A stretch of DNA of 64,000 nt from Novosphingobium sp. BW1 (lineage in GTDB: Bacteria; Pseudomonadota; Alphaproteobacteria; Sphingomonadales; Sphingomonadaceae): positions 1 to 64,000 of the forward strand of contig NZ_VIRF01000088.1 in the NCBI RefSeq assembly GCF_008107685.1, written 5' to 3'. Position numbers and translations under genes: made by a program. This document shows positions 1 to 64,000 of this stretch, piece by piece (the stretch's first letter is position 1; each line of letters starts with the position of its first letter). Below the pieces are notes generated by a model that ran no database searches, was not told the origin of the DNA, and saw only the letters and a program-made list of their open reading frames with translations.

Positions 1-1
1 G

Positions 2-127
2 GCAGCCATCAACCGCTTCATCAAAGAGCACAACGAGGATCCGCGTCCCTTCGTCTGGAAAGCCGACCCCCACGACATCATCGCCGCTGTCAGGCGCGGG
101 CACCAAACGTTGGAATCAATCCACTAG
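2..127 (+). CDS. IS630-family transposase, C-terminal fragment (5' end lies outside the window)
   Basis: The first 126 bases are an open frame of 41 codons ending in TAG. The residues FIKEHNEDPRPFVWKADP followed by IIAAVRRGHQTLESIH match the usual end of IS630-type DDE transposases, in which a short NE(D/N)P.PFVW block lies just before a basic tail. The catalytic DDE core must lie upstream of the window, so whether the element is intact cannot be judged. No inverted repeat can be defined because the other end is not visible. The following gene starts almost 700 bases later, consistent with an insertion into an intergenic region. Confidence 0.7.
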   Translation, partial: AAINRFIKEHNEDPRPFVWKADPHDIIAAVRRGHQTLESIH

Positions 128-819
128 TCATCACGTAATCCCCCTTGTTGTTTCATTCCTCCCTCTCCGATTCTGGACCCGTGCCTGTCTGTTCGTGCTG
201 GCCGGATCTCTGGGTTCCGGCGTTATTTGTCCGGACCTTTGTGTCGGCTAGGATCGTCGTATGGGGCGACGGGATTGTGTTGCCGTTTTCTTTTGCGGCT
301 TCGGCAGAACCTGCCAATTCGGACGCCGATTTTGCGAAATGTGCTGCTATCGGTGCAATTTGTGCGCTGCAGCATGCACGTTGCAGGAGCAGCTTTAAGT
401 CCGGCGCATCAGGTCGATTCCGACAGAATTATGACTAAGGCTGTTTGCTTGTCGGATAAATATGGCCGAAATTGCGCCTGTAACCCTTTCCAAGGGGCCG
501 TTTGGAAGGCTTGATGGCGCTCGCGAAGGACTCCCGCAGGCGCGTGGTATCGCGGCGCAGGTGTTCGGCTGGGCGGGTGTATTCGGCAGAATCTGTTTCG
601 GCCTGCCCGGGATTCGGCACGTATCGAACAAGGCCGCTGATAGCCTCGCTGCAGAAGCCCGGAGCGCGGGAGCCCAAGACCTGCATTCCAGCCCGTGTTC
701 GGGATCGCGCAGGATCGCGCCGTCCCGTCGACGAGCGGCCACAACAGATCGTGCCGACAGAGGGGCTTCGAACAGACACGAAGGCCGGCCGTGCGCTGGC
801 CCAGACCAGGGGAACGACT
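128..819. other. Long gene-free stretch between the transposase end and the spdH-like gene
   Basis: Nearly 700 bases hold no convincing gene. The open frames present have poor codon bias and low-complexity Cys/Arg/Ser-rich translations. The stretch is visibly less GC-rich over about 130-480 than the neighbouring genes. It probably contains the right end of the insertion element and the promoter and leader of the downstream flavoprotein gene, but no clear -35/-10 pair, inverted repeat or operator could be assigned. Confidence 0.4.
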
Positions 820-2832
820 ATGAGGGGTGAAGACAGAGATCTGGGTATGGGCCGGTCGATCGACCGGCGCGATTTCATTCAGGGCGTCGCCGCCGCGACC
901 GCGGGCAGCGCGATGGCCATGGCCGCGCCTTCCGCCTTCGCCAAGGCCGCGATGGGCCCCAAGGGTGCGGCGCTCTCGGGCGTCAACGTCGACGGCGCAG
1001 TGACCGCGGCGAACTATCCGCCCTTCCGCACCGGCATGCGCGGCCATCACCCCGGCGCCTACGAGGCTGCCCACGAGATGCGCGACGGCAAGGTCTTCCC
1101 TGCGGGCGATCCCACCGGGGAAATGTACGACCTTGTCGTGGTGGGCGGGGGCATCAGCGGCCTCGCCGCAGCCTGGTACTTCCGCGAGCGTTTCGGCAAC
1201 GACGCGAAGATCCTCATCATCGACAACATGGACGACTTTGGCGGCCATGCGAAGCGCAACGAATTTCAGGCGAGCGGCAAGCAGCTGATCGCGAACGGGG
1301 GCTCGTCCTACATCGTAGGTCCTTCGTTCTGGACCAGGGATTCGATTGCGCTCGTTAATCATCTGGGCATCGGCCCGGGCAGTCCGACCGACCGCTCGGA
1401 CGGCAATCTCTACAAGTCGCTGGGCCTCGCATCGGGGACATTCTTCCGCAAGGAGGTCTATGGCCGCGACCAGCTGGTGAAGGGCGGCTCGACGCTCGGC
1501 TTCGACCGCGCCTGGCTCGATCAGACGCCGTTCCCGCCCGCGGTCAAGGAAAGTCTCGACCGCTTCGTGAACGGCCAGATCGACTACCTTGCCGGAAAGA
1601 GCGCGGCGCAGAAGGTCGAGACGTTGCGTTCGATGAGCTACCGTGACTACATGCTCAACGTCGCCAAGGTGCACCCCGACGTGGTGCCCCTGATGCAGGG
1701 TATCTGGTGTCTGGGCTCGGACATGGGCTCGGCCTGGTTCGCCTTCTTCCGCCACCGTCCCGGGTTCGAGGGGCTGGGGCTGGAGCGTCCGGCCAACTCG
1801 CCCGAAGGCGAGACGATCCACCATGACGATTACCACCTGCCTGCCGGCAACAGCGACATCGCGCGCCTTATCGTGCGCGATCTCATCCCCGACGCGCTGC
1901 CGCCGGGCAACTTTGCCGAGGTCGAGACCAAGCGGGTCGACTACTCGACGCTCGACCGGCCCGGCCAGAAGGTGCGCATCCGGCTCAAGAGCATCGTTAC
2001 CGGCGTGAAGCACGAAGGGCCGGACGGGCGCCTGTTCGACCCTGACACGTCCGAGTGCACGGTCAATTACATCAACGACGGCAAGATGATGGCGGTGCGC
2101 GGCAAGAACGTGGTCATGGCCTGCATGAACAACGTCGTGCCCTACCTCATTCCCGAATTGCCCGAGGAGCAGAAGGGTGCGATGCACCAGGCGGTGCGCG
2201 CGGTGAACCAGGTCACGAACGTGCTCTTCCACAACTGGCAGCCCTTTGTCGAGGCCAAGATAGGGCGGGTTTCGTTCCCCAACACCTTCTACGGGTCTAT
2301 GGGCCTTGCCGCGCAGCGTTACCTTGGCGAAATGACCCCGCCGACATCGCCCGACCAGCCGATGGTCGTGGGCTTCAACACCGGCTCGAACTCGGGCGTG
2401 TGCTCGAACACGACGATGCTGAGCGATCTGTGTGGCGGGGCGGCGCCCGAGCCCGGCACCTACGCCGACGACCAGTTTCGCATGGCCCGTGCCGGTCTTC
2501 TGGCTACGCCCTTCGAATACTTCGAGAAGGCCGTGCGCAGCCAGGCGGCCGCGGTCTTTGCGGACACAAGCTTCGATCCGGCCCGTGATATCCTGGCGAT
2601 CACGGTCAACCGCTGGGGCCATGGCTTCGCCACCGGGCGCAACACCCTGTTCGAGGCCGACCGCGAGGCCAAGGTCTCGCCCACCGCACTGGCCAAGCAG
2701 CCCTTTGGACGCATCACCATCGCCAATTCCGATGCGGGCGGCGTCTCGACCGCAGGCACGGCGATGGACGAGGCGTTCCGTGCGGTGCGTGAACTCGAAC
2801 AGCGTCAGTTCGGTTTCTACGAAGTGATCTGA
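820..2832 (+). CDS. Tat-exported FAD-dependent oxidoreductase, spermidine dehydrogenase-like
   Basis: A 670-residue flavoprotein. The N-terminus RDLGMGRSIDRRDF carries a twin-arginine motif (Arg16-Arg17) followed by an Ala-rich hydrophobic stretch to about residue 42, so export by the Tat system is expected. A dinucleotide-binding motif VVVGGGISGLAA lies at about residues 106-117. The C-terminal ANSDAGGVSTAG block fits the second FAD contact of amine-oxidase-like folds. The N-terminus and length resemble the Pseudomonas spermidine dehydrogenase (SpdH) group, which oxidises polyamines in the periplasm. The ATG at 820 follows AGGGGA by six bases; an in-frame ATG at 847 is a weaker alternative. 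A small secreted protein and a cytochrome c follow, a plausible electron-transfer route. Substrate is inferred only. Confidence 0.75.
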   Translation: MRGEDRDLGMGRSIDRRDFIQGVAAATAGSAMAMAAPSAFAKAAMGPKGAALSGVNVDGAVTAANYPPFRTGMRGHHPGAYEAAHEMRDGKVFPAGDPTGEMYDLVVVGGGISGLAAAWYFRERFGNDAKILIIDNMDDFGGHAKRNEFQASGKQLIANGGSSYIVGPSFWTRDSIALVNHLGIGPGSPTDRSDGNLYKSLGLASGTFFRKEVYGRDQLVKGGSTLGFDRAWLDQTPFPPAVKESLDRFVNGQIDYLAGKSAAQKVETLRSMSYRDYMLNVAKVHPDVVPLMQGIWCLGSDMGSAWFAFFRHRPGFEGLGLERPANSPEGETIHHDDYHLPAGNSDIARLIVRDLIPDALPPGNFAEVETKRVDYSTLDRPGQKVRIRLKSIVTGVKHEGPDGRLFDPDTSECTVNYINDGKMMAVRGKNVVMACMNNVVPYLIPELPEEQKGAMHQAVRAVNQVTNVLFHNWQPFVEAKIGRVSFPNTFYGSMGLAAQRYLGEMTPPTSPDQPMVVGFNTGSNSGVCSNTTMLSDLCGGAAPEPGTYADDQFRMARAGLLATPFEYFEKAVRSQAAAVFADTSFDPARDILAITVNRWGHGFATGRNTLFEADREAKVSPTALAKQPFGRITIANSDAGGVSTAGTAMDEAFRAVRELEQRQFGFYEVI

Positions 2833-2842
2833 CCTGTGATGC

Positions 2843-2869
2843 GGGGCAGGGCCGGAGCCTTGCCCCCCT
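2843..2869 (+). terminator. Possible weak terminator after the spdH-like gene
   Basis: A 10-base stem (GGGGCAGGGC with GCCTTGCCCC, one G-T pair) closes a CGGA loop, ten bases after the stop codon of the flavoprotein gene. The trailing sequence is only CCTTT, so termination would be partial. It may simply lower expression of the two downstream genes. Confidence 0.35.
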
Positions 2870-2973
2870 TTGGCGACCTTTCTTCCCCTCAACCTTCATG
2901 CGCACGGCATACGCGGTGCTTGCCCGCTGGCATGCACGGACAGCGCCCTTGCGCCCCGACCAGGAGATATTCG

Positions 2974-3498
2974 ATGAACGGGATTGCCCGGACCTTCTCG
3001 GCGGCAGCCCTTGGCCTTGCCACCACCGGCGTACTTGTTACCGGCCTTGCGGCAGGCCAGGCGCAGGCCGCTGCGCCCGAACTCGACCCGCGCATTTCCG
3101 GTACACAGGGCCTTATCGGCTACTGGAAGGTGGACCTCGCGGCCTCGACCTATCCCAAGACCGCGCCGCTCGCCGCGGTCCGCAGCTTTGCCTACTCCGA
3201 GGACGGCAAGATCCTTGTCTCCTTCGCGAGCAAGGGCGCGGATGGCAAGCTGACCTTCGGCCATTGGGCCGCGACGCCCGACGGCACGCCCGCGATTGAG
3301 TACCACGTCGATGCCAATTCCTATCCCTACAACGTCGTCTCGTGGAAGTTGGTTGGCCCCGGACGCCTCGAACTCGTGGTCGCGCGCAACGGAGGGTCTT
3401 ACACCTGCATCTACCAGCTTTCCGAGGACGGCGAGACGCTGAACTACAGTTATGGCGACACCAACATCGTCTACCGCCGCTGGGACCTGATGGACTAA
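2974..3498 (+). CDS. Secreted hypothetical protein between flavoprotein and cytochrome c
   Basis: A 174-residue protein of unrecognised family. Residues 1-33 form a classic signal peptide (positively charged start, Ala/Gly/Leu core, cleavage near QAQAAA). The mature part is rich in aromatic residues and beta-strand-like segments (LIGYWKVDLAAST, GKILVSFASKG, NVVSWKLVGPGRLEL), suggesting a small beta-barrel or lipocalin-like fold. The ATG at 2974 follows AGGAG by seven bases; upstream in-frame codons lack a ribosome site. The cytochrome c gene begins two bases after the stop codon, so the two are probably cotranscribed. It may be a subunit or partner of the preceding oxidoreductase, by context only. 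Confidence 0.65.
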   Translation: MNGIARTFSAAALGLATTGVLVTGLAAGQAQAAAPELDPRISGTQGLIGYWKVDLAASTYPKTAPLAAVRSFAYSEDGKILVSFASKGADGKLTFGHWAATPDGTPAIEYHVDANSYPYNVVSWKLVGPGRLELVVARNGGSYTCIYQLSEDGETLNYSYGDTNIVYRRWDLMD

Positions 3499-3500
3499 GC

Positions 3501-3872
3501 ATGACGCGCACACTTTGCACGCTGGCCGCAGGGCTCCTAGCAGGCCTGTCTCTGCCCGCCGAGGCGCAGGATGCGGTCACAGGCCGCAAGGTCTTCGGCG
3601 GCTCTTGCGCGGTCTGCCACGGCACGACGCCGGGCGAGAAGAAGATGGGGCCCAGCCTCTTCGGCGTGGTGGGTCGTAAGGCAGGCTCGGCCGAGGGCTT
3701 CCGCTTCTCGCGCGCACTCGCCAAGGATGGACGGAGCTGGAATCCGAAGAGGCTGGAGGCCTTCCTTGCCAACCCGCGTAAGGAAATTCCCGGCACGCGC
3801 ATGGCCTATGCGGGCTTGCGCAATGCCGAGCAACGCAAGGCGCTTGTGGCTTATCTTGCGACCCTGAAGTGA
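3501..3872 (+). CDS. Periplasmic class I cytochrome c
   Basis: A 123-residue c-type cytochrome. Residues 1-22 form a signal peptide ending AEA. The haem attachment motif CAVCH occupies residues 36-40, and Met101 in the segment GTRMAYAGL is the likely sixth ligand. The arrangement KMGPSLFGVVGRKAGS between them is typical of mono-haem cytochrome c2/c-550-type proteins. It starts two bases after the preceding secreted-protein gene. With the flavoprotein upstream it could form a short periplasmic respiratory branch in which electrons from an organic (perhaps amine) donor enter the cytochrome pool. No transmembrane anchor is seen in the mature protein. Confidence 0.85.
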   Translation: MTRTLCTLAAGLLAGLSLPAEAQDAVTGRKVFGGSCAVCHGTTPGEKKMGPSLFGVVGRKAGSAEGFRFSRALAKDGRSWNPKRLEAFLANPRKEIPGTRMAYAGLRNAEQRKALVAYLATLK

Positions 3873-4042
3873 CGCAGGCGTTGTCGGGAAAGGGCAGCGA
3901 AAGATAAAGACGAGGATTTCCGAGGGCCATTGCCCTGGGGCTCCCCGAAATGGCGACCTTACCCTGCGCGCGCTACTTGGCTCCGCAAGGTGGCGTTGCC
4001 GATTTTGCGGCAAGGGATGAAGGCCCCTTGGCATGTCGTACT

Positions 4043-4624
4043 TCAAGCCTCTGGCACCTGATAGATCGCCAGGATCTGCCGCGTCACTTCGTCCAGGTTG
4101 AGGCGTCCGGGGCGGTACCAGTTCCCGGCCGAGTTGATCGTGGTCAGCAACAGGATCCGGTAGAGCGCACGGTCGATGTGCGCGGGCAGCGGTGTGGCCT
4201 CCACGAGCTCGGTGAAGAGTGTCTCGAAGGCGTCGCGCCGCTCGATCAGCTTGGCGCGCACGGTCGCAGGCACGGCCCGAAAGTCGTTCATCAGCGGCAG
4301 TGTCACCGAGGCCGGATCGAGCTGGATCGCGATCAGCACCCGGCAGGCGGTTTCCAGTCTCCGGGCAGGATCGCAAATCGGCGTGATAGCGCTTCGGATC
4401 GCCTCTTCCGCGCCGCGTAGCGCATTGTCGTGGACGCGGATGAAGAGCGCGTCCTTGCTCTTGATGTAGTGGTAGAGAGAACCGCCGAGCAGGCCCACCT
4501 TTTCCCCGATGTCGCGAATGCTGGTTGCCGCATAGCCCCGCTCGGCGAAGAGTACGGCGGCCGCGGCCAGGATGCTGTCTTCGCGCGAAGGATCGCGGGA
4601 CGGAGAGGGAGCCGGGTTCGCCAT
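4043..4624 (-). CDS. TetR/AcrR-family transcriptional regulator
   Basis: A 193-residue one-component repressor. The N-terminal third holds the TetR helix-turn-helix: ILAAAAVLFAERGYAATSI, then DIGEKVGLLGGSLYHYIKSK at about residues 38-57, the family signature. The remainder is helical and would form the ligand-binding dimerisation domain. The ATG at 4624 follows CAGCAGGG; an upstream extension in the same frame reads through low-quality Arg/Pro sequence and was not used. It lies 71 bases downstream of the secreted-protein locus on the same strand and convergent with the cytochrome gene. Its target and ligand cannot be read from the sequence; an acyl-CoA or hydrophobic ligand is common in the family. 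Confidence 0.85.
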   Translation of the reverse strand: MANPAPSPSRDPSREDSILAAAAVLFAERGYAATSIRDIGEKVGLLGGSLYHYIKSKDALFIRVHDNALRGAEEAIRSAITPICDPARRLETACRVLIAIQLDPASVTLPLMNDFRAVPATVRAKLIERRDAFETLFTELVEATPLPAHIDRALYRILLLTTINSAGNWYRPGRLNLDEVTRQILAIYQVPEA

Positions 4625-4695
4625 GCCCTGCTGGGTGGCGAGCGCAGAGGGACAGTGCAAGCCCAAAATGGCGAAAGGGCCGGCGCCGGGGCCTG

Positions 4696-5085
4696 CTAGT
4701 CCACGACGACGAAGTAGCCGGCGAGGTTCTTGCTGTGATTGCGGATCTCGATGACGTAGCGCTGGGTGAAGAGGGGCACCCACTGGCAGGCGCCGTTGTT
4801 TCCTTCGCACACGGCGCGGGCATTGCGATCCAGGACCCGCAAGGACCACGGCGCTTTTCCGGCGGAAGAGAGGGCAATGGGCGCCTTCTCCCCTGAGAGG
4901 AAAACCTGTTCGAACTGGTCGGCCTTACCGCCGGTGACCTGCCCGCTACGGTAGCCCGGGCTGAGCGGGCTGCCGCGGTAGATCGGGGCGGGCGCGGATG
5001 TGGCGGGGGCAACGGTTCGCCACAAGGGCACCGGGTCATTGCCCGACCACTCGGCAATCGGATGCGCGCCGGCGCGTTCAATCAC
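4696..5085 (-). CDS. C-terminal part of a probable frameshifted secreted protein
   Basis: A 129-codon frame opening at a GTG, overlapping the end of the signal-peptide ORF upstream in a different frame. It has no signal sequence of its own. The last third (SLRVLDRNARAVCEGNN, then ACQWVPLFTQRYVIEIRNH) looks like a small beta-sandwich with a possible disulphide. Reading upstream of the GTG in the same frame gives PTPGTILKGSRALAVIERAG with good GC-ending codons, better than the competing frame over the same bases. This points to one ancestral protein spanning 4696-5311, broken by one base near the GGGG run at 5116-5119. Alternatively the two are translationally coupled genes. Function unknown. 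Confidence 0.5.
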   Translation of the reverse strand: MIERAGAHPIAEWSGNDPVPLWRTVAPATSAPAPIYRGSPLSPGYRSGQVTGGKADQFEQVFLSGEKAPIALSSAGKAPWSLRVLDRNARAVCEGNNGACQWVPLFTQRYVIEIRNHSKNLAGYFVVVD

Positions 5086-5311
5086 GGCCAGCGCTCTCGA
5101 GCCTTTCAGGATCGTCCCCGGCGTGGGCCTGCGCGGCCTCGGACAGGGTCAGGGCGACGACGCCGCTGACACTGTCGGGGGCCGCCTGGGCTGTCGCGCC
5201 TTGTGCCAGGGCACATGGTGCGAGGTTAAGCGCAAGACCGCCCAAAATAGCCGTGCGGGTCTGTCTGCTATGGGCTTCAAACAGCGAAGGAGTGCGCCTG
5301 GACAAGGTCAT
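5078..5311 (-). CDS. N-terminal part (signal peptide) of a probable frameshifted secreted protein
   Basis: A 77-codon frame starting with ATG at 5311. The start codon overlaps the TGA of the histidine kinase gene (ATGA), so it belongs to the same operon. GGAGA lies seven bases upstream. Residues 1-40 form a long signal peptide (ILGGLALNLAPCALAQ). After QAHAG the reading frame degenerates in codon quality and stops at 5078. Removing one G from the GGGG run at 5116-5119 joins it smoothly to the downstream frame. The encoded product may be an output or sensory partner of the adjacent two-component system, by position only. Confidence 0.5.
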   Translation of the reverse strand: MTLSRRTPSLFEAHSRQTRTAILGGLALNLAPCALAQGATAQAAPDSVSGVVALTLSEAAQAHAGDDPERLESAGRD

Positions 5312-6663
5312 GTCGTGGTCTCCGGTGTCACGGTAAAGCAGGCGCCGTGGGGGGAGTCGACGAGGGCGATCTCGAGATGGTGGCGCTGGGCAATCGCCCG
5401 GCACAGCGTGAGGCCAAGCCCTGCGCCGTTGCCTTCCGGGTGCGGTCCGGCGCGGGAAAATTTCTCGAAGACCTGCTCGCGTTGTCCTTCGGGGATACCC
5501 GGACCGTCATCGCGCACGGTGAGCCGGGGACCGGCCTCGAGCGCAAGAGTAATCGTACCTCCTTTCGGAACGAACTTGAAGGCGTTGTCGAGCAAGTTGG
5601 TGATGAGGCGGGTAAGGGCCATTTCCTCGCCGGGGATCACGACGTCCGGCTCAATGTCGAGGATGAGCGCGTGACCGGTCTCCTCGGCGCTGTCGGCGTA
5701 CAGTTCGCCAAGCCGCTGGGCGATCTCGGACAGGTCTACGGGCACGAGTCCGTGCCGGTCGCCGCGCCGGGCCTGGCTGGCGGCGATGTCGAGGAGCGAT
5801 TCGAGCATGCGGATGATGCGCCGGATCTCGCTGCGCGCGCTGGCGATGCGCCGGGCGGTTTCCGGGTCGGGGGTCGCGGCCAGCGTTTTTACCAGCCGGT
5901 TGTCGAGATGCATCAACGGCGTGCGGATCTCGTGGGCGACGTGGTCGGTCGTCTCGCGGTTGGCGCTGGCAAGGCGGCGCAGGCGGGCGAGCGCGTTCGC
6001 CGAGTGGCGGGTGAGTTCGCCAATCTCGTCCTCGTTCTCCAGATGGCGTGACAGCGCTTCGAGCGCGGTGTCGTCGGGAGTGCGAAACGCGGTGTTGAGC
6101 CGTTCAATACGTGTGGCCAGGCGTCGCACGGCGATGAGCCCGGTAAGCGCGACGGCGGCCACGATGATGAGCCCTCCAGCAAAGAAGACGAAGCCGACTT
6201 GTCGGCGCAAGGTATTGAGGTCGCGCGCTTCATGCGCGACCAGAAGGCGCAGGTCCGGGCTCAGCTCGGTAACCCGGCCATAGGCGTGGCGGTTGCGCTC
6301 GACCGCGATTTTACCGGTCTGGGAGAGGTTGGCGTGCAGGTCCGGCCAGCGCGTGAGGTCGCCGGCCAGCCGCTGGCCTTGTCCGCCAACCAGCATGTAG
6401 TGCGTCAAGGTGCCCTTGCGCGGTTCGAGCGCGATACGGTCGGCTATGCGGTCCTGCAGTTCAGCGAAGCCATTGCTGGTGTAGATATCGACAAGCCCGG
6501 CCATATCGACGTCGACCGCGCGCTCGAGCGCGATCTGGTTGGCGCGCGAAATGGTCGTATCGGTCAAAATCCAGAGCACGAAGGTGATGCTGAGCGCGCT
6601 GAAGCAGGCCAGCACCACGATCCGCGAATAGATCGAGTGGCGCAAGCCAAGGCGCTTGATCAC
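5308..6663 (-). CDS. Membrane sensor histidine kinase
   Basis: A 451-residue sensor kinase. Two membrane spans (about residues 12-34 and 156-179) enclose a periplasmic sensor domain of about 120 residues of no recognised type. A HAMP-like linker follows, then the dimerisation helix with HVAHEIRTPL, where His244 is the predicted phosphoacceptor. The ATP lid shows the N box (TNLLDNAFKF), G1 box (DDGPGIPEG) and G2 box (GNGAGLGLTL). The start is GTG at 6663 in a GTGA overlap with the response regulator's stop codon, so translation is coupled. The operon order is regulator, kinase, secreted protein. The signal sensed is unknown. Confidence 0.9.
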   Translation of the reverse strand: MIKRLGLRHSIYSRIVVLACFSALSITFVLWILTDTTISRANQIALERAVDVDMAGLVDIYTSNGFAELQDRIADRIALEPRKGTLTHYMLVGGQGQRLAGDLTRWPDLHANLSQTGKIAVERNRHAYGRVTELSPDLRLLVAHEARDLNTLRRQVGFVFFAGGLIIVAAVALTGLIAVRRLATRIERLNTAFRTPDDTALEALSRHLENEDEIGELTRHSANALARLRRLASANRETTDHVAHEIRTPLMHLDNRLVKTLAATPDPETARRIASARSEIRRIIRMLESLLDIAASQARRGDRHGLVPVDLSEIAQRLGELYADSAEETGHALILDIEPDVVIPGEEMALTRLITNLLDNAFKFVPKGGTITLALEAGPRLTVRDDGPGIPEGQREQVFEKFSRAGPHPEGNGAGLGLTLCRAIAQRHHLEIALVDSPHGACFTVTPETTT

Positions 6664-7346
6664 CGGCCTTCGAGCAGGCGGTAGCCTGCGCCCCAGATGG
6701 TTTCGAGCGCGGGGCTGTCGAAGCCTTCCTCCAGCTTGCGGCGCAGGCGCCCGATGTTGACGTCGACGACGTTGGTCTGCGGATCGAAGTTCATCTTCCA
6801 CACGTCGCGCAAGAGCATTTCGCGGGTGAGAACCTCGCCCGCGTTCTCCATGAAGTAGCGGAACAGTTCGAATTCGCGCGGGCTGAGCGAGAGGTGGCGG
6901 TTGGCCCGGAAGGCGGTGCGCGCTTTCACGTGGCACTCGAACGCGCCGTGGAGGATCACGGCGCTGTGCGCGCGGCCCGAAGCGCGGCGGTGAAGCGCAC
7001 GCAGGCGGGCAAGCAGTTCCTCGCTTTCGAAGGGCTTGGCAAGGTAGTCGTCCGCGCCGCCGTCGAGCCCTTCGGCCCGGTCGCTGGTGCGCCCGAGGGC
7101 GGAGAGCATGAGGACCGGGGTGTCGATGCCGCTCTCGCGCAGGCGGGCCAGGATGGTGAGACCGTCGAGATCGGGCAGCATGCGGTCCAGGATGATGACG
7201 TCGAAAGGCTCGGCGCCCGCGCGCTTGAGCCCGTCGGTGCCATTGTCGGCCCATTGCACGACATCGCCACCTTTCGCAGCCAGATCACGGACCTGCCGGG
7301 CGGCGCGGGCGTCGTCCTCGACGTAGAGAATGTTCAGTCCGGCCAT
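6660..7346 (-). CDS. OmpR/PhoB-family response regulator
   Basis: A 228-residue two-domain regulator. The receiver domain has the acidic pair Asp11-Asp12, the phosphoacceptor Asp54 in VIILDRMLPDLDG, and the conserved Lys in YLAKPF. The C-terminal winged-helix DNA-binding domain shows LSPREFELFRYFMENAGEVL and VVDVNIGRLRRKL, both typical of the OmpR class. The ATG at 7346 follows AGGAAACGGG. It is the first gene of a three-gene minus-strand operon with the cognate kinase. Similarity in layout to QseB/TctD-type pairs is noted but not enough to name the target. Confidence 0.92.
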   Translation of the reverse strand: MAGLNILYVEDDARAARQVRDLAAKGGDVVQWADNGTDGLKRAGAEPFDVIILDRMLPDLDGLTILARLRESGIDTPVLMLSALGRTSDRAEGLDGGADDYLAKPFESEELLARLRALHRRASGRAHSAVILHGAFECHVKARTAFRANRHLSLSPREFELFRYFMENAGEVLTREMLLRDVWKMNFDPQTNVVDVNIGRLRRKLEEGFDSPALETIWGAGYRLLEGR

Positions 7347-7466
7347 GTTCCCGTTTCCTGTTTGCCGGGAGCCCCGAATTTCAAAAGGATACCCTAGCTT
7401 GGTCGCCTTCGCGCGCAAATGACGAAGACTGTGAGAATTGGGACTGTCCGAATCGCACGCGGTGGC

Positions 7467-8321
7467 TCAGGCGCCCACCGCCATGTTGTCGATGAGGCGC
7501 GTGGTGCCAAGCCGCGCGGCCACGAGCAGGCGCATGGGGGCTGCAATCGGGGTATCGAGCGGCGCGAGGCTCGCCGCATCGCACAGCAGGGCATAATCAA
7601 TGGGCCCGAAGTCCGAGGCCACGAGTTCGTCGGCAAGTGCGGCGAGCGCGGTCGCGGGAACTTCTCCCCCTTCGATCCGTGCAATGGCGGCCTTCATCGC
7701 GGCGGGAAGCGTGGCGGCCCGCGCGCGCTCGTCGGCGGAGAGGTAGGCGTTGCGCGAGGACATCGCGAGCCCGTCCGCCTCGCGGACGATGGGAACGCCG
7801 TGGATCGCGGTGACGTGCGGGCGCGTGAGGTCCAGGTCGCGCGCCATGCGGCGGATGACGGCCAGTTGCTGCCAGTCCTTCTCGCCGAAGAAGGCCATGT
7901 CAGGCCCAACCTGGTTGAAAAGCTTGGCCACAACGGTGGCCACGCCGTCGAAATGGCCCGGCCGAGCCGCCCCGCACAGTCCTTCGCTCACGCCCGAAAC
8001 GCTGATCGAGGTGGCAAATCCGTCCGGGTACATCGCCGAGACCTGCGGCGCCCAGAGGAGGTCCACGCCTTCCTCTTCCAGCAGCCGTGCATCGCGTTCA
8101 AGAACGCGTGGATAGGCATCGAGGTCCTCGTTCGCGCCAAATTGCAGCGGGTTGACGAAGATCGAGACGGCCACCGCATCGGCGTGGCGTCGGGCTTGGC
8201 GCACCAATGTCAGATGCCCTTCATGGAGCGCGCCCATGGTTGGGACCAGCGCCAGCGTACCGTTCGCGCGCAATTGGGCGGCGGCACTGCGCAGTGGATC
8301 AAGGGCGTGCACGGTTTGCAT
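7467..8321 (-). CDS. panC: Pantothenate synthetase
   Basis: A 284-residue enzyme joining pantoate and beta-alanine with ATP to give pantothenate, the last step of vitamin B5 synthesis. The nucleotidyl-transferase signature is clear: VPTMGALHEGHLTLVRQA (HIGH-like motif), SIFVNPLQFGANEDLDAYPR, the pantoate site AARPGHFDGVATVVAKLFN, the GEKDWQQL motif and MSSRNAYLS (KMSKS-like). Length is normal for the family. The ATG at 8321 has a GGAGCA ten bases upstream. It is transcribed divergently from mipZ across a 160-base intergenic region. panB and panD are not in the window. Confidence 0.95.
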   Translation of the reverse strand: MQTVHALDPLRSAAAQLRANGTLALVPTMGALHEGHLTLVRQARRHADAVAVSIFVNPLQFGANEDLDAYPRVLERDARLLEEEGVDLLWAPQVSAMYPDGFATSISVSGVSEGLCGAARPGHFDGVATVVAKLFNQVGPDMAFFGEKDWQQLAVIRRMARDLDLTRPHVTAIHGVPIVREADGLAMSSRNAYLSADERARAATLPAAMKAAIARIEGGEVPATALAALADELVASDFGPIDYALLCDAASLAPLDTPIAAPMRLLVAARLGTTRLIDNMAVGA

Positions 8322-8481
8322 TGGCAAGGACTGCTCCGATAGGATACCGCCAACCCGAGGCGGCCTCGTGACCATGCCCATAGCGGTACAGGTCACGCGG
8401 CGGCAATGGGTTGAAAACAGGGGAAGGTGCAAAGGCGGTCTTGGCCGCCCGGCGCCAGCAGAAAGAGCGAAATCAGGATCC

Positions 8482-9294
8482 GTGACAGCGCATCGAATCG
8501 TCTTCGCAAACGAAAAGGGTGGGACGGGCAAGTCCACCACCGCCGTTCATGTGGCCATCGCGCTTGCCTACCAGGGGGCCAAGGTCGCCGCGATCGATCT
8601 CGATCCGCGTCAGCGCACCTTGTACCGCTACCTTGAAAACCGGGTCGAGACCGAGCAGAGGCGCGGTATAGCGCTGCCGGGCGCCCGTTTCTCGGTCTAT
8701 GACGGCGAGGATTTCAACGAGCTTGACGACCTCGCCGAGCAGATCGCGGACGGCTACGACTTCCTGATCTTCGACACGCCGGGCCGCGACGACGCCTTCG
8801 CGCGCCACGTCGCCTCGACCGCGGACACGCTGGTCACCCCGCTCAACGACAGTTTCATCGACTTCGATCTCATCGGCCAGGTTGAGACCGAGACCTTCAA
8901 GGTCAAGAAGCTCTCATTCTACGCCGAGGTGATCTGGGAAGCGCGCAAGAAGCGCGGGGTCAAGTCCATCGAGCAGGGTGCGCGGGAGCTTGACTGGGTG
9001 GTCGTGCGCAACCGCATGCAGCACGTCGAGGCACGCAACATGCGCCGCATGGACGGCGCATTGCAGGAACTGGCGCGCCGCGTAGGCTTCCGCATCTCGG
9101 GTGGCCTGTCCGAGCGTGTGATCTTCCGTGAGCTGTTCCCCTCGGGCCTGACGCTGCTCGACAAGGGGCATCTGGGTGAACTGGGCACCAGCCACCTGGT
9201 CGCCCGTCAGGAACTGCGTGGCCTGGTGAAGGGCCTCAATCTGCCCCGTCCGAGCCGCACCGAGGCGCCCGCAGCCATCGCTTCTGGCCGATGA
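8482..9294 (+). CDS. mipZ: MipZ, ParA-like ATPase positioning the division plane
   Basis: A 270-residue P-loop ATPase. MipZ binds ParB near the chromosome origin and forms a polar gradient that inhibits FtsZ, placing the ring at midcell. The deviant Walker A NEKGGTGKSTTAVH is at residues 10-23, and LDPRQRTLYRYLENR, FDTPGRDDAFARH and TPLNDSFIDFDLIG are MipZ hallmarks rather than ParA/Soj ones. The C-terminal FRELFPSGLTLLD also matches MipZ. Translation starts with GTG at 8482, preceded by CAGGAT. The downstream J-domain gene overlaps its stop codon (ATGA), so the two are coupled. Confidence 0.93.
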   Translation: MTAHRIVFANEKGGTGKSTTAVHVAIALAYQGAKVAAIDLDPRQRTLYRYLENRVETEQRRGIALPGARFSVYDGEDFNELDDLAEQIADGYDFLIFDTPGRDDAFARHVASTADTLVTPLNDSFIDFDLIGQVETETFKVKKLSFYAEVIWEARKKRGVKSIEQGARELDWVVVRNRMQHVEARNMRRMDGALQELARRVGFRISGGLSERVIFRELFPSGLTLLDKGHLGELGTSHLVARQELRGLVKGLNLPRPSRTEAPAAIASGR

Positions 9295-9614
9295 AGTTCC
9301 TCTGGATCATCGTCCTGGCCGCGATTGCCTGGCGCATGATTCTGGGCCGTTGGCCCTGGCAGACCCTGGGCATCAGCCACTGGCCGGACAGCCCGCCCAA
9401 GCGCCGCACCTTTGCGCAGACGCAGGCGCAGGAACTGCTGGGCCTGAAGGATGGTGCCAGCCGCAAGCAGATCCTGGAGGCGCATCGGCGCCATGTGGCG
9501 CTGGTCCATCCCGATCGCGGGGGATCGAGCGAAGAGGTTCACGCCGCCAATGCCGCGCGCGACACCCTCCTCGACGCGCTTGGCGATACGGGGGCGGAGC
9601 GCTCGGGGCGTTGA
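9291..9614 (+). CDS. Small membrane-anchored J-domain protein
   Basis: A 107-residue protein with one N-terminal hydrophobic segment (about residues 3-19) and a C-terminal minimal J domain. The HPD triad essential for stimulating DnaK ATPase is present at residues 73-75 (ALVHPDRGGSS), preceded by a helix II rich in Arg and Lys. The topology places the J domain in the cytoplasm near the membrane. The ATG overlaps the mipZ stop codon and the phosphohexomutase gene starts two bases after its own stop. Such proteins accompany mipZ in related genomes; whether the pair cooperates is not known from sequence. Confidence 0.8.
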   Translation: MKFLWIIVLAAIAWRMILGRWPWQTLGISHWPDSPPKRRTFAQTQAQELLGLKDGASRKQILEAHRRHVALVHPDRGGSSEEVHAANAARDTLLDALGDTGAERSGR

Positions 9615-9616
9615 CC

Positions 9617-11074
9617 ATGGTTCTTGCCCCGGGACCGCTCCACCCGCGTGGGGGACATGTCTTCGATGCTTCGCTTCTGCGCGCCTACGATGTGCGCGGT
9701 GTCTATGGTGCGACCCTGTTCGAGGCCGATGCCTACGCGATGGGGCGCAGTTTCGGCTCCGTGGTGCGACGCAGGTCTTCTTTCGAGACCCCGAAGGTAG
9801 TCGTCGGCCGGGATGGCCGTCTCAGTTCGCCGCAGCTTGAACAGGCTCTTGTCGAGGGCCTTTGCGAGAGCGGCGTTGCTGTCATCCGGATTGGGCTTGC
9901 GCCCAGTCCGATGCTCTACTTTGCGGAAAGGTCATTGGAAGATGTGGAAGGCGGCATTGAGGTAACTGGCAGCCACAATCCCCCCGATCATAACGGCTTC
10001 AAGATAGTACTTGGCGGGCGTCCCTTCTTCGGGGCGGATCTCGCGCAGCTGGGCGACATGGCTGCGCGCGCGGACTGGATGGAGGGGATGGGCGCCGCGG
10101 AAGGGCGCGATGTCGCGCCGGACTACATCGCCGCGCTGCGCGGCGGGCTCTGCCAGGCGGACCCGGATGCGCTCGCGCGCCTGCGGGTCGCGTGGGATGT
10201 AGGCAACGGCGCTGCCGGTCCCATCGTCGAATCTCTGTGTCGGCAGTTGCCCGGAACCCACCATGTCCTGCACCCCTGTGTCGATGGACGGTTTCCCAAT
10301 CACCATCCCGATCCCACTCTCCCGGAAAACCTGACAGACCTTCAGGCGCTCGTCGCGGCGAAGAGCCTCGATTTCGGAGTGGCTTTCGATGGCGACGCGG
10401 ACCGGATCGGCGTGGTCGATGGGGAGGGACGGATTGTCTGGGGAGACCAGCTGCTGGCGCTTCTGGCGCGCGACATTCTGGCGCACCATGGCGAAAGAGG
10501 CGGCGGTATGCGGCCTTCGGTGGTGGGGGATGTGAAGATGTCCGCAACCACGTTCGCACAGATCGAGGCCGCGGGCGGGGTGCCGGTCATGGCGCCATCC
10601 GGCCATTCGCACATCAAGTCCACAATGAAGGCGACGGGGGCAATTCTGGGCGGCGAGATGAGTGGCCACCTGTTTTTTGCCGACCGTTACTTCGGGTTCG
10701 ACGATGGTATTTACGCAGCCGTACGGATGATGGCGCTGGTGGCGCAGGTCGGGCGCTCGGTTGCCGATCTGCTGGACAGCCTGCCGCGCACGTTCGCCAC
10801 GCCCGAGCTGCGCTTTGCTGTGCCTCCGGCTCGCCGTACCGCCGTGGTGGCCGAAGTGGGAGAGCGTCTGGCGCAGGAGGGGCTCGTCCCGGTGACGCTT
10901 GATGGTCTGCGTCTTGATGGACCGGATGGCTGGTGGCTGCTGCGCGCGTCCAACACGCAGGACATGCTGACCGCACGCGCGGAAAGCACGTCCGAAGAGG
11001 GGTTGGCACGCCTTGTCGGGCAGATCGATGCGCAATTGGCGCTATCGGGTATCGTCCGGCCGCGCGAAGCCTGA
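9617..11074 (+). CDS. Phosphomannomutase/phosphoglucomutase
   Basis: A 485-residue alpha-D-phosphohexomutase that interconverts hexose 6- and 1-phosphates to feed nucleotide-sugar, polysaccharide and glycolipid synthesis. All four active-site loops are visible: the phosphoserine loop VTGSHNPPDHNGFK (Ser119), the metal loop FDGDADRIG, the sugar-recognition loop GGEMSGH and the phosphate-binding loop RASNTQD. The order and length match the AlgC/ManB group with dual mannose and glucose activity. The ATG at 9617 lies two bases after the J-domain gene's stop and lacks a strong ribosome site, again suggesting coupled translation. Specificity between mannose and glucose cannot be decided. Confidence 0.9.
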   Translation: MVLAPGPLHPRGGHVFDASLLRAYDVRGVYGATLFEADAYAMGRSFGSVVRRRSSFETPKVVVGRDGRLSSPQLEQALVEGLCESGVAVIRIGLAPSPMLYFAERSLEDVEGGIEVTGSHNPPDHNGFKIVLGGRPFFGADLAQLGDMAARADWMEGMGAAEGRDVAPDYIAALRGGLCQADPDALARLRVAWDVGNGAAGPIVESLCRQLPGTHHVLHPCVDGRFPNHHPDPTLPENLTDLQALVAAKSLDFGVAFDGDADRIGVVDGEGRIVWGDQLLALLARDILAHHGERGGGMRPSVVGDVKMSATTFAQIEAAGGVPVMAPSGHSHIKSTMKATGAILGGEMSGHLFFADRYFGFDDGIYAAVRMMALVAQVGRSVADLLDSLPRTFATPELRFAVPPARRTAVVAEVGERLAQEGLVPVTLDGLRLDGPDGWWLLRASNTQDMLTARAESTSEEGLARLVGQIDAQLALSGIVRPREA

Positions 11075-11144
11075 AAACGGTGGGGGGAACTGGCCCGCGG
11101 CGCAGGGATTGCACGAAAGGTCAGGCGGCGGAGTAAGAAGCAGG

Positions 11145-13607
11145 ATGGTCGAGCAGGCAATACCCCCGGAGATCACGGCGTGGTTTGCAGGGCGCCAATG
11201 GCGCGTGCGCCGCCACCAGGCCCAGATGCTGGAGGCCGCCGATGCCGGACTCCATGCCCTGCTCGTCGCCGATACCGGCGCGGGCAAGACTCTCGCAGGT
11301 TTTCTGCCTACGCTTTGCGACTTCACACCGTCACGGCTGAACGGAAAGGCGCCGCCCGAAGGGCTGCACACACTTTACATCTCGCCGCTCAAGGCGCTTG
11401 CGCATGACGTTCAGCGCAACCTGATTGCCCCGATTGAGGACATGGCGCTTGCCATTCGTGTCGAGACACGTAGCGGGGATACGCCTTCCGATCGCAAGGC
11501 GCGCCAGCGCGCCCGGCCACCGCATGTGCTGCTGACGACGCCCGAATCGCTCTCGCTGTTACTGAGCTATCCGGAAGCGGCGGATATGTTCGCCAGCCTG
11601 CGCCGGGTGGTGATCGACGAGGTCCATGCCTTTGCGGCGGGCAAGCGCGGTGATCTGCTGGCGCTTGCGCTCGCACGGCTCCAGGCGCTGGCGCCGGGGC
11701 TGCAGCGTGCGGCACTTTCCGCGACGCTGGCCGATCCCGATGCCTACCGGGGCTGGCTTGCGCCTTGGGGTGACCTCGATTCGGTTGCGCTGGTCGAAGG
11801 CGAAGCGGGGGCGGCTCCGGTCGTCGAGATCCTGGTGCCCGAGGACGCGCGGATCCCCTGGAGCGGGCATGCGGCAACCTGGGCGATCCCGCAGCTCATG
11901 GAGCGGATTGCGGCGCACCGCACAACGCTGATCTTCACCAATACCCGCTTCCTGGCCGAGTACATCTTCCAGGAACTGTGGAGTGCGAACGAGGACACGC
12001 TGCCCATCGGCATCCACCATGGCTCGCTGTCCAAGGAGGCGCGGCGCAAGGTGGAAGGGGCTATGGCGCGGGGCGAATTGCGCGCTCTTGTCTGCACGGC
12101 CAGTCTAGACCTCGGCATCGACTGGGGCGATATCGACCTTGTCGTGCAAATGGGCGCGCCCAAGGGCTCCTCGCGGCTTCTGCAGCGGATCGGGCGCGCG
12201 AACCACCGGCTCGACAGCCCGAGCGAGGCACTGCTGGTGCCGGGTAACCGTTTCGAATTTCTTGAGGCCTTTGCCGCTCAGGAGGCGGTGCGCGAGGGGC
12301 AGCGTGATGGGGAGGGCTTTCGGCCGGGCGGGCTCGACGTGTTGGCCCAGCATGTCATGGGGCGGGCCTGTGCCGGTCCGTTCACCGAAGCCGAGGTGCT
12401 CGACGAAGTGCGCTCCAGCGCGGCCTATGCCCGGGTGGACGCGGCCATCCTGCGACGCGTGCTCGAATTTACGGCGACGGGGGGGTACGCGCTGCGGGCC
12501 TACGACCGGTTCCGGCGCATCGTGAAGGACCGCGATGGGCTCTGGCGCCTCACCCACCCCGAGCACGCGGCGCGCCATCGCCTGAATGCGGGCATTATCG
12601 TGGACTCTGAAATGCTCGAGGTACGCTTTCGCAACGGACGCTCTCTGGGCAAGGTCGAGGAAGGCTTCGGGGCAAGCCTGGAGCCGGGCGATACCTTTCG
12701 CTTTGCTGGGCTCGACCTTGAGGTCGAATCGCTCAAGGACCTCGATCTTATCGTGCGCGCAGCAAAACGCTCAGCCACGATCCCCAGTTACATGGGCCAG
12801 CGGATGCCGATCTCGACGCATCTGGCGGGACGTGTCCAGGCGATGCTGGCTGACCGTGCGGGCTGGGCGCGGTTCCCGGACGATGTGCGCGAATGGTTGG
12901 AGGTGCAGGACTGGCGTTCCCACTTGCCCGCGCCCGGGCGCCTGTTGGTCGAGAGTTTCCGGCATCGCGAGCTTGCTTATACCGCTTTCTATACTTTCGA
13001 GGGCTGGAACGCGAACCAGTCTCTGGGGATGCTGATTACCCGGCGCATGGAGGACAGGGGGCTGGGACCGCTCGGTTTTGTGGCGACCGACTATACGCTG
13101 ATTGTATGGAGCCTGAAGGCGGTGGCAGAGCCCGCCGCGCTGCTTTCACCCGATATCCTGACCCATGAATTCGTCGATTGGGTGCAGCAGAGCTATCTAC
13201 TGCGCCGGGCCTTCCGGGAGGTGGCGGTCATTTCCGGTCTGGTCGAGCGCCAGCAGCCGGGAAAGCGCAAATCGGGGCGGCAGGTCACGTTCTCGACTGA
13301 CCTCATCTACGACGTGCTCGCGAAGTACGAGCCTGATCACGTGTTGATCGAGGCGGCCTGGGCCGATGCGCGCGCACGTTTGACGGACGTGGCGCGGGTG
13401 GGGGATCTGCTGGAACGCGCCGCGCGGGAAATCGACCATGTCCACTTGGAGCGAATCAGCCCGCTGGCCGTCCCGGCGCTCTCCATGATTGGACGCGAGA
13501 ACCTGCCCACGGGCGCTGGCGAAGACGATCTACTGTTCGAGGCCGAGACATTGGCGGGGCTTGCCATGCAGGTGCAGCCAACGATCGAGGATCCCGAGGT
13601 CTTGTGA
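11145..13607 (+). CDS. Lhr-type DEXH-box helicase (ligase-associated DNA damage response type)
   Basis: An 820-residue superfamily 2 helicase. Motif I (ADTGAGKTLAGFLP), motif II (DEVH in RRVVIDEVHAFAAGKRG), motif III (LSATLADPD), motif IV/V (LGIDWGDIDLVVQMGAPKG) and motif VI (QRIGRANHR) are all intact. The long C-terminal part fits the Lhr winged-helix and DUF4011-like extension. The length is that of the ligase-associated family, which normally sits beside an ATP-dependent DNA ligase, a metallo-beta-lactamase-like exonuclease and the phosphodiesterase PdeM. None of these flank it here. The ATG at 11145 follows AAGCAGG; earlier in-frame starts give non-conserved sequence overlapping the mutase end. 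Confidence 0.88.
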   Translation: MVEQAIPPEITAWFAGRQWRVRRHQAQMLEAADAGLHALLVADTGAGKTLAGFLPTLCDFTPSRLNGKAPPEGLHTLYISPLKALAHDVQRNLIAPIEDMALAIRVETRSGDTPSDRKARQRARPPHVLLTTPESLSLLLSYPEAADMFASLRRVVIDEVHAFAAGKRGDLLALALARLQALAPGLQRAALSATLADPDAYRGWLAPWGDLDSVALVEGEAGAAPVVEILVPEDARIPWSGHAATWAIPQLMERIAAHRTTLIFTNTRFLAEYIFQELWSANEDTLPIGIHHGSLSKEARRKVEGAMARGELRALVCTASLDLGIDWGDIDLVVQMGAPKGSSRLLQRIGRANHRLDSPSEALLVPGNRFEFLEAFAAQEAVREGQRDGEGFRPGGLDVLAQHVMGRACAGPFTEAEVLDEVRSSAAYARVDAAILRRVLEFTATGGYALRAYDRFRRIVKDRDGLWRLTHPEHAARHRLNAGIIVDSEMLEVRFRNGRSLGKVEEGFGASLEPGDTFRFAGLDLEVESLKDLDLIVRAAKRSATIPSYMGQRMPISTHLAGRVQAMLADRAGWARFPDDVREWLEVQDWRSHLPAPGRLLVESFRHRELAYTAFYTFEGWNANQSLGMLITRRMEDRGLGPLGFVATDYTLIVWSLKAVAEPAALLSPDILTHEFVDWVQQSYLLRRAFREVAVISGLVERQQPGKRKSGRQVTFSTDLIYDVLAKYEPDHVLIEAAWADARARLTDVARVGDLLERAAREIDHVHLERISPLAVPALSMIGRENLPTGAGEDDLLFEAETLAGLAMQVQPTIEDPEVL

Positions 13608-13632
13608 GCACGCTGTATAGGGTGCGGACATG

Positions 13633-13659
13633 AAAAAGGGGCGGATTGCTCCGCCCCTT
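13633..13659 (-). terminator. Intrinsic terminator downstream of the exbD pair
   Basis: GGGGCGG pairs with CCGCCCC around a six-base loop, and on the minus strand the stem is followed by five Ts. It ends the tonB-exbB-exbD-exbD transcription unit 36 bases after the last stop codon. It may also stop readthrough from the convergent helicase gene, whose stop lies 26 bases away. Confidence 0.8.
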
Positions 13660-13694
13660 GATCTGTGCTCGCAAGAGCTCGGTATCGGCTCGGC

Positions 13695-14129
13695 TTACTT
13701 GCCGAATTCGGCGAACTGTTCGTTGCCGACGAAACCGAACTTTGAGACGTTCGATCCCTTGATGATCTGCAGCACGTTGGCCGACAGCTCGTAGCTGGCG
13801 TTCGGCTCGGGCTGGAACTGAAGTTCCGGCTCGACTTCGTACTGAAGCGACTGCTGAAGCAGGTTCAAGAGGCCGGGGCCGTCCACCGGAGTGCCGTTCC
13901 ACAGGATCTCGTCGTTCACGGTAAGAACGACCTTGTTGCGGATCGGATCGACCGGCGGGGGATCATTCGGTGTCTGCGAATTGACCGGCAGGTCGATGTT
14001 GATCGCGTGGGTCGCGACCGGGATGGACATGATGAACATGATGAGGAGGCAGAGCATGACGTCGATGAGCGGCGTCGTGTTCATTTCCATCATCGGCGCG
14101 CCGTCTTCCTTGCCGCCTGACATAGCCAT
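13695..14129 (-). CDS. exbD: ExbD/TolR-family biopolymer transport protein (second copy)
   Basis: A 144-residue inner-membrane protein. A short cytoplasmic start (MEMNTTPLIDVMLCLLIMFI) leads into one membrane helix with the conserved Asp needed for proton use; the rest is a periplasmic domain ending KFGFVGNEQFAEFGK. With ExbB it converts proton motive force into TonB motion. It starts 29 bases downstream of the other exbD stop codon on the same strand. The two copies share the NTTPL(I/V)DVML motif but differ strongly in their periplasmic parts, as expected for a two-ExbD Ton system. It is the last gene of the operon, followed by a terminator. Confidence 0.9.
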   Translation of the reverse strand: MAMSGGKEDGAPMMEMNTTPLIDVMLCLLIMFIMSIPVATHAINIDLPVNSQTPNDPPPVDPIRNKVVLTVNDEILWNGTPVDGPGLLNLLQQSLQYEVEPELQFQPEPNASYELSANVLQIIKGSNVSKFGFVGNEQFAEFGK

Positions 14130-14158
14130 GAGGGTGTTCTCCTGTTCTTGCCGGGGGC

Positions 14159-14689
14159 TTAGTTCGGGTCGATCGGGTTGGTGATGAAGCCAACCGTCGG
14201 GTAGCCCGAAATCTGCACGTTGTAGATCGTGCCGGCCACGCAGCGCCACGGGGCTTCCACGTCGCCGCGGATATGCACCTGGGGCACCAGGTCCGGGTTC
14301 GACATGAGGGCCTCGGGGCCGCCTGCACGCTTGACGATGCCGTCAAGGCGCTTGAACGCGCGGTCGCGAAGTTCCTCGGCCGAGACCGGGGTGATGTTGT
14401 TGAAGTAAACGCGACACTCACCGTTGCGCGATGCGCCCTGGTAGCCCGGTTCACCTGCACTGCGTCCGCCATCGTCGGTCGTCGAAACGGTGAGGAGAAG
14501 GTTTTCGACCTTGTCCTTCGATTCGACGGCCTCGATCACCGGGATACGCAGCTTTTCGATCGTCTGGATCGCGACTGGAACCGCGATCAGGAAGATGATC
14601 AGAAGCACCAGCATGACGTCGACGAGCGGCGTCGTGTTGATGTCGGACATCGGTGTCTCAGCACCGCCTCCGCCCGATGATATCGCCAT
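14159..14689 (-). CDS. exbD: ExbD/TolR-family biopolymer transport protein (first copy)
   Basis: A 176-residue ExbD. The cytoplasmic leader MSDINTTPLVDVMLVLLIIF places the conserved proton-path Asp in the single membrane span. The periplasmic domain is longer than in typical ExbD (about 140 residues) because of an inserted loop around EPGYQGASRNGECRVYFN. It lies between exbB upstream and the second exbD downstream on the minus strand. The paired copies probably form a hetero-oligomeric ExbD in one TonB complex, known from sphingomonads and xanthomonads. Confidence 0.9.
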   Translation of the reverse strand: MAISSGGGGAETPMSDINTTPLVDVMLVLLIIFLIAVPVAIQTIEKLRIPVIEAVESKDKVENLLLTVSTTDDGGRSAGEPGYQGASRNGECRVYFNNITPVSAEELRDRAFKRLDGIVKRAGGPEALMSNPDLVPQVHIRGDVEAPWRCVAGTIYNVQISGYPTVGFITNPIDPN

Positions 14690-14814
14690 AGTCTTATCCT
14701 AATCCTTGCGTTGCCTTGGGGAAGGCGACGGTCAGCGCATGCATAGTACCGCCGCCGCCTTTGCTCCCCGGAGGTTGCGGGACCAGCGCGGCCGATCCCG
14801 AAAGCCCGGACTGA

Positions 14815-15588
14815 TTACGACTTGGCGGGAGCCGGCTTGGCCGGAGCAGTGGCCGGCTTCTTGGCCGCCGATGCGGTCGCGGTGATCGGCTTAACGGCAC
14901 CCTTCGAGGTGATGTAGGCAAGAACGTCGCTCGAGAAGCCGGTCAGCATCTCGGCGATGCGCTTGTTGCGAGCCTGGAGGTAGTTATAGGCAAGCACGGC
15001 CGGAACGGCGACGAGCAGGCCGAGGGCGGTCATGATGAGAGCTTCACCGACCGGGCCGGCGACCTTGTCGATCGAGGCCGAACCGGCAAGGCCGATGGCG
15101 ATGAGGGCGCGATAGATGCCGACAACGGTACCGAACAGACCGATGAACGGAGCGGTTGCACCGACGGTGGCGAGGAACGGCAGGCCACCGGCGAGGCGGG
15201 CGTTGATCGAGGCTTCCGAACGGGCCAGCGAAGCGTGCAGCCAGTCGTGGGCTTCGAGTTCGTCGGTCATCTTGGCGTGCTGCTCTTCAGCAACGATGCC
15301 GTCGTCGACGAGCTGGCGCCATGCGCTGTTCTTCTCGAGCTTGGTGGCGCCGTCCTTGATGGTCGGAGCCTTCCAGAACGAGTTGCCTACGGCCTTGTAC
15401 TGGCGGAAGATCTTCGACTGTTCGAACCACTTGGTGAACAGGATGTAGAACGAACCGAACGACATGATGCCGAGGATCACGACGGTGGCGTAGGCGATGA
15501 AACCGCCCTGTTCGAGGGCTTCGGCAAAGCCGAACTTGTTCTGCGGCGCGGCTTCGCCGGCGGCGGCAAGGATATCAACGATAAGCAT
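14815..15588 (-). CDS. exbB: ExbB/MotA/TolQ-family proton channel protein
   Basis: A 257-residue membrane protein of the ExbB family. Three membrane segments are visible: about residues 28-52 (IAYATVVILGIMSFGSFYIL), 137-160 (LATVGATAPFIGLFGTVVGI) and 178-200 (ALIMTALGLLVAVPAVLAYN). The APFIGLFGTV and GEALIMTALGLLVAVPA motifs are diagnostic. The C-terminus is a low-complexity Ala/Lys/Pro tail (KKPATAPAKPAPAKS) in the cytoplasm. It is the second gene of the tonB-exbB-exbD-exbD unit, with a 75-base gap after tonB and a 125-base gap before exbD. These gaps show no clear hairpin. Confidence 0.92.
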   Translation of the reverse strand: MLIVDILAAAGEAAPQNKFGFAEALEQGGFIAYATVVILGIMSFGSFYILFTKWFEQSKIFRQYKAVGNSFWKAPTIKDGATKLEKNSAWRQLVDDGIVAEEQHAKMTDELEAHDWLHASLARSEASINARLAGGLPFLATVGATAPFIGLFGTVVGIYRALIAIGLAGSASIDKVAGPVGEALIMTALGLLVAVPAVLAYNYLQARNKRIAEMLTGFSSDVLAYITSKGAVKPITATASAAKKPATAPAKPAPAKS

Positions 15589-15663
15589 GCGAATTACCTC
15601 TCAAGAAGAATGCAGGATTATAGGGCCGTCTCACACCGAGGGCGGGGCCCTGTATCAATGGGC

Positions 15664-16335
15664 TTAGTTGAGCTGGTAGACGATTGTGGTCGAGTAGCTG
15701 CTCGAGATCGGGTTACCGGCTGCGTTGAGCGCCGGTTCGAAGCGCGCATAGCGCTCCATGCCGTCGCAAGCTGCTTCGTCCAGATCCGGGCTGCCGCTCG
15801 AGCTGGTCACCTGGCAGCTGCCGGCACGACCTTCGGCCGTCACCGTCACGCGAACACCCACACGACCTTCACGACCCTCACGCGCGGCGCGGCTCGGGTA
15901 GTTGCGCTGAATCTGCGCGGCCCAGCGGCCCGCGTTCTTCGTCGAGGCACCACGTGCCTTCGAAGGAGCCGGGGGAGCAGGCGGTGCCGGCGGTGCCGGC
16001 GGCGCAGCCGTGGTGATCACGGCGGGCGGTGCAGGCGGCGCCGTGATCACGGTCTGAACCGGCGGCGGGGCCGGAGCGATGTTGATCGGCGGCGGCGGCG
16101 CCACGATGGGCGGCGGCGGCGTATCCGGCTGCGGTTCGGGAGGCGGCGGCGGGGGCTCTTCCTCCTTCGGGGGTTCTTCCTTGATATCCACGGTGGTCAC
16201 TTTGCTGATGACCTTCTTAGTTGCCTCATAGGCAAGGCCCGAGATCAGCGCATAGCCGATGAACACATGGATCAAGGCGACGATGACAATAGTGGTAAGT
16301 TTACTACCACTCATTTGCTGGTCAGCGTAAGCCAT
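15664..16335 (-). CDS. tonB: TonB-family energy transducer
   Basis: A 223-residue TonB. One N-terminal membrane helix (about residues 13-35, TTIVIVALIHVFIGYALISG) anchors it in the inner membrane. A proline-rich spacer (residues about 50-125, PPPP and APP repeats) spans the periplasm. The C-terminal domain shows NYPSRAAREGREGRVGVRV, VTSSSGSPDLDEAA and RFEPALNAAG, the conserved TonB box-binding fold. It is first in the Ton operon and would energise uptake of iron chelates, vitamins or carbohydrates through outer-membrane receptors. Its upstream region holds a CtrA-like palindrome shared with the divergent gene at 16697. Confidence 0.93.
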   Translation of the reverse strand: MAYADQQMSGSKLTTIVIVALIHVFIGYALISGLAYEATKKVISKVTTVDIKEEPPKEEEPPPPPPEPQPDTPPPPIVAPPPPINIAPAPPPVQTVITAPPAPPAVITTAAPPAPPAPPAPPAPSKARGASTKNAGRWAAQIQRNYPSRAAREGREGRVGVRVTVTAEGRAGSCQVTSSSGSPDLDEAACDGMERYARFEPALNAAGNPISSSYSTTIVYQLN

Positions 16336-16696
16336 TCAGACGCATCACTCCATTACCAAGCCCCGGCCATGCACGAAAACGCACATGTCCAAGGGCGCCG
16401 ATGGCCCTCGCTGCACGCGAAGCCCATGACGAAATTCGAAATTACCCACCCTGACGGCTGACAGTCCACCTCGCGATTGTCACGCAACAGCAAGGCTTAC
16501 CGCGGAGCATGTTTGTTTTATCGCCCCGTTTTGCAGTTTTCTTAGCGTTGAAGGTGCCCCTGCGCAACGCCCAATCGCAGAGCGTGGGGTTAACCTCCAA
16601 TTAAGCTGCATTTGCCGCATGGTGCATCGTGAGATGGATTGCCGCAAGGCTTTTCACGTCTCATAAGATTGCGAATTTGTTACGGAGTCTGATTTC
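16336..16696. other. Divergent intergenic region between tonB and a secreted protein gene
   Basis: About 360 bases with the promoters for both flanking genes. It is AT-richer than the genes around it. The only strong element seen is a CtrA-type TTAA-N7-TTAA site at 16590-16604. No Fur-like box was recognised near tonB. Confidence 0.5.
16590..16604. promoter_or_regulatory. CtrA-type binding site (TTAA-N7-TTAA)
   Basis: The sequence TTAACCTCCAATTAA is an exact match to the full CtrA consensus TTAA-N7-TTAA. It lies 93 bases before the ATG of the secreted-protein gene and about 255 bases upstream of tonB. CtrA is the master cell-cycle and motility regulator of Alphaproteobacteria. Binding here is inferred from the motif alone. 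Confidence 0.5.
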
Positions 16697-17542
16697 ATGC
16701 CTGCTGTGCGACGCCCTTTTACGACGGGTCTGGCCGCTTTGAGTTTCATTTTTCAGGCCGTGCCCGCACTTGCGGCTAACCCGCAGTCTCCGGGCGCGGA
16801 CGTGACCTTTGCGGACCTTGCCGATCTGGCCGATTCGGCCCCCATGGTGATCGAGGCGCAGGTGACACGCATGACCCGTCTCGGGGCTGATAGGGCGGCT
16901 GGTCTTGCACCGGGAATCGGGCGTTTTTATGTCGAGGCGGACACGCGTGCCTTGCTCGTCGGCAAATCGCCGATTGGCGAATCGTTGCGCTATCTTGTCG
17001 ACATGCCCCTCGATTCCCGCGGCAAGGGTGAGGATCTGAAGGACCGGATGGTCATCCTCTTTGCACGCGCGGTGCCGGGCCGTCCGGGCGAGGTCCAGCT
17101 GATCGAACCGGATTCGCAGCTGCTGTTTACGCCGGCGCTCGACGCAAAGTTGCGCGGTCTTCTGCGCGAGACGGTCGCGCCCGATGCACCAGGCGAGATC
17201 ACCGGCGTGCGCGAACTGCTCTATGTACCGGGGACGCTGGCCGGGCAGGGTGAGACGCAGATCTTTCTGAATACCCGGGATGGTTCGGCCGCCTCGATCA
17301 CGGTGCGCCATGAACCGGGCAAGCCGGTCGCCTGGGGCGCCTCCTTCTCCGAACTGGTTGCCGACGTCACGCAGCCGCCCGCGCCCGAGACGCTGGAATG
17401 GTACCGTCTGGCCTGCGCGTTGCCCCAGTACCCGCCGCAGGGGGCCAATATCTCGCAGGGGTACGACGCCAAGCGCCAGGCACAGGACGATTACCGTGCG
17501 GTCCTGCGTCAGTTGGGGCCGTGCACGCGCAACCGCTCATAA
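16697..17542 (+). CDS. Secreted hypothetical protein
   Basis: A 281-residue protein with a signal peptide (residues 1-27, cleaved near ALAANP). The mature part has two recognisable blocks: FADLADLADSAPMVIEAQVT, resembling domains that begin secreted proteins of unknown role in sphingomonads, and a Cys pair near the C-terminus (LACALPQYPP and LGPCTRNRS) that could form a disulphide. No catalytic motif or membrane anchor was recognised. The ATG follows GGAG by eight bases. It is transcribed divergently from tonB under a possible CtrA site and ends 114 bases before hom. Function unknown. Confidence 0.75.
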   Translation: MPAVRRPFTTGLAALSFIFQAVPALAANPQSPGADVTFADLADLADSAPMVIEAQVTRMTRLGADRAAGLAPGIGRFYVEADTRALLVGKSPIGESLRYLVDMPLDSRGKGEDLKDRMVILFARAVPGRPGEVQLIEPDSQLLFTPALDAKLRGLLRETVAPDAPGEITGVRELLYVPGTLAGQGETQIFLNTRDGSAASITVRHEPGKPVAWGASFSELVADVTQPPAPETLEWYRLACALPQYPPQGANISQGYDAKRQAQDDYRAVLRQLGPCTRNRS

Positions 17543-17656
17543 TGCTGTGCTGCCTGCGCGCGAAGGCCGGTCTGCGAGCAAAGGGCAGGCCACGTGCGCA
17601 AGGTGCTGGAAAATCGCGTGCAGCTGTCCTAGGGCCCGGGGCCGAAAGGGGACCCG

Positions 17657-18964
17657 ATGACTGAACCGCTGAAGATCGCACTTGCAGGCCTTGGAACCGT
17701 GGGGACGGGCGTTGTCCGTCTGATCGAGACGAATGCGCAGCTGATTGCTCGCCGCGCCCGGCGCCCGGTGCAGATTACCGCCGTCAGCGCGCGTGACCGT
17801 ACCAAGGATCGCGGCGTGGACCTCTCTGCCTACGCCTGGGTTGACGATCCGGCCGAGCTCGCGACGCGCGAGGATGTCGATGTCGTGGTGGAAATGGTCG
17901 GCGGCTCGGATGGTCCGGCGCTTGCCATCGCGCGCACCGCGTTGGCCCACGGCAAGAGCCTCGTCACCGCGAACAAGGCAATGCTCGCCCATCATGGCCT
18001 GGAACTCGCCGAAACCGCTGAGAAGGCGGGCGCCGCGCTCAAGTTCGAGGCGGCGGTTGCAGGCGGTATTCCGGTGGTCAACGGCCTGATCGACGGCGCG
18101 GCGGCCAATGCGGTCGAGCGCGTCTATGGCATCCTCAACGGCACCTGCAATTACATCCTCTCCACCATGGAGGACACAGGTGCCGACTTCGGCGACGTGC
18201 TTGCCGATGCGCAGCGTCTGGGATACGCCGAGGCCGATCCGACCTTCGACGTCGAGGGCATCGATGCTGCGCACAAGCTCTCGCTGCTCGCCTCGATCGC
18301 GTTTGGCGCGCGTCTCGATTTCGAGGCGGTCGAGTGCGTGGGGATCAGCCAGGTGAAGGCGGCGGACATCGCGCAGGCCCAAGATCTGGGCTACGTCATC
18401 CGTCTGATCGGCATGAGCGAGGTCGACACCGCCGAAGGCTCCCCCCGCCTGTTCCAGCGCGTGCGTCCTTTTCTGGTCCCGACCGGCCACCCGCTCGCCA
18501 ATGTCGATGGGCCGACCAACGCGATCGTGGCCGAGGGCAATTTCGTCGGCCGTCTCCTGTTCCAGGGCGCGGGCGCAGGCGATGGTCCGACCGCGAGCGC
18601 GGTCGTGGCCGACATCATCGAGGTCGCGCGCGGTGAGAAGGGGCCAGCCTTCGCGATGCCCGTGGCCGAACTGGAAGTCATGGAGCCGGCTGCCTCCGGG
18701 CACCGCGTTTCGAGCTTCTATATCCGCTTCACCGTGCCCGACCGCCCGGGCGTACTTGCCGAGATTACCGCGGCCATGCGCGATGCGGGTGTCTCGATCG
18801 AGAGCATGATCCAGAAGGGCGATCCCGACCAGGACGGCGAAGTGATCCTTGCTATCGTCACCCACCCGGGCCCCGAATCGGGCGTCGTGGAAGCGGTGCG
18901 CATCCTTGATGGGTCAGCCAGCCTGATCGCGCCGCCACTGGTGATGCAGATCCTGGGCAGCTGA
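17657..18964 (+). CDS. hom: Homoserine dehydrogenase
   Basis: A 435-residue enzyme reducing aspartate semialdehyde to homoserine, the branch point to threonine and methionine. The NAD(P) motif ALAGLGTVGTGV is at residues 9-20. The substrate domain shows VTANKAMLAHHG, KFEAAVAGGIPVV, GILNGTCNYIL and the EGIDAAHKLSLLASIAFG block with catalytic Asp and Lys. The C-terminal 80 residues (FYIRFTVPDRPGVLAEI) form an ACT domain, so allosteric feedback, probably by threonine, is expected. Length is normal. A strong terminator follows at 19019. No threonine attenuator or riboswitch was seen upstream. Confidence 0.95.
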   Translation: MTEPLKIALAGLGTVGTGVVRLIETNAQLIARRARRPVQITAVSARDRTKDRGVDLSAYAWVDDPAELATREDVDVVVEMVGGSDGPALAIARTALAHGKSLVTANKAMLAHHGLELAETAEKAGAALKFEAAVAGGIPVVNGLIDGAAANAVERVYGILNGTCNYILSTMEDTGADFGDVLADAQRLGYAEADPTFDVEGIDAAHKLSLLASIAFGARLDFEAVECVGISQVKAADIAQAQDLGYVIRLIGMSEVDTAEGSPRLFQRVRPFLVPTGHPLANVDGPTNAIVAEGNFVGRLLFQGAGAGDGPTASAVVADIIEVARGEKGPAFAMPVAELEVMEPAASGHRVSSFYIRFTVPDRPGVLAEITAAMRDAGVSIESMIQKGDPDQDGEVILAIVTHPGPESGVVEAVRILDGSASLIAPPLVMQILGS

Positions 18965-19018
18965 TCGGTGTCGGGCCTTTGTGGCCAAGGCTCCGAGCCC
19001 ATGTAGAAATGCGAAGAA

Positions 19019-19055
19019 AAGGGGCGTGCCATGCCCGTGGCGCGCCCCTTTTTGC
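19019..19055 (+). terminator. Intrinsic terminator after hom
   Basis: An 11-base stem (GGGGCGTGCCA with TGGCGCGCCCC, one wobble pair) around a short loop, preceded by AAAA and followed by five Ts. It is nearly symmetrical, so it may serve both hom and the convergent gene at 19087. Confidence 0.85.
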
Positions 19056-19086
19056 GTTTCGCCCCTCTGAGTCCGGGGCGACCGTG

Positions 19087-19563
19087 CTAATTCACCCGCA
19101 GGCGGCCCTTGGCGATCTTGTCCGCGTCCGAGCCCTCCGGCGCTTCGGGGATGGCGGAAAGGTCAATGATGAGCGGCTGCTCGGGCGGGCAGGGGCCGAC
19201 CACGCACATGCCGCTCGCGGTCGCCTTGCCCTTGAAGATACCGCCACCTGCGACGTCGGGCGCATGCAGTCGGCCATCGTCGGTTCCGGCAGAGGCTGTG
19301 GGGTCGTCCTCGGTGGTGGAGGGGATGCGGAATTCCTCCTCGTCGGGGGCGCACACGATGATCTCGCCCTGGCGGATCGTGCGCAGGCAGGCCCGGCGGG
19401 AGCGGTCGCGGGTGACCCGTCCGCCGTTGCCCAGCATCTTTTCCGCAATTGCGCGGTCCGCCTCGGAAACCTGGGAATCGGCGGGATTATCCCCATCCTG
19501 GCCGAGCGCCGAGGTCGGGACGAGCGCGGCAAGCGCCAAAAGCACAGTTCGTCTTCTCGACAA
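19087..19563 (-). CDS. Secreted hypothetical protein
   Basis: A 158-residue protein with a signal peptide (about residues 1-21, LLALAALVPTSALGQ). The mature chain contains RRACLRTIRQGEIIVCAPDE and SGMCVVGPCPPEQ, giving four cysteines and a Pro-rich acidic middle. This CAP(D)(E)EEFRIPS pattern recurs in small secreted proteins of sphingomonads, but no function is assigned to them to my knowledge. It is divergent from glpX, with only 60 bases between the starts, and convergent with hom. No enzyme motif is visible. Confidence 0.7.
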   Translation of the reverse strand: MSRRRTVLLALAALVPTSALGQDGDNPADSQVSEADRAIAEKMLGNGGRVTRDRSRRACLRTIRQGEIIVCAPDEEEFRIPSTTEDDPTASAGTDDGRLHAPDVAGGGIFKGKATASGMCVVGPCPPEQPLIIDLSAIPEAPEGSDADKIAKGRLRVN

Positions 19564-19623
19564 CTCAGGTTCCTCTGTTTAAGGCAGGCAAACCTTTCCT
19601 CCACGGATTAATCCGGAGTGAAC

Positions 19624-20601
19624 ATGTCTGAACATACCCCTGCCAGTAAAGTCCTCGATCGCGTCCTCGTCCTCGAAATGGTGCGTGTGACCGAAGCCGC
19701 GGCAATATCCGCCTCCAAGCTTGTTGGGCGCGGCGATGAAAAGGCGGCCGATGCGGCGGCCGTCGAAGCCATGCGCAAGGCCTTCGACGAACTCTACATG
19801 GACGGCACGGTCGTTATCGGTGAGGGCGAGCGCGATGAGGCGCCGATGCTCTTCATCGGTGAAAAGGTCGGCGGCGCGCCGGGCAAGGGGCCCAAGATCG
19901 ACATAGCGCTCGATCCGCTCGAAGGCACCACGATCACCGCCAAGGCCGGTCCCAATGCGTTGGCCGTTCTGGCTGCCGCTGAAGAAGGTGGCCTGCTCAA
20001 CGCGCCGGACGTCTACATGGACAAGATCGCGGTGGGCCCGGGTTATCCCAAGGACGTGATCAGCCTCGACAAGAGCGCGACCGAGAACGTCAAGGCGGTT
20101 GCGGCGGCCAAGGGTGTGGAGCCGGGCGACATCATCGTGTGCGTGCTTGACCGTCCGCGTCATGCCGATCTCATCGAAGAGTTGCGCGGCCTGGGCTGCG
20201 GCGTGGTGCTGATCGGGGATGGCGACGTGGCCGGTGTCATCGCGACCACTGACGAAAACACCAACATCGACATCTACATGGGGTCGGGCGGCGCGCCGGA
20301 GGGCGTGCTGGCAGCGGCGGCCCTGCGCTGCGTGGGCGGTCAGTTCAACGGACGCCTCCTGTTCCGTAACGATGACGAGCGTTCGCGCGCCCGTAAGTGG
20401 GGCATCGAGGATCTCAACCGTATCTACAAACTGGAAGACCTCGCCAAGGGCGACTGCATCTTCGCGGCGACGGGTGTGACCGATGGCTCGCTGCTCGACG
20501 GCGTCAAGCACTTCAAGAACGGCAAGCTCACCACCGAGAGCGTGGTCATGCGCGCCAGCTCGGGCACGGTACGCTGGATCAAGGGTGAGCACGCGATCTG
20601 A
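19624..20601 (+). CDS. glpX: Class II fructose-1,6-bisphosphatase
   Basis: A 325-residue GlpX-type phosphatase converting fructose 1,6-bisphosphate to fructose 6-phosphate in gluconeogenesis. The metal and substrate motifs GEGERDEAPMLFIGE and IDIALDPLEGTTITAKA are intact, as are the GSGGAPEGVLAAAAL and GDCIFAATGVTDG segments typical of the class. The ATG at 19624 is six bases after CGGAG; a GTG two codons upstream is less well placed. The gene stands alone between its divergent neighbour and a terminator. Some family members also act on sedoheptulose 1,7-bisphosphate; this cannot be separated by sequence. Confidence 0.95.
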   Translation: MSEHTPASKVLDRVLVLEMVRVTEAAAISASKLVGRGDEKAADAAAVEAMRKAFDELYMDGTVVIGEGERDEAPMLFIGEKVGGAPGKGPKIDIALDPLEGTTITAKAGPNALAVLAAAEEGGLLNAPDVYMDKIAVGPGYPKDVISLDKSATENVKAVAAAKGVEPGDIIVCVLDRPRHADLIEELRGLGCGVVLIGDGDVAGVIATTDENTNIDIYMGSGGAPEGVLAAAALRCVGGQFNGRLLFRNDDERSRARKWGIEDLNRIYKLEDLAKGDCIFAATGVTDGSLLDGVKHFKNGKLTTESVVMRASSGTVRWIKGEHAI

Positions 20602-20626
20602 GCGCAGCGTTCTGACAGCTAACGGG

Positions 20627-20663
20627 AAAGGCCGGTGCCACGCAGGTGGGGCCGGCCTTTTTG
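20627..20663 (+). terminator. Intrinsic terminator after glpX
   Basis: The stem AAAGGCCGG pairs with CCGGCCTTT around a loop of 16 bases and runs into five Ts. It starts 26 bases after the glpX stop codon and separates glpX from prs. Confidence 0.85.
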
Positions 20664-20794
20664 CTGAACGGTATACGCCCCGCGCAGGCATTTGTGGCGC
20701 GCAAAAAGCGGGATGCCTCTATTGCATTTGGGTGACGGGTCACTAAGGGCGGGCGCGTTCTGGCCTCACGAGTGGCATTTTTCGGGGATTCGCA

Positions 20795-21730
20795 ATGAAG
20801 ATCATGTCGGGTAACAGCAACCTTCCGCTGGCGCGCGCGGTTGCCGCCTATCTGGAGCTGCCGCTGACCGATGCCAGCGTGCGTCGTTTCGCGGACGAGG
20901 AAATCTTCGTCGAGATCCACGAGAACGTGCGCGGCGAAGACGTTTTTGTCGTCCAGCCGACCAGCTACCCGGCCAACGACAACCTGATGGAACTGCTGAT
21001 CTGCATCGACGCGCTGCGCCGTGCCTCGGCGCGCCGCATCACCGCCGTGGTTCCCTATTTCGGCTACGCCCGCCAGGACCGCAAGCCCGGCCCGCGCACG
21101 CCGATTTCGGCCAAGCTGGTTGCCAACCTGATGACCGAAGCCGGCGCCGACCGCGTCCTCTCTGTCGATCTGCACGCTGGCCAGATCCAGGGCTTCTTCG
21201 ACATCCCCACCGACAACCTGTTTGCAGCCCCCGTGATGGCGGCCGACATTCAGGCCCGCTACGGCGACCAGTCGCTGATGGTGGTCTCGCCGGACGTGGG
21301 TGGCGTGGTGCGTGCCCGTGCGCTGGCCAAGCGTCTTGACAATGCGCCGCTCGCCATCGTCGACAAGCGTCGTGACCGTCCGGGTCAGTCGGAAGTCATG
21401 AACATCATCGGCGACGTCCAGGGCCGCGCCTGCATTCTCATCGACGACATCATCGATTCGGGCGGCACGCTGTGCAACGCGGCGCAGGCGCTGATGGACC
21501 AGGGCGCGGCGAGCGTCACGGCCTACATCACCCACGGCGTGCTTTCGGGCGCGGCGGTTTCGCGCGTGAACAATTCGGCGCTCAAGGAACTTGTTATCAC
21601 CGATTCGATCCAGGCGACCGAAGCTGCGCAGGCTTCCGACCGTATCCGCATCCTCACCATCGCCCCGCTGCTGGGCGAGGCGATCCGCCGCATCGCCGAC
21701 GAGAGCTCGGTTTCGAGCCTGTTCGATTGA
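20795..21730 (+). CDS. prs: Ribose-phosphate pyrophosphokinase (PRPP synthetase)
   Basis: A 311-residue class I PRPP synthetase making phosphoribosyl pyrophosphate from ribose 5-phosphate and ATP, used for purines, pyrimidines, histidine, tryptophan and NAD. The flexible loop [18 protein letters not shown], the metal-binding [14 protein letters not shown] and the PRPP-binding loop [17 protein letters not shown] are intact. The length matches the bacterial family. It is monocistronic, between the glpX terminator and a convergent AraC-type gene 20 bases downstream. Confidence 0.96.
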
Positions 21731-21750
21731 TCGACCGGGGCAGAAGGCCC

Positions 21751-22704
21751 TCAGGCGGGGGGCTTCTGCCAAGGACGCGCGTCTCCGGGCGCGATTCGCT
21801 TGAGGTCTTCCAGGCGCCGTGCCTGGCGGGCCTCGAGCGAAAGCGTCAGCAGCGGTTGCGCGGTCGCGGCGAACTGGCTCGGCGAAACCCCGAACAGATC
21901 CGCGAATTCGTGGATCAGGTGACTTTCATCGTAATAGCGCAGCATGATCGCTTCGGCTTCGGAACGGTCACCCACCCCGCGCAGGTGGCTGGCCATGTCG
22001 AGCGCGCGCGCACGCCGCAGGACCTGCTTGGGCGGTAGTCCGTAGTCGCGCAAAATCACCCGTTCCAGCCGCCGCCGATCCACCCCGCATTCCCGCGCGG
22101 CCTGTGCCACCGTCATTGATGGCGTGCGGTAGGCCAGTTGCTCGAACTGGACCGAGATCGGGTCGGGCACGGCGCCCCCTGTTTCCTCCACCCGTTCGCG
22201 AAACAGGTCTTCCAAGGCTCGCGCCCAGTCCTCGGGAGTACCCTCAGGCGCGAAGCGGGCGAGAAGTTCGTCTTCGGGAAGACCCAGGTCGCCGGTGCGC
22301 ACCAGCCGGTTGACGATCTCGCCCAGCGGTACGCCTTTGAGTGCCGTGCTGGCTCCGGGCCGGATTGCCACTCCGATGTTGGTGAAGCTCCCCGAAACCC
22401 GTATCGGCATCGGATGGGTCTGCGGGCCGAACAGGCAGGCCGAGCGTTCCGCCTCTTCCCAGCCATTCGCGGTCTTCGCGGCCCAGCGCCCCGCAAGCTG
22501 CAAGCGCAGGCACGCGATGTCGTTAAACTGGCTGCATTTGAGGGTGTAGCCTTCAGGAAGATCGACCTTGCTGATGTAGATCCGGCCGATCCACGGCGCA
22601 ACATCGCGCGAGGGCGCGCGATTGTAGGACAGCGGCTGTCCGGTAGGTGTGGTCCCGAACTCGGGAACGATAAGGGGGTCGAAGGCGGGAGCCTTTTTCT
22701 GCAT
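21751..22704 (-). CDS. AraC-family transcriptional regulator
   Basis: A 317-residue regulator. The C-terminal third is an AraC/XylS DNA-binding domain: TVAQAARECGVDRRRLERVI forms the first helix-turn-helix and SEAEAIMLRYYDESHLIHEF with FGVSPSQFAATAQ the second. The N-terminal 200 residues do not match the classic cupin arm; they contain IACLRLQLAGRWAAK and FGPQTHPMPIRVSGS. The ATG at 22704 was preferred to a TTG at 22713. It is convergent with prs and divergent from hisN. A second AraC protein in the window (25745) has the same general organisation. Ligand unknown. Confidence 0.85.
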   Translation of the reverse strand: MQKKAPAFDPLIVPEFGTTPTGQPLSYNRAPSRDVAPWIGRIYISKVDLPEGYTLKCSQFNDIACLRLQLAGRWAAKTANGWEEAERSACLFGPQTHPMPIRVSGSFTNIGVAIRPGASTALKGVPLGEIVNRLVRTGDLGLPEDELLARFAPEGTPEDWARALEDLFRERVEETGGAVPDPISVQFEQLAYRTPSMTVAQAARECGVDRRRLERVILRDYGLPPKQVLRRARALDMASHLRGVGDRSEAEAIMLRYYDESHLIHEFADLFGVSPSQFAATAQPLLTLSLEARQARRLEDLKRIAPGDARPWQKPPA

Positions 22705-22838
22705 CAATTCCAACTCTTGTAGTCTGCTCCCTTTCGTTCGGCGTAGTCGGTGATTTGCGAAGCGACAAGCGTCAATCGCGCGGGGACGGTTGCACCATGG
22801 TCTTGACCTGGCCGGGATGCTGGGAGAACAGGGCAGCC

Positions 22839-23624
22839 ATGACGATCGAACAGGACCTCGCCCTTGCCCTGCGCCTTGCCGATGCGGCTGGCGAGGCTAT
22901 TCGCCCCTATTTCCGTGCTGCCAATCTCGACACCGAGAAGAAAGGTGATGCCTCGCCCGTAACCGTGGCAGACCGCGCCGCAGAAGAGGCTATGCGCGAA
23001 ATTTTGCGGGTCGAAGTGCCCGAGGATGGCATCACCGGTGAGGAATTCGGCACCGAGAAGGGCACCTCGCGGCGCGAATGGGTGCTCGATCCTATCGACG
23101 GTACGGTGTCTTTCGTGGTGGGACGCCCGATTTTCGGCACGCTGATTGCGCTGCTTGTCGATGGCTGGCCGGTGCTGGGGGTGATCGACCAGCCGATCTT
23201 GGGCGAGCGCTGGGTGGGCGCGAGCGGGCGCGCGACCACCTTCAACGGAAAGCCCATCGAAACGCGCCGCTGCCGCAAACTCTCGGATGCGGTACTGGCA
23301 ACGACGGGTCCGCACTATTTCGACAACCACCAGGGCGAGCACTTCATGGCGCTCGCCGCCAAGACCGACCACAAGCGCATGGTCATGGGCGGGGATTGCT
23401 ACAACTACGGCCTGCTTGCCTCGGGCCATATCGACTTGGTCTGCGAGGCGGGTCTCAAGCTTTACGACTGGGCCGCGCTCGTCCCCATCGTCGAGGGTGC
23501 AGGCGGCATGATGTGCGACTGGAACGGCGATCCTTTGCACGCGGCTTCGGAAGGGCACGTGCTGGCGCTAGGCGACCCGGCACGCATGGAAGACGTGGTT
23601 GAGGCGATGGTTTGCAACCATTGA
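22839..23624 (+). CDS. hisN: Histidinol-phosphatase, inositol monophosphatase family
   Basis: A 261-residue Mg-dependent phosphatase. The three metal motifs are visible: GEEFGTE, WVLDPIDGTVSF and LYDWAALVPIVEGAGG. The pattern GRPIFGTLIALLVDGWPVLGV followed by IDQPILGERWVGA is typical of the histidinol-phosphatase (HisN) branch, which completes the penultimate steps of histidine synthesis; a general inositol-phosphatase role cannot be ruled out. The ATG at 22839 was chosen since upstream codons give Trp/Cys-rich unconserved sequence; GGGAGA and GGGCAG lie upstream. The next gene begins 37 bases after its stop. Confidence 0.88.
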   Translation: MTIEQDLALALRLADAAGEAIRPYFRAANLDTEKKGDASPVTVADRAAEEAMREILRVEVPEDGITGEEFGTEKGTSRREWVLDPIDGTVSFVVGRPIFGTLIALLVDGWPVLGVIDQPILGERWVGASGRATTFNGKPIETRRCRKLSDAVLATTGPHYFDNHQGEHFMALAAKTDHKRMVMGGDCYNYGLLASGHIDLVCEAGLKLYDWAALVPIVEGAGGMMCDWNGDPLHAASEGHVLALGDPARMEDVVEAMVCNH

Positions 23625-23661
23625 GTTTGCGCCGCCGGGCGGCGTGCACGGGAGTTCGGGG

Positions 23662-24111
23662 GTGAACGCGCCGCGCCGCTTCTTCTTCTACGGGACGCTG
23701 CTTGCGGGCATGGATATTGCTCTCACCCGCCGGGTCCATGGCCACCTTCTGGCGCTGGGGCCTGCGCAGGTGCGCGGGCGCCTTGTTGCGATCCCCGACC
23801 CCGACGGGTGGTATCCCGCGCTTCTGTCCGGAGAGGGGCGCGTTGCAGGGATGCTCTACGCGGCTCGGCCCTCCTTCTCACGTGCGACGTTGGACGAACT
23901 CGACGCTTACGAAGGCGGTTGTTCCCGGGCGCATGGGGCGGGCGAGTACCGGCGCGTGGCGATCGGTGTACGGTTGGACGATGGTCGGTGCCGGGCCGCG
24001 CAGGCCTATCTCTATGCCCGTCCGCTGCCGCGCGGGAGCCGGGAACTGCCCGGCGGGGATTTCGTGAGCTGGCTTGTGGGCACCGGGGCCTCACCCTTTC
24101 GGCAGGCGTGA
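23662..24111 (+). CDS. AIG2/GGCT-like gamma-glutamylcyclotransferase-fold protein
   Basis: A 149-residue protein. The N-terminal RRFFFYGTLLAGM is the signature of the AIG2-like (GGCT) fold, and LDELDAYEGG supplies the conserved acidic residue expected in the active site. ARPLPRGSRELPGGDFVSWL closes the barrel. Members cleave gamma-glutamyl amines or peptides, or are uncharacterised. Translation starts with GTG at 23662 behind GGGAG. It directly follows hisN and is probably cotranscribed. Substrate is not predictable. Confidence 0.75.
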   Translation: MNAPRRFFFYGTLLAGMDIALTRRVHGHLLALGPAQVRGRLVAIPDPDGWYPALLSGEGRVAGMLYAARPSFSRATLDELDAYEGGCSRAHGAGEYRRVAIGVRLDDGRCRAAQAYLYARPLPRGSRELPGGDFVSWLVGTGASPFRQA

Positions 24112-24426
24112 TGCCTCTGGCCACTTGTATTCACAAGGTGAGCCTCCATACCTGCGCGCAGGATGAGGATCGGGGTACGAATCGCAGCTGCGGCCTATAG
24201 TGTACCCGCAGCCGAGCGCGCGCCGTAAACTCACCTGGAAGAGGCTTTCGCACGCACCCTGGCGCGCGACAGGTGCGCCGATAGCCCGGGGCAGGCGGAC
24301 GGCTGGCGCGCGCTGCCCGCAAGGGCGGACCGGTAGGGCGGCGTGGGGGCGCGCTGGCAGGTGCGCGGCCAGACCCGCTTTGCCTGATCGCTGGACTATT
24401 CCGACCAAACGCAGGCGGCGCTTGAG
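24112..24426. other. Gene-free stretch before an orphan ORF
   Basis: About 315 bases with no convincing coding frame. The translations in all frames are Arg/Gly/Ala-rich and lack conserved motifs. A stop at 24385 limits the upstream extension of the orphan frame that follows. Confidence 0.3.
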
Positions 24427-24891
24427 GTGGGGGAGCGGATGCTTGCGCGGATGGCGCAGGCGGGCCTGACGGGCACCGCGCTTGAAGCCGCGCTCACAGC
24501 GGCGAAGCGGGCGGCCAACCATGCGGCCACGCACTTGCCCGAGCACAGTCCGCTACAGACCCTGGCGCTGGGACAGGTAGAGGAGGTCTGGGCTCTCGCG
24601 CAGGACGTCGCGCAGCGGCTCGAGCCCCGGCTGCTCGACGCCACCGCCAGCCGCGGCGATCTGGTCCGTTTCGCACCAACTTTTGCGCCACGCTTTGCGG
24701 TTGGAGCGGACCTGGCCTTGCGGACGGGGCGTGAGGAGGCCGGGTTCCGCTACCTCCAGCTTGCCAACATGTCCGACATCGTGGCGGTGACTCGCGAAGT
24801 GGCCCCGAAGGCGCGGCGCAGCCTGGGAACTGGGCGGCGATGGTCCTGGTCAGCCACTGAGGGGCTTGCCTTCTGTGCCGTTGGCCGGTAA
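24427..24891 (+). CDS. Unrecognised protein, possibly a gene remnant
   Basis: A 154-residue frame (GTG start; ATG four codons later) that stays open back to 24388. The translation is helical and Ala/Leu-rich, with LEAALTAAKRAANHAATHLP, LGQVEEVWALAQDVAQRLEP and RTGREEAGFRYLQLANMSDI. The last segment, from about residue 130 (RRWSWSATEG), looks less protein-like, so the 3' end may be degenerate. No family was recognised. It stands alone between the AIG2-like gene and the rpmI leader. It could be a decayed gene, or a lineage-specific one. Confidence 0.35.
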   Translation: MGERMLARMAQAGLTGTALEAALTAAKRAANHAATHLPEHSPLQTLALGQVEEVWALAQDVAQRLEPRLLDATASRGDLVRFAPTFAPRFAVGADLALRTGREEAGFRYLQLANMSDIVAVTREVAPKARRSLGTGRRWSWSATEGLAFCAVGR

Positions 24892-25003
24892 TGGGCCGCC
24901 CTTCAATCGACACGGTTGAGTCTTTCACAAAGAGATTCGCGGGTCGGCCTGGCGACAAGGGCTGCCAGGGTCGACCGAACGTGTCCCTGTAAAGGAGACG
25001 AAA

Positions 25004-25207
25004 ATGCCCAAGTTGAAGACGAAGAGCGGCGTCAAGAAGCGCTTCAAGCTCACCGCCACCGGCAAGGTGAAGCATGGCGTTGCTGGCAAGCGCCACCGCC
25101 TGATCAGCCACAACGGCAAGTACATCCGCCAGAATCGCGGCACCGAGGTCATTTCCGACGCCGATGCCAAGACGATCAAGAAGTGGGCGCCCTACGGGCT
25201 CAACTGA
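25004..25207 (+). CDS. rpmI: 50S ribosomal protein L35
   Basis: A 67-residue, highly basic protein with the L35 signature [19 protein letters not shown] and [20 protein letters not shown]. It sits in the large ribosomal subunit. A strong ribosome site (AAAGGAGAC) precedes the ATG. rplT follows after 13 bases. The usual third member of the operon, infC, is not upstream; the preceding 110 bases look like a leader without a clear L20 autoregulatory fold. Confidence 0.96.
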
Positions 25208-25220
25208 GGAGTACTGACCA

Positions 25221-25580
25221 ATGAGCCGTATCAAGCGTGGTGTTACCACCCGTGCCAAGCACAAGCGTATTCTGGATCAGGCCAAGGGTTACCGCGGCCG
25301 TCGCAAGAACACGATCCGCGTTGCCCGTCAGGCCGTCGAAAAGGCTGGCCAGTACGCGTACCGTGACCGCAAGGTCAAGAAGCGCAACTTCCGTGCGCTG
25401 TGGATCCAGCGCATCAATGCTGCCGTCCGCAACGAAGGTCTGACCTACTCGCAGTTCATGCACGGCGCCAAGCTCGCCGGCATCGAGCTCGACCGCAAGA
25501 CCATGGCCGACCTCGCCATGAACGAGGGTGCGGTGTTCTCGACTGTGATCGCGCAGGCCAAGGCCGCGCTTCCGGCGTAA
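25221..25580 (+). CDS. rplT: 50S ribosomal protein L20
   Basis: A 119-residue basic protein that binds 23S rRNA early in assembly. [37 protein letters not shown] and [19 protein letters not shown] are the family blocks. It is cotranscribed with rpmI. A terminator lies 50 bases after its stop, so pheS and pheT downstream form a separate unit, with an AraC-type gene in between. Confidence 0.96.
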
Positions 25581-25632
25581 GCATCGGATCGGATACGGGG
25601 CGGCTCTTCGGGGGCTCCCGTGGACGAAGCGC

Positions 25633-25668
25633 AAGGGCGCGGGCAACAATGTCCGCGCCCTTTCCTTT
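25633..25668 (+). terminator. Intrinsic terminator after rpmI-rplT
   Basis: The ten-base stem AAGGGCGCGG pairs exactly with CCGCGCCCTT around a ten-base loop, then TTTCCTTTT follows. It ends the ribosomal protein unit before the AraC-type gene. Confidence 0.85.
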
Positions 25669-25744
25669 TGGGATATACTTATCCTCATTTTAACCCTTGT
25701 AACTTTTACTTAACCGTCGGAACTTTCTCGGCTATGGGTCGGGC

Positions 25745-26632
25745 ATGACAGCTCGCTGTAAAGTTACGGCTAATTACTTGGATGTGGTTCCGGAACTGCA
25801 TCGCTACTTTGCGAGCGTATTCCTGATCGAGATCGACGTTTCCGATGGTGGGATGGTCGAAGACTTTATGTTCCCGGATTGGGCGACCATGCGTTTCAAT
25901 GCGCAAGGGGTCGTAGGGGGCACCACCCGTTCGGGTGAGGCGCTGCCCGGTTCGCGCTTCGTGGTGTCCGGCGCGCGTTCTCAGGAAGCCTATGTGCGGA
26001 CCGGCAGCGTGCGGCAATGGGGTGTCTTGATCCACCCGCTAGGCTGGGCGCTGCTCGTGGGCAAGCCTGCGCGCGATTACGCCAACCGCCTTGTGGACGG
26101 GATGGCCGATCCTGCCTTCGAACGGTTTCGTCCCCTGGCCGACAGGCTCGCATCGGATGCGTTCGATCCGAAGGGCGAACTGTGCCGGATCACTGAATTC
26201 TTCATGGGGCTGGAGCCGATCGACGACCCGGCCGCAAGCACCATTGCAGCGGCTTACGAGGCGATCCTGGATCCTGAGGTGTGCAGCGTGGAGGACCTTG
26301 CCGAACGGGCCGGTGTCGCGCGCCGCACGTTGGAGCGGCTGTGCCAGCGCGCCTTCGGTTTTCCGCCCAAGCTCCTGCTGCGCCGCCAGCGCTTCCTGCG
26401 CAGTCTTGCGCATTTTGCTGCCGACCCTTCGCTAAAATGGATCGAGGCGCTCGATCCGGGCTACTGCGACCAAGCCCAGTTCGTGCGCGACTTTCGCGAG
26501 TTCATGGGCATGACGCCTTCCGAATACAGCCATCGTTCCAAGCCTTTCGTCGATGCCGTGCTCAAGGAGCGGGCGCGCTACATGGTGGAGCAAGTCGGCC
26601 CACGCGGCGCCACGCGTTCGCTGGTCGCCTGA
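25745..26632 (+). CDS. AraC-family transcriptional regulator
   Basis: A 295-residue regulator. The C-terminal domain shows SVEDLAERAGVARRTLERLC (first helix-turn-helix) and GYCDQAQFVRDFREFMGMTP plus SEYSHRSKPF (second), the standard AraC/XylS pattern. The N-terminal half (MRFNAQGVVGGTTRSGEALP, WGVLIHPLGWALLVG) resembles the DUF6597-like sensor region of regulators in this group rather than a cupin. The region before the ATG is unusually AT-rich (TTTTAACCCTTGTAAC), as is often seen at autoregulated promoters. It sits between rplT and pheS, which are adjacent in many bacteria, so it appears inserted. Target unknown. Confidence 0.85.
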   Translation: MTARCKVTANYLDVVPELHRYFASVFLIEIDVSDGGMVEDFMFPDWATMRFNAQGVVGGTTRSGEALPGSRFVVSGARSQEAYVRTGSVRQWGVLIHPLGWALLVGKPARDYANRLVDGMADPAFERFRPLADRLASDAFDPKGELCRITEFFMGLEPIDDPAASTIAAAYEAILDPEVCSVEDLAERAGVARRTLERLCQRAFGFPPKLLLRRQRFLRSLAHFAADPSLKWIEALDPGYCDQAQFVRDFREFMGMTPSEYSHRSKPFVDAVLKERARYMVEQVGPRGATRSLVA

Positions 26633-26694
26633 TCGGCGGGCGCTCCATCGTTGCGCTTCGCCGGAGAGGCTCCTAAAGGACCCCGCTCAGGACA

Positions 26695-27819
26695 TTGACC
26701 AAAGAACAGGCAGAACTCGACGTGGACTACGCAGCAACAGGCCAGGACGCCCTTTCGCGCATCGAAGGGGCCGGGGATCTCGATACGCTGGAAGCCCTGC
26801 GCGTCGAGTTCCTGGGAAAGCAGGGCTCGATCTCGGGCCTGCTTAAGACCCTGGGCAAGATGACCCCGGACGAGCGCAAGGAAGAGGGCCCCAAGATTCA
26901 CGCCCTGCGCGAGAGCGTGACGGCTGCCATCGCCACGCGCAAGGACGCACTCGAGAGCGCCGCGCTTGAAGCGCGCCTCGCCGCCGAGACGATCGACCTC
27001 TCGCTTCCCGCGCCCGAAACCCCGCGTGGGTCCGTCCACCCGATCTCGCAGGTCATGGACGAACTGGCCGAAGTCTTCGCAGACCTGGGCTTTGCCGTCG
27101 CGACTGGTCCCGAGATCGAGGACGACTGGCACAACTTCACCGCGCTCAATATGCCCGAGACGCACCCCGCGCGCGCGATGCACGATACTTTCTACTTCCC
27201 CGACCGGGACGAGAAGGGCCGCGAGATGCTGCTGCGCACGCACACCTCGCCCGTGCAGATCCGCTCGATGATCGAGAATGGCGCGCCGATCCGTATTATC
27301 GCGCCGGGCCGCGTCTACCGCTCGGACAGCGACGCAACACACACGCCGATGTTCCATCAGGTTGAAGGTCTGGTCATCGACAAGGGCATTCACCTTGGTC
27401 ATCTCAAGTGGACGCTGGAGACCTTCCTCAAGGCCTACTTCGAGCGTGACGACATCGTCCTGCGCCTTCGCCCCAGCTACTTCCCCTTCACCGAACCTTC
27501 GGTGGAAGTGGACGTGGGCTACAGCCAGGAGAACGGACGCCGCGTGGTTGGTGGCTCGGGCGATGCGCCGGGCCACGCCTGGATGGAAGTGCTCGGCTCG
27601 GGTATGGTCAATCGCCGCGTCATCGAAGCGGCCGGGCTCGACCCCGACGAATGGCAGGGCTTTGCCTTTGGCACCGGCGTCGACCGCCTCGCCATGCTCA
27701 AGTACGGCATGGATGACCTGCGGGCCTTCTTCGATGGCGATGTGCGCTGGCTTTCGCATTACGGTTTTTCCGCCATGGACGTGCCGACCCTCTCGGGTGG
27801 CGTCGGCACCCCGGCCTGA
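26695..27819 (+). CDS. pheS: Phenylalanyl-tRNA synthetase, alpha subunit
   Basis: A 374-residue class II synthetase subunit; with pheT it forms the alpha2beta2 enzyme charging tRNA-Phe. The N-terminal coiled coil runs to about residue 95. Motif 2 is visible in [20 protein letters not shown] and motif 3 in [31 protein letters not shown] binds substrate. The start is uncertain: a TTG at 26695 has AGGA only two bases away, and a GTG at 26722 fits the shorter N-terminus of relatives but lacks a ribosome site. pheT starts 23 bases after its stop. Confidence 0.95.
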
Positions 27820-27842
27820 GCGGAAAAAGAGGACTAGATACG

Positions 27843-30254
27843 ATGAAATTCTCGCTTTCCTGGCTCAAGCAGTACCTTGAGACCGACGCCGGCATCGAGG
27901 ATGTCGCCGCCACCCTCAACCGCATCGGCATTGAGGTCGAGGGCATCGAGGATCCGGCCGAGAAGCTTGCCGGCTTCCGCGTTGCCAAGGTCCTGACCGC
28001 GGCCAAGCACCCGGATGCGGACAAGCTGCAGGTCCTCTCGGTCGACACGGGCGAAGGGGATCCGCTGCAGGTCGTGTGCGGCGCGCCCAATGCGCGCGCA
28101 GGGATGCTGGGCGTGCTCGGCCTTCCCGGCGCCAGCGTACCGGCCAATGGCATGGTGCTAAAGAAGTCGGCCATCCGCGGCGTCGAATCGAACGGCATGA
28201 TGTGCTCGGTGCGCGAGCTGGAACTGGGCGATGCGCATGAAGGCATCATCGAGCTTCCCGAGGATGCGCCGGTGGGCATGGCCTTTGCCGAGTACCACGG
28301 CGCCGATCCGGTCATCGACGTCTCGATCACGCCCAACCGTCCCGACTGCATGGGTGTCTACGGCATCGCGCGCGACCTCGCCGCAGCCGGTCTCGGGACG
28401 CTCAAGGCCATCGAGGCCGACGAAGTGGCTGGCACCTTTCCTTGCCCTGTCGAGATTCGCATCGAGGACGCCGAGGGTTGCCCGGCATATCTTGGCCGCG
28501 TCATCAAGGGCGTCAAGAACGGCCCTTCGCCGCAGTGGCTGCAGGACTGTCTCAAGGCCGCGGGTCAGCGCCCGATCTCCGCGCTCGTTGATGCCACCAA
28601 TTTCGTGATGCTGGCCTATGGCCGCCCGGCCCACGCCTATGACCTCGCGAGGCTGACCGGGGTGGTCACCGCGCGCCGCGCCGCCGAGGGCGAGAAGGCC
28701 ACCGCGCTGAACGAGAAGGAATACACCCTCGATTCCAGCATGACCGTGATCGCCGACGAAGCCGGTGTGCACGATATTGCGGGCATCATGGGCGGCGCGC
28801 ACTCGGGCTGCGAGGAGGCGACCACTGACGTTCTCCTCGAGATCGCCTACTTCGATCCGCAGCGCATCGCGCTTACGGGCCGTGCGCTCAACCTGACCTC
28901 GGACGCACGTGCGCGCTTCGAGCGTGGCATCGATCCGGCCTTCCTCGACACCGGCCTCCATATCCTGACCCAGCTGATCCAGTCGCTGTGTGGCGGCGAG
29001 GTTTCCGAGGTCGTACGCGTGGGCGCTGCGCCCGCAACCCCCAAGATTATCCACTTCGACCCGGCGCTCACTGCTGATCTCGGCGGTGTGGTCATCGCGC
29101 CCGAGCAGCAGCAGGCGATCCTGGAAAGTCTCGGGTTTTCGATCGTTGCCGAAGAGTCGGGACACGACAAGGGCTGGGCCGTTACCGTGCCGGGCTGGCG
29201 CCCGGACGTCGATGGTGCCCCCGACATCGTCGAGGAAGTCGTGCGCATCTTCGGCCTTGATAACATCGAGAGCGTGGCCCTGCCGCGCGCCGATGGCGTT
29301 GCCCTTCCCACCGCGACCCCGGCGCAGCAGCTGGAGCGCCGGGTGCGCCGCGCTGCGGCTGCGCGCGGTCTCAACGAGGCGGTGACCTGGTCGTTCCTGC
29401 CGCAGGCAGAAGCCGAGGCCTTTGCGGGCGAGGCGCAGCTGTGGGTGCTGGCCAACCCGATCAGCGAAGATCTCAAGGCCATGCGCCCCTCGCTGCTGCC
29501 CGGCCTCATCTCGGCTGTCAAGCGCAATCTGGATCGTGGATCTTCCTCGCTGCGCCTGTTCGAGCTGGGCCGCCGGTACCTGCGCGGCAAGGGCGGGGCG
29601 AGCGATGAGAAGATGACGCTGGGCGTCGTGCTTGCGGGCGACAAGACCCCGCGTGGCTGGGCCACCGGGAAGGCCGTCGCCTTCGACGCTTACGACGCCA
29701 AGGCCGAAGCCATGGCGCTGCTCGCCGAAGCGGGCGCTCCGGCCGAGAAGCTGCAGATCATGGGCCAGGCAGGCCCTCAGTTCCACCCCGGCCAGTCGGC
29801 AACCCTGCGCCTGGGGCCCAAAAACGTGCTCGCGCGCTTTGGCATGCTGCATCCGGCCCTTGCCAAGCAATTCGATATCGCGGGTAGCGTGGTTCTCGTC
29901 GAGATCTTCCTCGATGCGATCCCGGGCAAGAAGGGCGCGGCAAGCTTTACCCGCACCTCCTACACCCCGCCCGCGCTTCAGTCGGTGACGCGCGACTTCG
30001 CTTTCCTTGTCCCCGCCGAGCTTCCCGCCGCCGACTTGGTGCGCATGGTGCAGGGCGCAGACAAAGCGAACATCGTTGCTGCCCGCCTGTTCGACGATTT
30101 CCGCGGCCAGGGCGTGCCCGAAGGCCAGAAGTCGCTCGCTCTTGAAGTCACGCTCCAGCCGCTTGAAAAGAGCTACAAGGAGGCCGATCTCAAGGCGATC
30201 AGCGAGAAGTTGACGCAGGCCGCCGCCAAGCTCGGAGCCACGCTGCGCGGCTGA
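27843..30254 (+). CDS. pheT: Phenylalanyl-tRNA synthetase, beta subunit
   Basis: An 803-residue subunit with the full bacterial domain order: N-terminal sequence MKFSLSWLKQYLETDA, a tRNA-binding OB fold (about 40-150, DADKLQVLSVDTGEGDPLQV), the B3/B4 editing domain (about 210-380), B5 (about 400-480), the catalytic-like core and a C-terminal FDX-ACB anticodon-binding domain (SVTRDFAFLVPAELPAADLV). ITPNRPDCMGVYGIARD is a conserved editing segment. It is coupled to pheS. Length is normal. Confidence 0.96.
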   Translation: MKFSLSWLKQYLETDAGIEDVAATLNRIGIEVEGIEDPAEKLAGFRVAKVLTAAKHPDADKLQVLSVDTGEGDPLQVVCGAPNARAGMLGVLGLPGASVPANGMVLKKSAIRGVESNGMMCSVRELELGDAHEGIIELPEDAPVGMAFAEYHGADPVIDVSITPNRPDCMGVYGIARDLAAAGLGTLKAIEADEVAGTFPCPVEIRIEDAEGCPAYLGRVIKGVKNGPSPQWLQDCLKAAGQRPISALVDATNFVMLAYGRPAHAYDLARLTGVVTARRAAEGEKATALNEKEYTLDSSMTVIADEAGVHDIAGIMGGAHSGCEEATTDVLLEIAYFDPQRIALTGRALNLTSDARARFERGIDPAFLDTGLHILTQLIQSLCGGEVSEVVRVGAAPATPKIIHFDPALTADLGGVVIAPEQQQAILESLGFSIVAEESGHDKGWAVTVPGWRPDVDGAPDIVEEVVRIFGLDNIESVALPRADGVALPTATPAQQLERRVRRAAAARGLNEAVTWSFLPQAEAEAFAGEAQLWVLANPISEDLKAMRPSLLPGLISAVKRNLDRGSSSLRLFELGRRYLRGKGGASDEKMTLGVVLAGDKTPRGWATGKAVAFDAYDAKAEAMALLAEAGAPAEKLQIMGQAGPQFHPGQSATLRLGPKNVLARFGMLHPALAKQFDIAGSVVLVEIFLDAIPGKKGAASFTRTSYTPPALQSVTRDFAFLVPAELPAADLVRMVQGADKANIVAARLFDDFRGQGVPEGQKSLALEVTLQPLEKSYKEADLKAISEKLTQAAAKLGATLRG

Positions 30255-30291
30255 CGCGCGGCGAGGCAACGAACGGACAGGAGACGCACGC

Positions 30292-31182
30292 GTGTCGGAC
30301 AGCGAACTGGTCACTATCCGCTCCGGGGACCTGACGGCCCGGATCAACCCGCTGGGAGCCGAGCTCTGGTCCCTCGTCGATGGCGAGGGCCGTGAGTTCA
30401 TGACCGACGGCAATCCGGAATTCTGGGGCGGCCACGCGCCGATCCTGTTCCCGATTGTCGGGGGGCTCAACAACGGGCGCTATCGCCTGAACGGCACCGA
30501 ATACGAATTGCCGCGCCACGGCTTTGCCCGGCACAGCGAATTCGAGGTGCTGATCGCCGAGGAGGAACGCGTGATGTTCAGCCTCGGGGCGAGCGAGGCG
30601 ACCCGCGCGGTCTACCCCTTCGAGTTCAAGCTCAACGTCAACTTCCGGCTCATCGAAAAGAAGCTGGTGATTGGTGCGGGTGTGCAGAACTGCGGCGAGG
30701 TGCCGATGCCTTTCAGCATCGGTTTCCACCCGGCGTTCGCCTGGCCGCTCCCTGGCGCGGGCGCCAAGGAAGACCACAAGATCGTCTTCTCCGAGGACGA
30801 GCCGCACCGCATCCGCCGTCTCGATCCCGACACCGGCCTGCTGCTCGCAGACCGCAAGCACTCGCCGATCAAGGGCAATTCCTTCGTGCCGCGCGCCGAA
30901 TTGTTCGAGGCCGACGCACTGATCTGGGACAAGCTCAACAGCCGCGTGGTCAAGTTCGGTCCGACCAACGGCCCGCGCATTGCGATCAAGAGCCCAGCAC
31001 TCCCCATGCTCGGCATCTGGCAGAAGCCCGGCGCGGACTTCCTGTGCATCGAACCCTGGCAGGGGATTGCCGACCCGGTCGGCTTTGAAGGCGATTTTCG
31101 CGAGAAACCGGGCGTGGTCTCGGTGCCGGCGGGTCAGACGCGGTTCTTCGAATTGCACATCGCGGTTCTCGACGCGGGCTGA
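30292..31182 (+). CDS. Aldose 1-epimerase-family protein (LacX-like)
   Basis: A 296-residue mutarotase-fold protein. LNPLG-type start (ARINPLGAELWSLVD), GGHAPILFPIVGGLNNGRYR, PRHGFARHSEFEV and GFHPAFAWPLPGAG mark the family; the two histidines and a late glutamate (CIEPWQGIAD) would act in the reaction. It interconverts the alpha and beta anomers of a free or phosphorylated hexose. Translation starts with GTG at 30292, preceded by GGAGAC. It follows pheT by 37 bases and may be cotranscribed. Substrate not assigned. Confidence 0.85.
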   Translation: MSDSELVTIRSGDLTARINPLGAELWSLVDGEGREFMTDGNPEFWGGHAPILFPIVGGLNNGRYRLNGTEYELPRHGFARHSEFEVLIAEEERVMFSLGASEATRAVYPFEFKLNVNFRLIEKKLVIGAGVQNCGEVPMPFSIGFHPAFAWPLPGAGAKEDHKIVFSEDEPHRIRRLDPDTGLLLADRKHSPIKGNSFVPRAELFEADALIWDKLNSRVVKFGPTNGPRIAIKSPALPMLGIWQKPGADFLCIEPWQGIADPVGFEGDFREKPGVVSVPAGQTRFFELHIAVLDAG

Positions 31183-31299
31183 TGCGTTGCGCGCGGGAGT
31201 GCTTTTCCGCGCGCGATGAGGTACTTGGGGGGCACGGCCTCTTGAATTGGCGGGCCGCCTGACGAATTTTAGCGCCCCATACGTCCCAAGGAGATCCCC

Positions 31300-32052
31300 A
31301 TGAAGACTGCCCTCGTTACCGGAGCAACCTCGGGGATTGGCGCGGACACGGCGCGGGCGCTGGTCAAGGCGGGGTGGCGCGTGGTGGCGACGGGCCGCCG
31401 CGCCGACCGTCTGGCCGATCTGGTCAAGGAACTGGGCGCAGACAACGTCCATGCCTGTGCCTTCGATGTCTGCGATGAGGCCGCGCGCGACGAGGCGCTG
31501 GCGCTGCTGCCCGCCGATTTCGGCCAGATCGATTGCCTCGTGAATAACGCCGGTCTCGCGCTGGGTACCAGCCCGGCGCAGGAGAGCGACCTCGCGCAGT
31601 GGAAGACCATGATCGACACCAACGTCACCGCGCTGGTCTCGCTCACCCACAAGCTTCTGCCGATGTTGATCGCGCGCAAGGGAGTGATCGTGAACCTGGC
31701 CTCGGTTGCGGCGACCTATCCCTACACCGGGGGCAACGTCTACGGCGGGACCAAGGCTTTCGTGCGCCAGTTCTCGCTGGGCCTGCGCTCGGACCTTGCA
31801 GGCACGGGCGTTCGCGTCACCTCGATCGAGCCGGGCATGGTGGAGACTGAGTTCACCGTCGTACGGACCGGCGGCAACCAGCAGGCCTCGGACGATCTCT
31901 ACCAGGGCGCGAACCCGATGACGGGCGCGGACATTGCCGAGACGATCCTGTGGGTCGCGAGCCTGCCTGCGCACCTCAACATCAACACGCTCGAACTGAT
32001 GCCCGTCAGTCAGTCCTTCGCGGGCTTCAAGGTCGCGCGGGAAGAGGGCTGA
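31300..32052 (+). CDS. Short-chain dehydrogenase/reductase (YdfG-like)
   Basis: A 250-residue classical SDR. The cofactor motif TGATSGIG is at residues 7-14, the structural NNAG motif lies near residue 85, and the catalytic Ser-Tyr-Lys set is in VNLASVAATYPYT and VYGGTKAF. The segment IEPGMVETEFTVVRTGG and the closing LNINTLELMPVSQSFAG match the YdfG group, which reduces malonic semialdehyde or oxidises 3-hydroxy acids and serine. The ribosome site AAGGAG precedes the ATG. It stands between the epimerase and prfC genes, all on the plus strand. Substrate not assigned. Confidence 0.88.
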   Translation: MKTALVTGATSGIGADTARALVKAGWRVVATGRRADRLADLVKELGADNVHACAFDVCDEAARDEALALLPADFGQIDCLVNNAGLALGTSPAQESDLAQWKTMIDTNVTALVSLTHKLLPMLIARKGVIVNLASVAATYPYTGGNVYGGTKAFVRQFSLGLRSDLAGTGVRVTSIEPGMVETEFTVVRTGGNQQASDDLYQGANPMTGADIAETILWVASLPAHLNINTLELMPVSQSFAGFKVAREEG

Positions 32053-32147
32053 TCCGCCCCAGCTTTTGAGCGGGCGGGAGCCTCTCGCCCGCTTTCTTGG
32101 CTGTCCCGGCGTTGCGATACCCGAACAGGGCGCGTAAAGGCCCGCCC

Positions 32148-33686
<1,539 letters not shown>

Positions 33687-33793
33687 GGGCGGAACTCAAG
33701 CCCTTCCCGAGGCTTGCTTAAAGAGAGGTCTTGCAAGCGGGCGTGCTGTTCCTGGCTTGCCAAGGCCTGTCTGATGCCGGGAAGGGAGCCTTC

Positions 33794-34495
33794 GTGCCGC
33801 TCACGTTTGCCAGCTATAACATCCACAAGGCTGTCGGTCTCGACCGTCGGCGCGACCACGAGCGGATCCTGCGAATTTTGCTGGAAGTCGATGCTGACAT
33901 TGTCGCGCTGCAAGAGGTGGACCGCCGTTTCGGGCGGCGCATGGCCGCGCTTCCGCTCGATGCCATTCACGCCGCGACCGACTATACGCCGGTTCCGCTT
34001 TCGATGAAGCCCGACAGCCTGGGCTGGCACGGCAATGCGCTGTTGGTGCGCAAGGGGATCGAACTGCTGGAGGCCGCGCCGGTCGACTTGCCCGTGCTGG
34101 AGCCGCGCGGCGCAGTGCGCGCCGATCTTGCGGTGGAAGGGCGCAGGGTGCGCGTGGTCGGCATGCACCTTGATCTTTCGGGGTTGCGCCGGCGCCAGCA
34201 GGTGCGCCGCGTACTCCATCACATCGCGCAGTGCCGCGAGAAATGTCCAACTGTATTGCTCGGAGATTTCAACGAGTGGTCGCAGAAGGGCTGTTTTCGC
34301 GAGTTCGGTCATGATTGGCGGGTGTTGGCACCTGGCCGGAGTTTTCCCTCCCGCAGGCCGATAGCTCAGTTGGATCGCATCATTATATCCGAAGGGTGGG
34401 AACTTCGTGGAACAAATGTCCATCGCAGTGCGCTTACCGCGATAGGATCTGACCATCTGCCTGTATTTGCTGCGCTTGACTTGCCTAAAATTTAG
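33794..34495 (+). CDS. Endonuclease/exonuclease/phosphatase-family protein
   Basis: A 233-residue protein with the EEP fold. FASYNIHKAVGLDRRRDHER, ALQEVDRR, LLGDFNEW and GSDHLPVFAALDL are the metal-binding and catalytic motifs of the DNase I / sphingomyelinase-like superfamily. No signal peptide or membrane span is present, so it is likely cytoplasmic. The GTG start at 33794 follows GGGAG by five bases; a TTG at 33731 would add a Cys/Leu-rich stretch with no support. It follows prfC by about 107 bases. Whether it acts on DNA, lipid or a phosphoester metabolite is not predictable. Some such proteins sit beside cardiolipin synthase, which is not seen here. Confidence 0.8.
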   Translation: MPLTFASYNIHKAVGLDRRRDHERILRILLEVDADIVALQEVDRRFGRRMAALPLDAIHAATDYTPVPLSMKPDSLGWHGNALLVRKGIELLEAAPVDLPVLEPRGAVRADLAVEGRRVRVVGMHLDLSGLRRRQQVRRVLHHIAQCREKCPTVLLGDFNEWSQKGCFREFGHDWRVLAPGRSFPSRRPIAQLDRIIISEGWELRGTNVHRSALTAIGSDHLPVFAALDLPKI

Positions 34496-34579
34496 GCAGC
34501 TGCACAGGAATCGGGCTTTGCGCCAGTCGAAAATAGCGTTGCCGGTGCGTTAAGCGGCGTAAATCTCCGAATAGGTGAT

Positions 34580-34596
34580 TTGGCATAGAACTTGCT
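34580..34596 (+). promoter_or_regulatory. Sigma-54 (RpoN) promoter of glnK-amtB
   Basis: TTGGCATAGAACTTGCT matches the -24/-12 consensus TGGCAC-N5-TTGCW with one change and has exactly ten bases between the invariant GG and GC. It lies about 50 bases before the glnK start. This is the expected control of ammonium transport by NtrC under nitrogen limitation. Possible NtrC half-sites (TGCAC at 34501 and GGTGC near 34543) are weak. Confidence 0.75.
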
Positions 34597-34598
34597 GA

Positions 34599-34982
<384 letters not shown>

Positions 34983-34996
34983 GGAGGCTAACCAAC

Positions 34997-36316
34997 ATGA
35001 ACCGCACGATTCTCGGCGGCGCAGGCGCTCTTACCGCGTCGCTGTTCGCTGCTATGCCCGCCTTCGCGCAGGAAGCTGCCGTGGCAGCGCCTGTGCCCAA
35101 TCCCGGCAACAACGCCTGGATGATGACCTCGACGGTCCTCGTCCTGCTCATGATCCTGCCGGGCCTGGCCCTGTTCTACGGCGGCCTTACCCGTTCCAAG
35201 AACATGCTCTCGACCATGACCCAGGTTGGTGCCGCGGCCGCGCTCGCGATGCTCATCTGGGTGATCTACGGCTACTCGACCGCGTTCGGTCCGGAAGGCA
35301 ACGCCTTCTTCAGCTGGGGCAACCTGTTCCTGTCGGCGACCACGCCCGACAGCACTGCGGCCACGTTCTCGGACGAGGTCATCAGCGAATACGTCTTCAT
35401 CAGCTTCCAGATGACCTTCGCAGCGATCACCGCCGCGCTGGTATTCGGTGCGACCGTTGAGCGCATGAAGTTCTCGGCGGCCATGGTCTTTGTGGCCGTG
35501 TGGCTGACGATCGTCTACTTCCCGATCGCGCACATGGTCTGGTGGGATGGCGGACTGCTGTTCGACAGGGGCGCACTCGACTTTGCGGGCGGTACCGTGG
35601 TCCACATCAACGCAGGCGTCTCGGCGCTTGTTGCGTGCATCATTCTGGGCAAGCGCAAGGGCTATCCCAGCGAACCGATGCCCCCGCACTCGCTGACGCT
35701 GACCATGGTCGGCACTGGCCTTCTGTGGGTGGGCTGGTTCGGCTTTAACGCTGGTTCCGAGCTCGAAGCTGATGGCACCGCAGGCCTTGCCATGATCAAT
35801 ACTTTCGTTGCAACCGCATCGGCGGGCCTGTTCTGGATGCTTGCCGAGCGTCTGGCCGGGCACAAGGGTTCGGCCCTGGGCTTCTGCTCGGGTATCATCG
35901 CGGGTCTTGTTGCGGTGACCCCGGCAGCCGGGAACTCGGGCCCGTTCGGTGCCATTGTGCTGGGCGCGATTGCCTCGATTATCTGCTTCTTCATGGTCTC
36001 GAAGGTGAAGCCGGCGCTTGGCTACGACGACTCGCTCGACGCTTTCGGCATCCACGGCGTGGGCGGCATCATCGGCGCCATCGGTACCGGCTTCGTCTAC
36101 CAGCCGAGCCTGGGTGGCCCCGGTGACGGTTCGACTGCGATGATGGCCCAGGTCATCATCCAGATCGAAGCTGTCCTGATCTCGCTCGTCTGGGCGGGTG
36201 TGGGCACCGTTATCGCCATCTTCGTCGCCAAGCTGGTCACCGGCCTGCGCGTCAGCGAAGAGGTGGAGCACGAAGGTCTCGACATCGGCGAGCACGGCGA
36301 GCGCGCCTACAACTGA
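34997..36316 (+). CDS. amtB: Ammonium transporter AmtB
   Basis: A 439-residue channel. A cleavable-looking leader (residues 1-22, FAAMPAFAQEA) precedes eleven membrane spans. ALFYGGLTRSKNMLSTM, the first pore histidine in TVVHINAGVSALVA and the second in AFGIHGVGGIIGAIGTG match the Amt/Mep/Rh twin-histidine pore. It carries ammonium across the inner membrane. The ATG at 34997 follows AGGAGG by seven bases; an earlier in-frame ATG-less extension was not used. A terminator lies downstream, so glnK-amtB is a closed two-gene unit. Confidence 0.95.
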   Translation: MNRTILGGAGALTASLFAAMPAFAQEAAVAAPVPNPGNNAWMMTSTVLVLLMILPGLALFYGGLTRSKNMLSTMTQVGAAAALAMLIWVIYGYSTAFGPEGNAFFSWGNLFLSATTPDSTAATFSDEVISEYVFISFQMTFAAITAALVFGATVERMKFSAAMVFVAVWLTIVYFPIAHMVWWDGGLLFDRGALDFAGGTVVHINAGVSALVACIILGKRKGYPSEPMPPHSLTLTMVGTGLLWVGWFGFNAGSELEADGTAGLAMINTFVATASAGLFWMLAERLAGHKGSALGFCSGIIAGLVAVTPAAGNSGPFGAIVLGAIASIICFFMVSKVKPALGYDDSLDAFGIHGVGGIIGAIGTGFVYQPSLGGPGDGSTAMMAQVIIQIEAVLISLVWAGVGTVIAIFVAKLVTGLRVSEEVEHEGLDIGEHGERAYN

Positions 36317-36392
36317 TCTTACCGAATTGGCTGCGGCGGCGCAGGCCGTCGCCGCAGCCTCACTATGTTCCTCCTGCGAACACAACCTTTCC

Positions 36393-36423
36393 GGGCCGGA
36401 CGCGTATGCGCCGGCCCTTTTTT
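36393..36423 (+). terminator. Intrinsic terminator after glnK-amtB
   Basis: GGGCCGG pairs with CCGGCCC around an 11-base loop and six Ts follow. It separates the nitrogen unit from the second P-II gene downstream. Confidence 0.85.
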
Positions 36424-36520
36424 CATCTGGTTTTCCGAGAATTCAGCGTGGATTGACGCATGTTGTGCAGTCCCTAAGCTGCCCTGATCGGGCCAAGGCC
36501 AAGCAGGATGGGGAACTGCC

Positions 36521-36859
36521 ATGAAATTCGTGACCGCCGTGATCAAACCGCTCAAGTTCACTGAAGTGAAAGCCGCGCTCGACAAGGCCGGGGTGTCCGG
36601 TCTCACGGTTTCCGAGGTGAGCGGGGTCGGGCGTCAGAAGGGGCAGACGGAAGTCTACCGCGGGGCCGAGTACACCTCGAACATGCTGCCCAAGGTCAAG
36701 CTGGAGATTGCGGTGTCGGATGCGTTTGCCGACACGGTTATCGGCGTCTTGCGGGAGGCGGCGAGCACGGGTGAGATCGGCGACGGCAAGGTCTTTGTGT
36801 TCGACCTCGCCGAAGTGCTGCGTGTGCGCACGGGCGAGCAGGGCGATCTCGCGCTCTGA
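36521..36859 (+). CDS. Second P-II nitrogen regulatory protein
   Basis: A 112-residue P-II paralogue about two thirds identical by eye to the first copy. The uridylylation site Tyr51 is kept in GQTEVYRGAEYTS, and GDGKVFVFDLAEVLRVRTGE closes the fold. It lies beyond the amtB terminator, so it has its own promoter; no sigma-54 site was found in the 95 bases upstream. It is not followed by glnA (as glnB usually is) or by amtB, so whether it is a GlnB or GlnK functional type stays open. Confidence 0.92.
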   Translation: MKFVTAVIKPLKFTEVKAALDKAGVSGLTVSEVSGVGRQKGQTEVYRGAEYTSNMLPKVKLEIAVSDAFADTVIGVLREAASTGEIGDGKVFVFDLAEVLRVRTGEQGDLAL

Positions 36860-37051
36860 GCTGCCGTCAGGTTTCAGGAAGGCGGACAGTCACAAGGATG
36901 ATGCCCGAGTGCCACAGCCCTCAGGCTCTCCGAACTGTCTAGCCACCGTCCGAGCGCTCCCTCGGTGTCAGGAGGCGAGGGAGTCGATTCTAGGGGGCAA
37001 GGAGCGATCGCCCCTTGAAGTTGCTTTCTGAGAATCCCTGGACGAACTCCG

Positions 37052-37486
37052 TCAGCCTTTCGCGCTGGCTGCCAGCACGTCGACGATCTGGCGGATTGGC
37101 GAGATGTCATAGCCTGCTGCGGCGGCCTGTGCGGCGATGACGCCAGGATTGTCACCCGACTTTGCACGGGCGAGCGACCACAGGAGGGTCGAGCGAGTGC
37201 CCGAGCGGCAGTAGCCCAGGGCCGGGCCTTCGCTGCTTTCAAGTGCGGCGATCATGGCATCGACCTGGCCTTCGCTGAAACCACCGTGGGTGATCGGAAT
37301 GGCCGTGTAGGCGATGCCCGCTTCCTTCGCTGCCGCTTCGATCTCGCTGCCGGGCGTCTGGTCGTCGCTTTCGCCTTCGGGGCGGTTGTTGACAATCAGC
37401 GTGATGCCCAATGCCTTTGCCTCGGCAATCGCGGACGCGTCGATCTGCGGGCTGGCGTACATGGAATCGGTAATTTTGGCGAACAT
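37052..37486 (-). CDS. TIGR01244-type phosphatase-like protein (BLH / sulfurtransferase family)
   Basis: A 144-residue protein with a dual-specificity-phosphatase fold. The P-loop YCRSGTRSTLLWSLA carries the catalytic Cys-X5-Arg motif. VNNRPEGESDDQTPG and ITHGGFSEGQVDAMIAAL are typical of the beta-lactamase-hydrolase-like phosphatase group (DUF442, TIGR01244), some of which are fused to sulfur-metabolism enzymes such as persulfide dioxygenases. No such partner is adjacent here. The ATG at 37486 is preceded by GGAGGCTCG. Substrate unknown. Confidence 0.8.
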   Translation of the reverse strand: MFAKITDSMYASPQIDASAIAEAKALGITLIVNNRPEGESDDQTPGSEIEAAAKEAGIAYTAIPITHGGFSEGQVDAMIAALESSEGPALGYCRSGTRSTLLWSLARAKSGDNPGVIAAQAAAAGYDISPIRQIVDVLAASAKG

Positions 37487-37785
37487 GGATTCGAGCCTCC
37501 GGCCGGCGTTTTGCGCCTCGTAAGACGCGGAAATGATTCGCCCATCAAACGTGAGTCAGGGCTTCTGGCAAGCCCCAATTTCGCGCTCAAACGGCTCAGA
37601 CTGTCGGTGCCGGACCGAATTGGCGTGTAATTCCGTTCGCTATCGGGCCAAGACTCGTGTATGAATCCTAAATCGCAGCAGAGCGATTGCGGAAATCGCA
37701 GGTAACTCTGGCTGACTCTCGGCACGGTTCGTCCACGTGTACGGGTGACTGCTTACTAGGACGCATCGAAGGTACGTTCGTAAAC
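37487..37785. other. Divergent intergenic region before the cold-shock-domain gene
   Basis: About 300 bases without a supported gene. It holds the promoters of the divergent phosphatase-like and cold-shock genes, and a long 5' leader for the latter is possible, as in many cold-shock genes. No clear hairpin or promoter pair was assigned. Confidence 0.35.
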
Positions 37786-38544
37786 ATGGGTTTTGATAGA
37801 GGTCGTCGCGGAAGGGGACGCGACAAGCGGGATCGGTTCGGAGAGGACGAATTTGATCCCTTCTTTGCCGGACAGGACCGTTTCGGCGGTGGTGACCGTT
37901 TCGGCGGGGGCGACCGCTTTGGAGGCGGTGGTGATCGCTTCGGCGGTGGCGGCGGCGGTTTCGATGACCGCGGTGGCGCGCGCAGCGGCGGTGGCGGCTT
38001 CGGCGGCGGCGCACCGCGTGGCGGCGGCGGTGGTGGCCGTGGTGGCGGCATGCCCGCACAGGTCGTCGGCCAGGGCCGCGGCGTCGTCAAGTTCTTCAAC
38101 GCCTCGAAGGGTTTTGGCTTCATCCAGCGCGATGAAGGCGGGGACGATGTCTTCGTACACATCAGCGCGGTGGAGCGTGCAGGCCTTGAAGGTCTCGCCG
38201 AAGGCCAGCAGCTTGAGTTCCAGCTCGTCGATCGTGGCGGCAAGGTCTCGGCCAGCGATCTCTCGGTCGTGGGCGACGTGATCCCGGTCCAGAAGCGCGA
38301 TGCTGCGCCCCAGCGTCAGCTGACGGGCGAAAAAGCTACGGGGACGGTCAAGTTCTTCAACTCGATGAAGGGCTTCGGCTTCATTACCCGCGATGATGGT
38401 CAGCAGGATGCCTTCGTGCACATCAGTGCCGTGGAACGTTCCGGCATGACCGGCCTCAATGAGGGCGACCGTTTGGAATTCGACATCGAGGTCGATCGAC
38501 GAGGCAAGTACTCGGCGGTCAACCTGACGCCGCTCCAGGGTTGA
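37786..38544 (+). CDS. Double cold-shock-domain protein with a glycine-rich N-terminus
   Basis: A 252-residue nucleic-acid-binding protein in three parts. Residues 1-95 are low-complexity: [19 protein letters not shown] followed by DRFGGG repeats, then Gly/Arg-rich runs resembling eukaryotic RGG regions. Two cold-shock domains follow (about 100-170 and 185-250), each with the RNP1-like KGFGFI and RNP2-like VFVHIS motifs ([36 protein letters not shown]). Two-domain CspD-like proteins are known in Alphaproteobacteria, but the long repeat arm is unusual. The ATG at 37786 begins the basic arm; the upstream extension is poor. RNA chaperone activity is inferred. Confidence 0.88.
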
Positions 38545-38602
38545 TCCCGGCGGGTAGGTCCCCGGTTATTTGACCGGGGGGCTGCAAAAGCCTAGAAGCG
38601 CG

Positions 38603-38637
38603 CAAATGGCGGTCCTGCAAGGGCCGCCATTTGTCGT
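38603..38637 (+). terminator. Intrinsic terminator after the cold-shock gene
   Basis: CAAATGGCGG pairs with CCGCCATTTG around an 11-base loop, with a mixed GTCGTTTGCGTTT tail rather than a pure T run. A smaller CCCCGGT hairpin precedes it near 38565. Confidence 0.6.
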
Positions 38638-38691
38638 TTGCGTTTGATTCCCCCCCCCTTCCTTCAAACTTCACTCGAGGAATTTTTCGAA

Positions 38692-39882
38692 ATGTCGATC
38701 ACTCCGTTGATGCCTGTGTATCCCCGGTGCGGTGTTCGGCCCGTTCGCGGCGAACATTGCCATCTCATCAGCGAGGATGGTCGCCGATTCCTCGATTTCG
38801 CGAGCGGGATTGCCGTCAACGCGCTCGGCCATTCGCACGAAGGTCTGATTTCGACCATCCAGAAGCAGGCCGAGACGCTGATGCACGTCTCCAATCTCTA
38901 TGGCAGTCCGCAGGGTGAGGCCATCGCACAGCGCCTGGTCGACCTGACCTTTGCCGACACCGTTTTCTTCACGAATTCGGGTGCAGAGGCGGTCGAGTGC
39001 GCGATCAAGACCGCGCGCGTCTACCACCAGTCGGCGGGGAACGATGAAAAGTTCGAGCTGATCACCTTCAACAACGCCTTTCATGGGCGCACGATGGCGA
39101 CAATCAGTGCGTCGAGCCAGGAGAAGATGCACAAGGGCTTCCTGCCCCTGCTGCCCGGCTTCAAGTACATCGATTTCAACGACCTTGAGGCCGCCGCCGC
39201 CGCGATCGGGCCCAACACGGCGGGCTTCCTGGTCGAGCCGATCCAGGGCGAGGGCGGCATCCGCGTTGCGGACGAAGCCTTCCTCAAGGGCCTGCGTGAG
39301 CTGTGCGACAAGCATGACCTCATGCTGATCCTCGACGAGGTTCAGAGCGGTGTGGGCCGGACTGGCACCTTCTACGCTTACGAGCAGTACGGGATCGAGC
39401 CGGACATTCTCGCCACGGCCAAGGGCATTGGTGGCGGCTTCCCCGTCGGCGCGTGCCTCGCCACCGAGCAGGCGGCGCGGGGCATGACCTTCGGCACACA
39501 CGGCTCGACCTATGGTGGCAACCCGTTCGCGATGGCGGCCATCGGCGCCGTACTCGACGTCGTGGGCGAGGATAGCTTCCTTGCCGACGTGCGGGCGAAG
39601 GGGGAACGCCTCAAGGCGCGTCTCGAGCAGTTCATCGGCAATTACCCCGAGCTTTTCGAGGGTGTGCGCGGCAAGGGCCTTTTCCTCGGCCTGAAGATGA
39701 AGGTCGAGCCGCGGCCCTTCGTCGCCCACATGCGCGACAACCATCAGGTTCTCGCCGTTTCGGCAGGTGACCAGGTGATGCGCGTCATTCCCCCGTTGGT
39801 GATCGACGACAGCCACATCGATGAATTCCTCGAGAAGCTTTCAGCGGCCGCGGCCAGCTACACGCCCGAGGACACGGTCTGA
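38692..39882 (+). CDS. argD: Acetylornithine/succinyldiaminopimelate aminotransferase
   Basis: A 396-residue PLP enzyme of arginine (and possibly lysine) synthesis, transaminating N-acetylglutamate semialdehyde to N-acetylornithine. [41 protein letters not shown] and [13 protein letters not shown], with Lys244 as the PLP lysine, define the class III aminotransferases. The ATG at 38692 follows GAGGAA. Its stop codon overlaps the argF start by one base (TGATG), so the two are translationally coupled. hslO follows, giving an argD-argF-hslO operon common in sphingomonads. Confidence 0.93.
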
Positions 39883-40808
39883 TGTCGCGCGATTTCCTGA
39901 GCCTTAGCGATGCGGGCGGCGACACCATCGCCGCGATGATCAACGATGCGATCGAGCGCAAGGCGGTACGCGCTGGCTGGCCCAAGGGCCAGGCAGACAG
40001 TGATGCACCGCTTGCAGGTCACACGCTGGCCATGATCTTCGAGAAGAACTCCACGCGTACGCGCGTGTCCTTTGATATGGCCATGCGCCAGCTGGGCGGC
40101 AGCACGATCATCATGGAAGCGGGCAGCACCCAGATCGGGCGCGGCGAGACGATCGCGGATACCGCGCGGGTCCTCAGCCGTATGGTCGATGCCATCATGA
40201 TCCGCACCGATGATCACGCCAAGATCGAAGAGCTGGCGCACTACGCGGACGTTCCCGTGATCAATGGCCTGACCGATCTTTCGCACCCCTGCCAGATTGT
40301 CGCCGACCTTCTTACTATCGTCGAGCATGGCTTTGCGCTGCCTGGTCTGCAGATGGCCTGGCTGGGTGACGGCAACAACGTCTCGCATTCGATGATCGAG
40401 GCGGCCGGGCTGATGAAGTTCACGTTGCGCCTGGCCGTGCCCAAGGGGTACGAACCTGATGCAGGCTTCGTCGACCGGGCCCGTGCAGCGGGCGGTGAGA
40501 TCGTCATCACGCACGATCCGCTCGAAGCGGCGCGCGGCGCGCAGGTTGTCGTCACCGACACGTGGGTCTCGATGGGCCAAGAGGGTGGCGAAGCGCACAT
40601 CAAGGCGCTCGAACCCTACCAGGTCAACGAGAGCCTCATGGCCCACGCGGCCGAGGGGGCAATGTTCCTGCATTGCCTTCCTGCGCACCGTAACGAGGAA
40701 GTCACTGACGCGGTTATTGACGGTCCGGCCTCGGCGGTCTGGGATGAGGCGGAGAACCGCCTCTACGGCCAGAAATCGGTCCTGCTGTGGAGCCTCGGCA
40801 AGCTGTGA
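39882..40808 (+). CDS. argF: Ornithine carbamoyltransferase
   Basis: A 308-residue transferase making citrulline from ornithine and carbamoyl phosphate. The carbamoyl phosphate site STRTR is at residues 57-61, HPCQ is in [13 protein letters not shown], the ornithine site is [10 protein letters not shown] and HCLPAHR closes the active site. All are intact. It starts in the argD stop codon and its own stop overlaps the hslO GTG (GTGA). Length is typical for the catabolic/anabolic OTC family; context (argD) says anabolic. Confidence 0.95.
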
Positions 40809-41722
40809 GCGAAGATCCGACCCTGCCGCGAGAGGACACCGGTTTCGACCGGGTCCTTGCCTTTTCGCTGCCCAATCGGCACGCGCGTGGACGTGTCGTT
40901 CGCCTCGGGCCGGTACTCGAAACCGTCCTTTCGGCGCACGCCTATCCGCCCGTGGTCAAGCACCTTCTGGCTGACGCGCTGGTGATGACCTCGCTCATGG
41001 GCTCGCTGCTCAAGGAAGAGGGGGCGCAGCTCACGATCCAGGCGCAAGCGGAGGGCGGCCTGGTCGACATGATGGTCTGCGATTACCGCGATGGCGAAGT
41101 GCGTGGCTATGTGCATTTCGATGCCGAGAAGTTCGCCAACATGCAGGACGAGGAGCTCCAGCTCGATCTCCCGGCCCTGTTCGGTACCGGGTATCTTGCG
41201 ATCACCTTTGATCTGGTGGCTACGAAGAAGCGCTACCAGGGCGTGGTGCCGCTCGAAGGGTCTTCGTTGGCGGATGCGTGCGAGGCGTACTTCGCCCAAT
41301 CCGAGCAGGTGCCCACGCTCCTTCGCATCTCGGTGCGTTCGAATGGGGAGCGCTGCATGGCAGGCGGGCTCCTCATGCAGTTCCTGCCCGATGGGGAAGA
41401 AGGCCAGGCACGGCTGCATGCCCAGGAAGATCATCCCGACTGGGAGCACGTTTCGGTCATGGCCGGCAGTGTGCAGCGCGATGAGCTGCTCGATCCTGTC
41501 CTGACATTGGAAGAGCTTCTTTGGCGCCTCTTTCACGAGGAGGATGAGGTCCGCGTCGAGCCGCTCGTCCTGCTCCAGCGGGGCTGCCGCTGCACGGTCG
41601 AGCACTACAAGACGATCCTTTCGCGCTTTCCCGACGATCAGCTCGCCGACATGCGCGAAGAGGATGGCACCATCCCGGTCGACTGTGCGTTCTGTTCCAA
41701 AGTATTGAATATTCCGGTTTAG
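40805..41722 (+). CDS. hslO: Hsp33, redox-regulated holdase chaperone
   Basis: A 305-residue chaperone that is activated by oxidation. The N-terminal domain starts [21 protein letters not shown]. The C-terminal zinc-binding redox switch is present as CRC in [11 protein letters not shown] and CAFC in PVDCAFCSK, matching the CXC...CXXC pattern. Oxidation releases zinc and exposes the substrate-binding face. Translation starts with GTG at 40805, overlapping the argF stop codon. Its presence in an arginine operon is a common alphaproteobacterial linkage without known meaning. Confidence 0.95.
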
Positions 41723-41760
41723 GGGATGGCCGGGGCGCCAACGGCAAGAGAGCGAGGATG

Positions 41761-42171
41761 ATGAAGAAGTTTGCCAGGACGTTCCTATTCGCAGGGCTGT
41801 GCGGGTTTGGCCTGATGGCCGGGCCAGCGCTCGGCGAGGGTGAAACTCTGGCGATGCTGGACCGCCTCGATCCTGGCAACTGGATGCTGCGTATGCGTGG
41901 CTCTGGCGGCGGTGAGGAGCGGATTTGCATTGGTTCCGGTCGCGATCTGGTGCAACTGCGCCACAGCGATCTGGATTGTGAGCAGGTCGTCGTACTGGAC
42001 CGACCCAGCGAGGTGACGGTCCAGTATACCTGTCCCGGAAATGGCTATGGACGGACAACGATCCGGCGTGAGACCGACGGCCTTATTCAGATCGACAGCC
42101 AAGGGATCCGAAACGGTTTGCCCTTCGCCTTTGCCGCCGAAGGTCGGCGTCTGGGGACGTGCCCGCGCTGA
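41761..42171 (+). CDS. Secreted DUF3617-like protein
   Basis: A 136-residue protein with a signal peptide (residues 1-25, cleaved near ALGEGE). The mature part follows the DUF3617 pattern: a W at the strand start (NWMLRMRGSGG), a Cys pair (RICIGSG and DLDCEQV), then VTVQYTCPGNGYGRTTIRRE and a final GTCPR. These are small periplasmic proteins of unknown role. Two ATG codons abut (41758 and 41761); AGCGAGG sits just before, so the second is preferred. It lies between hslO and queC. Confidence 0.7.
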   Translation: MKKFARTFLFAGLCGFGLMAGPALGEGETLAMLDRLDPGNWMLRMRGSGGGEERICIGSGRDLVQLRHSDLDCEQVVVLDRPSEVTVQYTCPGNGYGRTTIRRETDGLIQIDSQGIRNGLPFAFAAEGRRLGTCPR

Positions 42172-42230
42172 ACTGAGCGCCATCGGTGATGTTCTTGCAC
42201 GCCGGGACATTCAAGCCTAGCGCAAGAGGC

Positions 42231-42926
42231 ATGACGACTACAGGACAGGATTCGGTCAAGGATGCCGTTGTGCTCCTTTCGGGCGGGCTCGATTCAATGG
42301 TTTCGGCGGCGCTCGCGCGGGAGCAGGGCTACCGCGTCAACGCGCTCACGATCGACTACAATCAGCGGCACCAGTGCGAGATCGATGCGGCGAGCGCCAT
42401 TGCGCGGCACCTCGGTGCTGCGCGTCATGTAATTCTGCCTCTCGATTTACGCCGCTTCGGAGGCTCTGCACTCACGGACGACATCGCAGTACCCAAGGAA
42501 GGTGTTGGCGAGGATATTCCGGTGACTTATGTCCCGGCGCGCAATCTGGTGTTTCTGTCGCTGACACTGGCCTGGGCGGAGGCGATCGGGGCCAGTGATA
42601 TTTTCATTGGTGTGAATGCACTCGACTATTCAGGCTATCCGGATTGTCGGCCAGAGTTCATTTCCGCATTCGAGAATATCGCCGACCTGGCGACAAAGGC
42701 CGGGGCGGAAGGGCAGCCGTTCCGTATTCGCGCGCCGCTCCAGTTTCTGGGCAAGGCAGACATCGCGCGTGAATGTATTCGGCTCGGCCTGGACCCGGCG
42801 ATGAGTTGGTCCTGCTACGATCCGCAGTCCGATGGGCGTGCGTGTGGGGAGTGCGACAGCTGCCGCTTGCGCAAGGGCGGCTTCGAGCAGGCGGGCCTGA
42901 TGGATGGGACCGATTACGCGGCCTGA
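42231..42926 (+). CDS. queC: 7-cyano-7-deazaguanine synthase
   Basis: A 231-residue enzyme converting 7-carboxy-7-deazaguanine with ammonia and ATP into preQ0, for queuosine tRNA modification. The PP-loop motif LLSGGLDSMV is at residues 15-24, and the C-terminal zinc site CYDPQSDGRACGECDSCRLR has four Cys. VPARNLVFLSLTLAWAEA and GVNALDYSGYPDCRPEF are family blocks. The ATG at 42231 follows AAGAGGC; earlier in-frame codons were not used. Other que genes are not in the window. Confidence 0.95.
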   Translation: MTTTGQDSVKDAVVLLSGGLDSMVSAALAREQGYRVNALTIDYNQRHQCEIDAASAIARHLGAARHVILPLDLRRFGGSALTDDIAVPKEGVGEDIPVTYVPARNLVFLSLTLAWAEAIGASDIFIGVNALDYSGYPDCRPEFISAFENIADLATKAGAEGQPFRIRAPLQFLGKADIARECIRLGLDPAMSWSCYDPQSDGRACGECDSCRLRKGGFEQAGLMDGTDYAA

Positions 42927-43031
42927 TCGGCGAGGAACTCTGGTTTCCAGAGGTTAGGCCATGCACGCAGACCACAATTGAACAATCAAGAATACGATAG
43001 ATAGATCGGAGGGGCGTCGCCCTCGGGCTCC

Positions 43032-43127
43032 TCAAGCCAGCTGGTAGCCGTTCCGTCTGGCGACCTGGCTGAGAAGGGTGCGTCGGCTGATCCTTGAGGG
43101 CTGCGGGGCGCGCCGAGTTCTCTCCAT
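43032..43127 (-). CDS. Possible 31-residue basic peptide
   Basis: A small minus-strand frame MERTRRAPQPSRISRRTL..., ending NGYQLA. It has eight Arg, a helical C-terminal half (RTLLSQVARRNGYQLA) and a good proportion of GC-ending codons. No ribosome site is obvious before the ATG. It could be a real small protein, the decayed end of a larger gene, or chance. Listed at low confidence because it is the only protein-like frame in this gap. Confidence 0.25.
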   Translation of the reverse strand: MERTRRAPQPSRISRRTLLSQVARRNGYQLA

Positions 43128-43232
43128 GGCTTGAAGCCGCGTTGGTCGCCCTGTGTGATCGGTGGCGATCACGATCCGGGCTCCTCGCAACAGCCCCTGT
43201 GAACGTGGAAGGAAGATGCGCCTTGCCCAAAG

Positions 43233-43259
43233 AAAAAGGGGCCGGATTTCTCCGGCCCC
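43233..43259 (-). terminator. Intrinsic terminator after the OmpA-family gene
   Basis: GGGGCCGGA pairs exactly with TCCGGCCCC around a TTTC loop, and the minus strand continues with five Ts. It lies 27 bases past the porin stop codon. Confidence 0.85.
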
Positions 43260-43286
43260 CTGATCTTTGTACCGTTGCCGGTCAGC

Positions 43287-44288
43287 TTACATGCCCGAAC
43301 CCGGACCGTAAGTGATTTCGACGCGGCGGTTCTGCAGTTCGCGGACGCCGTCGGCGGTGGGAACGCGCTGGTTCTCTTCGCCGAAGCCTTCGCTCGAGAT
43401 CGCCGTACCCGGGATGCCGTGCGAGGTCAGGTAAGCCTGAACCGAGTCGTTACGACGCTCGGAAAGACCCATGTTGTAGGTCTTGGCGCCCGACGAGTCG
43501 GTGTAGCCAGCGAGCATGATCGGAACGTTGTCGCAGTTGCCGTAAGCCGTGATCGCGCTGTCGAGGACCGTGGCGGCCTCAGGCGTGATGTCCGAGCTGT
43601 CCCAATCGAAGAACACGATGTACGGGCCCTTGTTGCAGACAACCTGCGGCGGCGGCGGCGGCGGCGGAGCCGCTTCCTCACCGAAGTTGTAGCTGATGGT
43701 GCCCATCAGCGAGTGCGAACGCCAGCGGGTTTCCAGGCTGTCGCCTGCCGTGGTCACCAGATCGATGTTGTCAGCGTTGAAGAAGCGATACTTCAGGCCG
43801 ACATCGACATGGTTCGAAAGCGGAGCGCGAACACCCGCGAGAACCTGCCATGCGAAGCCCGTGTCGCTGTCGTCAACGAGATCGTAGCTGACGCGTGCGA
43901 CACCGGCGCCACCGCCGACAAAGCCCTGGAGGCCGTCGTCGGGACCGAAGTCGAGAAGGCCGTTGACCATGAACGACAGCGCATTGGCGTCGCCGAGGTA
44001 TGCAGCCGGACCAGCGTAATCGACATAGTTGTCGACGCTAGCTTCGCGGTAGCTGGCTTCGGTTTCGAGACGGAATGCCCCGAAGTCGTAGCCAACCACG
44101 CCACCGCCATCAAAGCCGGTGTTGAAGTCGAACTGGCCAACGTTGTCGACACCATTGATGTCAGCGTCAGCATCTTCGACGATCATGGCGCCGAAATCGA
44201 GCTCGACATACCATGCGCCATCGCGCGCGAGCGCGGGAGTGGCGATAGCTGTCGAAGCCAGCGCCAGTCCAATGACGAGTTTCCTCAT
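43287..44288 (-). CDS. OmpA-family outer membrane protein
   Basis: A 333-residue protein with a signal peptide (residues 1-21, cleaved near ALARDG). The first 200 mature residues form an eight-stranded OmpA-like barrel, with alternating aromatic strands such as WYVELDFGAMIVED and GLKYRFFNADNIDL. A poly-Pro linker (APPPPPPPQ) follows. The C-terminal OmpA domain (YIVFFDWDSSDITPEA, GYTDSSGAKTYN, LSERRNDSVQAYL, NRRVEITYG) binds peptidoglycan. It likely anchors the envelope and is abundant. A strong terminator follows. Its upstream region (44289-44479) is AT-rich. Confidence 0.92.
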   Translation of the reverse strand: MRKLVIGLALASTAIATPALARDGAWYVELDFGAMIVEDADADINGVDNVGQFDFNTGFDGGGVVGYDFGAFRLETEASYREASVDNYVDYAGPAAYLGDANALSFMVNGLLDFGPDDGLQGFVGGGAGVARVSYDLVDDSDTGFAWQVLAGVRAPLSNHVDVGLKYRFFNADNIDLVTTAGDSLETRWRSHSLMGTISYNFGEEAAPPPPPPPQVVCNKGPYIVFFDWDSSDITPEAATVLDSAITAYGNCDNVPIMLAGYTDSSGAKTYNMGLSERRNDSVQAYLTSHGIPGTAISSEGFGEENQRVPTADGVRELQNRRVEITYGPGSGM

Positions 44289-44479
44289 ACGTTTCCCCTA
44301 CTGATAGAGATTTGGAGCCACCGAGTGCGAAGAGTCTCTAACCCTTCAACAATCTGCGCGCAAGCGCACATTGCGGACCACTGTTGCAAGAATGTCACGC
44401 CGGAAAGGGTCGTTGGCCGCGCATCGCTACCGCAGCGGTAATTTTGCATTGCCCCTTTGCCCTCGTCCTTGGTTGCCCA

Positions 44480-44938
44480 TCAAGCCCCTGGGAGAATGCC
44501 CAGGATCTGCAGGGCCGAGACCAATTGCGTGACCGCGGCCCTTGCTTCGATGTCAACCACCGCCCCTCCGTTTGGTTCCTGAACACTTTGCGTTTTTTTC
44601 CAGCCTGCCTGGAAAAATCGTTCCTGTGCAGCGGCTATGTCGTAAATACGCAGACCATCCCGGGGCGGCACGAAGAGCCATTGCCCCCCCTGCCTGCAGG
44701 CCAAGGATTCGTCGTGGCCCGCCCATTCGCCTGTGGCGCCTGCGCCGATCAGCCAGGCTTGCCCATCTTCGGCAGTGGCAGGGGGTGTTGCAGCTACACC
44801 CTCGACCGTGGTGTGCAGCAAGGCGTCGAGACGAAAAAGGGCCTCGTTGATAAAAAATTCCTTCTGCGCCTGCCCCTGAAAAAGCAGCGGCAAGGTGTAG
44901 CGGGGGCTGGCGGCATTAAAGGTAACCGAGTCTGTCAT
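44480..44938 (-). CDS. DUF2793 protein at the end of the GTA cluster
   Basis: A 152-residue protein with the DUF2793 pattern: RYTLPLLFQGQAQKEFFINE at the N-terminus, TAEDGQAWLIGAGATGEWAG and QWLFVPPRDGLRIYD in the middle. This domain occurs in phage and GTA-associated genes near the tail end and is thought to lie at the fibre or receptor-binding end. The C-terminal 30 residues are a helical tail. It begins 45 bases after the tail-tip gene and is the last gene of the block. It has no counterpart named in the R. capsulatus g1-g15 set, so it may supply specificity to this lineage. Confidence 0.75.
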   Translation of the reverse strand: MTDSVTFNAASPRYTLPLLFQGQAQKEFFINEALFRLDALLHTTVEGVAATPPATAEDGQAWLIGAGATGEWAGHDESLACRQGGQWLFVPPRDGLRIYDIAAAQERFFQAGWKKTQSVQEPNGGAVVDIEARAAVTQLVSALQILGILPGA

Positions 44939-44983
44939 GCTTGCACTCCTTGGAACGGTTTCGGTCGTGGGCAGGGCAATGCG

Positions 44984-47182
44984 TCAGGCCGGCTCGAGAG
45001 TGCCCAGGAGGAGGGCCGGGGAGAGGGCGTGGGAGCCTGCCTGGCGCACGTGCAACTGCGCTGTGTTGGCAGCTTCGCCGAGAGTGGCGGCCATCGCCGG
45101 TGAAATCTCGATCCGGGGCTCCTGGACCTGCCAGGAGGCCAGTGGCTGTTCGGGGTTCCCCAGAGTCAGGAGGTAGATCTCGGTCTCCTCCACCAGCGGA
45201 ACGTCGAGTGTGTCGGCCCAGCGCCATGCGCCGCGCGCGCGGCGTGTCCAGGTAAAGCGGACGGTTCCATCGGGAAGGCGCGTGCGGCGCGGATGGACCG
45301 GGGCGAGCGGACGCTGTGTGATGCCATCAAGGTGCACCTTGGTGCGTACCGGTGCGGCATCGCCGCGCCCCAGTGCGACGACCTCGCGCTCCGCTGCGCT
45401 GCCCAGAAGAGCTGCGTCGAGGGGGCGGATGGCGGTGTCGAGAAGGGCAAAGGGCTCGCCCGTGGCATGGCCCGCCAGGCCAGCCTCGCTGCCAGCGAGG
45501 CCGCGCAGGAAGCCGGAGAGCCGCCATGAGCCAGGGCCTATCAGGTTCGCCTCGGCGAACTGGACAAGTTCTTCGCCAACAAGCGCGAGATTGACGCCTT
45601 GGGCGAGTTCGGCCGTGTTCGCTCCACTCAAAACCATTGCGGGATCAGGAAGGGTGACATCGAGCCAGGACGTCCGGTCGAGCAGAAGCAAACTGGCTGG
45701 GGCGAGAGCATTGGTGGTAACCCCCATCAGGGCCCGCGTCCGTCCGGTCGAGCCGAGCGGTTCCAGCGCTCCGCTGCCGGGATCGGCATAGAGCGCGGCG
45801 CCCGGCCAGCCTGCGCTGGAGGAGGAGGCCGCTACGTGGGGCCGCGGTGCGGCGCTGTGCGCGCTGGCGCTGTCCAAGGGAAGTTCGAACGCCACCAATT
45901 GGGTTTCGCCCGGGGGCAGGTCCACGGGAGGGGCATAGCGACCCGAGGTCCCGGTCAGAGGAGTGGTATCCAGTGCTGCTGTGGGCAGGCGGCGCTCCAA
46001 CTCCAGCTCGACGCCCGCCTCGCACCACTCCCAGGCGCGCACGCGCCATGTGCCGGAATGTTCCGGTAGGCGCACTTCGACGCCCGGCGCAATGGCGGGA
46101 TCGAGTTCGGTCGTGCGCCAGGCAATCGTATCGCGTGCGCGCTCCGCACGCCGGTGCGCACGGTGGATCAGGCGGGCGGCACTGACTGCATCGAGGCTCG
46201 CGGGCAGGTCGATGCCGACTGGCGCGCCTGGGGCGGGACGCCCGGCAACGCGCTGCACTCCGGGCAGGTAGTCCCGATCCTGGTCGTAGTAGCGAAGGAG
46301 TGCAAGCGGGCTTGGTGCGGCTTCGCGGCGGCTCCTGGCAAAGCCGCTCCGCGCGCCGAACCCGTCCTGGTCCTCGGGCACGGCGGCAGCGCCGAGTGTC
46401 TTCATTGCGCCCGTAGCGCTTTCCTGGCGCAAGATCAGGGTCTCGCCCGAGGCGTCGGTGTCGAGGGGGAAGACCGCGTCGAGCGCCTGAAGGCTTTCCA
46501 CCACCGGACCTGAACAGCTGAAGCCTGTCAGTTCCGGCAGCTGGGCGCTGGTCTCGCAGGCCTCGAGCGCGTCGTCGAGGATATCCTGCAGGTGGACCGT
46601 ATCGCCCGCGAAGACTTCGAAGGTCAGGCCAGGAATACGGTTGTAGAAGTCGGCGAGCTGCAGATCCTCGAAAACGACGTAGGCAAGGCCACGATAGGCG
46701 GGGCAGCTTTGTGTACCCTCGGCGCTGGCAAGCAGGGGGTCGAGGGGCTGGTCCCCGCGTCCTGTGTGAACGCGCACGGTGCCGCCGGCCTTGAGGTCCC
46801 CCTGCGCGCCGCGCAGCAGTTTGCCGTCAGCCCAGATACGCCCAATGCCCTCAATCGGACGGCTGGCAAGCGCAACGGCGAAGCTTGCACTATACGAGTA
46901 GGTGGAAAGGGCAGGGGAACCCTTGCCGGTGCCCACTGTCTCGCTGTGTTCGGTGAGTTCGGTGGCCCAGATCATGCTGCCCGCGACGCGCATCGCGCCG
47001 TAGTGGCGGGGGAGGACCTCGCCATAGGTCGAGCGCGTCGCATCGAGTTCGCTCAGGCGGGGTCCCTGGCGGGACGAGGCAAAGAGCGCGCCGTCGATCT
47101 GGCGTCCGACAAGCGAACCGATGGCTCCGCCAACGGGACCGGCAAGGGCCGTGCCCGCCGCGCTGAAGACAAGTGTGGCCAT
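44984..47182 (-). CDS. GTA tail-tip protein (g15-like), without the TIM-barrel part
   Basis: A 732-residue tail protein. The N-terminal FSAAGTALAGPVGGAIGSLV and GPRLSELDATRSTYGEVLPR match the start of GTA and siphophage tip proteins. The middle holds the phage-tail domain (YRGLAYVVFEDLQLADFYNR; FEVFAGDTVHLQDILDDAL). In R. capsulatus g15 is about 1,300 residues and carries a glycoside-hydrolase/TIM-like domain; that region is absent here. The ATG at 47182 lies upstream of a conserved start, 26 bases after the peptidase gene. It should form the tip contacting the outer membrane. Confidence 0.85.
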   Translation of the reverse strand: MATLVFSAAGTALAGPVGGAIGSLVGRQIDGALFASSRQGPRLSELDATRSTYGEVLPRHYGAMRVAGSMIWATELTEHSETVGTGKGSPALSTYSYSASFAVALASRPIEGIGRIWADGKLLRGAQGDLKAGGTVRVHTGRGDQPLDPLLASAEGTQSCPAYRGLAYVVFEDLQLADFYNRIPGLTFEVFAGDTVHLQDILDDALEACETSAQLPELTGFSCSGPVVESLQALDAVFPLDTDASGETLILRQESATGAMKTLGAAAVPEDQDGFGARSGFARSRREAAPSPLALLRYYDQDRDYLPGVQRVAGRPAPGAPVGIDLPASLDAVSAARLIHRAHRRAERARDTIAWRTTELDPAIAPGVEVRLPEHSGTWRVRAWEWCEAGVELELERRLPTAALDTTPLTGTSGRYAPPVDLPPGETQLVAFELPLDSASAHSAAPRPHVAASSSSAGWPGAALYADPGSGALEPLGSTGRTRALMGVTTNALAPASLLLLDRTSWLDVTLPDPAMVLSGANTAELAQGVNLALVGEELVQFAEANLIGPGSWRLSGFLRGLAGSEAGLAGHATGEPFALLDTAIRPLDAALLGSAAEREVVALGRGDAAPVRTKVHLDGITQRPLAPVHPRRTRLPDGTVRFTWTRRARGAWRWADTLDVPLVEETEIYLLTLGNPEQPLASWQVQEPRIEISPAMAATLGEAANTAQLHVRQAGSHALSPALLLGTLEPA

Positions 47183-47207
47183 GAGGAAAGCATCCCGCAG
47201 GAGTGGA

Positions 47208-47648
47208 TCAGGAGGAGAGAGAGGGAAGGCGCCAGGCACCAAGCTGCCGCCAGGAGGCAGGCAGCGGACCCTCGACGATGCGGCGGAGGCCCGCATGGGC
47301 ATGGATCGCGATGTTGCTGTCGGGCGCGCTGTGGATGAGGAAATGGTATTGGCATGTACAGGTGCGGACCATCGCGATGTCTCCGGGCGCTGGCTTGCCA
47401 AGAGCTGGGTGCAGTCCGGCGGCAGCGAGAATGCTCCCGGCATCGGGGGGCTGCTCGGAGCGCAGCGTATAGCGCGCCGGTAGTGCGAGTGGCCGGTCCA
47501 GTCTCGCCAATGCGGCGCCGATGAGGCCTGCGCAGTCCAGTCCCGTCGCCGGATTACGCCCGCATAGTCGGAAGGGCGTGCCTACGAGAGCGCGCGCGGC
47601 TTCGATCAGGGCGGCAGGAGTAGAAGCGAGGTGCGTGGCGCGGGTCAC
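47208..47648 (-). CDS. GTA NlpC/P60 cell-wall peptidase (g14-like)
   Basis: A 146-residue peptidase. The catalytic Cys39 is in NPATGLDCAGLIGAAL and the catalytic His in FLIHSAPDSNIAIHAHAG; the GD before it (KPAPGDIAMV) is typical. It would cut peptidoglycan peptides to let DNA through the recipient wall. The start is GTG at 47648 in a GTGA overlap with the hub gene's stop, so it is coupled. No signal peptide; it is carried in the particle. Confidence 0.88.
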   Translation of the reverse strand: MTRATHLASTPAALIEAARALVGTPFRLCGRNPATGLDCAGLIGAALARLDRPLALPARYTLRSEQPPDAGSILAAAGLHPALGKPAPGDIAMVRTCTCQYHFLIHSAPDSNIAIHAHAGLRRIVEGPLPASWRQLGAWRLPSLSS

Positions 47649-48466
47649 AGGGCGGAAGGGTAACGCTGAAGCAGGTCGTTGCCGGGCAGGTGCGGCTCGC
47701 CCCTGAAATTGATGGCGTTGGCAAAGCGGGTGGAGCAGGTGTTCAGCGTGTGGTCGCAGCCCTCGCGCAGGCGCACGGGTGTGCCTGGCAAGGGAGCCGG
47801 CTCCATCGCTTGGTCGAGCACCAGCGCGCCCTCAGCGGTCACGCCGAGAATGGTGACGATCTGGCCCGTGCGTGCGCCATCGAGCCAGCGCAGGGTGCCG
47901 CCCGTAAACAGGACAGGATCGGTGAGGCTCGCAGGCGTGACGCTATTTTCCTCTTCGTTGGCATCGAGGATGTGCGTCTCGGTTTCGAAGCGACGCGCGC
48001 TGAGGTTGCAGCCAGGTCCTGCAAATTCCGCGCGGCACGAAGGGCTGGTGCGCGGCAGGGTGTCGCGCGCGAGTTCGCTCTTGCGCGAGGAAAGCTGAGC
48101 CTCGAAGCCGCCGTCGCTTTCGAGGATGGTGCCAAGGCTTCCGGTGTAGAGCAGGTGGTGCTCGAAGGTTTCCCAGTCGACAAGGCCAATACGTACCCCT
48201 GCGCCGTCGAAGCGACCCTGCTCAAGATCCTCCTGGGTGATCGAACCATGGGTGATGGCCCCGCGCACGTCGGCGCTGTCCGGTTCGAACCCGGCTGAAC
48301 GGCGGATCGAGGAGGGCAGCATTCCGGGCGAGGCGCGGTGGAGGACCCCATCGAACCACAAGTCCGCATCGTGGGTGGTGAAACCCAGAGTGACGCCGTC
48401 GCGGCGCAGGATGCGCCAAAAAAGGGCTACGGTTTCAAGCTCCTCGGAAAACCAGGTGCGCATCAC
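47645..48466 (-). CDS. GTA tail hub protein, DUF2163 (g13-like)
   Basis: A 273-residue protein of the DUF2163/phage_BR0599 type. VALFWRILRRDGVTLGFTTH, GMLPSSIRRSAGFEPDSADV and the Cys-rich block RTSPSCRAEFAGPGCNLSAR are conserved. The C-terminal LREGCDHTLNTCSTRFANAI and NFRGEPHLPGND motif carries the metal-binding cysteines seen in this family, which hold an iron-sulfur-like or zinc site in the R. capsulatus particle. It overlaps the DUF2460 gene by ATGA and the peptidase gene by GTGA. Confidence 0.88.
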   Translation of the reverse strand: MMRTWFSEELETVALFWRILRRDGVTLGFTTHDADLWFDGVLHRASPGMLPSSIRRSAGFEPDSADVRGAITHGSITQEDLEQGRFDGAGVRIGLVDWETFEHHLLYTGSLGTILESDGGFEAQLSSRKSELARDTLPRTSPSCRAEFAGPGCNLSARRFETETHILDANEEENSVTPASLTDPVLFTGGTLRWLDGARTGQIVTILGVTAEGALVLDQAMEPAPLPGTPVRLREGCDHTLNTCSTRFANAINFRGEPHLPGNDLLQRYPSAL

Positions 48467-50811
48467 ATGGCCTCCCGGATTTCGACGATGGGCACGCTGG
48501 GAGCCTCGCCGGCGGCGAACGAGGAGCCGGAAATTTCGAGCTGGTCATCGGCAAAACGCACGGGCACATCGAAGAGGAAGCCGGCGCGTACCACGCTTCC
48601 TGCTGGAGGCGCTTCGTCGAAGGTGATCACGCCGCCAGGCAAAAGGGTCCAGTTGCCCTTCTGGACCACGCCATCGAGCGAGACGAGCACGCTTGCGGCA
48701 TCGGGCCGGGTAATCCGGCGCACTTGCAGGGCCTCGCCTTCGCCATAGCACTTGAGAAGCGCGAAATCGGCGCGCAGGCCATCTCCCTCTCCCAGTTCCT
48801 GGTCGAGCTCGGTGGGGGTGTCGACCATGCTGGCCGAGCTGAAGTCGCTGGGATCGCGCAGGCGAAAGCCACGCGCGGGACCACGGCGAGCACGGAAGAA
48901 GGCGATGAGCGTGCCCAGTTCGGCTTCCGAGCGCACGCCTGGCCCCACGTCGAAGCGCAGGCGGGCATTGGCCCAGAGGCTGTTGCGGCGCTCGAAGCCC
49001 GAAGCGGTCACCGAGACGCTGGTCGAGAATTCGGGGGTCACGGTGGCATCGCGGCCGAGCGCGAGAGGATAGAGGATATCGTCGAAGGCCTGCATTGCCT
49101 CGTCTCCGGTCGGGGGGGGAGGGGGCGCGGGAAGGCGCACGTAGCCATCGCGCATGATCTGGGGCAGCGCCCAGACAATGATCTCGTGGGGACTGCGGGC
49201 CTGGGCTTCGTCGATGCCGTCATCGATCCGCCGCCACAGGTCGGCGTCGTCAGGATCAAGGACGAAGCCCGCGAGGTAGTCCTGCTCTGTCGGGGGATAG
49301 CCCAGGCGTGTGTTCACCGTCTCGTAGGCGCGGCGGCGCGCGGCATCGCGCCCCTCAGTGAGCCAGTCGTAGTCCTCGACCTGGAGACGGTCGAAGGCCG
49401 GGGCCGCCCAGCCAACGGGCAAATTGGCGCGGTAGAGTTCGGGCATCGAAGGGGCGAGGATCGTGGGGGTGAAGACGAGCGCCAGCGCTTCGACGGGATC
49501 GGGCGCGACGGCGGCGCGAACTGCGCTCACCAGCGCGGCGGTGGATTGCGCGAGCAGGGCTCCGGCGGCATCGAGCAGGTCGGTCTGTGCGGGAGTGAGG
49601 GGCTCGCGCATGTCCGGGATGGTCACGGGATCGCCGCCCAGAGCTGCGGACGATGCCGCATCGTAGAGGCAGATGCTTCCCTCTGCGGTCGTCCACCACC
49701 AGGGCTCGCCGACCTGAAAGCGGACCTCGCACCCCGCGTCCGCCATCAGCTGGGCAAAGGAACCGCCGACCAATTGCAGCCAGGTCATTGCCTGGGCGTG
49801 GGCGGGGGAGAGCAACGAGGACGGTGGCTCCCAGCCGGTGAGCGCCGGATTGCCCAGATGGTCGCGCTGCATCCAGTCATCCGGGCAGTGCTGGGCGAAA
49901 AGTTCGTAGGAAAGGGACGCGATCGGGCGAAATCCTTGCGCGGCGCACGCGGCGAAGAAGGCCGCATGCCAGGTGCGGGTGGGGGTGTTGAGCGGATCGC
50001 CGGACGTCGAGACCAGAAAGTCGCCCGAGGCCTGGGCCAGGCGGAAGAAATGGCTCATGCCCACGTAGTGCAGGACCGTGCCGCGATAGCCGAGCTGGCG
50101 TATGGTGCGCACGAGCCGGGCCGGGGTCTGGACGCCGTCGTCATCATAGCCGGTCGCGATGGCAAGGCCGTGCGGGGGCAGGAAAACGTCGCCGATCTCC
50201 AGCATGGCGCGCTCGCCATCGCAGCTGATCGCGCTCACTTCGATCCAGCCTTCCGCCTCGGCGGGGAGCGGGGTTTCGCTGCCGGCAACGTAGCCCGGCG
50301 GCGCGAAGGAGATGAACATCCGGTCGATATCACCCGGCCACACCGGATCGGAGTCCGCCGGAAGAGAGAAGCCACCTTCAAGCTGCGAGAAGGGCAGCGT
50401 AATCACCGCATCCTCTGGGCTGCCCTGCGCATAGTTCCAGAGACGCACGTACCAGGTGCGCGCCGTCCCTTGCGAGTCGCGCCCCTCGATGGTCAGCGTC
50501 GGGCCATTGACCGCATCGAGCGCCAGCACGCCGCCCGAACGCCAGCGGAAGCTGAGGTGCGTGTGGGAGTAGTCACGGTCGGTGCGGTAAGCGAGGAGCG
50601 GGTGGTCGAGCGTGTCCTCGCTTGCCCAGATGAGACCGCCAAGGTCGATCTCGCGCAGGAAACTGGCCTCGACGCGCAGGGAATCGGGGCCAGTCGAGAG
50701 GATTGTCGCGACCATGGGGCGGGGGTAGTTGACGGTCCAGAAGCGTGGATCGAAGCGCTGGATCCAGTCACTGTCCTGTCCTTTGCGACTGTCGGCAAGC
50801 CAGAAGGCCAT
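48463..50811 (-). CDS. GTA distal-tail protein (DUF2460, g12-like) with a large N-terminal extension
   Basis: A 782-residue protein. The last 210 residues (from about 572, MQAFDDILYPLALGRDATVT) are the DUF2460 distal-tail domain that alone makes up R. capsulatus g12. The first 570 residues are extra: MAFWLADSRKGQDSDWIQRF, a sandwich-like region with RTWYVRLWNYAQGSPEDAVI, then a segment with PASLSYELF-type strands, QVGEPWWWTT and MPELYRANLPVGWAAPAF, resembling a glycoside-hydrolase TIM barrel. A Pro-rich hinge (PAPPPPPTGD) joins them. The R. capsulatus barrel sits on g15 instead. It starts 41 bases after the tape-measure gene. Confidence 0.8.
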   Translation of the reverse strand: MAFWLADSRKGQDSDWIQRFDPRFWTVNYPRPMVATILSTGPDSLRVEASFLREIDLGGLIWASEDTLDHPLLAYRTDRDYSHTHLSFRWRSGGVLALDAVNGPTLTIEGRDSQGTARTWYVRLWNYAQGSPEDAVITLPFSQLEGGFSLPADSDPVWPGDIDRMFISFAPPGYVAGSETPLPAEAEGWIEVSAISCDGERAMLEIGDVFLPPHGLAIATGYDDDGVQTPARLVRTIRQLGYRGTVLHYVGMSHFFRLAQASGDFLVSTSGDPLNTPTRTWHAAFFAACAAQGFRPIASLSYELFAQHCPDDWMQRDHLGNPALTGWEPPSSLLSPAHAQAMTWLQLVGGSFAQLMADAGCEVRFQVGEPWWWTTAEGSICLYDAASSAALGGDPVTIPDMREPLTPAQTDLLDAAGALLAQSTAALVSAVRAAVAPDPVEALALVFTPTILAPSMPELYRANLPVGWAAPAFDRLQVEDYDWLTEGRDAARRRAYETVNTRLGYPPTEQDYLAGFVLDPDDADLWRRIDDGIDEAQARSPHEIIVWALPQIMRDGYVRLPAPPPPPTGDEAMQAFDDILYPLALGRDATVTPEFSTSVSVTASGFERRNSLWANARLRFDVGPGVRSEAELGTLIAFFRARRGPARGFRLRDPSDFSSASMVDTPTELDQELGEGDGLRADFALLKCYGEGEALQVRRITRPDAASVLVSLDGVVQKGNWTLLPGGVITFDEAPPAGSVVRAGFLFDVPVRFADDQLEISGSSFAAGEAPSVPIVEIREAM

Positions 50812-50852
50812 GGGCGGGTTCCTCGTCGGCGATAGAGTGGATGACCGAAACG

Positions 50853-51416
50853 TCAGGAGGCGGTGAGCGCACGGCGTACAGAGCTTGCAATCTGGCGCGA
50901 GGAGCGCTGCAAGGCGCGCGGGGTGCTCGCGCCGCGCTCCCCCGCAAGCGAGATGGCCACGCGTACGTCGCGCGGCGGCTGGCGGTTTTCTGCGGTCTCG
51001 ATGCGGCCCGCCGAAGTGGGCACGAAAACTTCCGGCCCCCGTTCGCCCACGAGATAGCCCTGGCCAGGCGCCACGTTCCCGCCGGTCGCCCGGCCAGGCA
51101 GCCCGAGCAGCCCCGGGACCAGACCGGCCAGGGCGCCGCCCGCGCCGCTGCCGCCACTAACCGCGCCGATCAGCGTGGTCATGCCTTGCGCGGCAATGGC
51201 GTCAAAGGCGGAGAAGGCGGCACTCTTGAGATCCTCGAAGCCCAGGCTACCGCGGCGGATCGCCCCGGTCAGACTGCGCTCGAAGCGATCGCCTGCGCGG
51301 GCAAAGCCATCGCCAAGGCCGGTGTCGATCTCGCCGCGCAGGACCGCGATGTCGCGGGCAAAGGCCTGGGTGCTCGCGCGTACCTCGATCAGGAGTTCGT
51401 CCATGTCATCGCTCAT
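50853..51416 (-). CDS. GTA tail tape measure protein (g11-like)
   Basis: A short 187-residue tape measure. The N-terminal DELLIEVRASTQAFARDIAV is a helical segment, the middle is Gly/Ala-rich (GAVSGGSGAGGALAGLVPGL), and the C-terminal YLVGERGPEVFVPTSAGRIE is the phage tape-measure end motif. It sets tail length; being this short, the tail should be short. The start overlaps the previous gene by 11 bases. The conserved end and position support the call despite its low sequence complexity. Confidence 0.75.
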   Translation of the reverse strand: MSDDMDELLIEVRASTQAFARDIAVLRGEIDTGLGDGFARAGDRFERSLTGAIRRGSLGFEDLKSAAFSAFDAIAAQGMTTLIGAVSGGSGAGGALAGLVPGLLGLPGRATGGNVAPGQGYLVGERGPEVFVPTSAGRIETAENRQPPRDVRVAISLAGERGASTPRALQRSSRQIASSVRRALTAS

Positions 51417-51612
51417 TGTCTCGCTCCATCATGGCGTTGAGGGTGGCGCGGTCGAGCCCTTGGGAAGGGGCATCGGTCGCGGGCTGGAGGATCGTCGCCA
51501 ATTCCTCGGGGGTGGCATTCCAGAACTCATGTGGTCGCCAGCCCAGCAGGCGGGCGGAAAGGGCGCACAGGCGGGTGGCACCGGCCCCGAACCGCACCGG
51601 GGTCTCGCTCAC
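51406..51612 (-). CDS. Small tail assembly chaperone (g10.1-like)
   Basis: A 68-residue protein starting with GTG at 51612, in a GTGA overlap with the preceding gene. LGWRPHEFWNATPEELATIL and LDRATLNAMMERDNER are the conserved blocks of the DUF2376/phage tail chaperone family that lies between the tube protein and tape measure. It probably helps fold the tape measure together with the 104-residue protein upstream. The small size and overlap make it easy to miss. Confidence 0.75.
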   Translation of the reverse strand: MSETPVRFGAGATRLCALSARLLGWRPHEFWNATPEELATILQPATDAPSQGLDRATLNAMMERDNER

Positions 51613-51923
51613 ACCGTGCCCTTGAGGATCTGGCCGAGCAGGGTGCGTAACGGGACGGCACAGCGGGCCAGACCCAGCCGGGCGACAGCCTCGCCCACGG
51701 CTTCGCGCGGGAAGGCCGTGGCCGGCTGGAGGCAGTGCCAGAACAGCGTCGCCACTTCGCCCAGCCGCAGTTGGCCCTCGCCCGCCCGTTCGACCAGGGC
51801 ATAGAGCGGCCCCAGTTCCTCTTCGGCGGCAACCAGCGCGGCGAACGAGGGGCGCAAGACATGCGCCTGACCTGCGATCTCCAGCGTGGCTTCGCCGCGC
51901 AAGGGGTTGGCAGGCGCGCTCAT
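51609..51923 (-). CDS. GTA tail assembly chaperone (g10-like)
   Basis: A 104-residue protein of the gene transfer agent family. NPLRGEATLEIAGQAHVLRP followed by FAALVAAEEELGPLYALVER matches the family, named from the R. capsulatus particle. It overlaps the tail-tube gene by ATGA and leads into the 68-residue protein by GTGA. In siphophages two overlapping chaperone genes in this position are often linked by frameshifting; no slippery heptamer was spotted, and the 4-base overlap suggests reinitiation instead. Confidence 0.8.
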   Translation of the reverse strand: MSAPANPLRGEATLEIAGQAHVLRPSFAALVAAEEELGPLYALVERAGEGQLRLGEVATLFWHCLQPATAFPREAVGEAVARLGLARCAVPLRTLLGQILKGTV

Positions 51924-52327
51924 GCGGCCGCGATCGCGCCCGAGCTTTCCAGCTGGAGCGTGTAGTTGCGCTCACCGTTGAAATCGCCCGCATAGTCCAG
52001 GCGCTGGACGAGGAAGCGGCCACGCAGCTTCTCGCCGTCCTCGAAGCTCAGTTCGTAGTCGTCAAGTGTGCCTTCCATCGCGTTGACCCGGATGCGCGCT
52101 TCGGCCGCGCTGCCCAGGAAGATGCCCGCCGCGCTGACCGAGACCGTGCGGGTCCCTGCGCCCGAGAGCAGCTCACGCCAGCCCCCGCTGCCCTTGTGGG
52201 TAGTGACCACTGTCTCGCCGGTTACCGACATCTGCGTGGTGCGCAGGCCCGCGACGGTCTGATAGGTCGGCGGATTGGCGCCGTCGGAAATCTTGAGCAG
52301 GAACGCACTGCCTTTCTGGGCGGTCAT
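51920..52327 (-). CDS. GTA major tail tube protein (g9-like)
   Basis: A 135-residue protein of the TP901-1-like tail tube family. MTAQKGSAFLLKISDGANPP, AGLRTTQMSVTGETVVTTHK and LDDYELSFEDGEKLRGRFLV are typical tube strands, and YTLQLESSGAIAAA closes the beta-sandwich. It forms stacked hexameric rings of the tail. A 24-base gap separates it from the tail-terminator gene, and it overlaps the next gene by ATGA. Confidence 0.85.
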   Translation of the reverse strand: MTAQKGSAFLLKISDGANPPTYQTVAGLRTTQMSVTGETVVTTHKGSGGWRELLSGAGTRTVSVSAAGIFLGSAAEARIRVNAMEGTLDDYELSFEDGEKLRGRFLVQRLDYAGDFNGERNYTLQLESSGAIAAA

Positions 52328-52351
52328 GTCGGGTCTCCTGTGGGGAAGGGA

Positions 52352-52744
52352 TCAGCTGGCGATGAGCCGGAAGGCGTATTCGAGAAGCACCGCGCGGCGG
52401 TTGCCGGGACGCTGCTCGGAGCGGGCGCGCAGAAAACGGGACGTGACGATCTCGATGCCTTCGTGCGCGGCGGGTAGGTTTTCGATGCGCGCCTCGATGT
52501 TGGCGACGAGCGCGGCCATGCTGGCGGGGACATCGCCACGGCCCTGTAGTTCAAGCGCCACGCGCACCTCGCGGCCGCGGTGGGTCTTGCTGCTCCAATC
52601 GGTGCTGGCGCTGGTGGCGATCGCCAGCCAGGGCAGGCTGGCGCGCGAGGGGGCTTCCTCGCAGATGGCGTTGAGGGAGCCGGAAAGGGCCGGGTCGCCT
52701 TGGAGCCAGGTAAGAAGGGCGGCGCGAAGGAGCATTTCTTCCAT
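52352..52744 (-). CDS. GTA tail terminator, DUF3168 (g8-like)
   Basis: A 130-residue protein matching the DUF3168 pattern: MEEMLLRAALLTWLQGDPAL, the TSASTDWSSKTHRGREVRVA strand region and ARSEQRPGNRRAVLLEYAFR. Such proteins cap the tail tube end facing the head. It lies four bases after the small connector gene. Confidence 0.8.
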   Translation of the reverse strand: MEEMLLRAALLTWLQGDPALSGSLNAICEEAPSRASLPWLAIATSASTDWSSKTHRGREVRVALELQGRGDVPASMAALVANIEARIENLPAAHEGIEIVTSRFLRARSEQRPGNRRAVLLEYAFRLIAS

Positions 52745-52747
52745 CTG

Positions 52748-52930
52748 TCATCCTTTCCCGAAAAGCGGCCAGACGAGGTCCGCGCGGCGCCAGGGGGCAT
52801 CGCCGTCGCTGGACGCCAAACGGCGTGCGGCGAGCGTGGTCTCGGCAAGACGCCGGGCCTTTCGCGTCAGGTCGCGGGCGAGCGGCTCGAAGCTGTTTGC
52901 GCTGTCGCCTTCAAGGCGCCGTGCGCTCAT
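52748..52930 (-). CDS. Small GTA head-tail joining protein (g7-like)
   Basis: A 60-residue basic protein (RRLEGDSANSFEPLARDLTR, then APWRRADLVWPLFGKG) sitting between the connector and tail-terminator genes, where R. capsulatus has its stopper g7 of about 110 residues. Its ATG overlaps the connector stop codon (ATGA). The shorter length means it may be a reduced version; the assignment rests on position rather than sequence. Confidence 0.55.
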   Translation of the reverse strand: MSARRLEGDSANSFEPLARDLTRKARRLAETTLAARRLASSDGDAPWRRADLVWPLFGKG

Positions 52931-53478
52931 GCTAGGCGCATCCGGCGCCAGGGCCGCCACAGCGCCGCGACCGAGGCCGGCGGCAGGGGCGAGGCGCCGC
53001 CGCCCTCGCGCTCGCGATGCTGGTGGGCGGCGAGGCGTACGATGCCGTGGCGCAAGGTGTCGGGCAGGGCGTCCCAGTCGGCCGCGAGCCCTGCGGTGAA
53101 GCGGACGGCGAGGCGGCCTGCGGCAAAAGACAGAAGGTGCACGCGGCCCGTCCCGTCCGCCTCGAGGTCGAGCGCATAGTCGCTGGCCGGGACAGGGGTG
53201 CGGGAGCCGTCTGCGCCGAGGATCTCGAGCGCGGTGATGGCCTGCACCGGGCGGGTGGCAAGGCTGGTCCAGTCGCGCGAGGAGGGGAGGACTTCCTCGC
53301 AGGTGCTTTCGAGTGGGAGCAGGCCGGTAAAGGCTTCGCAGGTCTCGAGCGCGGCGCCGAGCAGGCTGGCCAGCGCATCGTCATCGTACCCGGTCGTGAT
53401 GCCGAGCCACTGCTTGAGCTCGGCAAGCGCCGATGACGGCAGCGCGGCCGGCGTAAGGATGACCCGGTTCATCGGCAT
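52927..53478 (-). CDS. GTA head-tail connector (g6-like)
   Basis: A 183-residue connector. SALAELKQWLGITTGYDDDA and LASLLGAALETCEAFTGLLP form the helical head-tail connector signature of the HK97 gp6/DUF1320-like family, followed by a beta-rich C-terminal part (YALDLEADGTGRVHLLSFAA). It bridges portal and tail. The nearest upstream gene is the capsid, 186 bases away, with a terminator-like hairpin in between. An in-frame ATG two codons later is an alternative start. Confidence 0.82.
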   Translation of the reverse strand: MPMNRVILTPAALPSSALAELKQWLGITTGYDDDALASLLGAALETCEAFTGLLPLESTCEEVLPSSRDWTSLATRPVQAITALEILGADGSRTPVPASDYALDLEADGTGRVHLLSFAAGRLAVRFTAGLAADWDALPDTLRHGIVRLAAHQHREREGGGASPLPPASVAALWRPWRRMRLA

Positions 53479-53507
53479 CTCCGATCGTTGTCGTGGGCGG
53501 GAGAGAT

Positions 53508-53559
53508 CAAAGAAAAGAAGGGCCCGCGCCGTCCGAGGGGAAGGCAGGCGGCGCGGGCC
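53508..53559 (-). terminator. Terminator-like hairpin between capsid and connector genes
   Basis: An exact 11-base stem, GGCCCGCGCCG with CGGCGCGGGCC, closes a 17-base loop, and on the minus strand it is followed by CTTCTTTTCTTTG. It lies about 105 bases past the capsid stop codon inside an otherwise tightly packed cluster. It is probably a partial terminator or an RNA-stabilising hairpin that raises capsid yield over tail genes. No terminator was seen elsewhere in the cluster. Confidence 0.6.
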
Positions 53560-53664
53560 GGGCGCAAGGGCGAGCGGGGAGGGGAAGGCCCGCCAGGCGC
53601 GGAAGGAAGGCTTCCGGACGAGGGAAGAAGCCGTCCTTCTGTGCGCATCTTGCGCCGAGGTGGA

Positions 53665-54807
53665 TCAGGCCGCGATCTTGAGCAGCTTGATCGCGTCGGA
53701 ATCGAGCACCTGGCCGCCCACGCGCTTGGTCGCGTAGAAGTGGACGAAAGGCTTGTTTGTGAACGGATCGCGCAGGATCGCGGTCGCGCTGCGCTCGGCG
53801 ATGAGGTAGCCCGCGCGGAAGTTGCCAAAGGCGATCGGGGTGGCGTTCGCGGCCACGTCGGGCATGTCCGAGGCCTCGACGACTGGGTAGCCGAGCAGGC
53901 GGTCGGGCTGGCCATCGACAAGGCCGGGCTGCCACAGGAAGGCGCCGTCGCTGGTCTTGAGCTTGCGCACCAGGGCCAGGGTCTGCGCGTTCATCACCCA
54001 GCTTGCGCCCTGGCGATGCCCGGCCTTGAGCGCGTGGACGAGATCGATCAGCTTGAGCTCCGGGTTTGCGCCAAGCGTGCTGGCGTTGCCCGAGACAACA
54101 TGCTGGAGCGTGCCGAACTGGCGCGTGGCATCGCCCGCCGTGCTGGTCGTGCCGGTGATGAAGCCGCGGGGCTGGTTGGTGCCCGAACCCGATACGAAGG
54201 CAGCCCCTTCGGCGCGCGCGAACTCGGTCGCGATCTCGTCGGCGAGCCAGGTGGGCAAGTCGAAGCCGGCATCGTCGAGCATGGCCTGACTGGCGGCCGG
54301 GTTGGCATAGAGTTCACCCGTCGGCGGGGCGATCTCGGCGAAGCTGGGCGAGTCTGTTTCGGGGCGCGCGGCGGTCTCGCTGACCCAGCCCGATGCGGTG
54401 CCGCCGGTCGAGATCAGCTTGCGGTAGCCCGCCGAGCCGGTCTGGACGACCTGCGCGATCGAACGGATCGGGCTGACCGCCTTGAGGCGCGCGGCGATGA
54501 GTGCATCGATCTCGCGCGGGACGGCATAGCCGCCGTCGGCGGGGACGGCGCCGGAGATCGACTTCCACTCGGTCTCGCGCCCGGCGCGCAGGTAGCCATC
54601 GACGAAGCCCTTGAGTTCCAGGCTCGGCGCGCCTTCGGCGGAGCCGGCGATGACAGGGCGGGCCGCGGCACGGCTGACGCGATCGAGGCGCGCCTTCACC
54701 TCGTCAACATCGCCGCGCAGAGCCTCGACGCTCTGTTCGGTCGCATCCATGCGGGTGACGAGGTCAAAGGACGAATCGAGCGATTCGGCCGGGACGGAAT
54801 TTTCCAT
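53665..54807 (-). CDS. GTA major capsid protein, HK97 fold (g5-like)
   Basis: A 380-residue capsid protein of the HK97 family. Residues 1-60 look like the coiled-coil delta domain (FDLVTRMDATEQSVEALRGD) removed by the protease. The mature part shows SGAVPADGGYAVPREIDALI, YRKLISTGGTASGWVSETAA and SGSGTNQPRGFITG, standard capsid blocks. The C-terminal FYATKRVGGQVLDSDAIKLL closes the fold. It follows the protease gene by 85 bases with its own ribosome site (AAAGGTG), consistent with high expression. Confidence 0.92.
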   Translation of the reverse strand: MENSVPAESLDSSFDLVTRMDATEQSVEALRGDVDEVKARLDRVSRAAARPVIAGSAEGAPSLELKGFVDGYLRAGRETEWKSISGAVPADGGYAVPREIDALIAARLKAVSPIRSIAQVVQTGSAGYRKLISTGGTASGWVSETAARPETDSPSFAEIAPPTGELYANPAASQAMLDDAGFDLPTWLADEIATEFARAEGAAFVSGSGTNQPRGFITGTTSTAGDATRQFGTLQHVVSGNASTLGANPELKLIDLVHALKAGHRQGASWVMNAQTLALVRKLKTSDGAFLWQPGLVDGQPDRLLGYPVVEASDMPDVAANATPIAFGNFRAGYLIAERSATAILRDPFTNKPFVHFYATKRVGGQVLDSDAIKLLKIAA

Positions 54808-54892
54808 GGGGTATCACCTTTCGCGGGGAGTGGAGCCGCCCGCGACGGGCGGCAGGGAAACGGGGAAGGAAGGGGAGCGGGGCGCGCGGACC

Positions 54893-55330
54893 TCAGGAGA
54901 CGAGGTGGACGCGCGCGCCGTGCTGCATGGGGTGGGTGACGAGGCTCACCTCGAAGAGGTCGACGGCGAGTAACTCGCGGCCTGCAGGCCCGGTTCGGCT
55001 GGTGCGGGCCCGGTAGCCGAAGGAGAGGCCGGTCACGTTCCCGCGCTTCAGGGCAAGGCCAGGGGCGGCCTCGGGCCGGTCGAGCGCGGCAATCACGCGA
55101 AGGCCCCGGGCATCCTCGGAAACGGCCTCGATCCAACCGATGCGCAGGTCCGCGCGGTGTTGCCACAGGAGCGGCAACGGGTCCTCGCGCGCGGCCAGGG
55201 TGCGGGCGAAGGCGCCGCGTCGGATCGTGTCGCGGCCGGCATCGGGTGTGTCGAAGAGGGCTGCGTAGCCTGCAAAGCGCAAGGTGGAGCTGCGCGCGGG
55301 CGCGTGGGTAAACGGGGCAGGCGCGATCAC
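54893..55330 (-). CDS. GTA prohead protease, HK97 family (g4-like)
   Basis: A 145-residue serine protease that cleaves the capsid delta domain. RFAGYAALFDTPDAGRDTIR, GAFARTLAAREDPLPLLWQH and VTGLSFGYRARTSRT, then LFEVSLVTHPMQ are conserved; the catalytic His is in LLWQHRADL and Ser in GLSFGY. The start is GTG at 55330 in a GTGA overlap with the preceding small gene. Length is typical for GTA proteases, which are shorter than phage ones. Confidence 0.88.
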   Translation of the reverse strand: MIAPAPFTHAPARSSTLRFAGYAALFDTPDAGRDTIRRGAFARTLAAREDPLPLLWQHRADLRIGWIEAVSEDARGLRVIAALDRPEAAPGLALKRGNVTGLSFGYRARTSRTGPAGRELLAVDLFEVSLVTHPMQHGARVHLVS

Positions 55331-55635
55331 CGCAGCATCTCTGTTGCGCCGAGCCGGACTGCAAGGCCGAGCAAGAGCAGGGCGAGGAACCCGCGCACCG
55401 CCCAGCCGACCGCGGCGTTGCGCGCGCTGGTCTTGGCATCGCGCCAGGCCCGCAGCAATTCGCGCAGTTCGCAGAGGTCCTCGGGTGCAGTGTCGTCATC
55501 GAGGCCGATGAGGGCCAGCATGCGCTGTGCGCCCACTTCGCTCGCCTCTTCGACGATCGCGCGCAGCGTCACCAGGTCCGAACCTTCGGCAGCGGCCTGC
55601 GCGATCAGGCCGACCAGCATATCCTTCTGATTCAT
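55327..55635 (-). CDS. Small GTA protein (g3.5-like, DUF6127)
   Basis: A 102-residue protein between portal and protease, the place of R. capsulatus g3.5. DMLVGLIAQAAAEGSDLVTL and RAIVEEASEVGAQRMLALIG are helical; the C-terminus contains one membrane-like segment (AVRGFLALLLLGLAVRLGA). It overlaps both neighbours by four bases (ATGA and GTGA). No function is established; a membrane-contact role is only suggested by the hydrophobic segment. Confidence 0.75.
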   Translation of the reverse strand: MNQKDMLVGLIAQAAAEGSDLVTLRAIVEEASEVGAQRMLALIGLDDDTAPEDLCELRELLRAWRDAKTSARNAAVGWAVRGFLALLLLGLAVRLGATEMLR

Positions 55636-56828
55636 GATTTGTTCTCCGGATGGCCAGTCGTGGCGGTGGGCAAAGTGGCGCGCGAGGACGAACGGGGCGA
55701 TAGGCCGAGCAGGGCGCGCTTCTCGTCCACGTCGAGGAAATCGGCGTCGGAGACCTGCGCCCAGAGCCGCTCGCGGTCCTCGGCCAGCGCAGGCACTCGG
55801 TCGAGGTCGATGGCGAGATCGGCTTCGGGAAACCAGGGGCTGAGGGCTTCGCTCAGGCCGGCCAGCAGCTTGGCGGCTAGCGGCAGGAGGGTCAGGCGCC
55901 AGAGCGCGCGGTTGGCCTCGCGGTAGTTGGCATAGGTCGCATCGCCGGGCAGGCCCAGCAGCATTGGGGGAACCCCGAAGGCGAGCGCTACGTCGCGCGC
56001 GGCGGCAGCTTTCAGTGTTGCGAAGTCCATGTCCGCCGGGCTCATCGCCATGGCCTGCCAGGTAAGCCCGCCTTCGAGCAGCATGGGGCGTCCAGCGTTA
56101 CCCACGCCCGAAAAGGCGCTGGAAAGCTCGCTCTTGAGGCGTTCGAACTGGTCGGGGCTGAGGGGCGTGCCCTCGCCCGTGTCGTAGACCAGCGCGCCCG
56201 AGGGGCGGGCCGCGTTCTCGAGCAGCTGGCGGTTCCATTCCGAGGCTGCGTTGTGGGTGGCGACGGCCTGATCGGCGGCACACAGGCAGCCCGCGCCGTA
56301 ATGGTCGTCGCCGGGATGGAAGTGGCGGATATGGACGAGGTTGGGCGAGGCGTCCTCATCCAGAGCGGGGATCGTAATGCGCTTGCCCGCGACCTCGTAG
56401 CTGTAGGCCGTTGGCCAGCCGTCGCTACCGGCAAGGACGGTGATGCGCTCGGGGCGCAGGGCGAAGAGCTCGACAGGGTAGCCACGCGCATCCTTCAGGA
56501 TCTGTACGTAGGCATTGCCGTGAAGAAGCAGCTGCGCGGCGAGCGTTTCGAGCAGCGACTGGCCCGCGCTGGTCGCGTTCACCAGCCGGGCGAGGGCGGG
56601 GTCGGCTGGCTTGAGCGGCGCGCCCGCGATGCCTTCGGCCACTAGGCGCACGGCGCGCTGGGCGACCGGGTTCTCGAGGTAGGCGCGCTGGACGGAGCCG
56701 GTGTACTCATAGGGCGCGCGGCCCGAGCCTCCCTCGGCGAAGTACCAGGGCGAGGCGGCGCCGCGCGCCAGCGGCACGCGCGCGGTTTCACCCTTGAAGG
56801 CGGCGGCAAGCGTATCGAGGAAGGACAT
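55632..56828 (-). CDS. GTA portal protein, HK97 family (g3-like)
   Basis: A 398-residue portal. YTGSVQRAYLENPVAQRAVR, LLETLAAQLLLHGNAYVQIL and GVPPMLLGLPGDATYANYRE are the classic HK97 portal segments; FPEADLAIDLDRVPALAEDR is near the wing/crown end. It forms the dodecameric ring through which DNA enters. The ATG at 56828 follows a small hairpin gap after the large terminase; the stop overlaps the next gene by ATGA. Confidence 0.9.
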   Translation of the reverse strand: MSFLDTLAAAFKGETARVPLARGAASPWYFAEGGSGRAPYEYTGSVQRAYLENPVAQRAVRLVAEGIAGAPLKPADPALARLVNATSAGQSLLETLAAQLLLHGNAYVQILKDARGYPVELFALRPERITVLAGSDGWPTAYSYEVAGKRITIPALDEDASPNLVHIRHFHPGDDHYGAGCLCAADQAVATHNAASEWNRQLLENAARPSGALVYDTGEGTPLSPDQFERLKSELSSAFSGVGNAGRPMLLEGGLTWQAMAMSPADMDFATLKAAAARDVALAFGVPPMLLGLPGDATYANYREANRALWRLTLLPLAAKLLAGLSEALSPWFPEADLAIDLDRVPALAEDRERLWAQVSDADFLDVDEKRALLGLSPRSSSRATLPTATTGHPENKS

Positions 56829-56914
56829 GACCGGCCTTTCTCCCGCAAGCGGGACAAGCAAAGAGATGGGAGGGGGAGGGGGCGGAAGGCCTGATGGAGA
56901 GGGCTCCCTCCGTA

Positions 56915-58237
56915 TCAGGCGAGGCGCACGCGCGGCTGCACGCTCTTGCCCAGAAGCAATTCGGTGAGTGCCCAGACCAGCGCATCGGCGCGGTCGGGCG
57001 AGCGGCCGGGACCCTGGTAGGTACCTCCGGCCAGAAGCCCGCACATCTCGTCCTCGAGATCGGGGAAGGTTCCCGCGTGACGTACCCGGCCCGCTTCGTA
57101 GAGCGCGGCAACAGGTTCGGCGCGGGCAACCTTGCCCCGGCTGGCATGGACGAGGCGCAAGGGGAGGGCGAAGTCTGCGGCGCGCAGGACGCTGGCGACC
57201 ATCGCGCCGCCCTGGTTGGCTTCGGCAATGACGCGTTCGGCCTGCCAGGCCGAGGCGGCGGTAGCGGCCGCACGGGCCCAGCGCTCGGGGCTGGCCTTGC
57301 GCACCGAGGCATCGGCGAGGACATGGGCACGGCCCGTCGAATCGAGACCCGCGACCACGATTCCGCAGGCATCGCCGCCTGCCGACGCGGGAGGGTCGAC
57401 CCCCACGACAACGCGTATGAGGTCGGTAGGTGAGGCTCCGCGGCAGGCTTCGAGGTGCGCGCGGCTCCACAGTGCGCCATCGATGTCGGCGAGAAGTTCG
57501 CCGTCGAGCTCCTGGCGACCCAGCTGACTTTGCCCGTAGGCGCGGCGCACGTGGGAGAGAAAGGTGGGCGGCAGGTTGGCCGCGTTGTCTTCGGTGCGGC
57601 CACGGGTAATGGCGAGCGTTTCGTCCGGTTCCGCAAGCAACCGGGTGACGAGGGGCACCGCGCGCGGCGTGGTAGTGGCGGCAAGCTGGGGGCGTTCACC
57701 CAGGCGCAGGCCCAGGACGAGGTTGTCGTAGGCGCGCACCGCGCGCTCGGAGGCATTGTCCCACTTGGCGATTTCGTCGCACCAGGCGTGGCTGTGCTGG
57801 GGACCGCGCAGGGATTCGGGCTCAGCGGCGGAGAACAGAAGGGCCTGTGCGCCATTGGGCCAGACGAGGCGGCGCAGCGAGGGTTCAAAGACAGGGCGGC
57901 GGCGCGCGGGGCAGATGGCAAGGAGGCCGCTCTCGCCCTCGACCATGACCGCGCGCACTTCGGGCAGGCTCGCGCCGACAAGGGCAATGCGGGCGTTCGG
58001 ATCGACCTCGGCAACGCTGCGCACCCATTCGGCCCCGGCGCGGGTCTTGCCAAAGCCGCGCCCGGCCATGATCAGCCAGGTCCGCCAGTCGCCGTCAGGG
58101 GCCAGCTGTTCGGGCCGCGCCCAGAGCTTCCAATGGGTTTCCAGTTCCTCGCGCTCGGCCTCGGTCAAGGCGCGCAGGACCTGGTGGCGGTGCTCGGGCG
58201 CCATGGCCAGGAGGATCTGGAGATGCTCACTGTGCAT
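56915..58237 (-). CDS. GTA large terminase (g2-like)
   Basis: A 440-residue packaging motor. Walker A IMAGRGFGKTRAGAEW is at about residues 56-71 and Walker B ends in CDE (SHAWCDEIAKWDNA). The C-terminal nuclease has DPPASAGGDACGIVV and DRADALVWALTELL, with the expected acidic residues. In GTAs this enzyme cuts headfuls of host DNA without a pac site. The ATG at 58237 overlaps the small terminase gene by 11 bases. All motifs are intact. Confidence 0.92.
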   Translation of the reverse strand: MHSEHLQILLAMAPEHRHQVLRALTEAEREELETHWKLWARPEQLAPDGDWRTWLIMAGRGFGKTRAGAEWVRSVAEVDPNARIALVGASLPEVRAVMVEGESGLLAICPARRRPVFEPSLRRLVWPNGAQALLFSAAEPESLRGPQHSHAWCDEIAKWDNASERAVRAYDNLVLGLRLGERPQLAATTTPRAVPLVTRLLAEPDETLAITRGRTEDNAANLPPTFLSHVRRAYGQSQLGRQELDGELLADIDGALWSRAHLEACRGASPTDLIRVVVGVDPPASAGGDACGIVVAGLDSTGRAHVLADASVRKASPERWARAAATAASAWQAERVIAEANQGGAMVASVLRAADFALPLRLVHASRGKVARAEPVAALYEAGRVRHAGTFPDLEDEMCGLLAGGTYQGPGRSPDRADALVWALTELLLGKSVQPRVRLA

Positions 58238-58739
58238 CGGACGTTCCTGCCTTGGGGATGGAGGGGGCCGCGTCAAAACTGCGGGCGCGCATCTTCTCGA
58301 TCTTGGCGTTGATGGAATCGAGAATGGCTTCGCTGTTGCGGTTCTCGACGATGGCACGCTGGCGGGCGGCGGATTCGCGGTGCGCGGTCAACAGGCGAAA
58401 GGCGGTGGCGTTGTCGAAAACGCGGGTGCCACGCTTCGCGCCCGTTGGCGGCTTGATCTCCCCTTCGCGCAGGCGCTGCAGGAGGGTCATTTCCAGGTGG
58501 TCGTAGCCCTCGCACAGGGCTTCCTGCCACTGGCAGTAGAATTCCGGATCATCGCGGCGCGCCTCGTAGGCGGTGGAGGAGGCAACCCCTGCCGCTTTGG
58601 CCGAGGCGCTGACGTTCGAGGTGGCCGCCAGTTCGGCCAGGAAGCGCCTGCGCCAGTTGCGCGGGGCCGCAGGCTTCTTGGCAGGGGCACGCGTCCGTTC
58701 CGGGCGCGCGCCACCTGCGGACGAGGTCGTGTCCGCCAT
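58227..58739 (-). CDS. GTA small terminase-like DNA-binding protein (g1-like)
   Basis: A 170-residue protein. A basic disordered start (PERTRAPAKKPAAPRNWRRR) leads to a helix-turn-helix (FLAELAATSNVSASAKAAGV, SSTAYEARRDDPEFYCQWQE), then an oligomerisation helix region. It is the first gene of the cluster, as g1 in R. capsulatus, now considered the small terminase. The conserved NAEAILDSINAKIEKMRAR-like tail (NRNSEAILDSINAKIEKMRA) follows. Its promoter is predicted at 58818-58846. Confidence 0.82.
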   Translation of the reverse strand: MADTTSSAGGARPERTRAPAKKPAAPRNWRRRFLAELAATSNVSASAKAAGVASSTAYEARRDDPEFYCQWQEALCEGYDHLEMTLLQRLREGEIKPPTGAKRGTRVFDNATAFRLLTAHRESAARQRAIVENRNSEAILDSINAKIEKMRARSFDAAPSIPKAGTSDAQ

Positions 58740-58817
58740 GGGCTCTCCGTGTGGGCATCGATGGAAGGGGAAGGCCGGGAGAAGCGATTCGCTGGTCTCA
58801 TCCGGCGTTGTTCCCCT

Positions 58818-58846
58818 TGTGTACCAATATCAATATAAAATGTCAA
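58818..58846 (-). promoter_or_regulatory. Predicted promoter of the GTA cluster
   Basis: On the minus strand TTGACA, a 17-base AT-rich spacer and TACACA form a housekeeping-type promoter with consensus -35. It stands in a short AT-rich island (58820-58860) about 80 bases before the small terminase start. In R. capsulatus the GTA promoter depends on the activator GafA; no gafA homologue lies in this window, and no operator was recognised. Confidence 0.5.
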
Positions 58847-58931
58847 GAGTACTAACCAGACAGGTTATCTCTTGCCGCGCTCCAGGAAGGTCATTAAGCA
58901 CACGAGCCTTAGTGATTAACCGGGGTTCCTG

Positions 58932-59570
58932 ATGCTGCGACGCCTTTACGACTGGACCATGGCCAAGGCGTCGCACCGCCATGCCGAGCGCTGGCTGGCA
59001 GGGGTCTCCTTCGTAGAATCGAGCTTCTTTCCGATCCCGCCGCACCCGCTGCTGGGGCTTATGTGCCTGGCCGAGCCGAAGAAAGCGGTGCGCTTTGCCG
59101 CGATCACCACGCTGGCCTCGGTGCTGGGCGGTCTGTTCGGCTACCTGATCGGCTATTTCGTCTATGACCTGGTCGGTGAGCCGATGCTGGCCGCGCTGGG
59201 CCTTGCCGAAAGCTTCCCCAAGGTGCGCTGCTACTTCCAGGCGCACGGCGAACTGGCCGTGCTGCTGGGGGCGATGACGCCGCTGCCGTTCAAGCTGCTG
59301 ACGATCATGGCCGGGTTCATGGAGATGAACTTCCTGACCTTCGTGATTTCCGCGCTGGTCGGGCGCGGTGTGATCTTCATGACGGTGGGCGTACTCTTCC
59401 GCCTGTTCGGGGCTCCGATCAAGGCGATTATTGACAAGCACCTGGGCAAGGTGACGGCGCTCTTCGGGGTTCTGCTGGTTGGCGGCTTCGCCGTGCTTTC
59501 GCTAGTGGGCGGCAGTGCGAAGGAAACGCAGGAGACCTGTGCGCCAAGCGAGCTCGCCGCTCCGGCCTGA
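58932..59570 (+). CDS. YqaA-type small integral membrane protein (DedA-related)
   Basis: A 212-residue inner-membrane protein. FVESSFFPIPPHPLLGLMCL and GYLIGYFVYDLVGEPMLAAL, with MTPLPFKLLTIMAGFMEMNF, are the VTT/SNARE-associated pattern of the YqaA and DedA families, with four to five membrane spans. Related proteins act in lipid carrier or membrane homeostasis, but YqaA itself is uncharacterised. It is divergent from the GTA cluster. The ATG at 58932 follows GGGGTTCC. Confidence 0.82.
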   Translation: MLRRLYDWTMAKASHRHAERWLAGVSFVESSFFPIPPHPLLGLMCLAEPKKAVRFAAITTLASVLGGLFGYLIGYFVYDLVGEPMLAALGLAESFPKVRCYFQAHGELAVLLGAMTPLPFKLLTIMAGFMEMNFLTFVISALVGRGVIFMTVGVLFRLFGAPIKAIIDKHLGKVTALFGVLLVGGFAVLSLVGGSAKETQETCAPSELAAPA

Positions 59571-59683
59571 TCGGGGCGCCGGGTCGAAGGAACCTTGCGG
59601 GCCTTCCCGCGCTTCTCCTGTGAATTTCGCAGACCGGCCCCGCGTGTGAGCGAGGCCCTGCGCGCAGCAGGAGGAATTGACCG

Positions 59684-60238
59684 ATGCCGTTCAAGATCGC
59701 CGTCGTCGTGGGGAGCATCCGCGCCGCGTCCACCAACCGCAAGGTTGCCGAGGCGCTGACCCGTCTGGACGTGGCCAAGGAGCACACCTTCACCTTCGCC
59801 GACATCTCCGGCCTGCCGCTCTACACCGAAGAAGATGACGAGGCGCAGGCCCCTGCGGTGAAGGCGCTTAAGACTTTGATCGAGGATTCCGACGGCGTGA
59901 TCTTCGCGACGCCCGAGTACAACCGCTCGATGCCCGGCGTTCTCAAGAACGCGATCGACCACGCCTCGCGCCCTTGGGGCAAGAGCAGCTGGCTGGGCAA
60001 GCCCGCGGCGGTTTTCGGGGTCTCGCCCAGCGCAATCGGGACCGCGATGGCGCAGCAGCACCTGAGCAACGTGATTGCGTGCCTGGGCATGCCTACGCTG
60101 ACCCAGCCCGAGGTCTTCCTGCAGTGGAAGGATGGCCTCGTTACCGAGGAAGGCACGATCGGCGAGGGATCGGCCGACTTCCTGGGCGATTTCATGGCAA
60201 GGTTCGTCGACCTCGTGGCGCTTCACGCCAAGGCCTGA
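59684..60238 (+). CDS. NADPH-dependent FMN reductase
   Basis: A 184-residue flavodoxin-fold enzyme. VVVGSIRAASTNRKVAEAL is the FMN phosphate loop, DGVIFATPEYNRSMPGVLKN carries the conserved Pro-Glu-Tyr-Asn flavin contact, and NAIDHASRPWGKSSWLGKP completes the site. Members reduce FMN or quinones, azo dyes or chromate. The ATG at 59684 follows GCAGGAGG. A strong bidirectional terminator follows. Confidence 0.9.
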   Translation: MPFKIAVVVGSIRAASTNRKVAEALTRLDVAKEHTFTFADISGLPLYTEEDDEAQAPAVKALKTLIEDSDGVIFATPEYNRSMPGVLKNAIDHASRPWGKSSWLGKPAAVFGVSPSAIGTAMAQQHLSNVIACLGMPTLTQPEVFLQWKDGLVTEEGTIGEGSADFLGDFMARFVDLVALHAKA

Positions 60239-60262
60239 TCGCCTTCGGCCCTCAAGGACATG

Positions 60263-60304
60263 AAAAAAGGGCGGCCGGGTTTGAAACCCCGGCCGCCCTT
60301 TTTT
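60263..60304. terminator. Bidirectional intrinsic terminator
   Basis: A long stem (AAAAAAGGGCGGCCGGG with its complement) around a TTTGAAAC loop lies between the convergent FMN reductase and serine palmitoyltransferase genes. Both arms are flanked by A/T runs, so it can stop transcription from either side. Confidence 0.9.
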
Positions 60305-60327
60305 GCGCTGGACTGTTTCTGGAAGAA

Positions 60328-61566
60328 TCAGCCCAGGATGTTCACGGCCTCACCCGCGCGGGTGAACATGCCGATGATCTGCTGGACCTGCTCGGCCGAG
60401 TGCTCGGCGCACAGCGAGCAGCGCAGCAGCGTCATGTTGGCCGGGGTTGCCGGGGGACGTGCAAGGTTGACGTAGAGGCCTTCGTGCAGGAGCGCTTCCC
60501 ACATCGCCGCGCCGCGTTCGAGGTCCGGCATGATGACCGAGATGATCGCGCTCTGCGGCTCGGTGGTGCCGAGCTGGAAGCCCGCGTCGGTCAGGCCCTT
60601 GTGCAGCGTCTTGGAGTTTTCCCAGAGGTGCGCGCGCTTTTCGCCCGCGTCCATCAGCTTGCGGATCGAGGTGCAGGCCGTTGCGACGACGCTCGGCGGC
60701 AGGCTGGCGGTGAAGACGTAAGGACGGCAGACGAGGCGCATGACCTCGAACTTGGGGTGGTTCGAGACGCAGAAGCCGCCGACCGTGCCGACTGACTTGG
60801 AGAAGGTGCCGATGACGAAGTCGACATCGTCGAGCACACCCTGCTCTTCGGCAACACCCCGGCCGTTGGGGCCGATGAAGCCCATCGAGTGCGCTTCATC
60901 GACGAGCACCATCGCGCCGTACTTCTTGGCGGTCGCGATCATTTCCTTGAGTGGTGCGATGTCGCCCAGCATCGAGTAGACGCCTTCGAGCACGACCAGC
61001 TTGCCCGCGCCTTCGGGAATGCGACGCAGGCGCTTTTCCATGGCTTCGATGTCGTTGTGCTTGAAGGGGACGACTTCGGCGTCGCCCATCTTGCACCCGT
61101 CCCAGATCGAGGCGTGGCTGTCGATGTCGAGGACGATGTAGTCGCCCTTGCCCGCGATCGTCGAAATGATGCCCAGGTTCGCCTGGTAGCCGGTCGAAAA
61201 GACCATGGCGTGCTTCATGTCGTAGAAGTCGCAAAGCGCCTGCTCGACCGCCTTGTGCGGCGAGTATGTGCCGTTGAGCACGCGGCTGCCGGTCGTGCCA
61301 GAACCGAAATCGTCGAGCGCCTGCTTGCCCGCCGCGATGACGTCGGGGTCGAAGGTCATGCCCATGTAATTGTAGGTGCCGAGCAGGATGGTCTCGCGCC
61401 CGTTGCACATCGCGACCGTGGGCGAGATCACGCGCTCCATGACGAGGCCGAAGGGATCGGTTACGCCCGTGGAAAGCAGGTCCGTGCGCATCTTGATGAG
61501 CGGGTCGAACTTGCTGAACAGGTCGGCGTGGTCAGCCGTTTGGTTTTCGCTGATCATGTCGGTCAT
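60328..61566 (-). CDS. spt: Serine palmitoyltransferase
   Basis: A 412-residue alpha-oxoamine synthase that condenses serine with palmitoyl thioester to 3-ketosphinganine, the first step of sphingolipid synthesis. LLGTYNYMGMTFDPDVIAAG, GSGTTGSRVLNGTYSPHKAV, VDEAHSMGFIGPNGRG and GTFSKSVGTVGGFC (PLP lysine in the last) identify the enzyme; the closely related KBL and AONS lack the soluble SPT start. An acyl carrier protein gene lies 11 bases upstream on the same strand, so palmitoyl-ACP is a likely donor. The ATG at 61566 was chosen; a second ATG is three codons later. Confidence 0.93.
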   Translation of the reverse strand: MTDMISENQTADHADLFSKFDPLIKMRTDLLSTGVTDPFGLVMERVISPTVAMCNGRETILLGTYNYMGMTFDPDVIAAGKQALDDFGSGTTGSRVLNGTYSPHKAVEQALCDFYDMKHAMVFSTGYQANLGIISTIAGKGDYIVLDIDSHASIWDGCKMGDAEVVPFKHNDIEAMEKRLRRIPEGAGKLVVLEGVYSMLGDIAPLKEMIATAKKYGAMVLVDEAHSMGFIGPNGRGVAEEQGVLDDVDFVIGTFSKSVGTVGGFCVSNHPKFEVMRLVCRPYVFTASLPPSVVATACTSIRKLMDAGEKRAHLWENSKTLHKGLTDAGFQLGTTEPQSAIISVIMPDLERGAAMWEALLHEGLYVNLARPPATPANMTLLRCSLCAEHSAEQVQQIIGMFTRAGEAVNILG

Positions 61567-61577
61567 ACTGGTTTCTT

Positions 61578-61823
61578 TCAGCCCTGCAGCTTCATCACCG
61601 CATCGACGAGCTGGCCGAAGTTCTCGATCTCGGCCTGCTGATTCATCGAGATGATGATGTCGAATTCGTCCTCGATGGCGGCCACGAAGTCCATGACGGT
61701 CAGGCTGTCGAATTCCAGGTCGTCGGTGAAGCGCGTGGCGTCGGTGATCGCGACCTCCTTCTTGTTGAAGGGTTCGATCAGGGCGATGATGCGGGCCGAA
61801 ACGTCTTGGCGGTCCATGGTCAT
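61578..61823 (-). CDS. Acyl carrier protein paired with serine palmitoyltransferase
   Basis: An 81-residue acyl carrier protein. The phosphopantetheine serine sits in LEFDSLTVMDFVAAIEDEFD, the standard DSL motif with Asp-Ser-Leu. The helices are acidic and well matched to the family. Because it lies just upstream of spt and apart from the fatty-acid cluster, it is likely the dedicated AcpR-type carrier for sphingolipid synthesis. The ATG at 61823 follows GGAGTTATCA; a second ATG two codons later is weaker. Confidence 0.9.
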   Translation of the reverse strand: MTMDRQDVSARIIALIEPFNKKEVAITDATRFTDDLEFDSLTVMDFVAAIEDEFDIIISMNQQAEIENFGQLVDAVMKLQG

Positions 61824-61966
61824 TGATAACTCCGTAAGGTCCGGGGCGCTCTGTGGTCCGGAAATGCGGCGCAAAAGCGGCACGGGTGTAACATGTCAAG
61901 CGCGGCGGGACATAACGCACTCTTCTCAAGGGCAGGAGCGCGGGCGGTGTGGCCCAAGGGCCGCAC

Positions 61967-62329
61967 TCAGATCAGCGCCCGCACGGCCTGCATGAAGGGA
62001 CCGATCGAAACCGGCTTCGCCAGATAGCCTTCCGCGCCCGCCTCGCGAATCCGCTCCTCGTCACCCTTGCCCGCATAGGCGGTCACGGCCAGCACGGGAA
62101 TGGCGCGCAGGACCGGGTCCTGCTTCGCCGCCTCGATGAGATCGAGCCCCGAGACATTGGGCAGCTGGATGTCCATGATGACCAGGTTGGGCACAAAATT
62201 GCGGGCCTTTTCCAAGGCATCGCGGCCATCGGCGACCGGCTCCACGGCAAAGCCCTGGCTGACCAGGACGTCGCAAAAGAGTTTCCGGTTGAGATCGTTG
62301 TCCTCGACAACGAGGATGCGCTTTGCCAT
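61967..62329 (-). CDS. divK: DivK-like single-domain response regulator
   Basis: A 120-residue receiver domain. ILVVEDNDLNRKLFCDVLVS carries the acidic pocket, the phosphoacceptor Asp is in LVIMDIQLPNVSGLDLIEAA, and the Lys in YLAKPVSIGPF. GDEERIREAGAEGYLAKP is the DivK hallmark. DivK links the polar kinases DivJ and PleC to CtrA control in Caulobacter. No output domain is present. It is transcribed toward the ACP-spt pair with a 143-base gap. Confidence 0.85.
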   Translation of the reverse strand: MAKRILVVEDNDLNRKLFCDVLVSQGFAVEPVADGRDALEKARNFVPNLVIMDIQLPNVSGLDLIEAAKQDPVLRAIPVLAVTAYAGKGDEERIREAGAEGYLAKPVSIGPFMQAVRALI

Positions 62330-62370
62330 GCGGTGCCCGAGCCCCATCTAAGGTTCATCGACCGCTCTAG

Positions 62371-62679
62371 GACAGCCAAGCGAGACTGACAATTCTTCCC
62401 AGATCGCCATCCCCCGCAAAGGCCGACGCGCCCGATCCGCAGGCCCTTTCCCTCAACGCACTGGGCTGGGTGCTGGCGGACGGCGACCGCGCCCAGCGCT
62501 TCCTGGCGCTGACCGGCCTCAAGCCTGATGATCTGCGTGCTTCGTTGGAAGATCCTGCAACGCTGGCGGGGGTGCTCGAATTCCTGTGCGCCTACGAGCC
62601 CGACCTTGTGGCGGCGGCCGAGGCGCTCGGAGTCGAGCCGCAGGTGATCGCCGAGGCCCGTGAAAGGATGGCGCGATGA
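62371..62679 (+). CDS. DUF3572-family protein with an unusual or missing start codon
   Basis: A conserved frame open from 62371 with no ATG, GTG or TTG before 62470. The protein-like part (PDPQALSLNALGWVLADGDR, FLALTGLKPDDLRASLEDPA, LEFLCAYEPDLVAAAEALGV) matches DUF3572, a small helical alphaproteobacterial family of unknown role. Starting at GTG 62470 would lose a conserved helix. An ATT at 62392 or CTG at 62386 is possible. The product would be about 69-96 residues. The HAD gene begins 38 bases later. Confidence 0.65.
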   Translation, partial: DSQARLTILPRSPSPAKADAPDPQALSLNALGWVLADGDRAQRFLALTGLKPDDLRASLEDPATLAGVLEFLCAYEPDLVAAAEALGVEPQVIAEARERMAR

Positions 62680-62716
62680 CGAAGTCACGATCCGGGGCAC
62701 AATCGAGGAAACGGCC

Positions 62717-63367
62717 ATGACCCGCCCGCTGCTGATTACCGACTGCGACGAAGTGCTGCTCTATATGATCGGTCACTTCTGCGAGTGGCTGGAGCAGGAC
62801 AAGGGCGTCCTGTTCGACTTCGAGAAGCCCGGTTTCACCAATTCGATGACCCGCATCGGCTCGGGCGAAAAGCTCGACGAGGCGGAGATGTGGGGGCTCC
62901 TCAACGCCTTCTTCGATGACGAGATGCACCGTCAGACCCCGGTCGACGGGGCGATGGAGGCGATCGGCGCGATCCGCGAGCACGCCGACGTGGTGGTCCT
63001 CACCAACTTGATGGATCACCGCCAGGACGCCCGCGCGGCGCAGCTGCGCGAATTCGGGCTCGACCTGCCGATCTTTACCAACCAGGGCCCCAAGGGCCCT
63101 GCGCTCAAGGCCATCCTCGAGGAATACCGGCCGAGCCGGACAGTCTTCGTCGATGACCTTGCGCAACACCACGATTCGGTGGGGGACAGTGCTCCTGCCG
63201 TTCACCGCCTGCACCTGTGCGCCGAACCGCGCCTGGCGCGTTTCATACCCTGCGCCCACGAGGCCGGGCATGCCCATGCCCGGATCGATCGCTGGAGTGA
63301 GGCGTTGCCTTGGGTACTGGCTCGCCTCAATGGCGAAGATGAAGAGGATACGTCCCATAATGAGTGA
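62717..63367 (+). CDS. HAD-superfamily hydrolase
   Basis: A 216-residue HAD hydrolase. Motif I is LITDCDEVLLYMIGHFCEWL (Asp nucleophile in DCDEV), motif II Thr in VVVLTNLMDHR, motif III Lys in GPKGPALKAIL and motif IV in TVFVDDLAQHHDSV. The substrate is unknown; many are small phosphates. The ATG at 62717 follows GAGGAAA. The RidA gene overlaps its stop by eight bases, linking the two. Confidence 0.85.
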   Translation: MTRPLLITDCDEVLLYMIGHFCEWLEQDKGVLFDFEKPGFTNSMTRIGSGEKLDEAEMWGLLNAFFDDEMHRQTPVDGAMEAIGAIREHADVVVLTNLMDHRQDARAAQLREFGLDLPIFTNQGPKGPALKAILEEYRPSRTVFVDDLAQHHDSVGDSAPAVHRLHLCAEPRLARFIPCAHEAGHAHARIDRWSEALPWVLARLNGEDEEDTSHNE

Positions 63368-63824
63368 TATCGAAACCCGCCTTTCCGAACTCGGCCTGAT
63401 CCTGCCCGAACCGGCCGCGCCCGTGGCGGCCTACGTGCCGGTGGTGGAAGCGGGCGGCATGGCGCACGTCTCGGGCCAGCTTCCCTTCGTGGGCGGCCAG
63501 CTCGTCACCGGGCGCCTGGGCGATGACGTGTCGCTCGAGGAAGGCATCGTCGCGGCGCAGGCCTGCGCGGTGATGGTTCTGGCCCAGCTCAAGGCCGCTC
63601 TCGGCTCGCTCGACCGGATCGAGCGGATCGTGAAACTCGGTGCCTTCGTCAACTCGACCGGGGATTTCACCGACCAGCCCAAGGTCGCCAACGGCGCATC
63701 GGAGCTGATGGTCGCTGCGCTCGGCGAAGCGGGCAAGCACGCGCGCAGCGCCGTGGGCGTGCCCGTGCTGCCGCTTGGCGCGGCGGTGGAAGTGGACGCC
63801 ATCGTTGCTGTCCGGCCGGCTTGA
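63360..63824 (+). CDS. RidA-family protein
   Basis: A 154-residue protein of the YjgF/YER057c/RidA group (YjgH-like subtype). HVSGQLPFVGGQLVTGRLGD and RIVKLGAFVNSTGDFTDQPK are conserved, and the C-terminal RSAVGVPVLPLGAAVEVDAI carries the Arg and Glu-equivalent sites. Classical RidA deaminates reactive enamines; this branch is less studied. It overlaps the HAD gene by 8 bases and the next gene by about 20. Confidence 0.85.
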   Translation: MSDIETRLSELGLILPEPAAPVAAYVPVVEAGGMAHVSGQLPFVGGQLVTGRLGDDVSLEEGIVAAQACAVMVLAQLKAALGSLDRIERIVKLGAFVNSTGDFTDQPKVANGASELMVAALGEAGKHARSAVGVPVLPLGAAVEVDAIVAVRPA

Positions 63825-64000
63825 TCACTGGCTGAGCCCGGCTCCGCGTGGGGACAGGGTCGGCTGGATCTTCCAGCATGACTTTGCCCACCGGGGCCTG
63901 CATTCCGGGACGGTGCCGGAAAATTCCATGGCGGCTTTCGCGGCGGCCATGGCGGGCGGCCATGGCATCGAGCTCGACGTGCAAAGGTCGAGCGATGGGC
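63805..64000 (+). CDS. Glycerophosphodiester phosphodiesterase, N-terminal part (runs off the window)
   Basis: A frame open from a TTG at 63805 to the window end. FAHRGLHSGTVPENSMAAF and GHGIELDVQRSSDG are the N-terminal metal and catalytic motifs of the GDPD family, with the two catalytic histidines expected in the first HRG block and later. It would hydrolyse glycerophosphodiesters to sn-glycerol 3-phosphate. The TTG start overlaps RidA by 20 bases; no better start is seen. The 3' end lies outside the window. Confidence 0.75.
   Translation, partial: MLSGRLDHWLSPAPRGDRVGWIFQHDFAHRGLHSGTVPENSMAAFAAAMAGGHGIELDVQRSSDG

Follow-up and report, generated by a model that had tools for sequence, protein, structure and literature searches.

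In the window analysed here, a 64,000-nucleotide stretch of the genome of Novosphingobium sp. BW1, the distal-tail (Dit) protein of an RcGTA-like cluster was found to be fused to a large N-terminal module for which Pfam uses the name NCTSP ("non-contractile tail sheath") and which phage N4, among others, also carries, and the neighbouring megatron (g15-like) protein was found to have no GTA_TIM barrel. The explanation that we favour, and which we consider probable, is that this GTA displays sheath-type, glycan-directed modules on a six-copy Dit ring, replacing the three barrels of the megatron. In this model, an N4-sheath-type module, composed of a strand-rich domain and a TIM barrel with an active-site-like pocket, would be held on a flexible hinge ahead of DUF2460. 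Six DUF2460 domains would close the tail tube, by analogy with RcGTA and phage R4C, so that the tail tip would be encircled by a collar of six sheath modules. There they would bind or cleave a glycan of the envelope or matrix, and the Dit-borne collar would take the place of the three megatron TIM barrels of RcGTA-type relatives.

The location of NCTSP on the ring protein, together with a barrel-less megatron, suggests a different surface tool for meeting cells. Detailed knowledge of GTA contact with the recipient envelope is derived mainly from R. capsulatus, and the Sphingomonadales GTAs appear to use an N4-sheath-type module elsewhere on the tip, in six copies versus three if the ring is hexameric. 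GTA tips are thereby linked to a podovirus receptor-binding sheath, while receptor or glycan choice becomes testable through one domain. The presence of NCTSP on Dit and a short megatron also explains a difference in g12 and g15 length that is already in print without a reason (PMC7360931). Our literature search, among the titles listed, found no earlier account of an NCTSP-DUF2460 fusion, nor of any glycoside hydrolase from the tail of a Sphingomonadales prophage; Viswanathan 2017 (Sphingomonadales prophage) might include an earlier mention.

The fused gene and its cluster

The fused gene (48463-50811, minus strand, as are all genes of the cluster described below) has an ATG start and encodes 782 aa. 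Its N-terminal part contains, in this order, the strand-rich NCTSP_N domain (PF23844; residues 17-207; 50191..50763; E 2.1e-97), which is read as a beta-sandwich from the model, and TIM-barrel_NCTSP (PF23845; residues 212-557; 49141..50178; E 2.3e-166), modelled with eight strands; the two score 324.3 and 553.5 bits, respectively, against a curated cut-off of 27. A Pro-rich hinge (residues 558-576; 49084..49140), recognised from the sequence, leads to the DUF2460 Dit domain (residues 577-779; 48475..49083; E 3.8e-72), which matches the distal-tail chains of R4C and RcGTA, the former also by fold. DUF2460 is full length (242.5 bits vs a cut-off of 30.4), and TIGR02217 matches the same 782 aa protein with 200.8 bits (cut-off 136.65). 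The model is of low confidence at residues 566-574 of the hinge, where pLDDT falls under 50, and at residues 596-615 inside DUF2460. The first-pass annotation, which gave no strand, had assigned DUF2460 to the last ~210 of the 782 residues, joined by a Pro-rich hinge to a hydrolase-like N-terminal region with a GEPWWW block; these features were all recovered, GEPWWW corresponding to residues 368-373, where barrel strand 4 ends.

The stop of this gene overlaps the start of the hub gene (g13-like; 47645..48466; PF09931 and PF09356, TIGR02218), which is followed by a weakly matched NlpC/P60-type peptidase gene (g14-like; 47208..47648; profiles below cut-offs), the megatron gene (44984-47182) and a gene for a DUF2793 protein of the tail-fibre type (44480..44938; profile match), DUF2793 being named a GTA tail fibre in PMC10883770. 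On the other side lie a tail assembly chaperone match (51406..52023; Phage_TAC_6 at residues 151-201 of the ORF), the tail tube (51920..52327; PF06199), major capsid (53665..54807; PF05065) and prohead protease (54893..55330; PF04586) genes, the portal gene (55632..57470 as the longest ORF; PF04860 at residues 268-589 of 612) and a weak terminase-like gene (56915..58357; NCBIfam matches under cut-off). Portal, protease, capsid, tail tube, Dit, hub and megatron are thus all present, and, as judged from its genes, this Novosphingobium locus is a head-tail cluster of the RcGTA-like type.

The megatron comprises 732 aa when started at residue 88 of the longest ORF, its N domain being separated from Phage-tail_3 by only 90 residues. 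The NCBI megatron model matches it in two stretches, the first covering profile positions 1-205, with a score of 376 bits, below the equivalog cut-off of 800. The g15 megatron of RcGTA occupies the same cluster position and shares the N domain, Phage-tail_3 and Rcc01698_C, but is 1304 aa long and includes GTA_TIM (PF13547); its peripheral domain spans residues 230-744 (PMC7296036). Profile searches yielded no GTA_TIM match in the fused protein, in the megatron or anywhere in the genome, in keeping with the shortened, barrel-less g15-like protein that had been proposed and with the absence of a barrel-bearing g15 homologue elsewhere.

Barrel fold, conserved pocket and known relatives

The AlphaFold model of the fused protein contains a confident eight-stranded barrel (mean pLDDT 89.4), as had been anticipated for residues 1-570. 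With a barrel predicted here and GTA_TIM absent from the genome, neither of the two results which the first-pass annotation regarded as fatal to its proposal was obtained. The best match of the NCTSP barrel among solved structures is N4 gp64 (Z 29.6, rmsd 2.3 Å, 297 residues, 31% identity), with A4 beta-galactosidase (Z 23.6) and PgaB as further neighbours. The glycoside hydrolase domain of PgaB has the barrel fold in common with NCTSP (Z about 21-22.5) but only about 10% identity, and this likeness is not specific because other glycoside hydrolase barrels, such as that of A4 beta-galactosidase, score alike. Catalytic assignment by sequence was not achieved, as a PDB profile search returned only N4 chains above noise (next E-values 0.18 and 0.34). 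Structure alignment A2 comprised 63 of 160 loci plus the window, and A3 41 of 80.

In the barrel alignment, all 64 rows, which include N4, phi92, Loki and Lebethron and count the window twice, share E303, E369 (of GEPWWW), P370, W371-W373, D384, D474, E479 and Y481. NCTSP has no invariant acid after strand 7, a position at which GTA_TIM has E442. Retaining clan GH-A enzymes keep an acid after strand 7, and the NCTSP barrel, having no invariant one, may only bind.

Phage N4 gp64:gp65 (PDB 9lc0, 9yf4, 9yf5) resembles the fused protein in the NCTSP barrel, whose invariant residues it retains, and in a portion of NCTSP_N; this portion is found in gp65, which also contributes the first barrel unit, and gp64 supplies the remainder of the barrel. 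In N4 the barrel is therefore divided between two proteins, gp65 having many more domains, whereas in Novosphingobium it lies in one chain with a siphovirus-type ring domain. The N4 sheath surrounds the tube with six-fold symmetry and gp65 is its receptor-binding protein (PMC12633501, a preprint). For the phiAxp-3 sheath protein the receptor-binding part is given as residues 795-1195 (PMC5862860), a region which, by N4 numbering, lies outside the NCTSP matches and so speaks against the favoured explanation. RcGTA g12 (Rcc01695) and the R4C Dit have full-length DUF2460 in common with the Novosphingobium protein, yet measure just 210 and 214 aa, while the latter has about 570 residues ahead of this domain. 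A hexameric DUF2460 ring under the tube is known for both RcGTA and R4C (PMC7296036 and PMC10276861); the same papers give R4C Dit in six copies and the hub and megatron proteins in three each, and place six putative sugar-binding sites in the distal-tail proteins of RcGTA. Loki gp17 (Acinetobacter phage) and Lebethron CDS0014 (Pseudomonas phage) carry NCTSP_N and the NCTSP barrel as in Novosphingobium, but there the module has a gene to itself, which encodes 895-900 aa and ends in an untyped C-terminus. The proteins annotated as distal-tail in these phages do not match DUF2460, and a later gene of 815-820 aa weakly matches the megatron N domain. A second Dit- or hub-like domain at the C-terminus of Loki gp17 was considered and discarded, since DUF2460 and hub profiles gave nothing significant, and a phrog_6040 match reaching residue 760 is consequently not taken as homology in that region.

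Distribution of the module

The NCTSP barrel is present in 59 of 128 genomes of the window's order, and GTA_TIM in none of the 128. The domain-order survey that had been suggested for DUF2460 proteins of Sphingomonadales placed the barrel beside DUF2460 in all 59 barrel-bearing genomes; all three domains occupy a single ORF in 55 of these (window included), the frame being broken in three (L096, L100 and L119) and cut by a contig end in one. By domain counts, the NCTSP-Dit fusion is the rule in this order. Purifying selection acts on each of the three domains, with dN/dS of 0.07-0.25 in six comparisons. In a second collection, which shares species with the first, 77 of the 80 best loci match the fused protein end to end, and some carry stops. 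At phylum level, 12 of 349 genomes pass the NCTSP cut-off (eleven of the window's family plus G284 of its class), with one weaker match below it, while 322 phage records contain NCTSP, including N4-like podophages and large phi92-like phages.

The megatron gap measures 85-105 aa in 53 of 53 NCTSP-bearing loci of the order with a complete megatron versus 563-828 aa in 26 of 26 loci with GTA_TIM, a link between NCTSP and a short megatron which, the loci being related, reflects few independent changes. Four loci (L145, L192-L194) have neither NCTSP nor GTA_TIM nor a long megatron insert, and the large module is thus not universal. The class with neither barrel numbers 25 loci, among them L153, L172, L179, L180 and L196 without a complete megatron, the genome of L196 carrying GTA_TIM on another contig. 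Class counts leave out Loki and Lebethron, and G393 (match below cut-off) and G014:C313 (a fragment) were omitted from the loci. The gap of L195 is 412 in one count and 140 in the other because two N-domain matches were merged in the latter.

In three loci (L081, L082, L186) the same module is joined to the hub, with an equally short megatron, but DUF2460 is encoded by itself, in ORFs of 211-216 aa. A tree built from six domains outside the module recovers the fused set as one clade (SH-aLRT 97), sister to the hub set (90).

Origin and role of the module

The first-pass annotation was correct in its premises, as a TIM barrel is present on the Dit protein and none on the megatron of the same cluster, but its proposal that the neighbouring DUF2460 protein acquired the very barrel of g15 is not supported, and we deem such a transfer very improbable. 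NCTSP and GTA_TIM are both TIM barrels, and a stretch of 22-25 residues around strand 4 or strand 6 aligns weakly, as unrelated TIM barrels may; however, hhalign comparison of the two profiles was not significant (probability 2.0%, E 0.024, and 0.4%, E 0.14), the nearest enzymes belong to different families, those of GTA_TIM being GH113 mannanases rather than the neighbours listed above for NCTSP, and NCTSP also occurs in the phage records counted above. N4 gp64/NCTSP is absent from the 50 structural matches listed for the GTA_TIM model, as are the RcGTA and R4C megatron chains from the 50 listed for NCTSP, neither absence being used as an argument. The weak alignment sets the invariant D334 at strand 6 of GTA_TIM against the strand-6 acids of NCTSP, for which reason only the strand-7 difference was used to separate the barrels, and these may have a distant common origin. 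A replacement combined with a relocation accounts for the findings better than a transfer from g15 does. Since the hub set is sister to the fused set, a relocation between hub and Dit is the better version of the transfer idea: an ancestral phage-like tip would have had NCTSP at the hub N-terminus, which was rearranged to precede DUF2460 in the ancestor of the Sphingomonadales GTAs, any megatron insert being lost earlier or at the same time. We give this combined scenario a little less than an even chance. It draws on the existence of NCTSP-hub genes, on the module-free tree and on the module gene of Loki and Lebethron, which immediately follows the gene annotated as encoding the distal tail protein; yet hub cases number only three, support for the sister pairing is under 95 and the root falls on a weak, long branch, leaving the direction unfixed, the branch uniting all fused genes is unsupported in the barrel tree (in which L096, a fused gene with a stop, is labelled "phage"), and the C-termini in Loki and Lebethron match no hub or DUF2460 profile. 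Such a relocation is compatible with, and not opposed to, the display of glycan-directed modules on the Dit ring.

Alternatively, the barrel might be dead and the module retained solely for assembly, as a structural spacer or an adsorption shield. Such a role would accord with the lack of an invariant strand-7 acid and with the description of N4 gp64:gp65 as a sheath round the tube (PMC12633501). We regard this as unlikely, given that N4, phi92, Loki, Lebethron and the GTAs, at 30-54% identity to the window, all keep the pocket acids and the WWW block unchanged, a degree of conservation beyond what a spacer would require. The three broken frames could hint at an assembly or annotation artefact or at a decaying prophage gene, but single three-domain ORFs in 55 of 59 genomes, the end-to-end matches in the second collection and purifying selection rule this out for the family, and for the window it is hardly credible. 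Returning to the favoured display on the Dit ring, we tentatively extend it, as a speculation that is rather doubtful, to the proposal that RcGTA-like tips are built for one large glycan-directed module, with unrelated modules on three scaffolds: GTA_TIM or a propeller-like insert on the trimeric megatron, NCTSP on the trimeric hub, or NCTSP on the hexameric Dit. The Sphingomonadales NCTSP would then hydrolyse or bind exopolysaccharide in the manner of the N4 sheath, which engages the NfrA export pore together with its glycan, and would substitute for the detachable tailspike TspA, which is reported only from Rhodobacterales.

Beyond the tail genes, a survey of the megatron side of the cluster in the 53 longest loci (of 80 searched) located an adjoining queC-like gene in 36 and a counterpart of the window's ORF 43275-44441 in 45. 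On the non-megatron side, the window encodes a serine palmitoyltransferase.

Domain architecture of the fused distal-tail protein

The 782 aa product of the minus-strand ORF at 48463-50811 was found to comprise three domains, all far over the Pfam cut-off: NCTSP_N (residues 17-207) and TIM-barrel_NCTSP (212-557), which form the 'non-contractile tail sheath' (NCTSP) module of the phage N4 type, and DUF2460 (577-779), the last also being recognised by NCBIfam as the Rcc01695 distal-tail (Dit) family (575-779). The confinement of DUF2460 to the C-terminal end, as described in the first-pass annotation, is borne out by these assignments; the domains themselves are already catalogued by Pfam and PHROGs. 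Tail-tube, capsid, protease and portal genes lie upstream, while hub, NlpC-type peptidase (a weak match), a 732 aa g15-like protein (megatron) and a DUF2793 protein are encoded in that order downstream. The fused protein is 95% identical to its counterpart in Novosphingobium profundi, the nearest named genome. A serine palmitoyltransferase gene (60328-61929, minus strand) is located near the head end of the cluster.

An AlphaFold model built on 64 fused homologues (mean pLDDT 89.4, pTM 0.80) places in succession a strand-rich domain, which is read from the model as a beta-sandwich, an eight-stranded barrel (217-221, 245-249, 295-301, 363-368, 440-447, 475-479, 510-514 and 543-546), a low-confidence hinge and DUF2460, which contains a second weak stretch at 596-615. 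The eight predicted strands agree with the earlier proposal of a TIM-type barrel in the N-terminal region. The top solved-structure match was N4 gp64, two entries of which scored Z 29.6 and 28.1 (rmsd 2.3-2.4 over 297-298 residues), followed by A4 beta-galactosidase (Z 23.6), the PgaB hydrolase domain (up to 22.5) and beta-amylases (up to 21.6); Foldseek likewise ranked N4 gp64 first, with the R4C distal-tail chain third, and the best viral-model matches were proteins of phages IMEAB3, Goslar and MJG. In N4 (L357) the sheath barrel is split, its first beta/alpha unit residing in gp65 (374-416), which also holds part of NCTSP_N, and the rest in gp64 (110-407). Residues E303, E369, P370, W371-W373, D384, D474, E479 and Y481 are invariant in 64/64 barrel rows, which include N4, phi92, Loki and Lebethron and count the window twice.

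Employing residues 12-560 as a tblastn query, 322 of 50,697 phage records were matched, 261 with at least 80% coverage; Escherichia phages, by their names, account for 223 of these records, and the remainder includes Acinetobacter and N4-like phages. The genes under these matches are inconsistently annotated ('capsid and scaffold', 'tail fiber', 'adaptator', 'non-contractile tail sheath' or 'hypothetical'). One 'Bacteriophage sp.' record from human faeces (L089, MT840053.1) matches the fused protein over 83% of its length with 51% identity and thus appears to be a fragment of a Sphingomonadales GTA. IMG/VR viral contigs also include clusters of the window's type, the best 80 loci listed (L277-L356) all matching most of the fused protein.

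Relation of the NCTSP barrel to the megatron barrel

The megatron of the window possesses an N domain, Phage-tail_3 and Rcc01698_C. GTA_TIM, the TIM barrel of RcGTA-type megatrons, was not found in it by Pfam or NCBIfam, nor was it matched anywhere in the genome by profile search, and the earlier reading of a short g15-like protein devoid of its barrel therefore stands. No explanation of the printed g12/g15 length difference was found in the literature searched.

The accompanying suggestion that the g15 barrel had moved onto the DUF2460 protein is not supported. The NCTSP and GTA_TIM profiles did not align (probabilities 0.4-2.0%, E 0.024-0.14), whereas a 94-residue flank common to two megatron insert types aligned at 99% by the same method. 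A model of the GTA_TIM peripheral domain, based on 41 of 80 fetched loci (pLDDT 80.7), matched best the R4C megatron (Z 35.4) and then GH113 beta-mannanases (24.5-26.4) in the PDB, before scores dropped to 17. By our strand count, strands 4, 6 and 7 of GTA_TIM each carry an invariant acid at their end (E257, D334 and E442), as do strands 3, 4 and 6 of NCTSP (E303, E369 and E479). After strand 7, NCTSP has no invariant acid among 15 barrels that are 30-54% identical to that of the window and share 33 invariant columns. We conclude that NCTSP and GTA_TIM belong to two barrel families and that no domain left g15, although the two may still share a remote common ancestor.

Distribution and origin of the fusion

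Among 128 Sphingomonadales genomes, DUF2460 was present in 62, the NCTSP barrel in 59 and GTA_TIM in none, while in 289 genomes of the class the corresponding numbers were 48 (47 over the cut-off), four and 29. Purpose-built profiles were applied to 113 fetched DUF2460 neighbourhoods and the window; because the loci are related, the resulting counts are not independent. NCTSP was borne by DUF2460 in 59 of these 114 loci and by the hub in three. A further 27 loci carry GTA_TIM in the megatron, and the other 25 yielded neither module; NCTSP and GTA_TIM never occurred together (0/114). In all 53 fused loci whose megatron is complete, 85-105 aa separate its N domain from Phage-tail_3. The corresponding stretch measures 98-100 aa in 3/3 hub-NCTSP loci and 563-828 aa in 26/26 GTA_TIM loci. 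In the 20 loci with neither module and a complete megatron it spans 421-506 aa in 15 and 130-140 aa in five; for L195, one of the five, a second count gives 412.

The 421-506 aa stretch represents a third insert type (L083, L084, L147, L161, L164, L165, L168, L170, L175, L176, L181, L185, L188, L189 and L191). No Pfam match was obtained within this stretch in three such proteins scanned, and the six inserts read by eye give the impression of being strand-rich and beta-propeller-like. In four further loci (L145, L192, L193 and L194) DUF2460 is distant, the megatron gap is short and none of the known large modules is present; the megatron ORFs of L192 and L194 reach approximately 1,700 aa.

In a tree of 108 loci computed without the modules, the fused and hub sets each form one clade and the GTA_TIM loci two groups, six changes being needed for the four locus classes. 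This quick tree, whose root is weak, places the hub-fused and Dit-fused sets as sisters, with SH-aLRT 90 for the pair and 97 for the Dit clade. The barrel tree is compatible with a single origin of the Dit fusions, its uniting branch being unsupported. Two genomes, G013 (L081, L111) and G026 (L082, L109), each carry two clusters, one GTA-like and Dit-fused, the other prophage-like and hub-fused. It is likely that the module relocated between the neighbouring hub and Dit genes, in either direction.

Proposed role and maintenance of the cluster

The R4C tip is built of six copies of Dit and three each of hub and megatron (PMC10276861). RcGTA contains three megatrons, and six putative sites for sugar binding are described in its distal-tail proteins (PMC7296036). 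Because the RcGTA Dit N-terminus contacts hub and megatron (PMC7296036), an N-terminal module would emerge at the Dit/hub/megatron interface, near the site of the megatron barrel in other GTAs. N4 binds its receptor through a sheath of six-fold symmetry (PMC12633501, preprint); that receptor, NfrA, is similar to pores that export exopolysaccharides, PgaA among them (PMC8669472). The NCTSP modules may form a six-copy, glycan-directed collar. The Rhodobacterales tailspike TspA, which its authors did not find outside that order, attaches to the tail tube, to the insertion domain of Dit and to a peripheral loop of the megatron (PMC13420450, preprint); this loop appears to have been lost here, which would fit the absence of TspA.

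All three domains of the fused protein returned dN/dS values of 0.07-0.25 in six comparisons. In L096, L100 and L119 a stop or frameshift interrupts the fused gene, perhaps reflecting lineages that are losing the GTA. The flank on the megatron side was surveyed in the 53 longest loci from a set of 80: the ORF at 43275-44441 adjoins the cluster in 45 of them, and a gene which we take from its sequence to be queC-like does so in 36.
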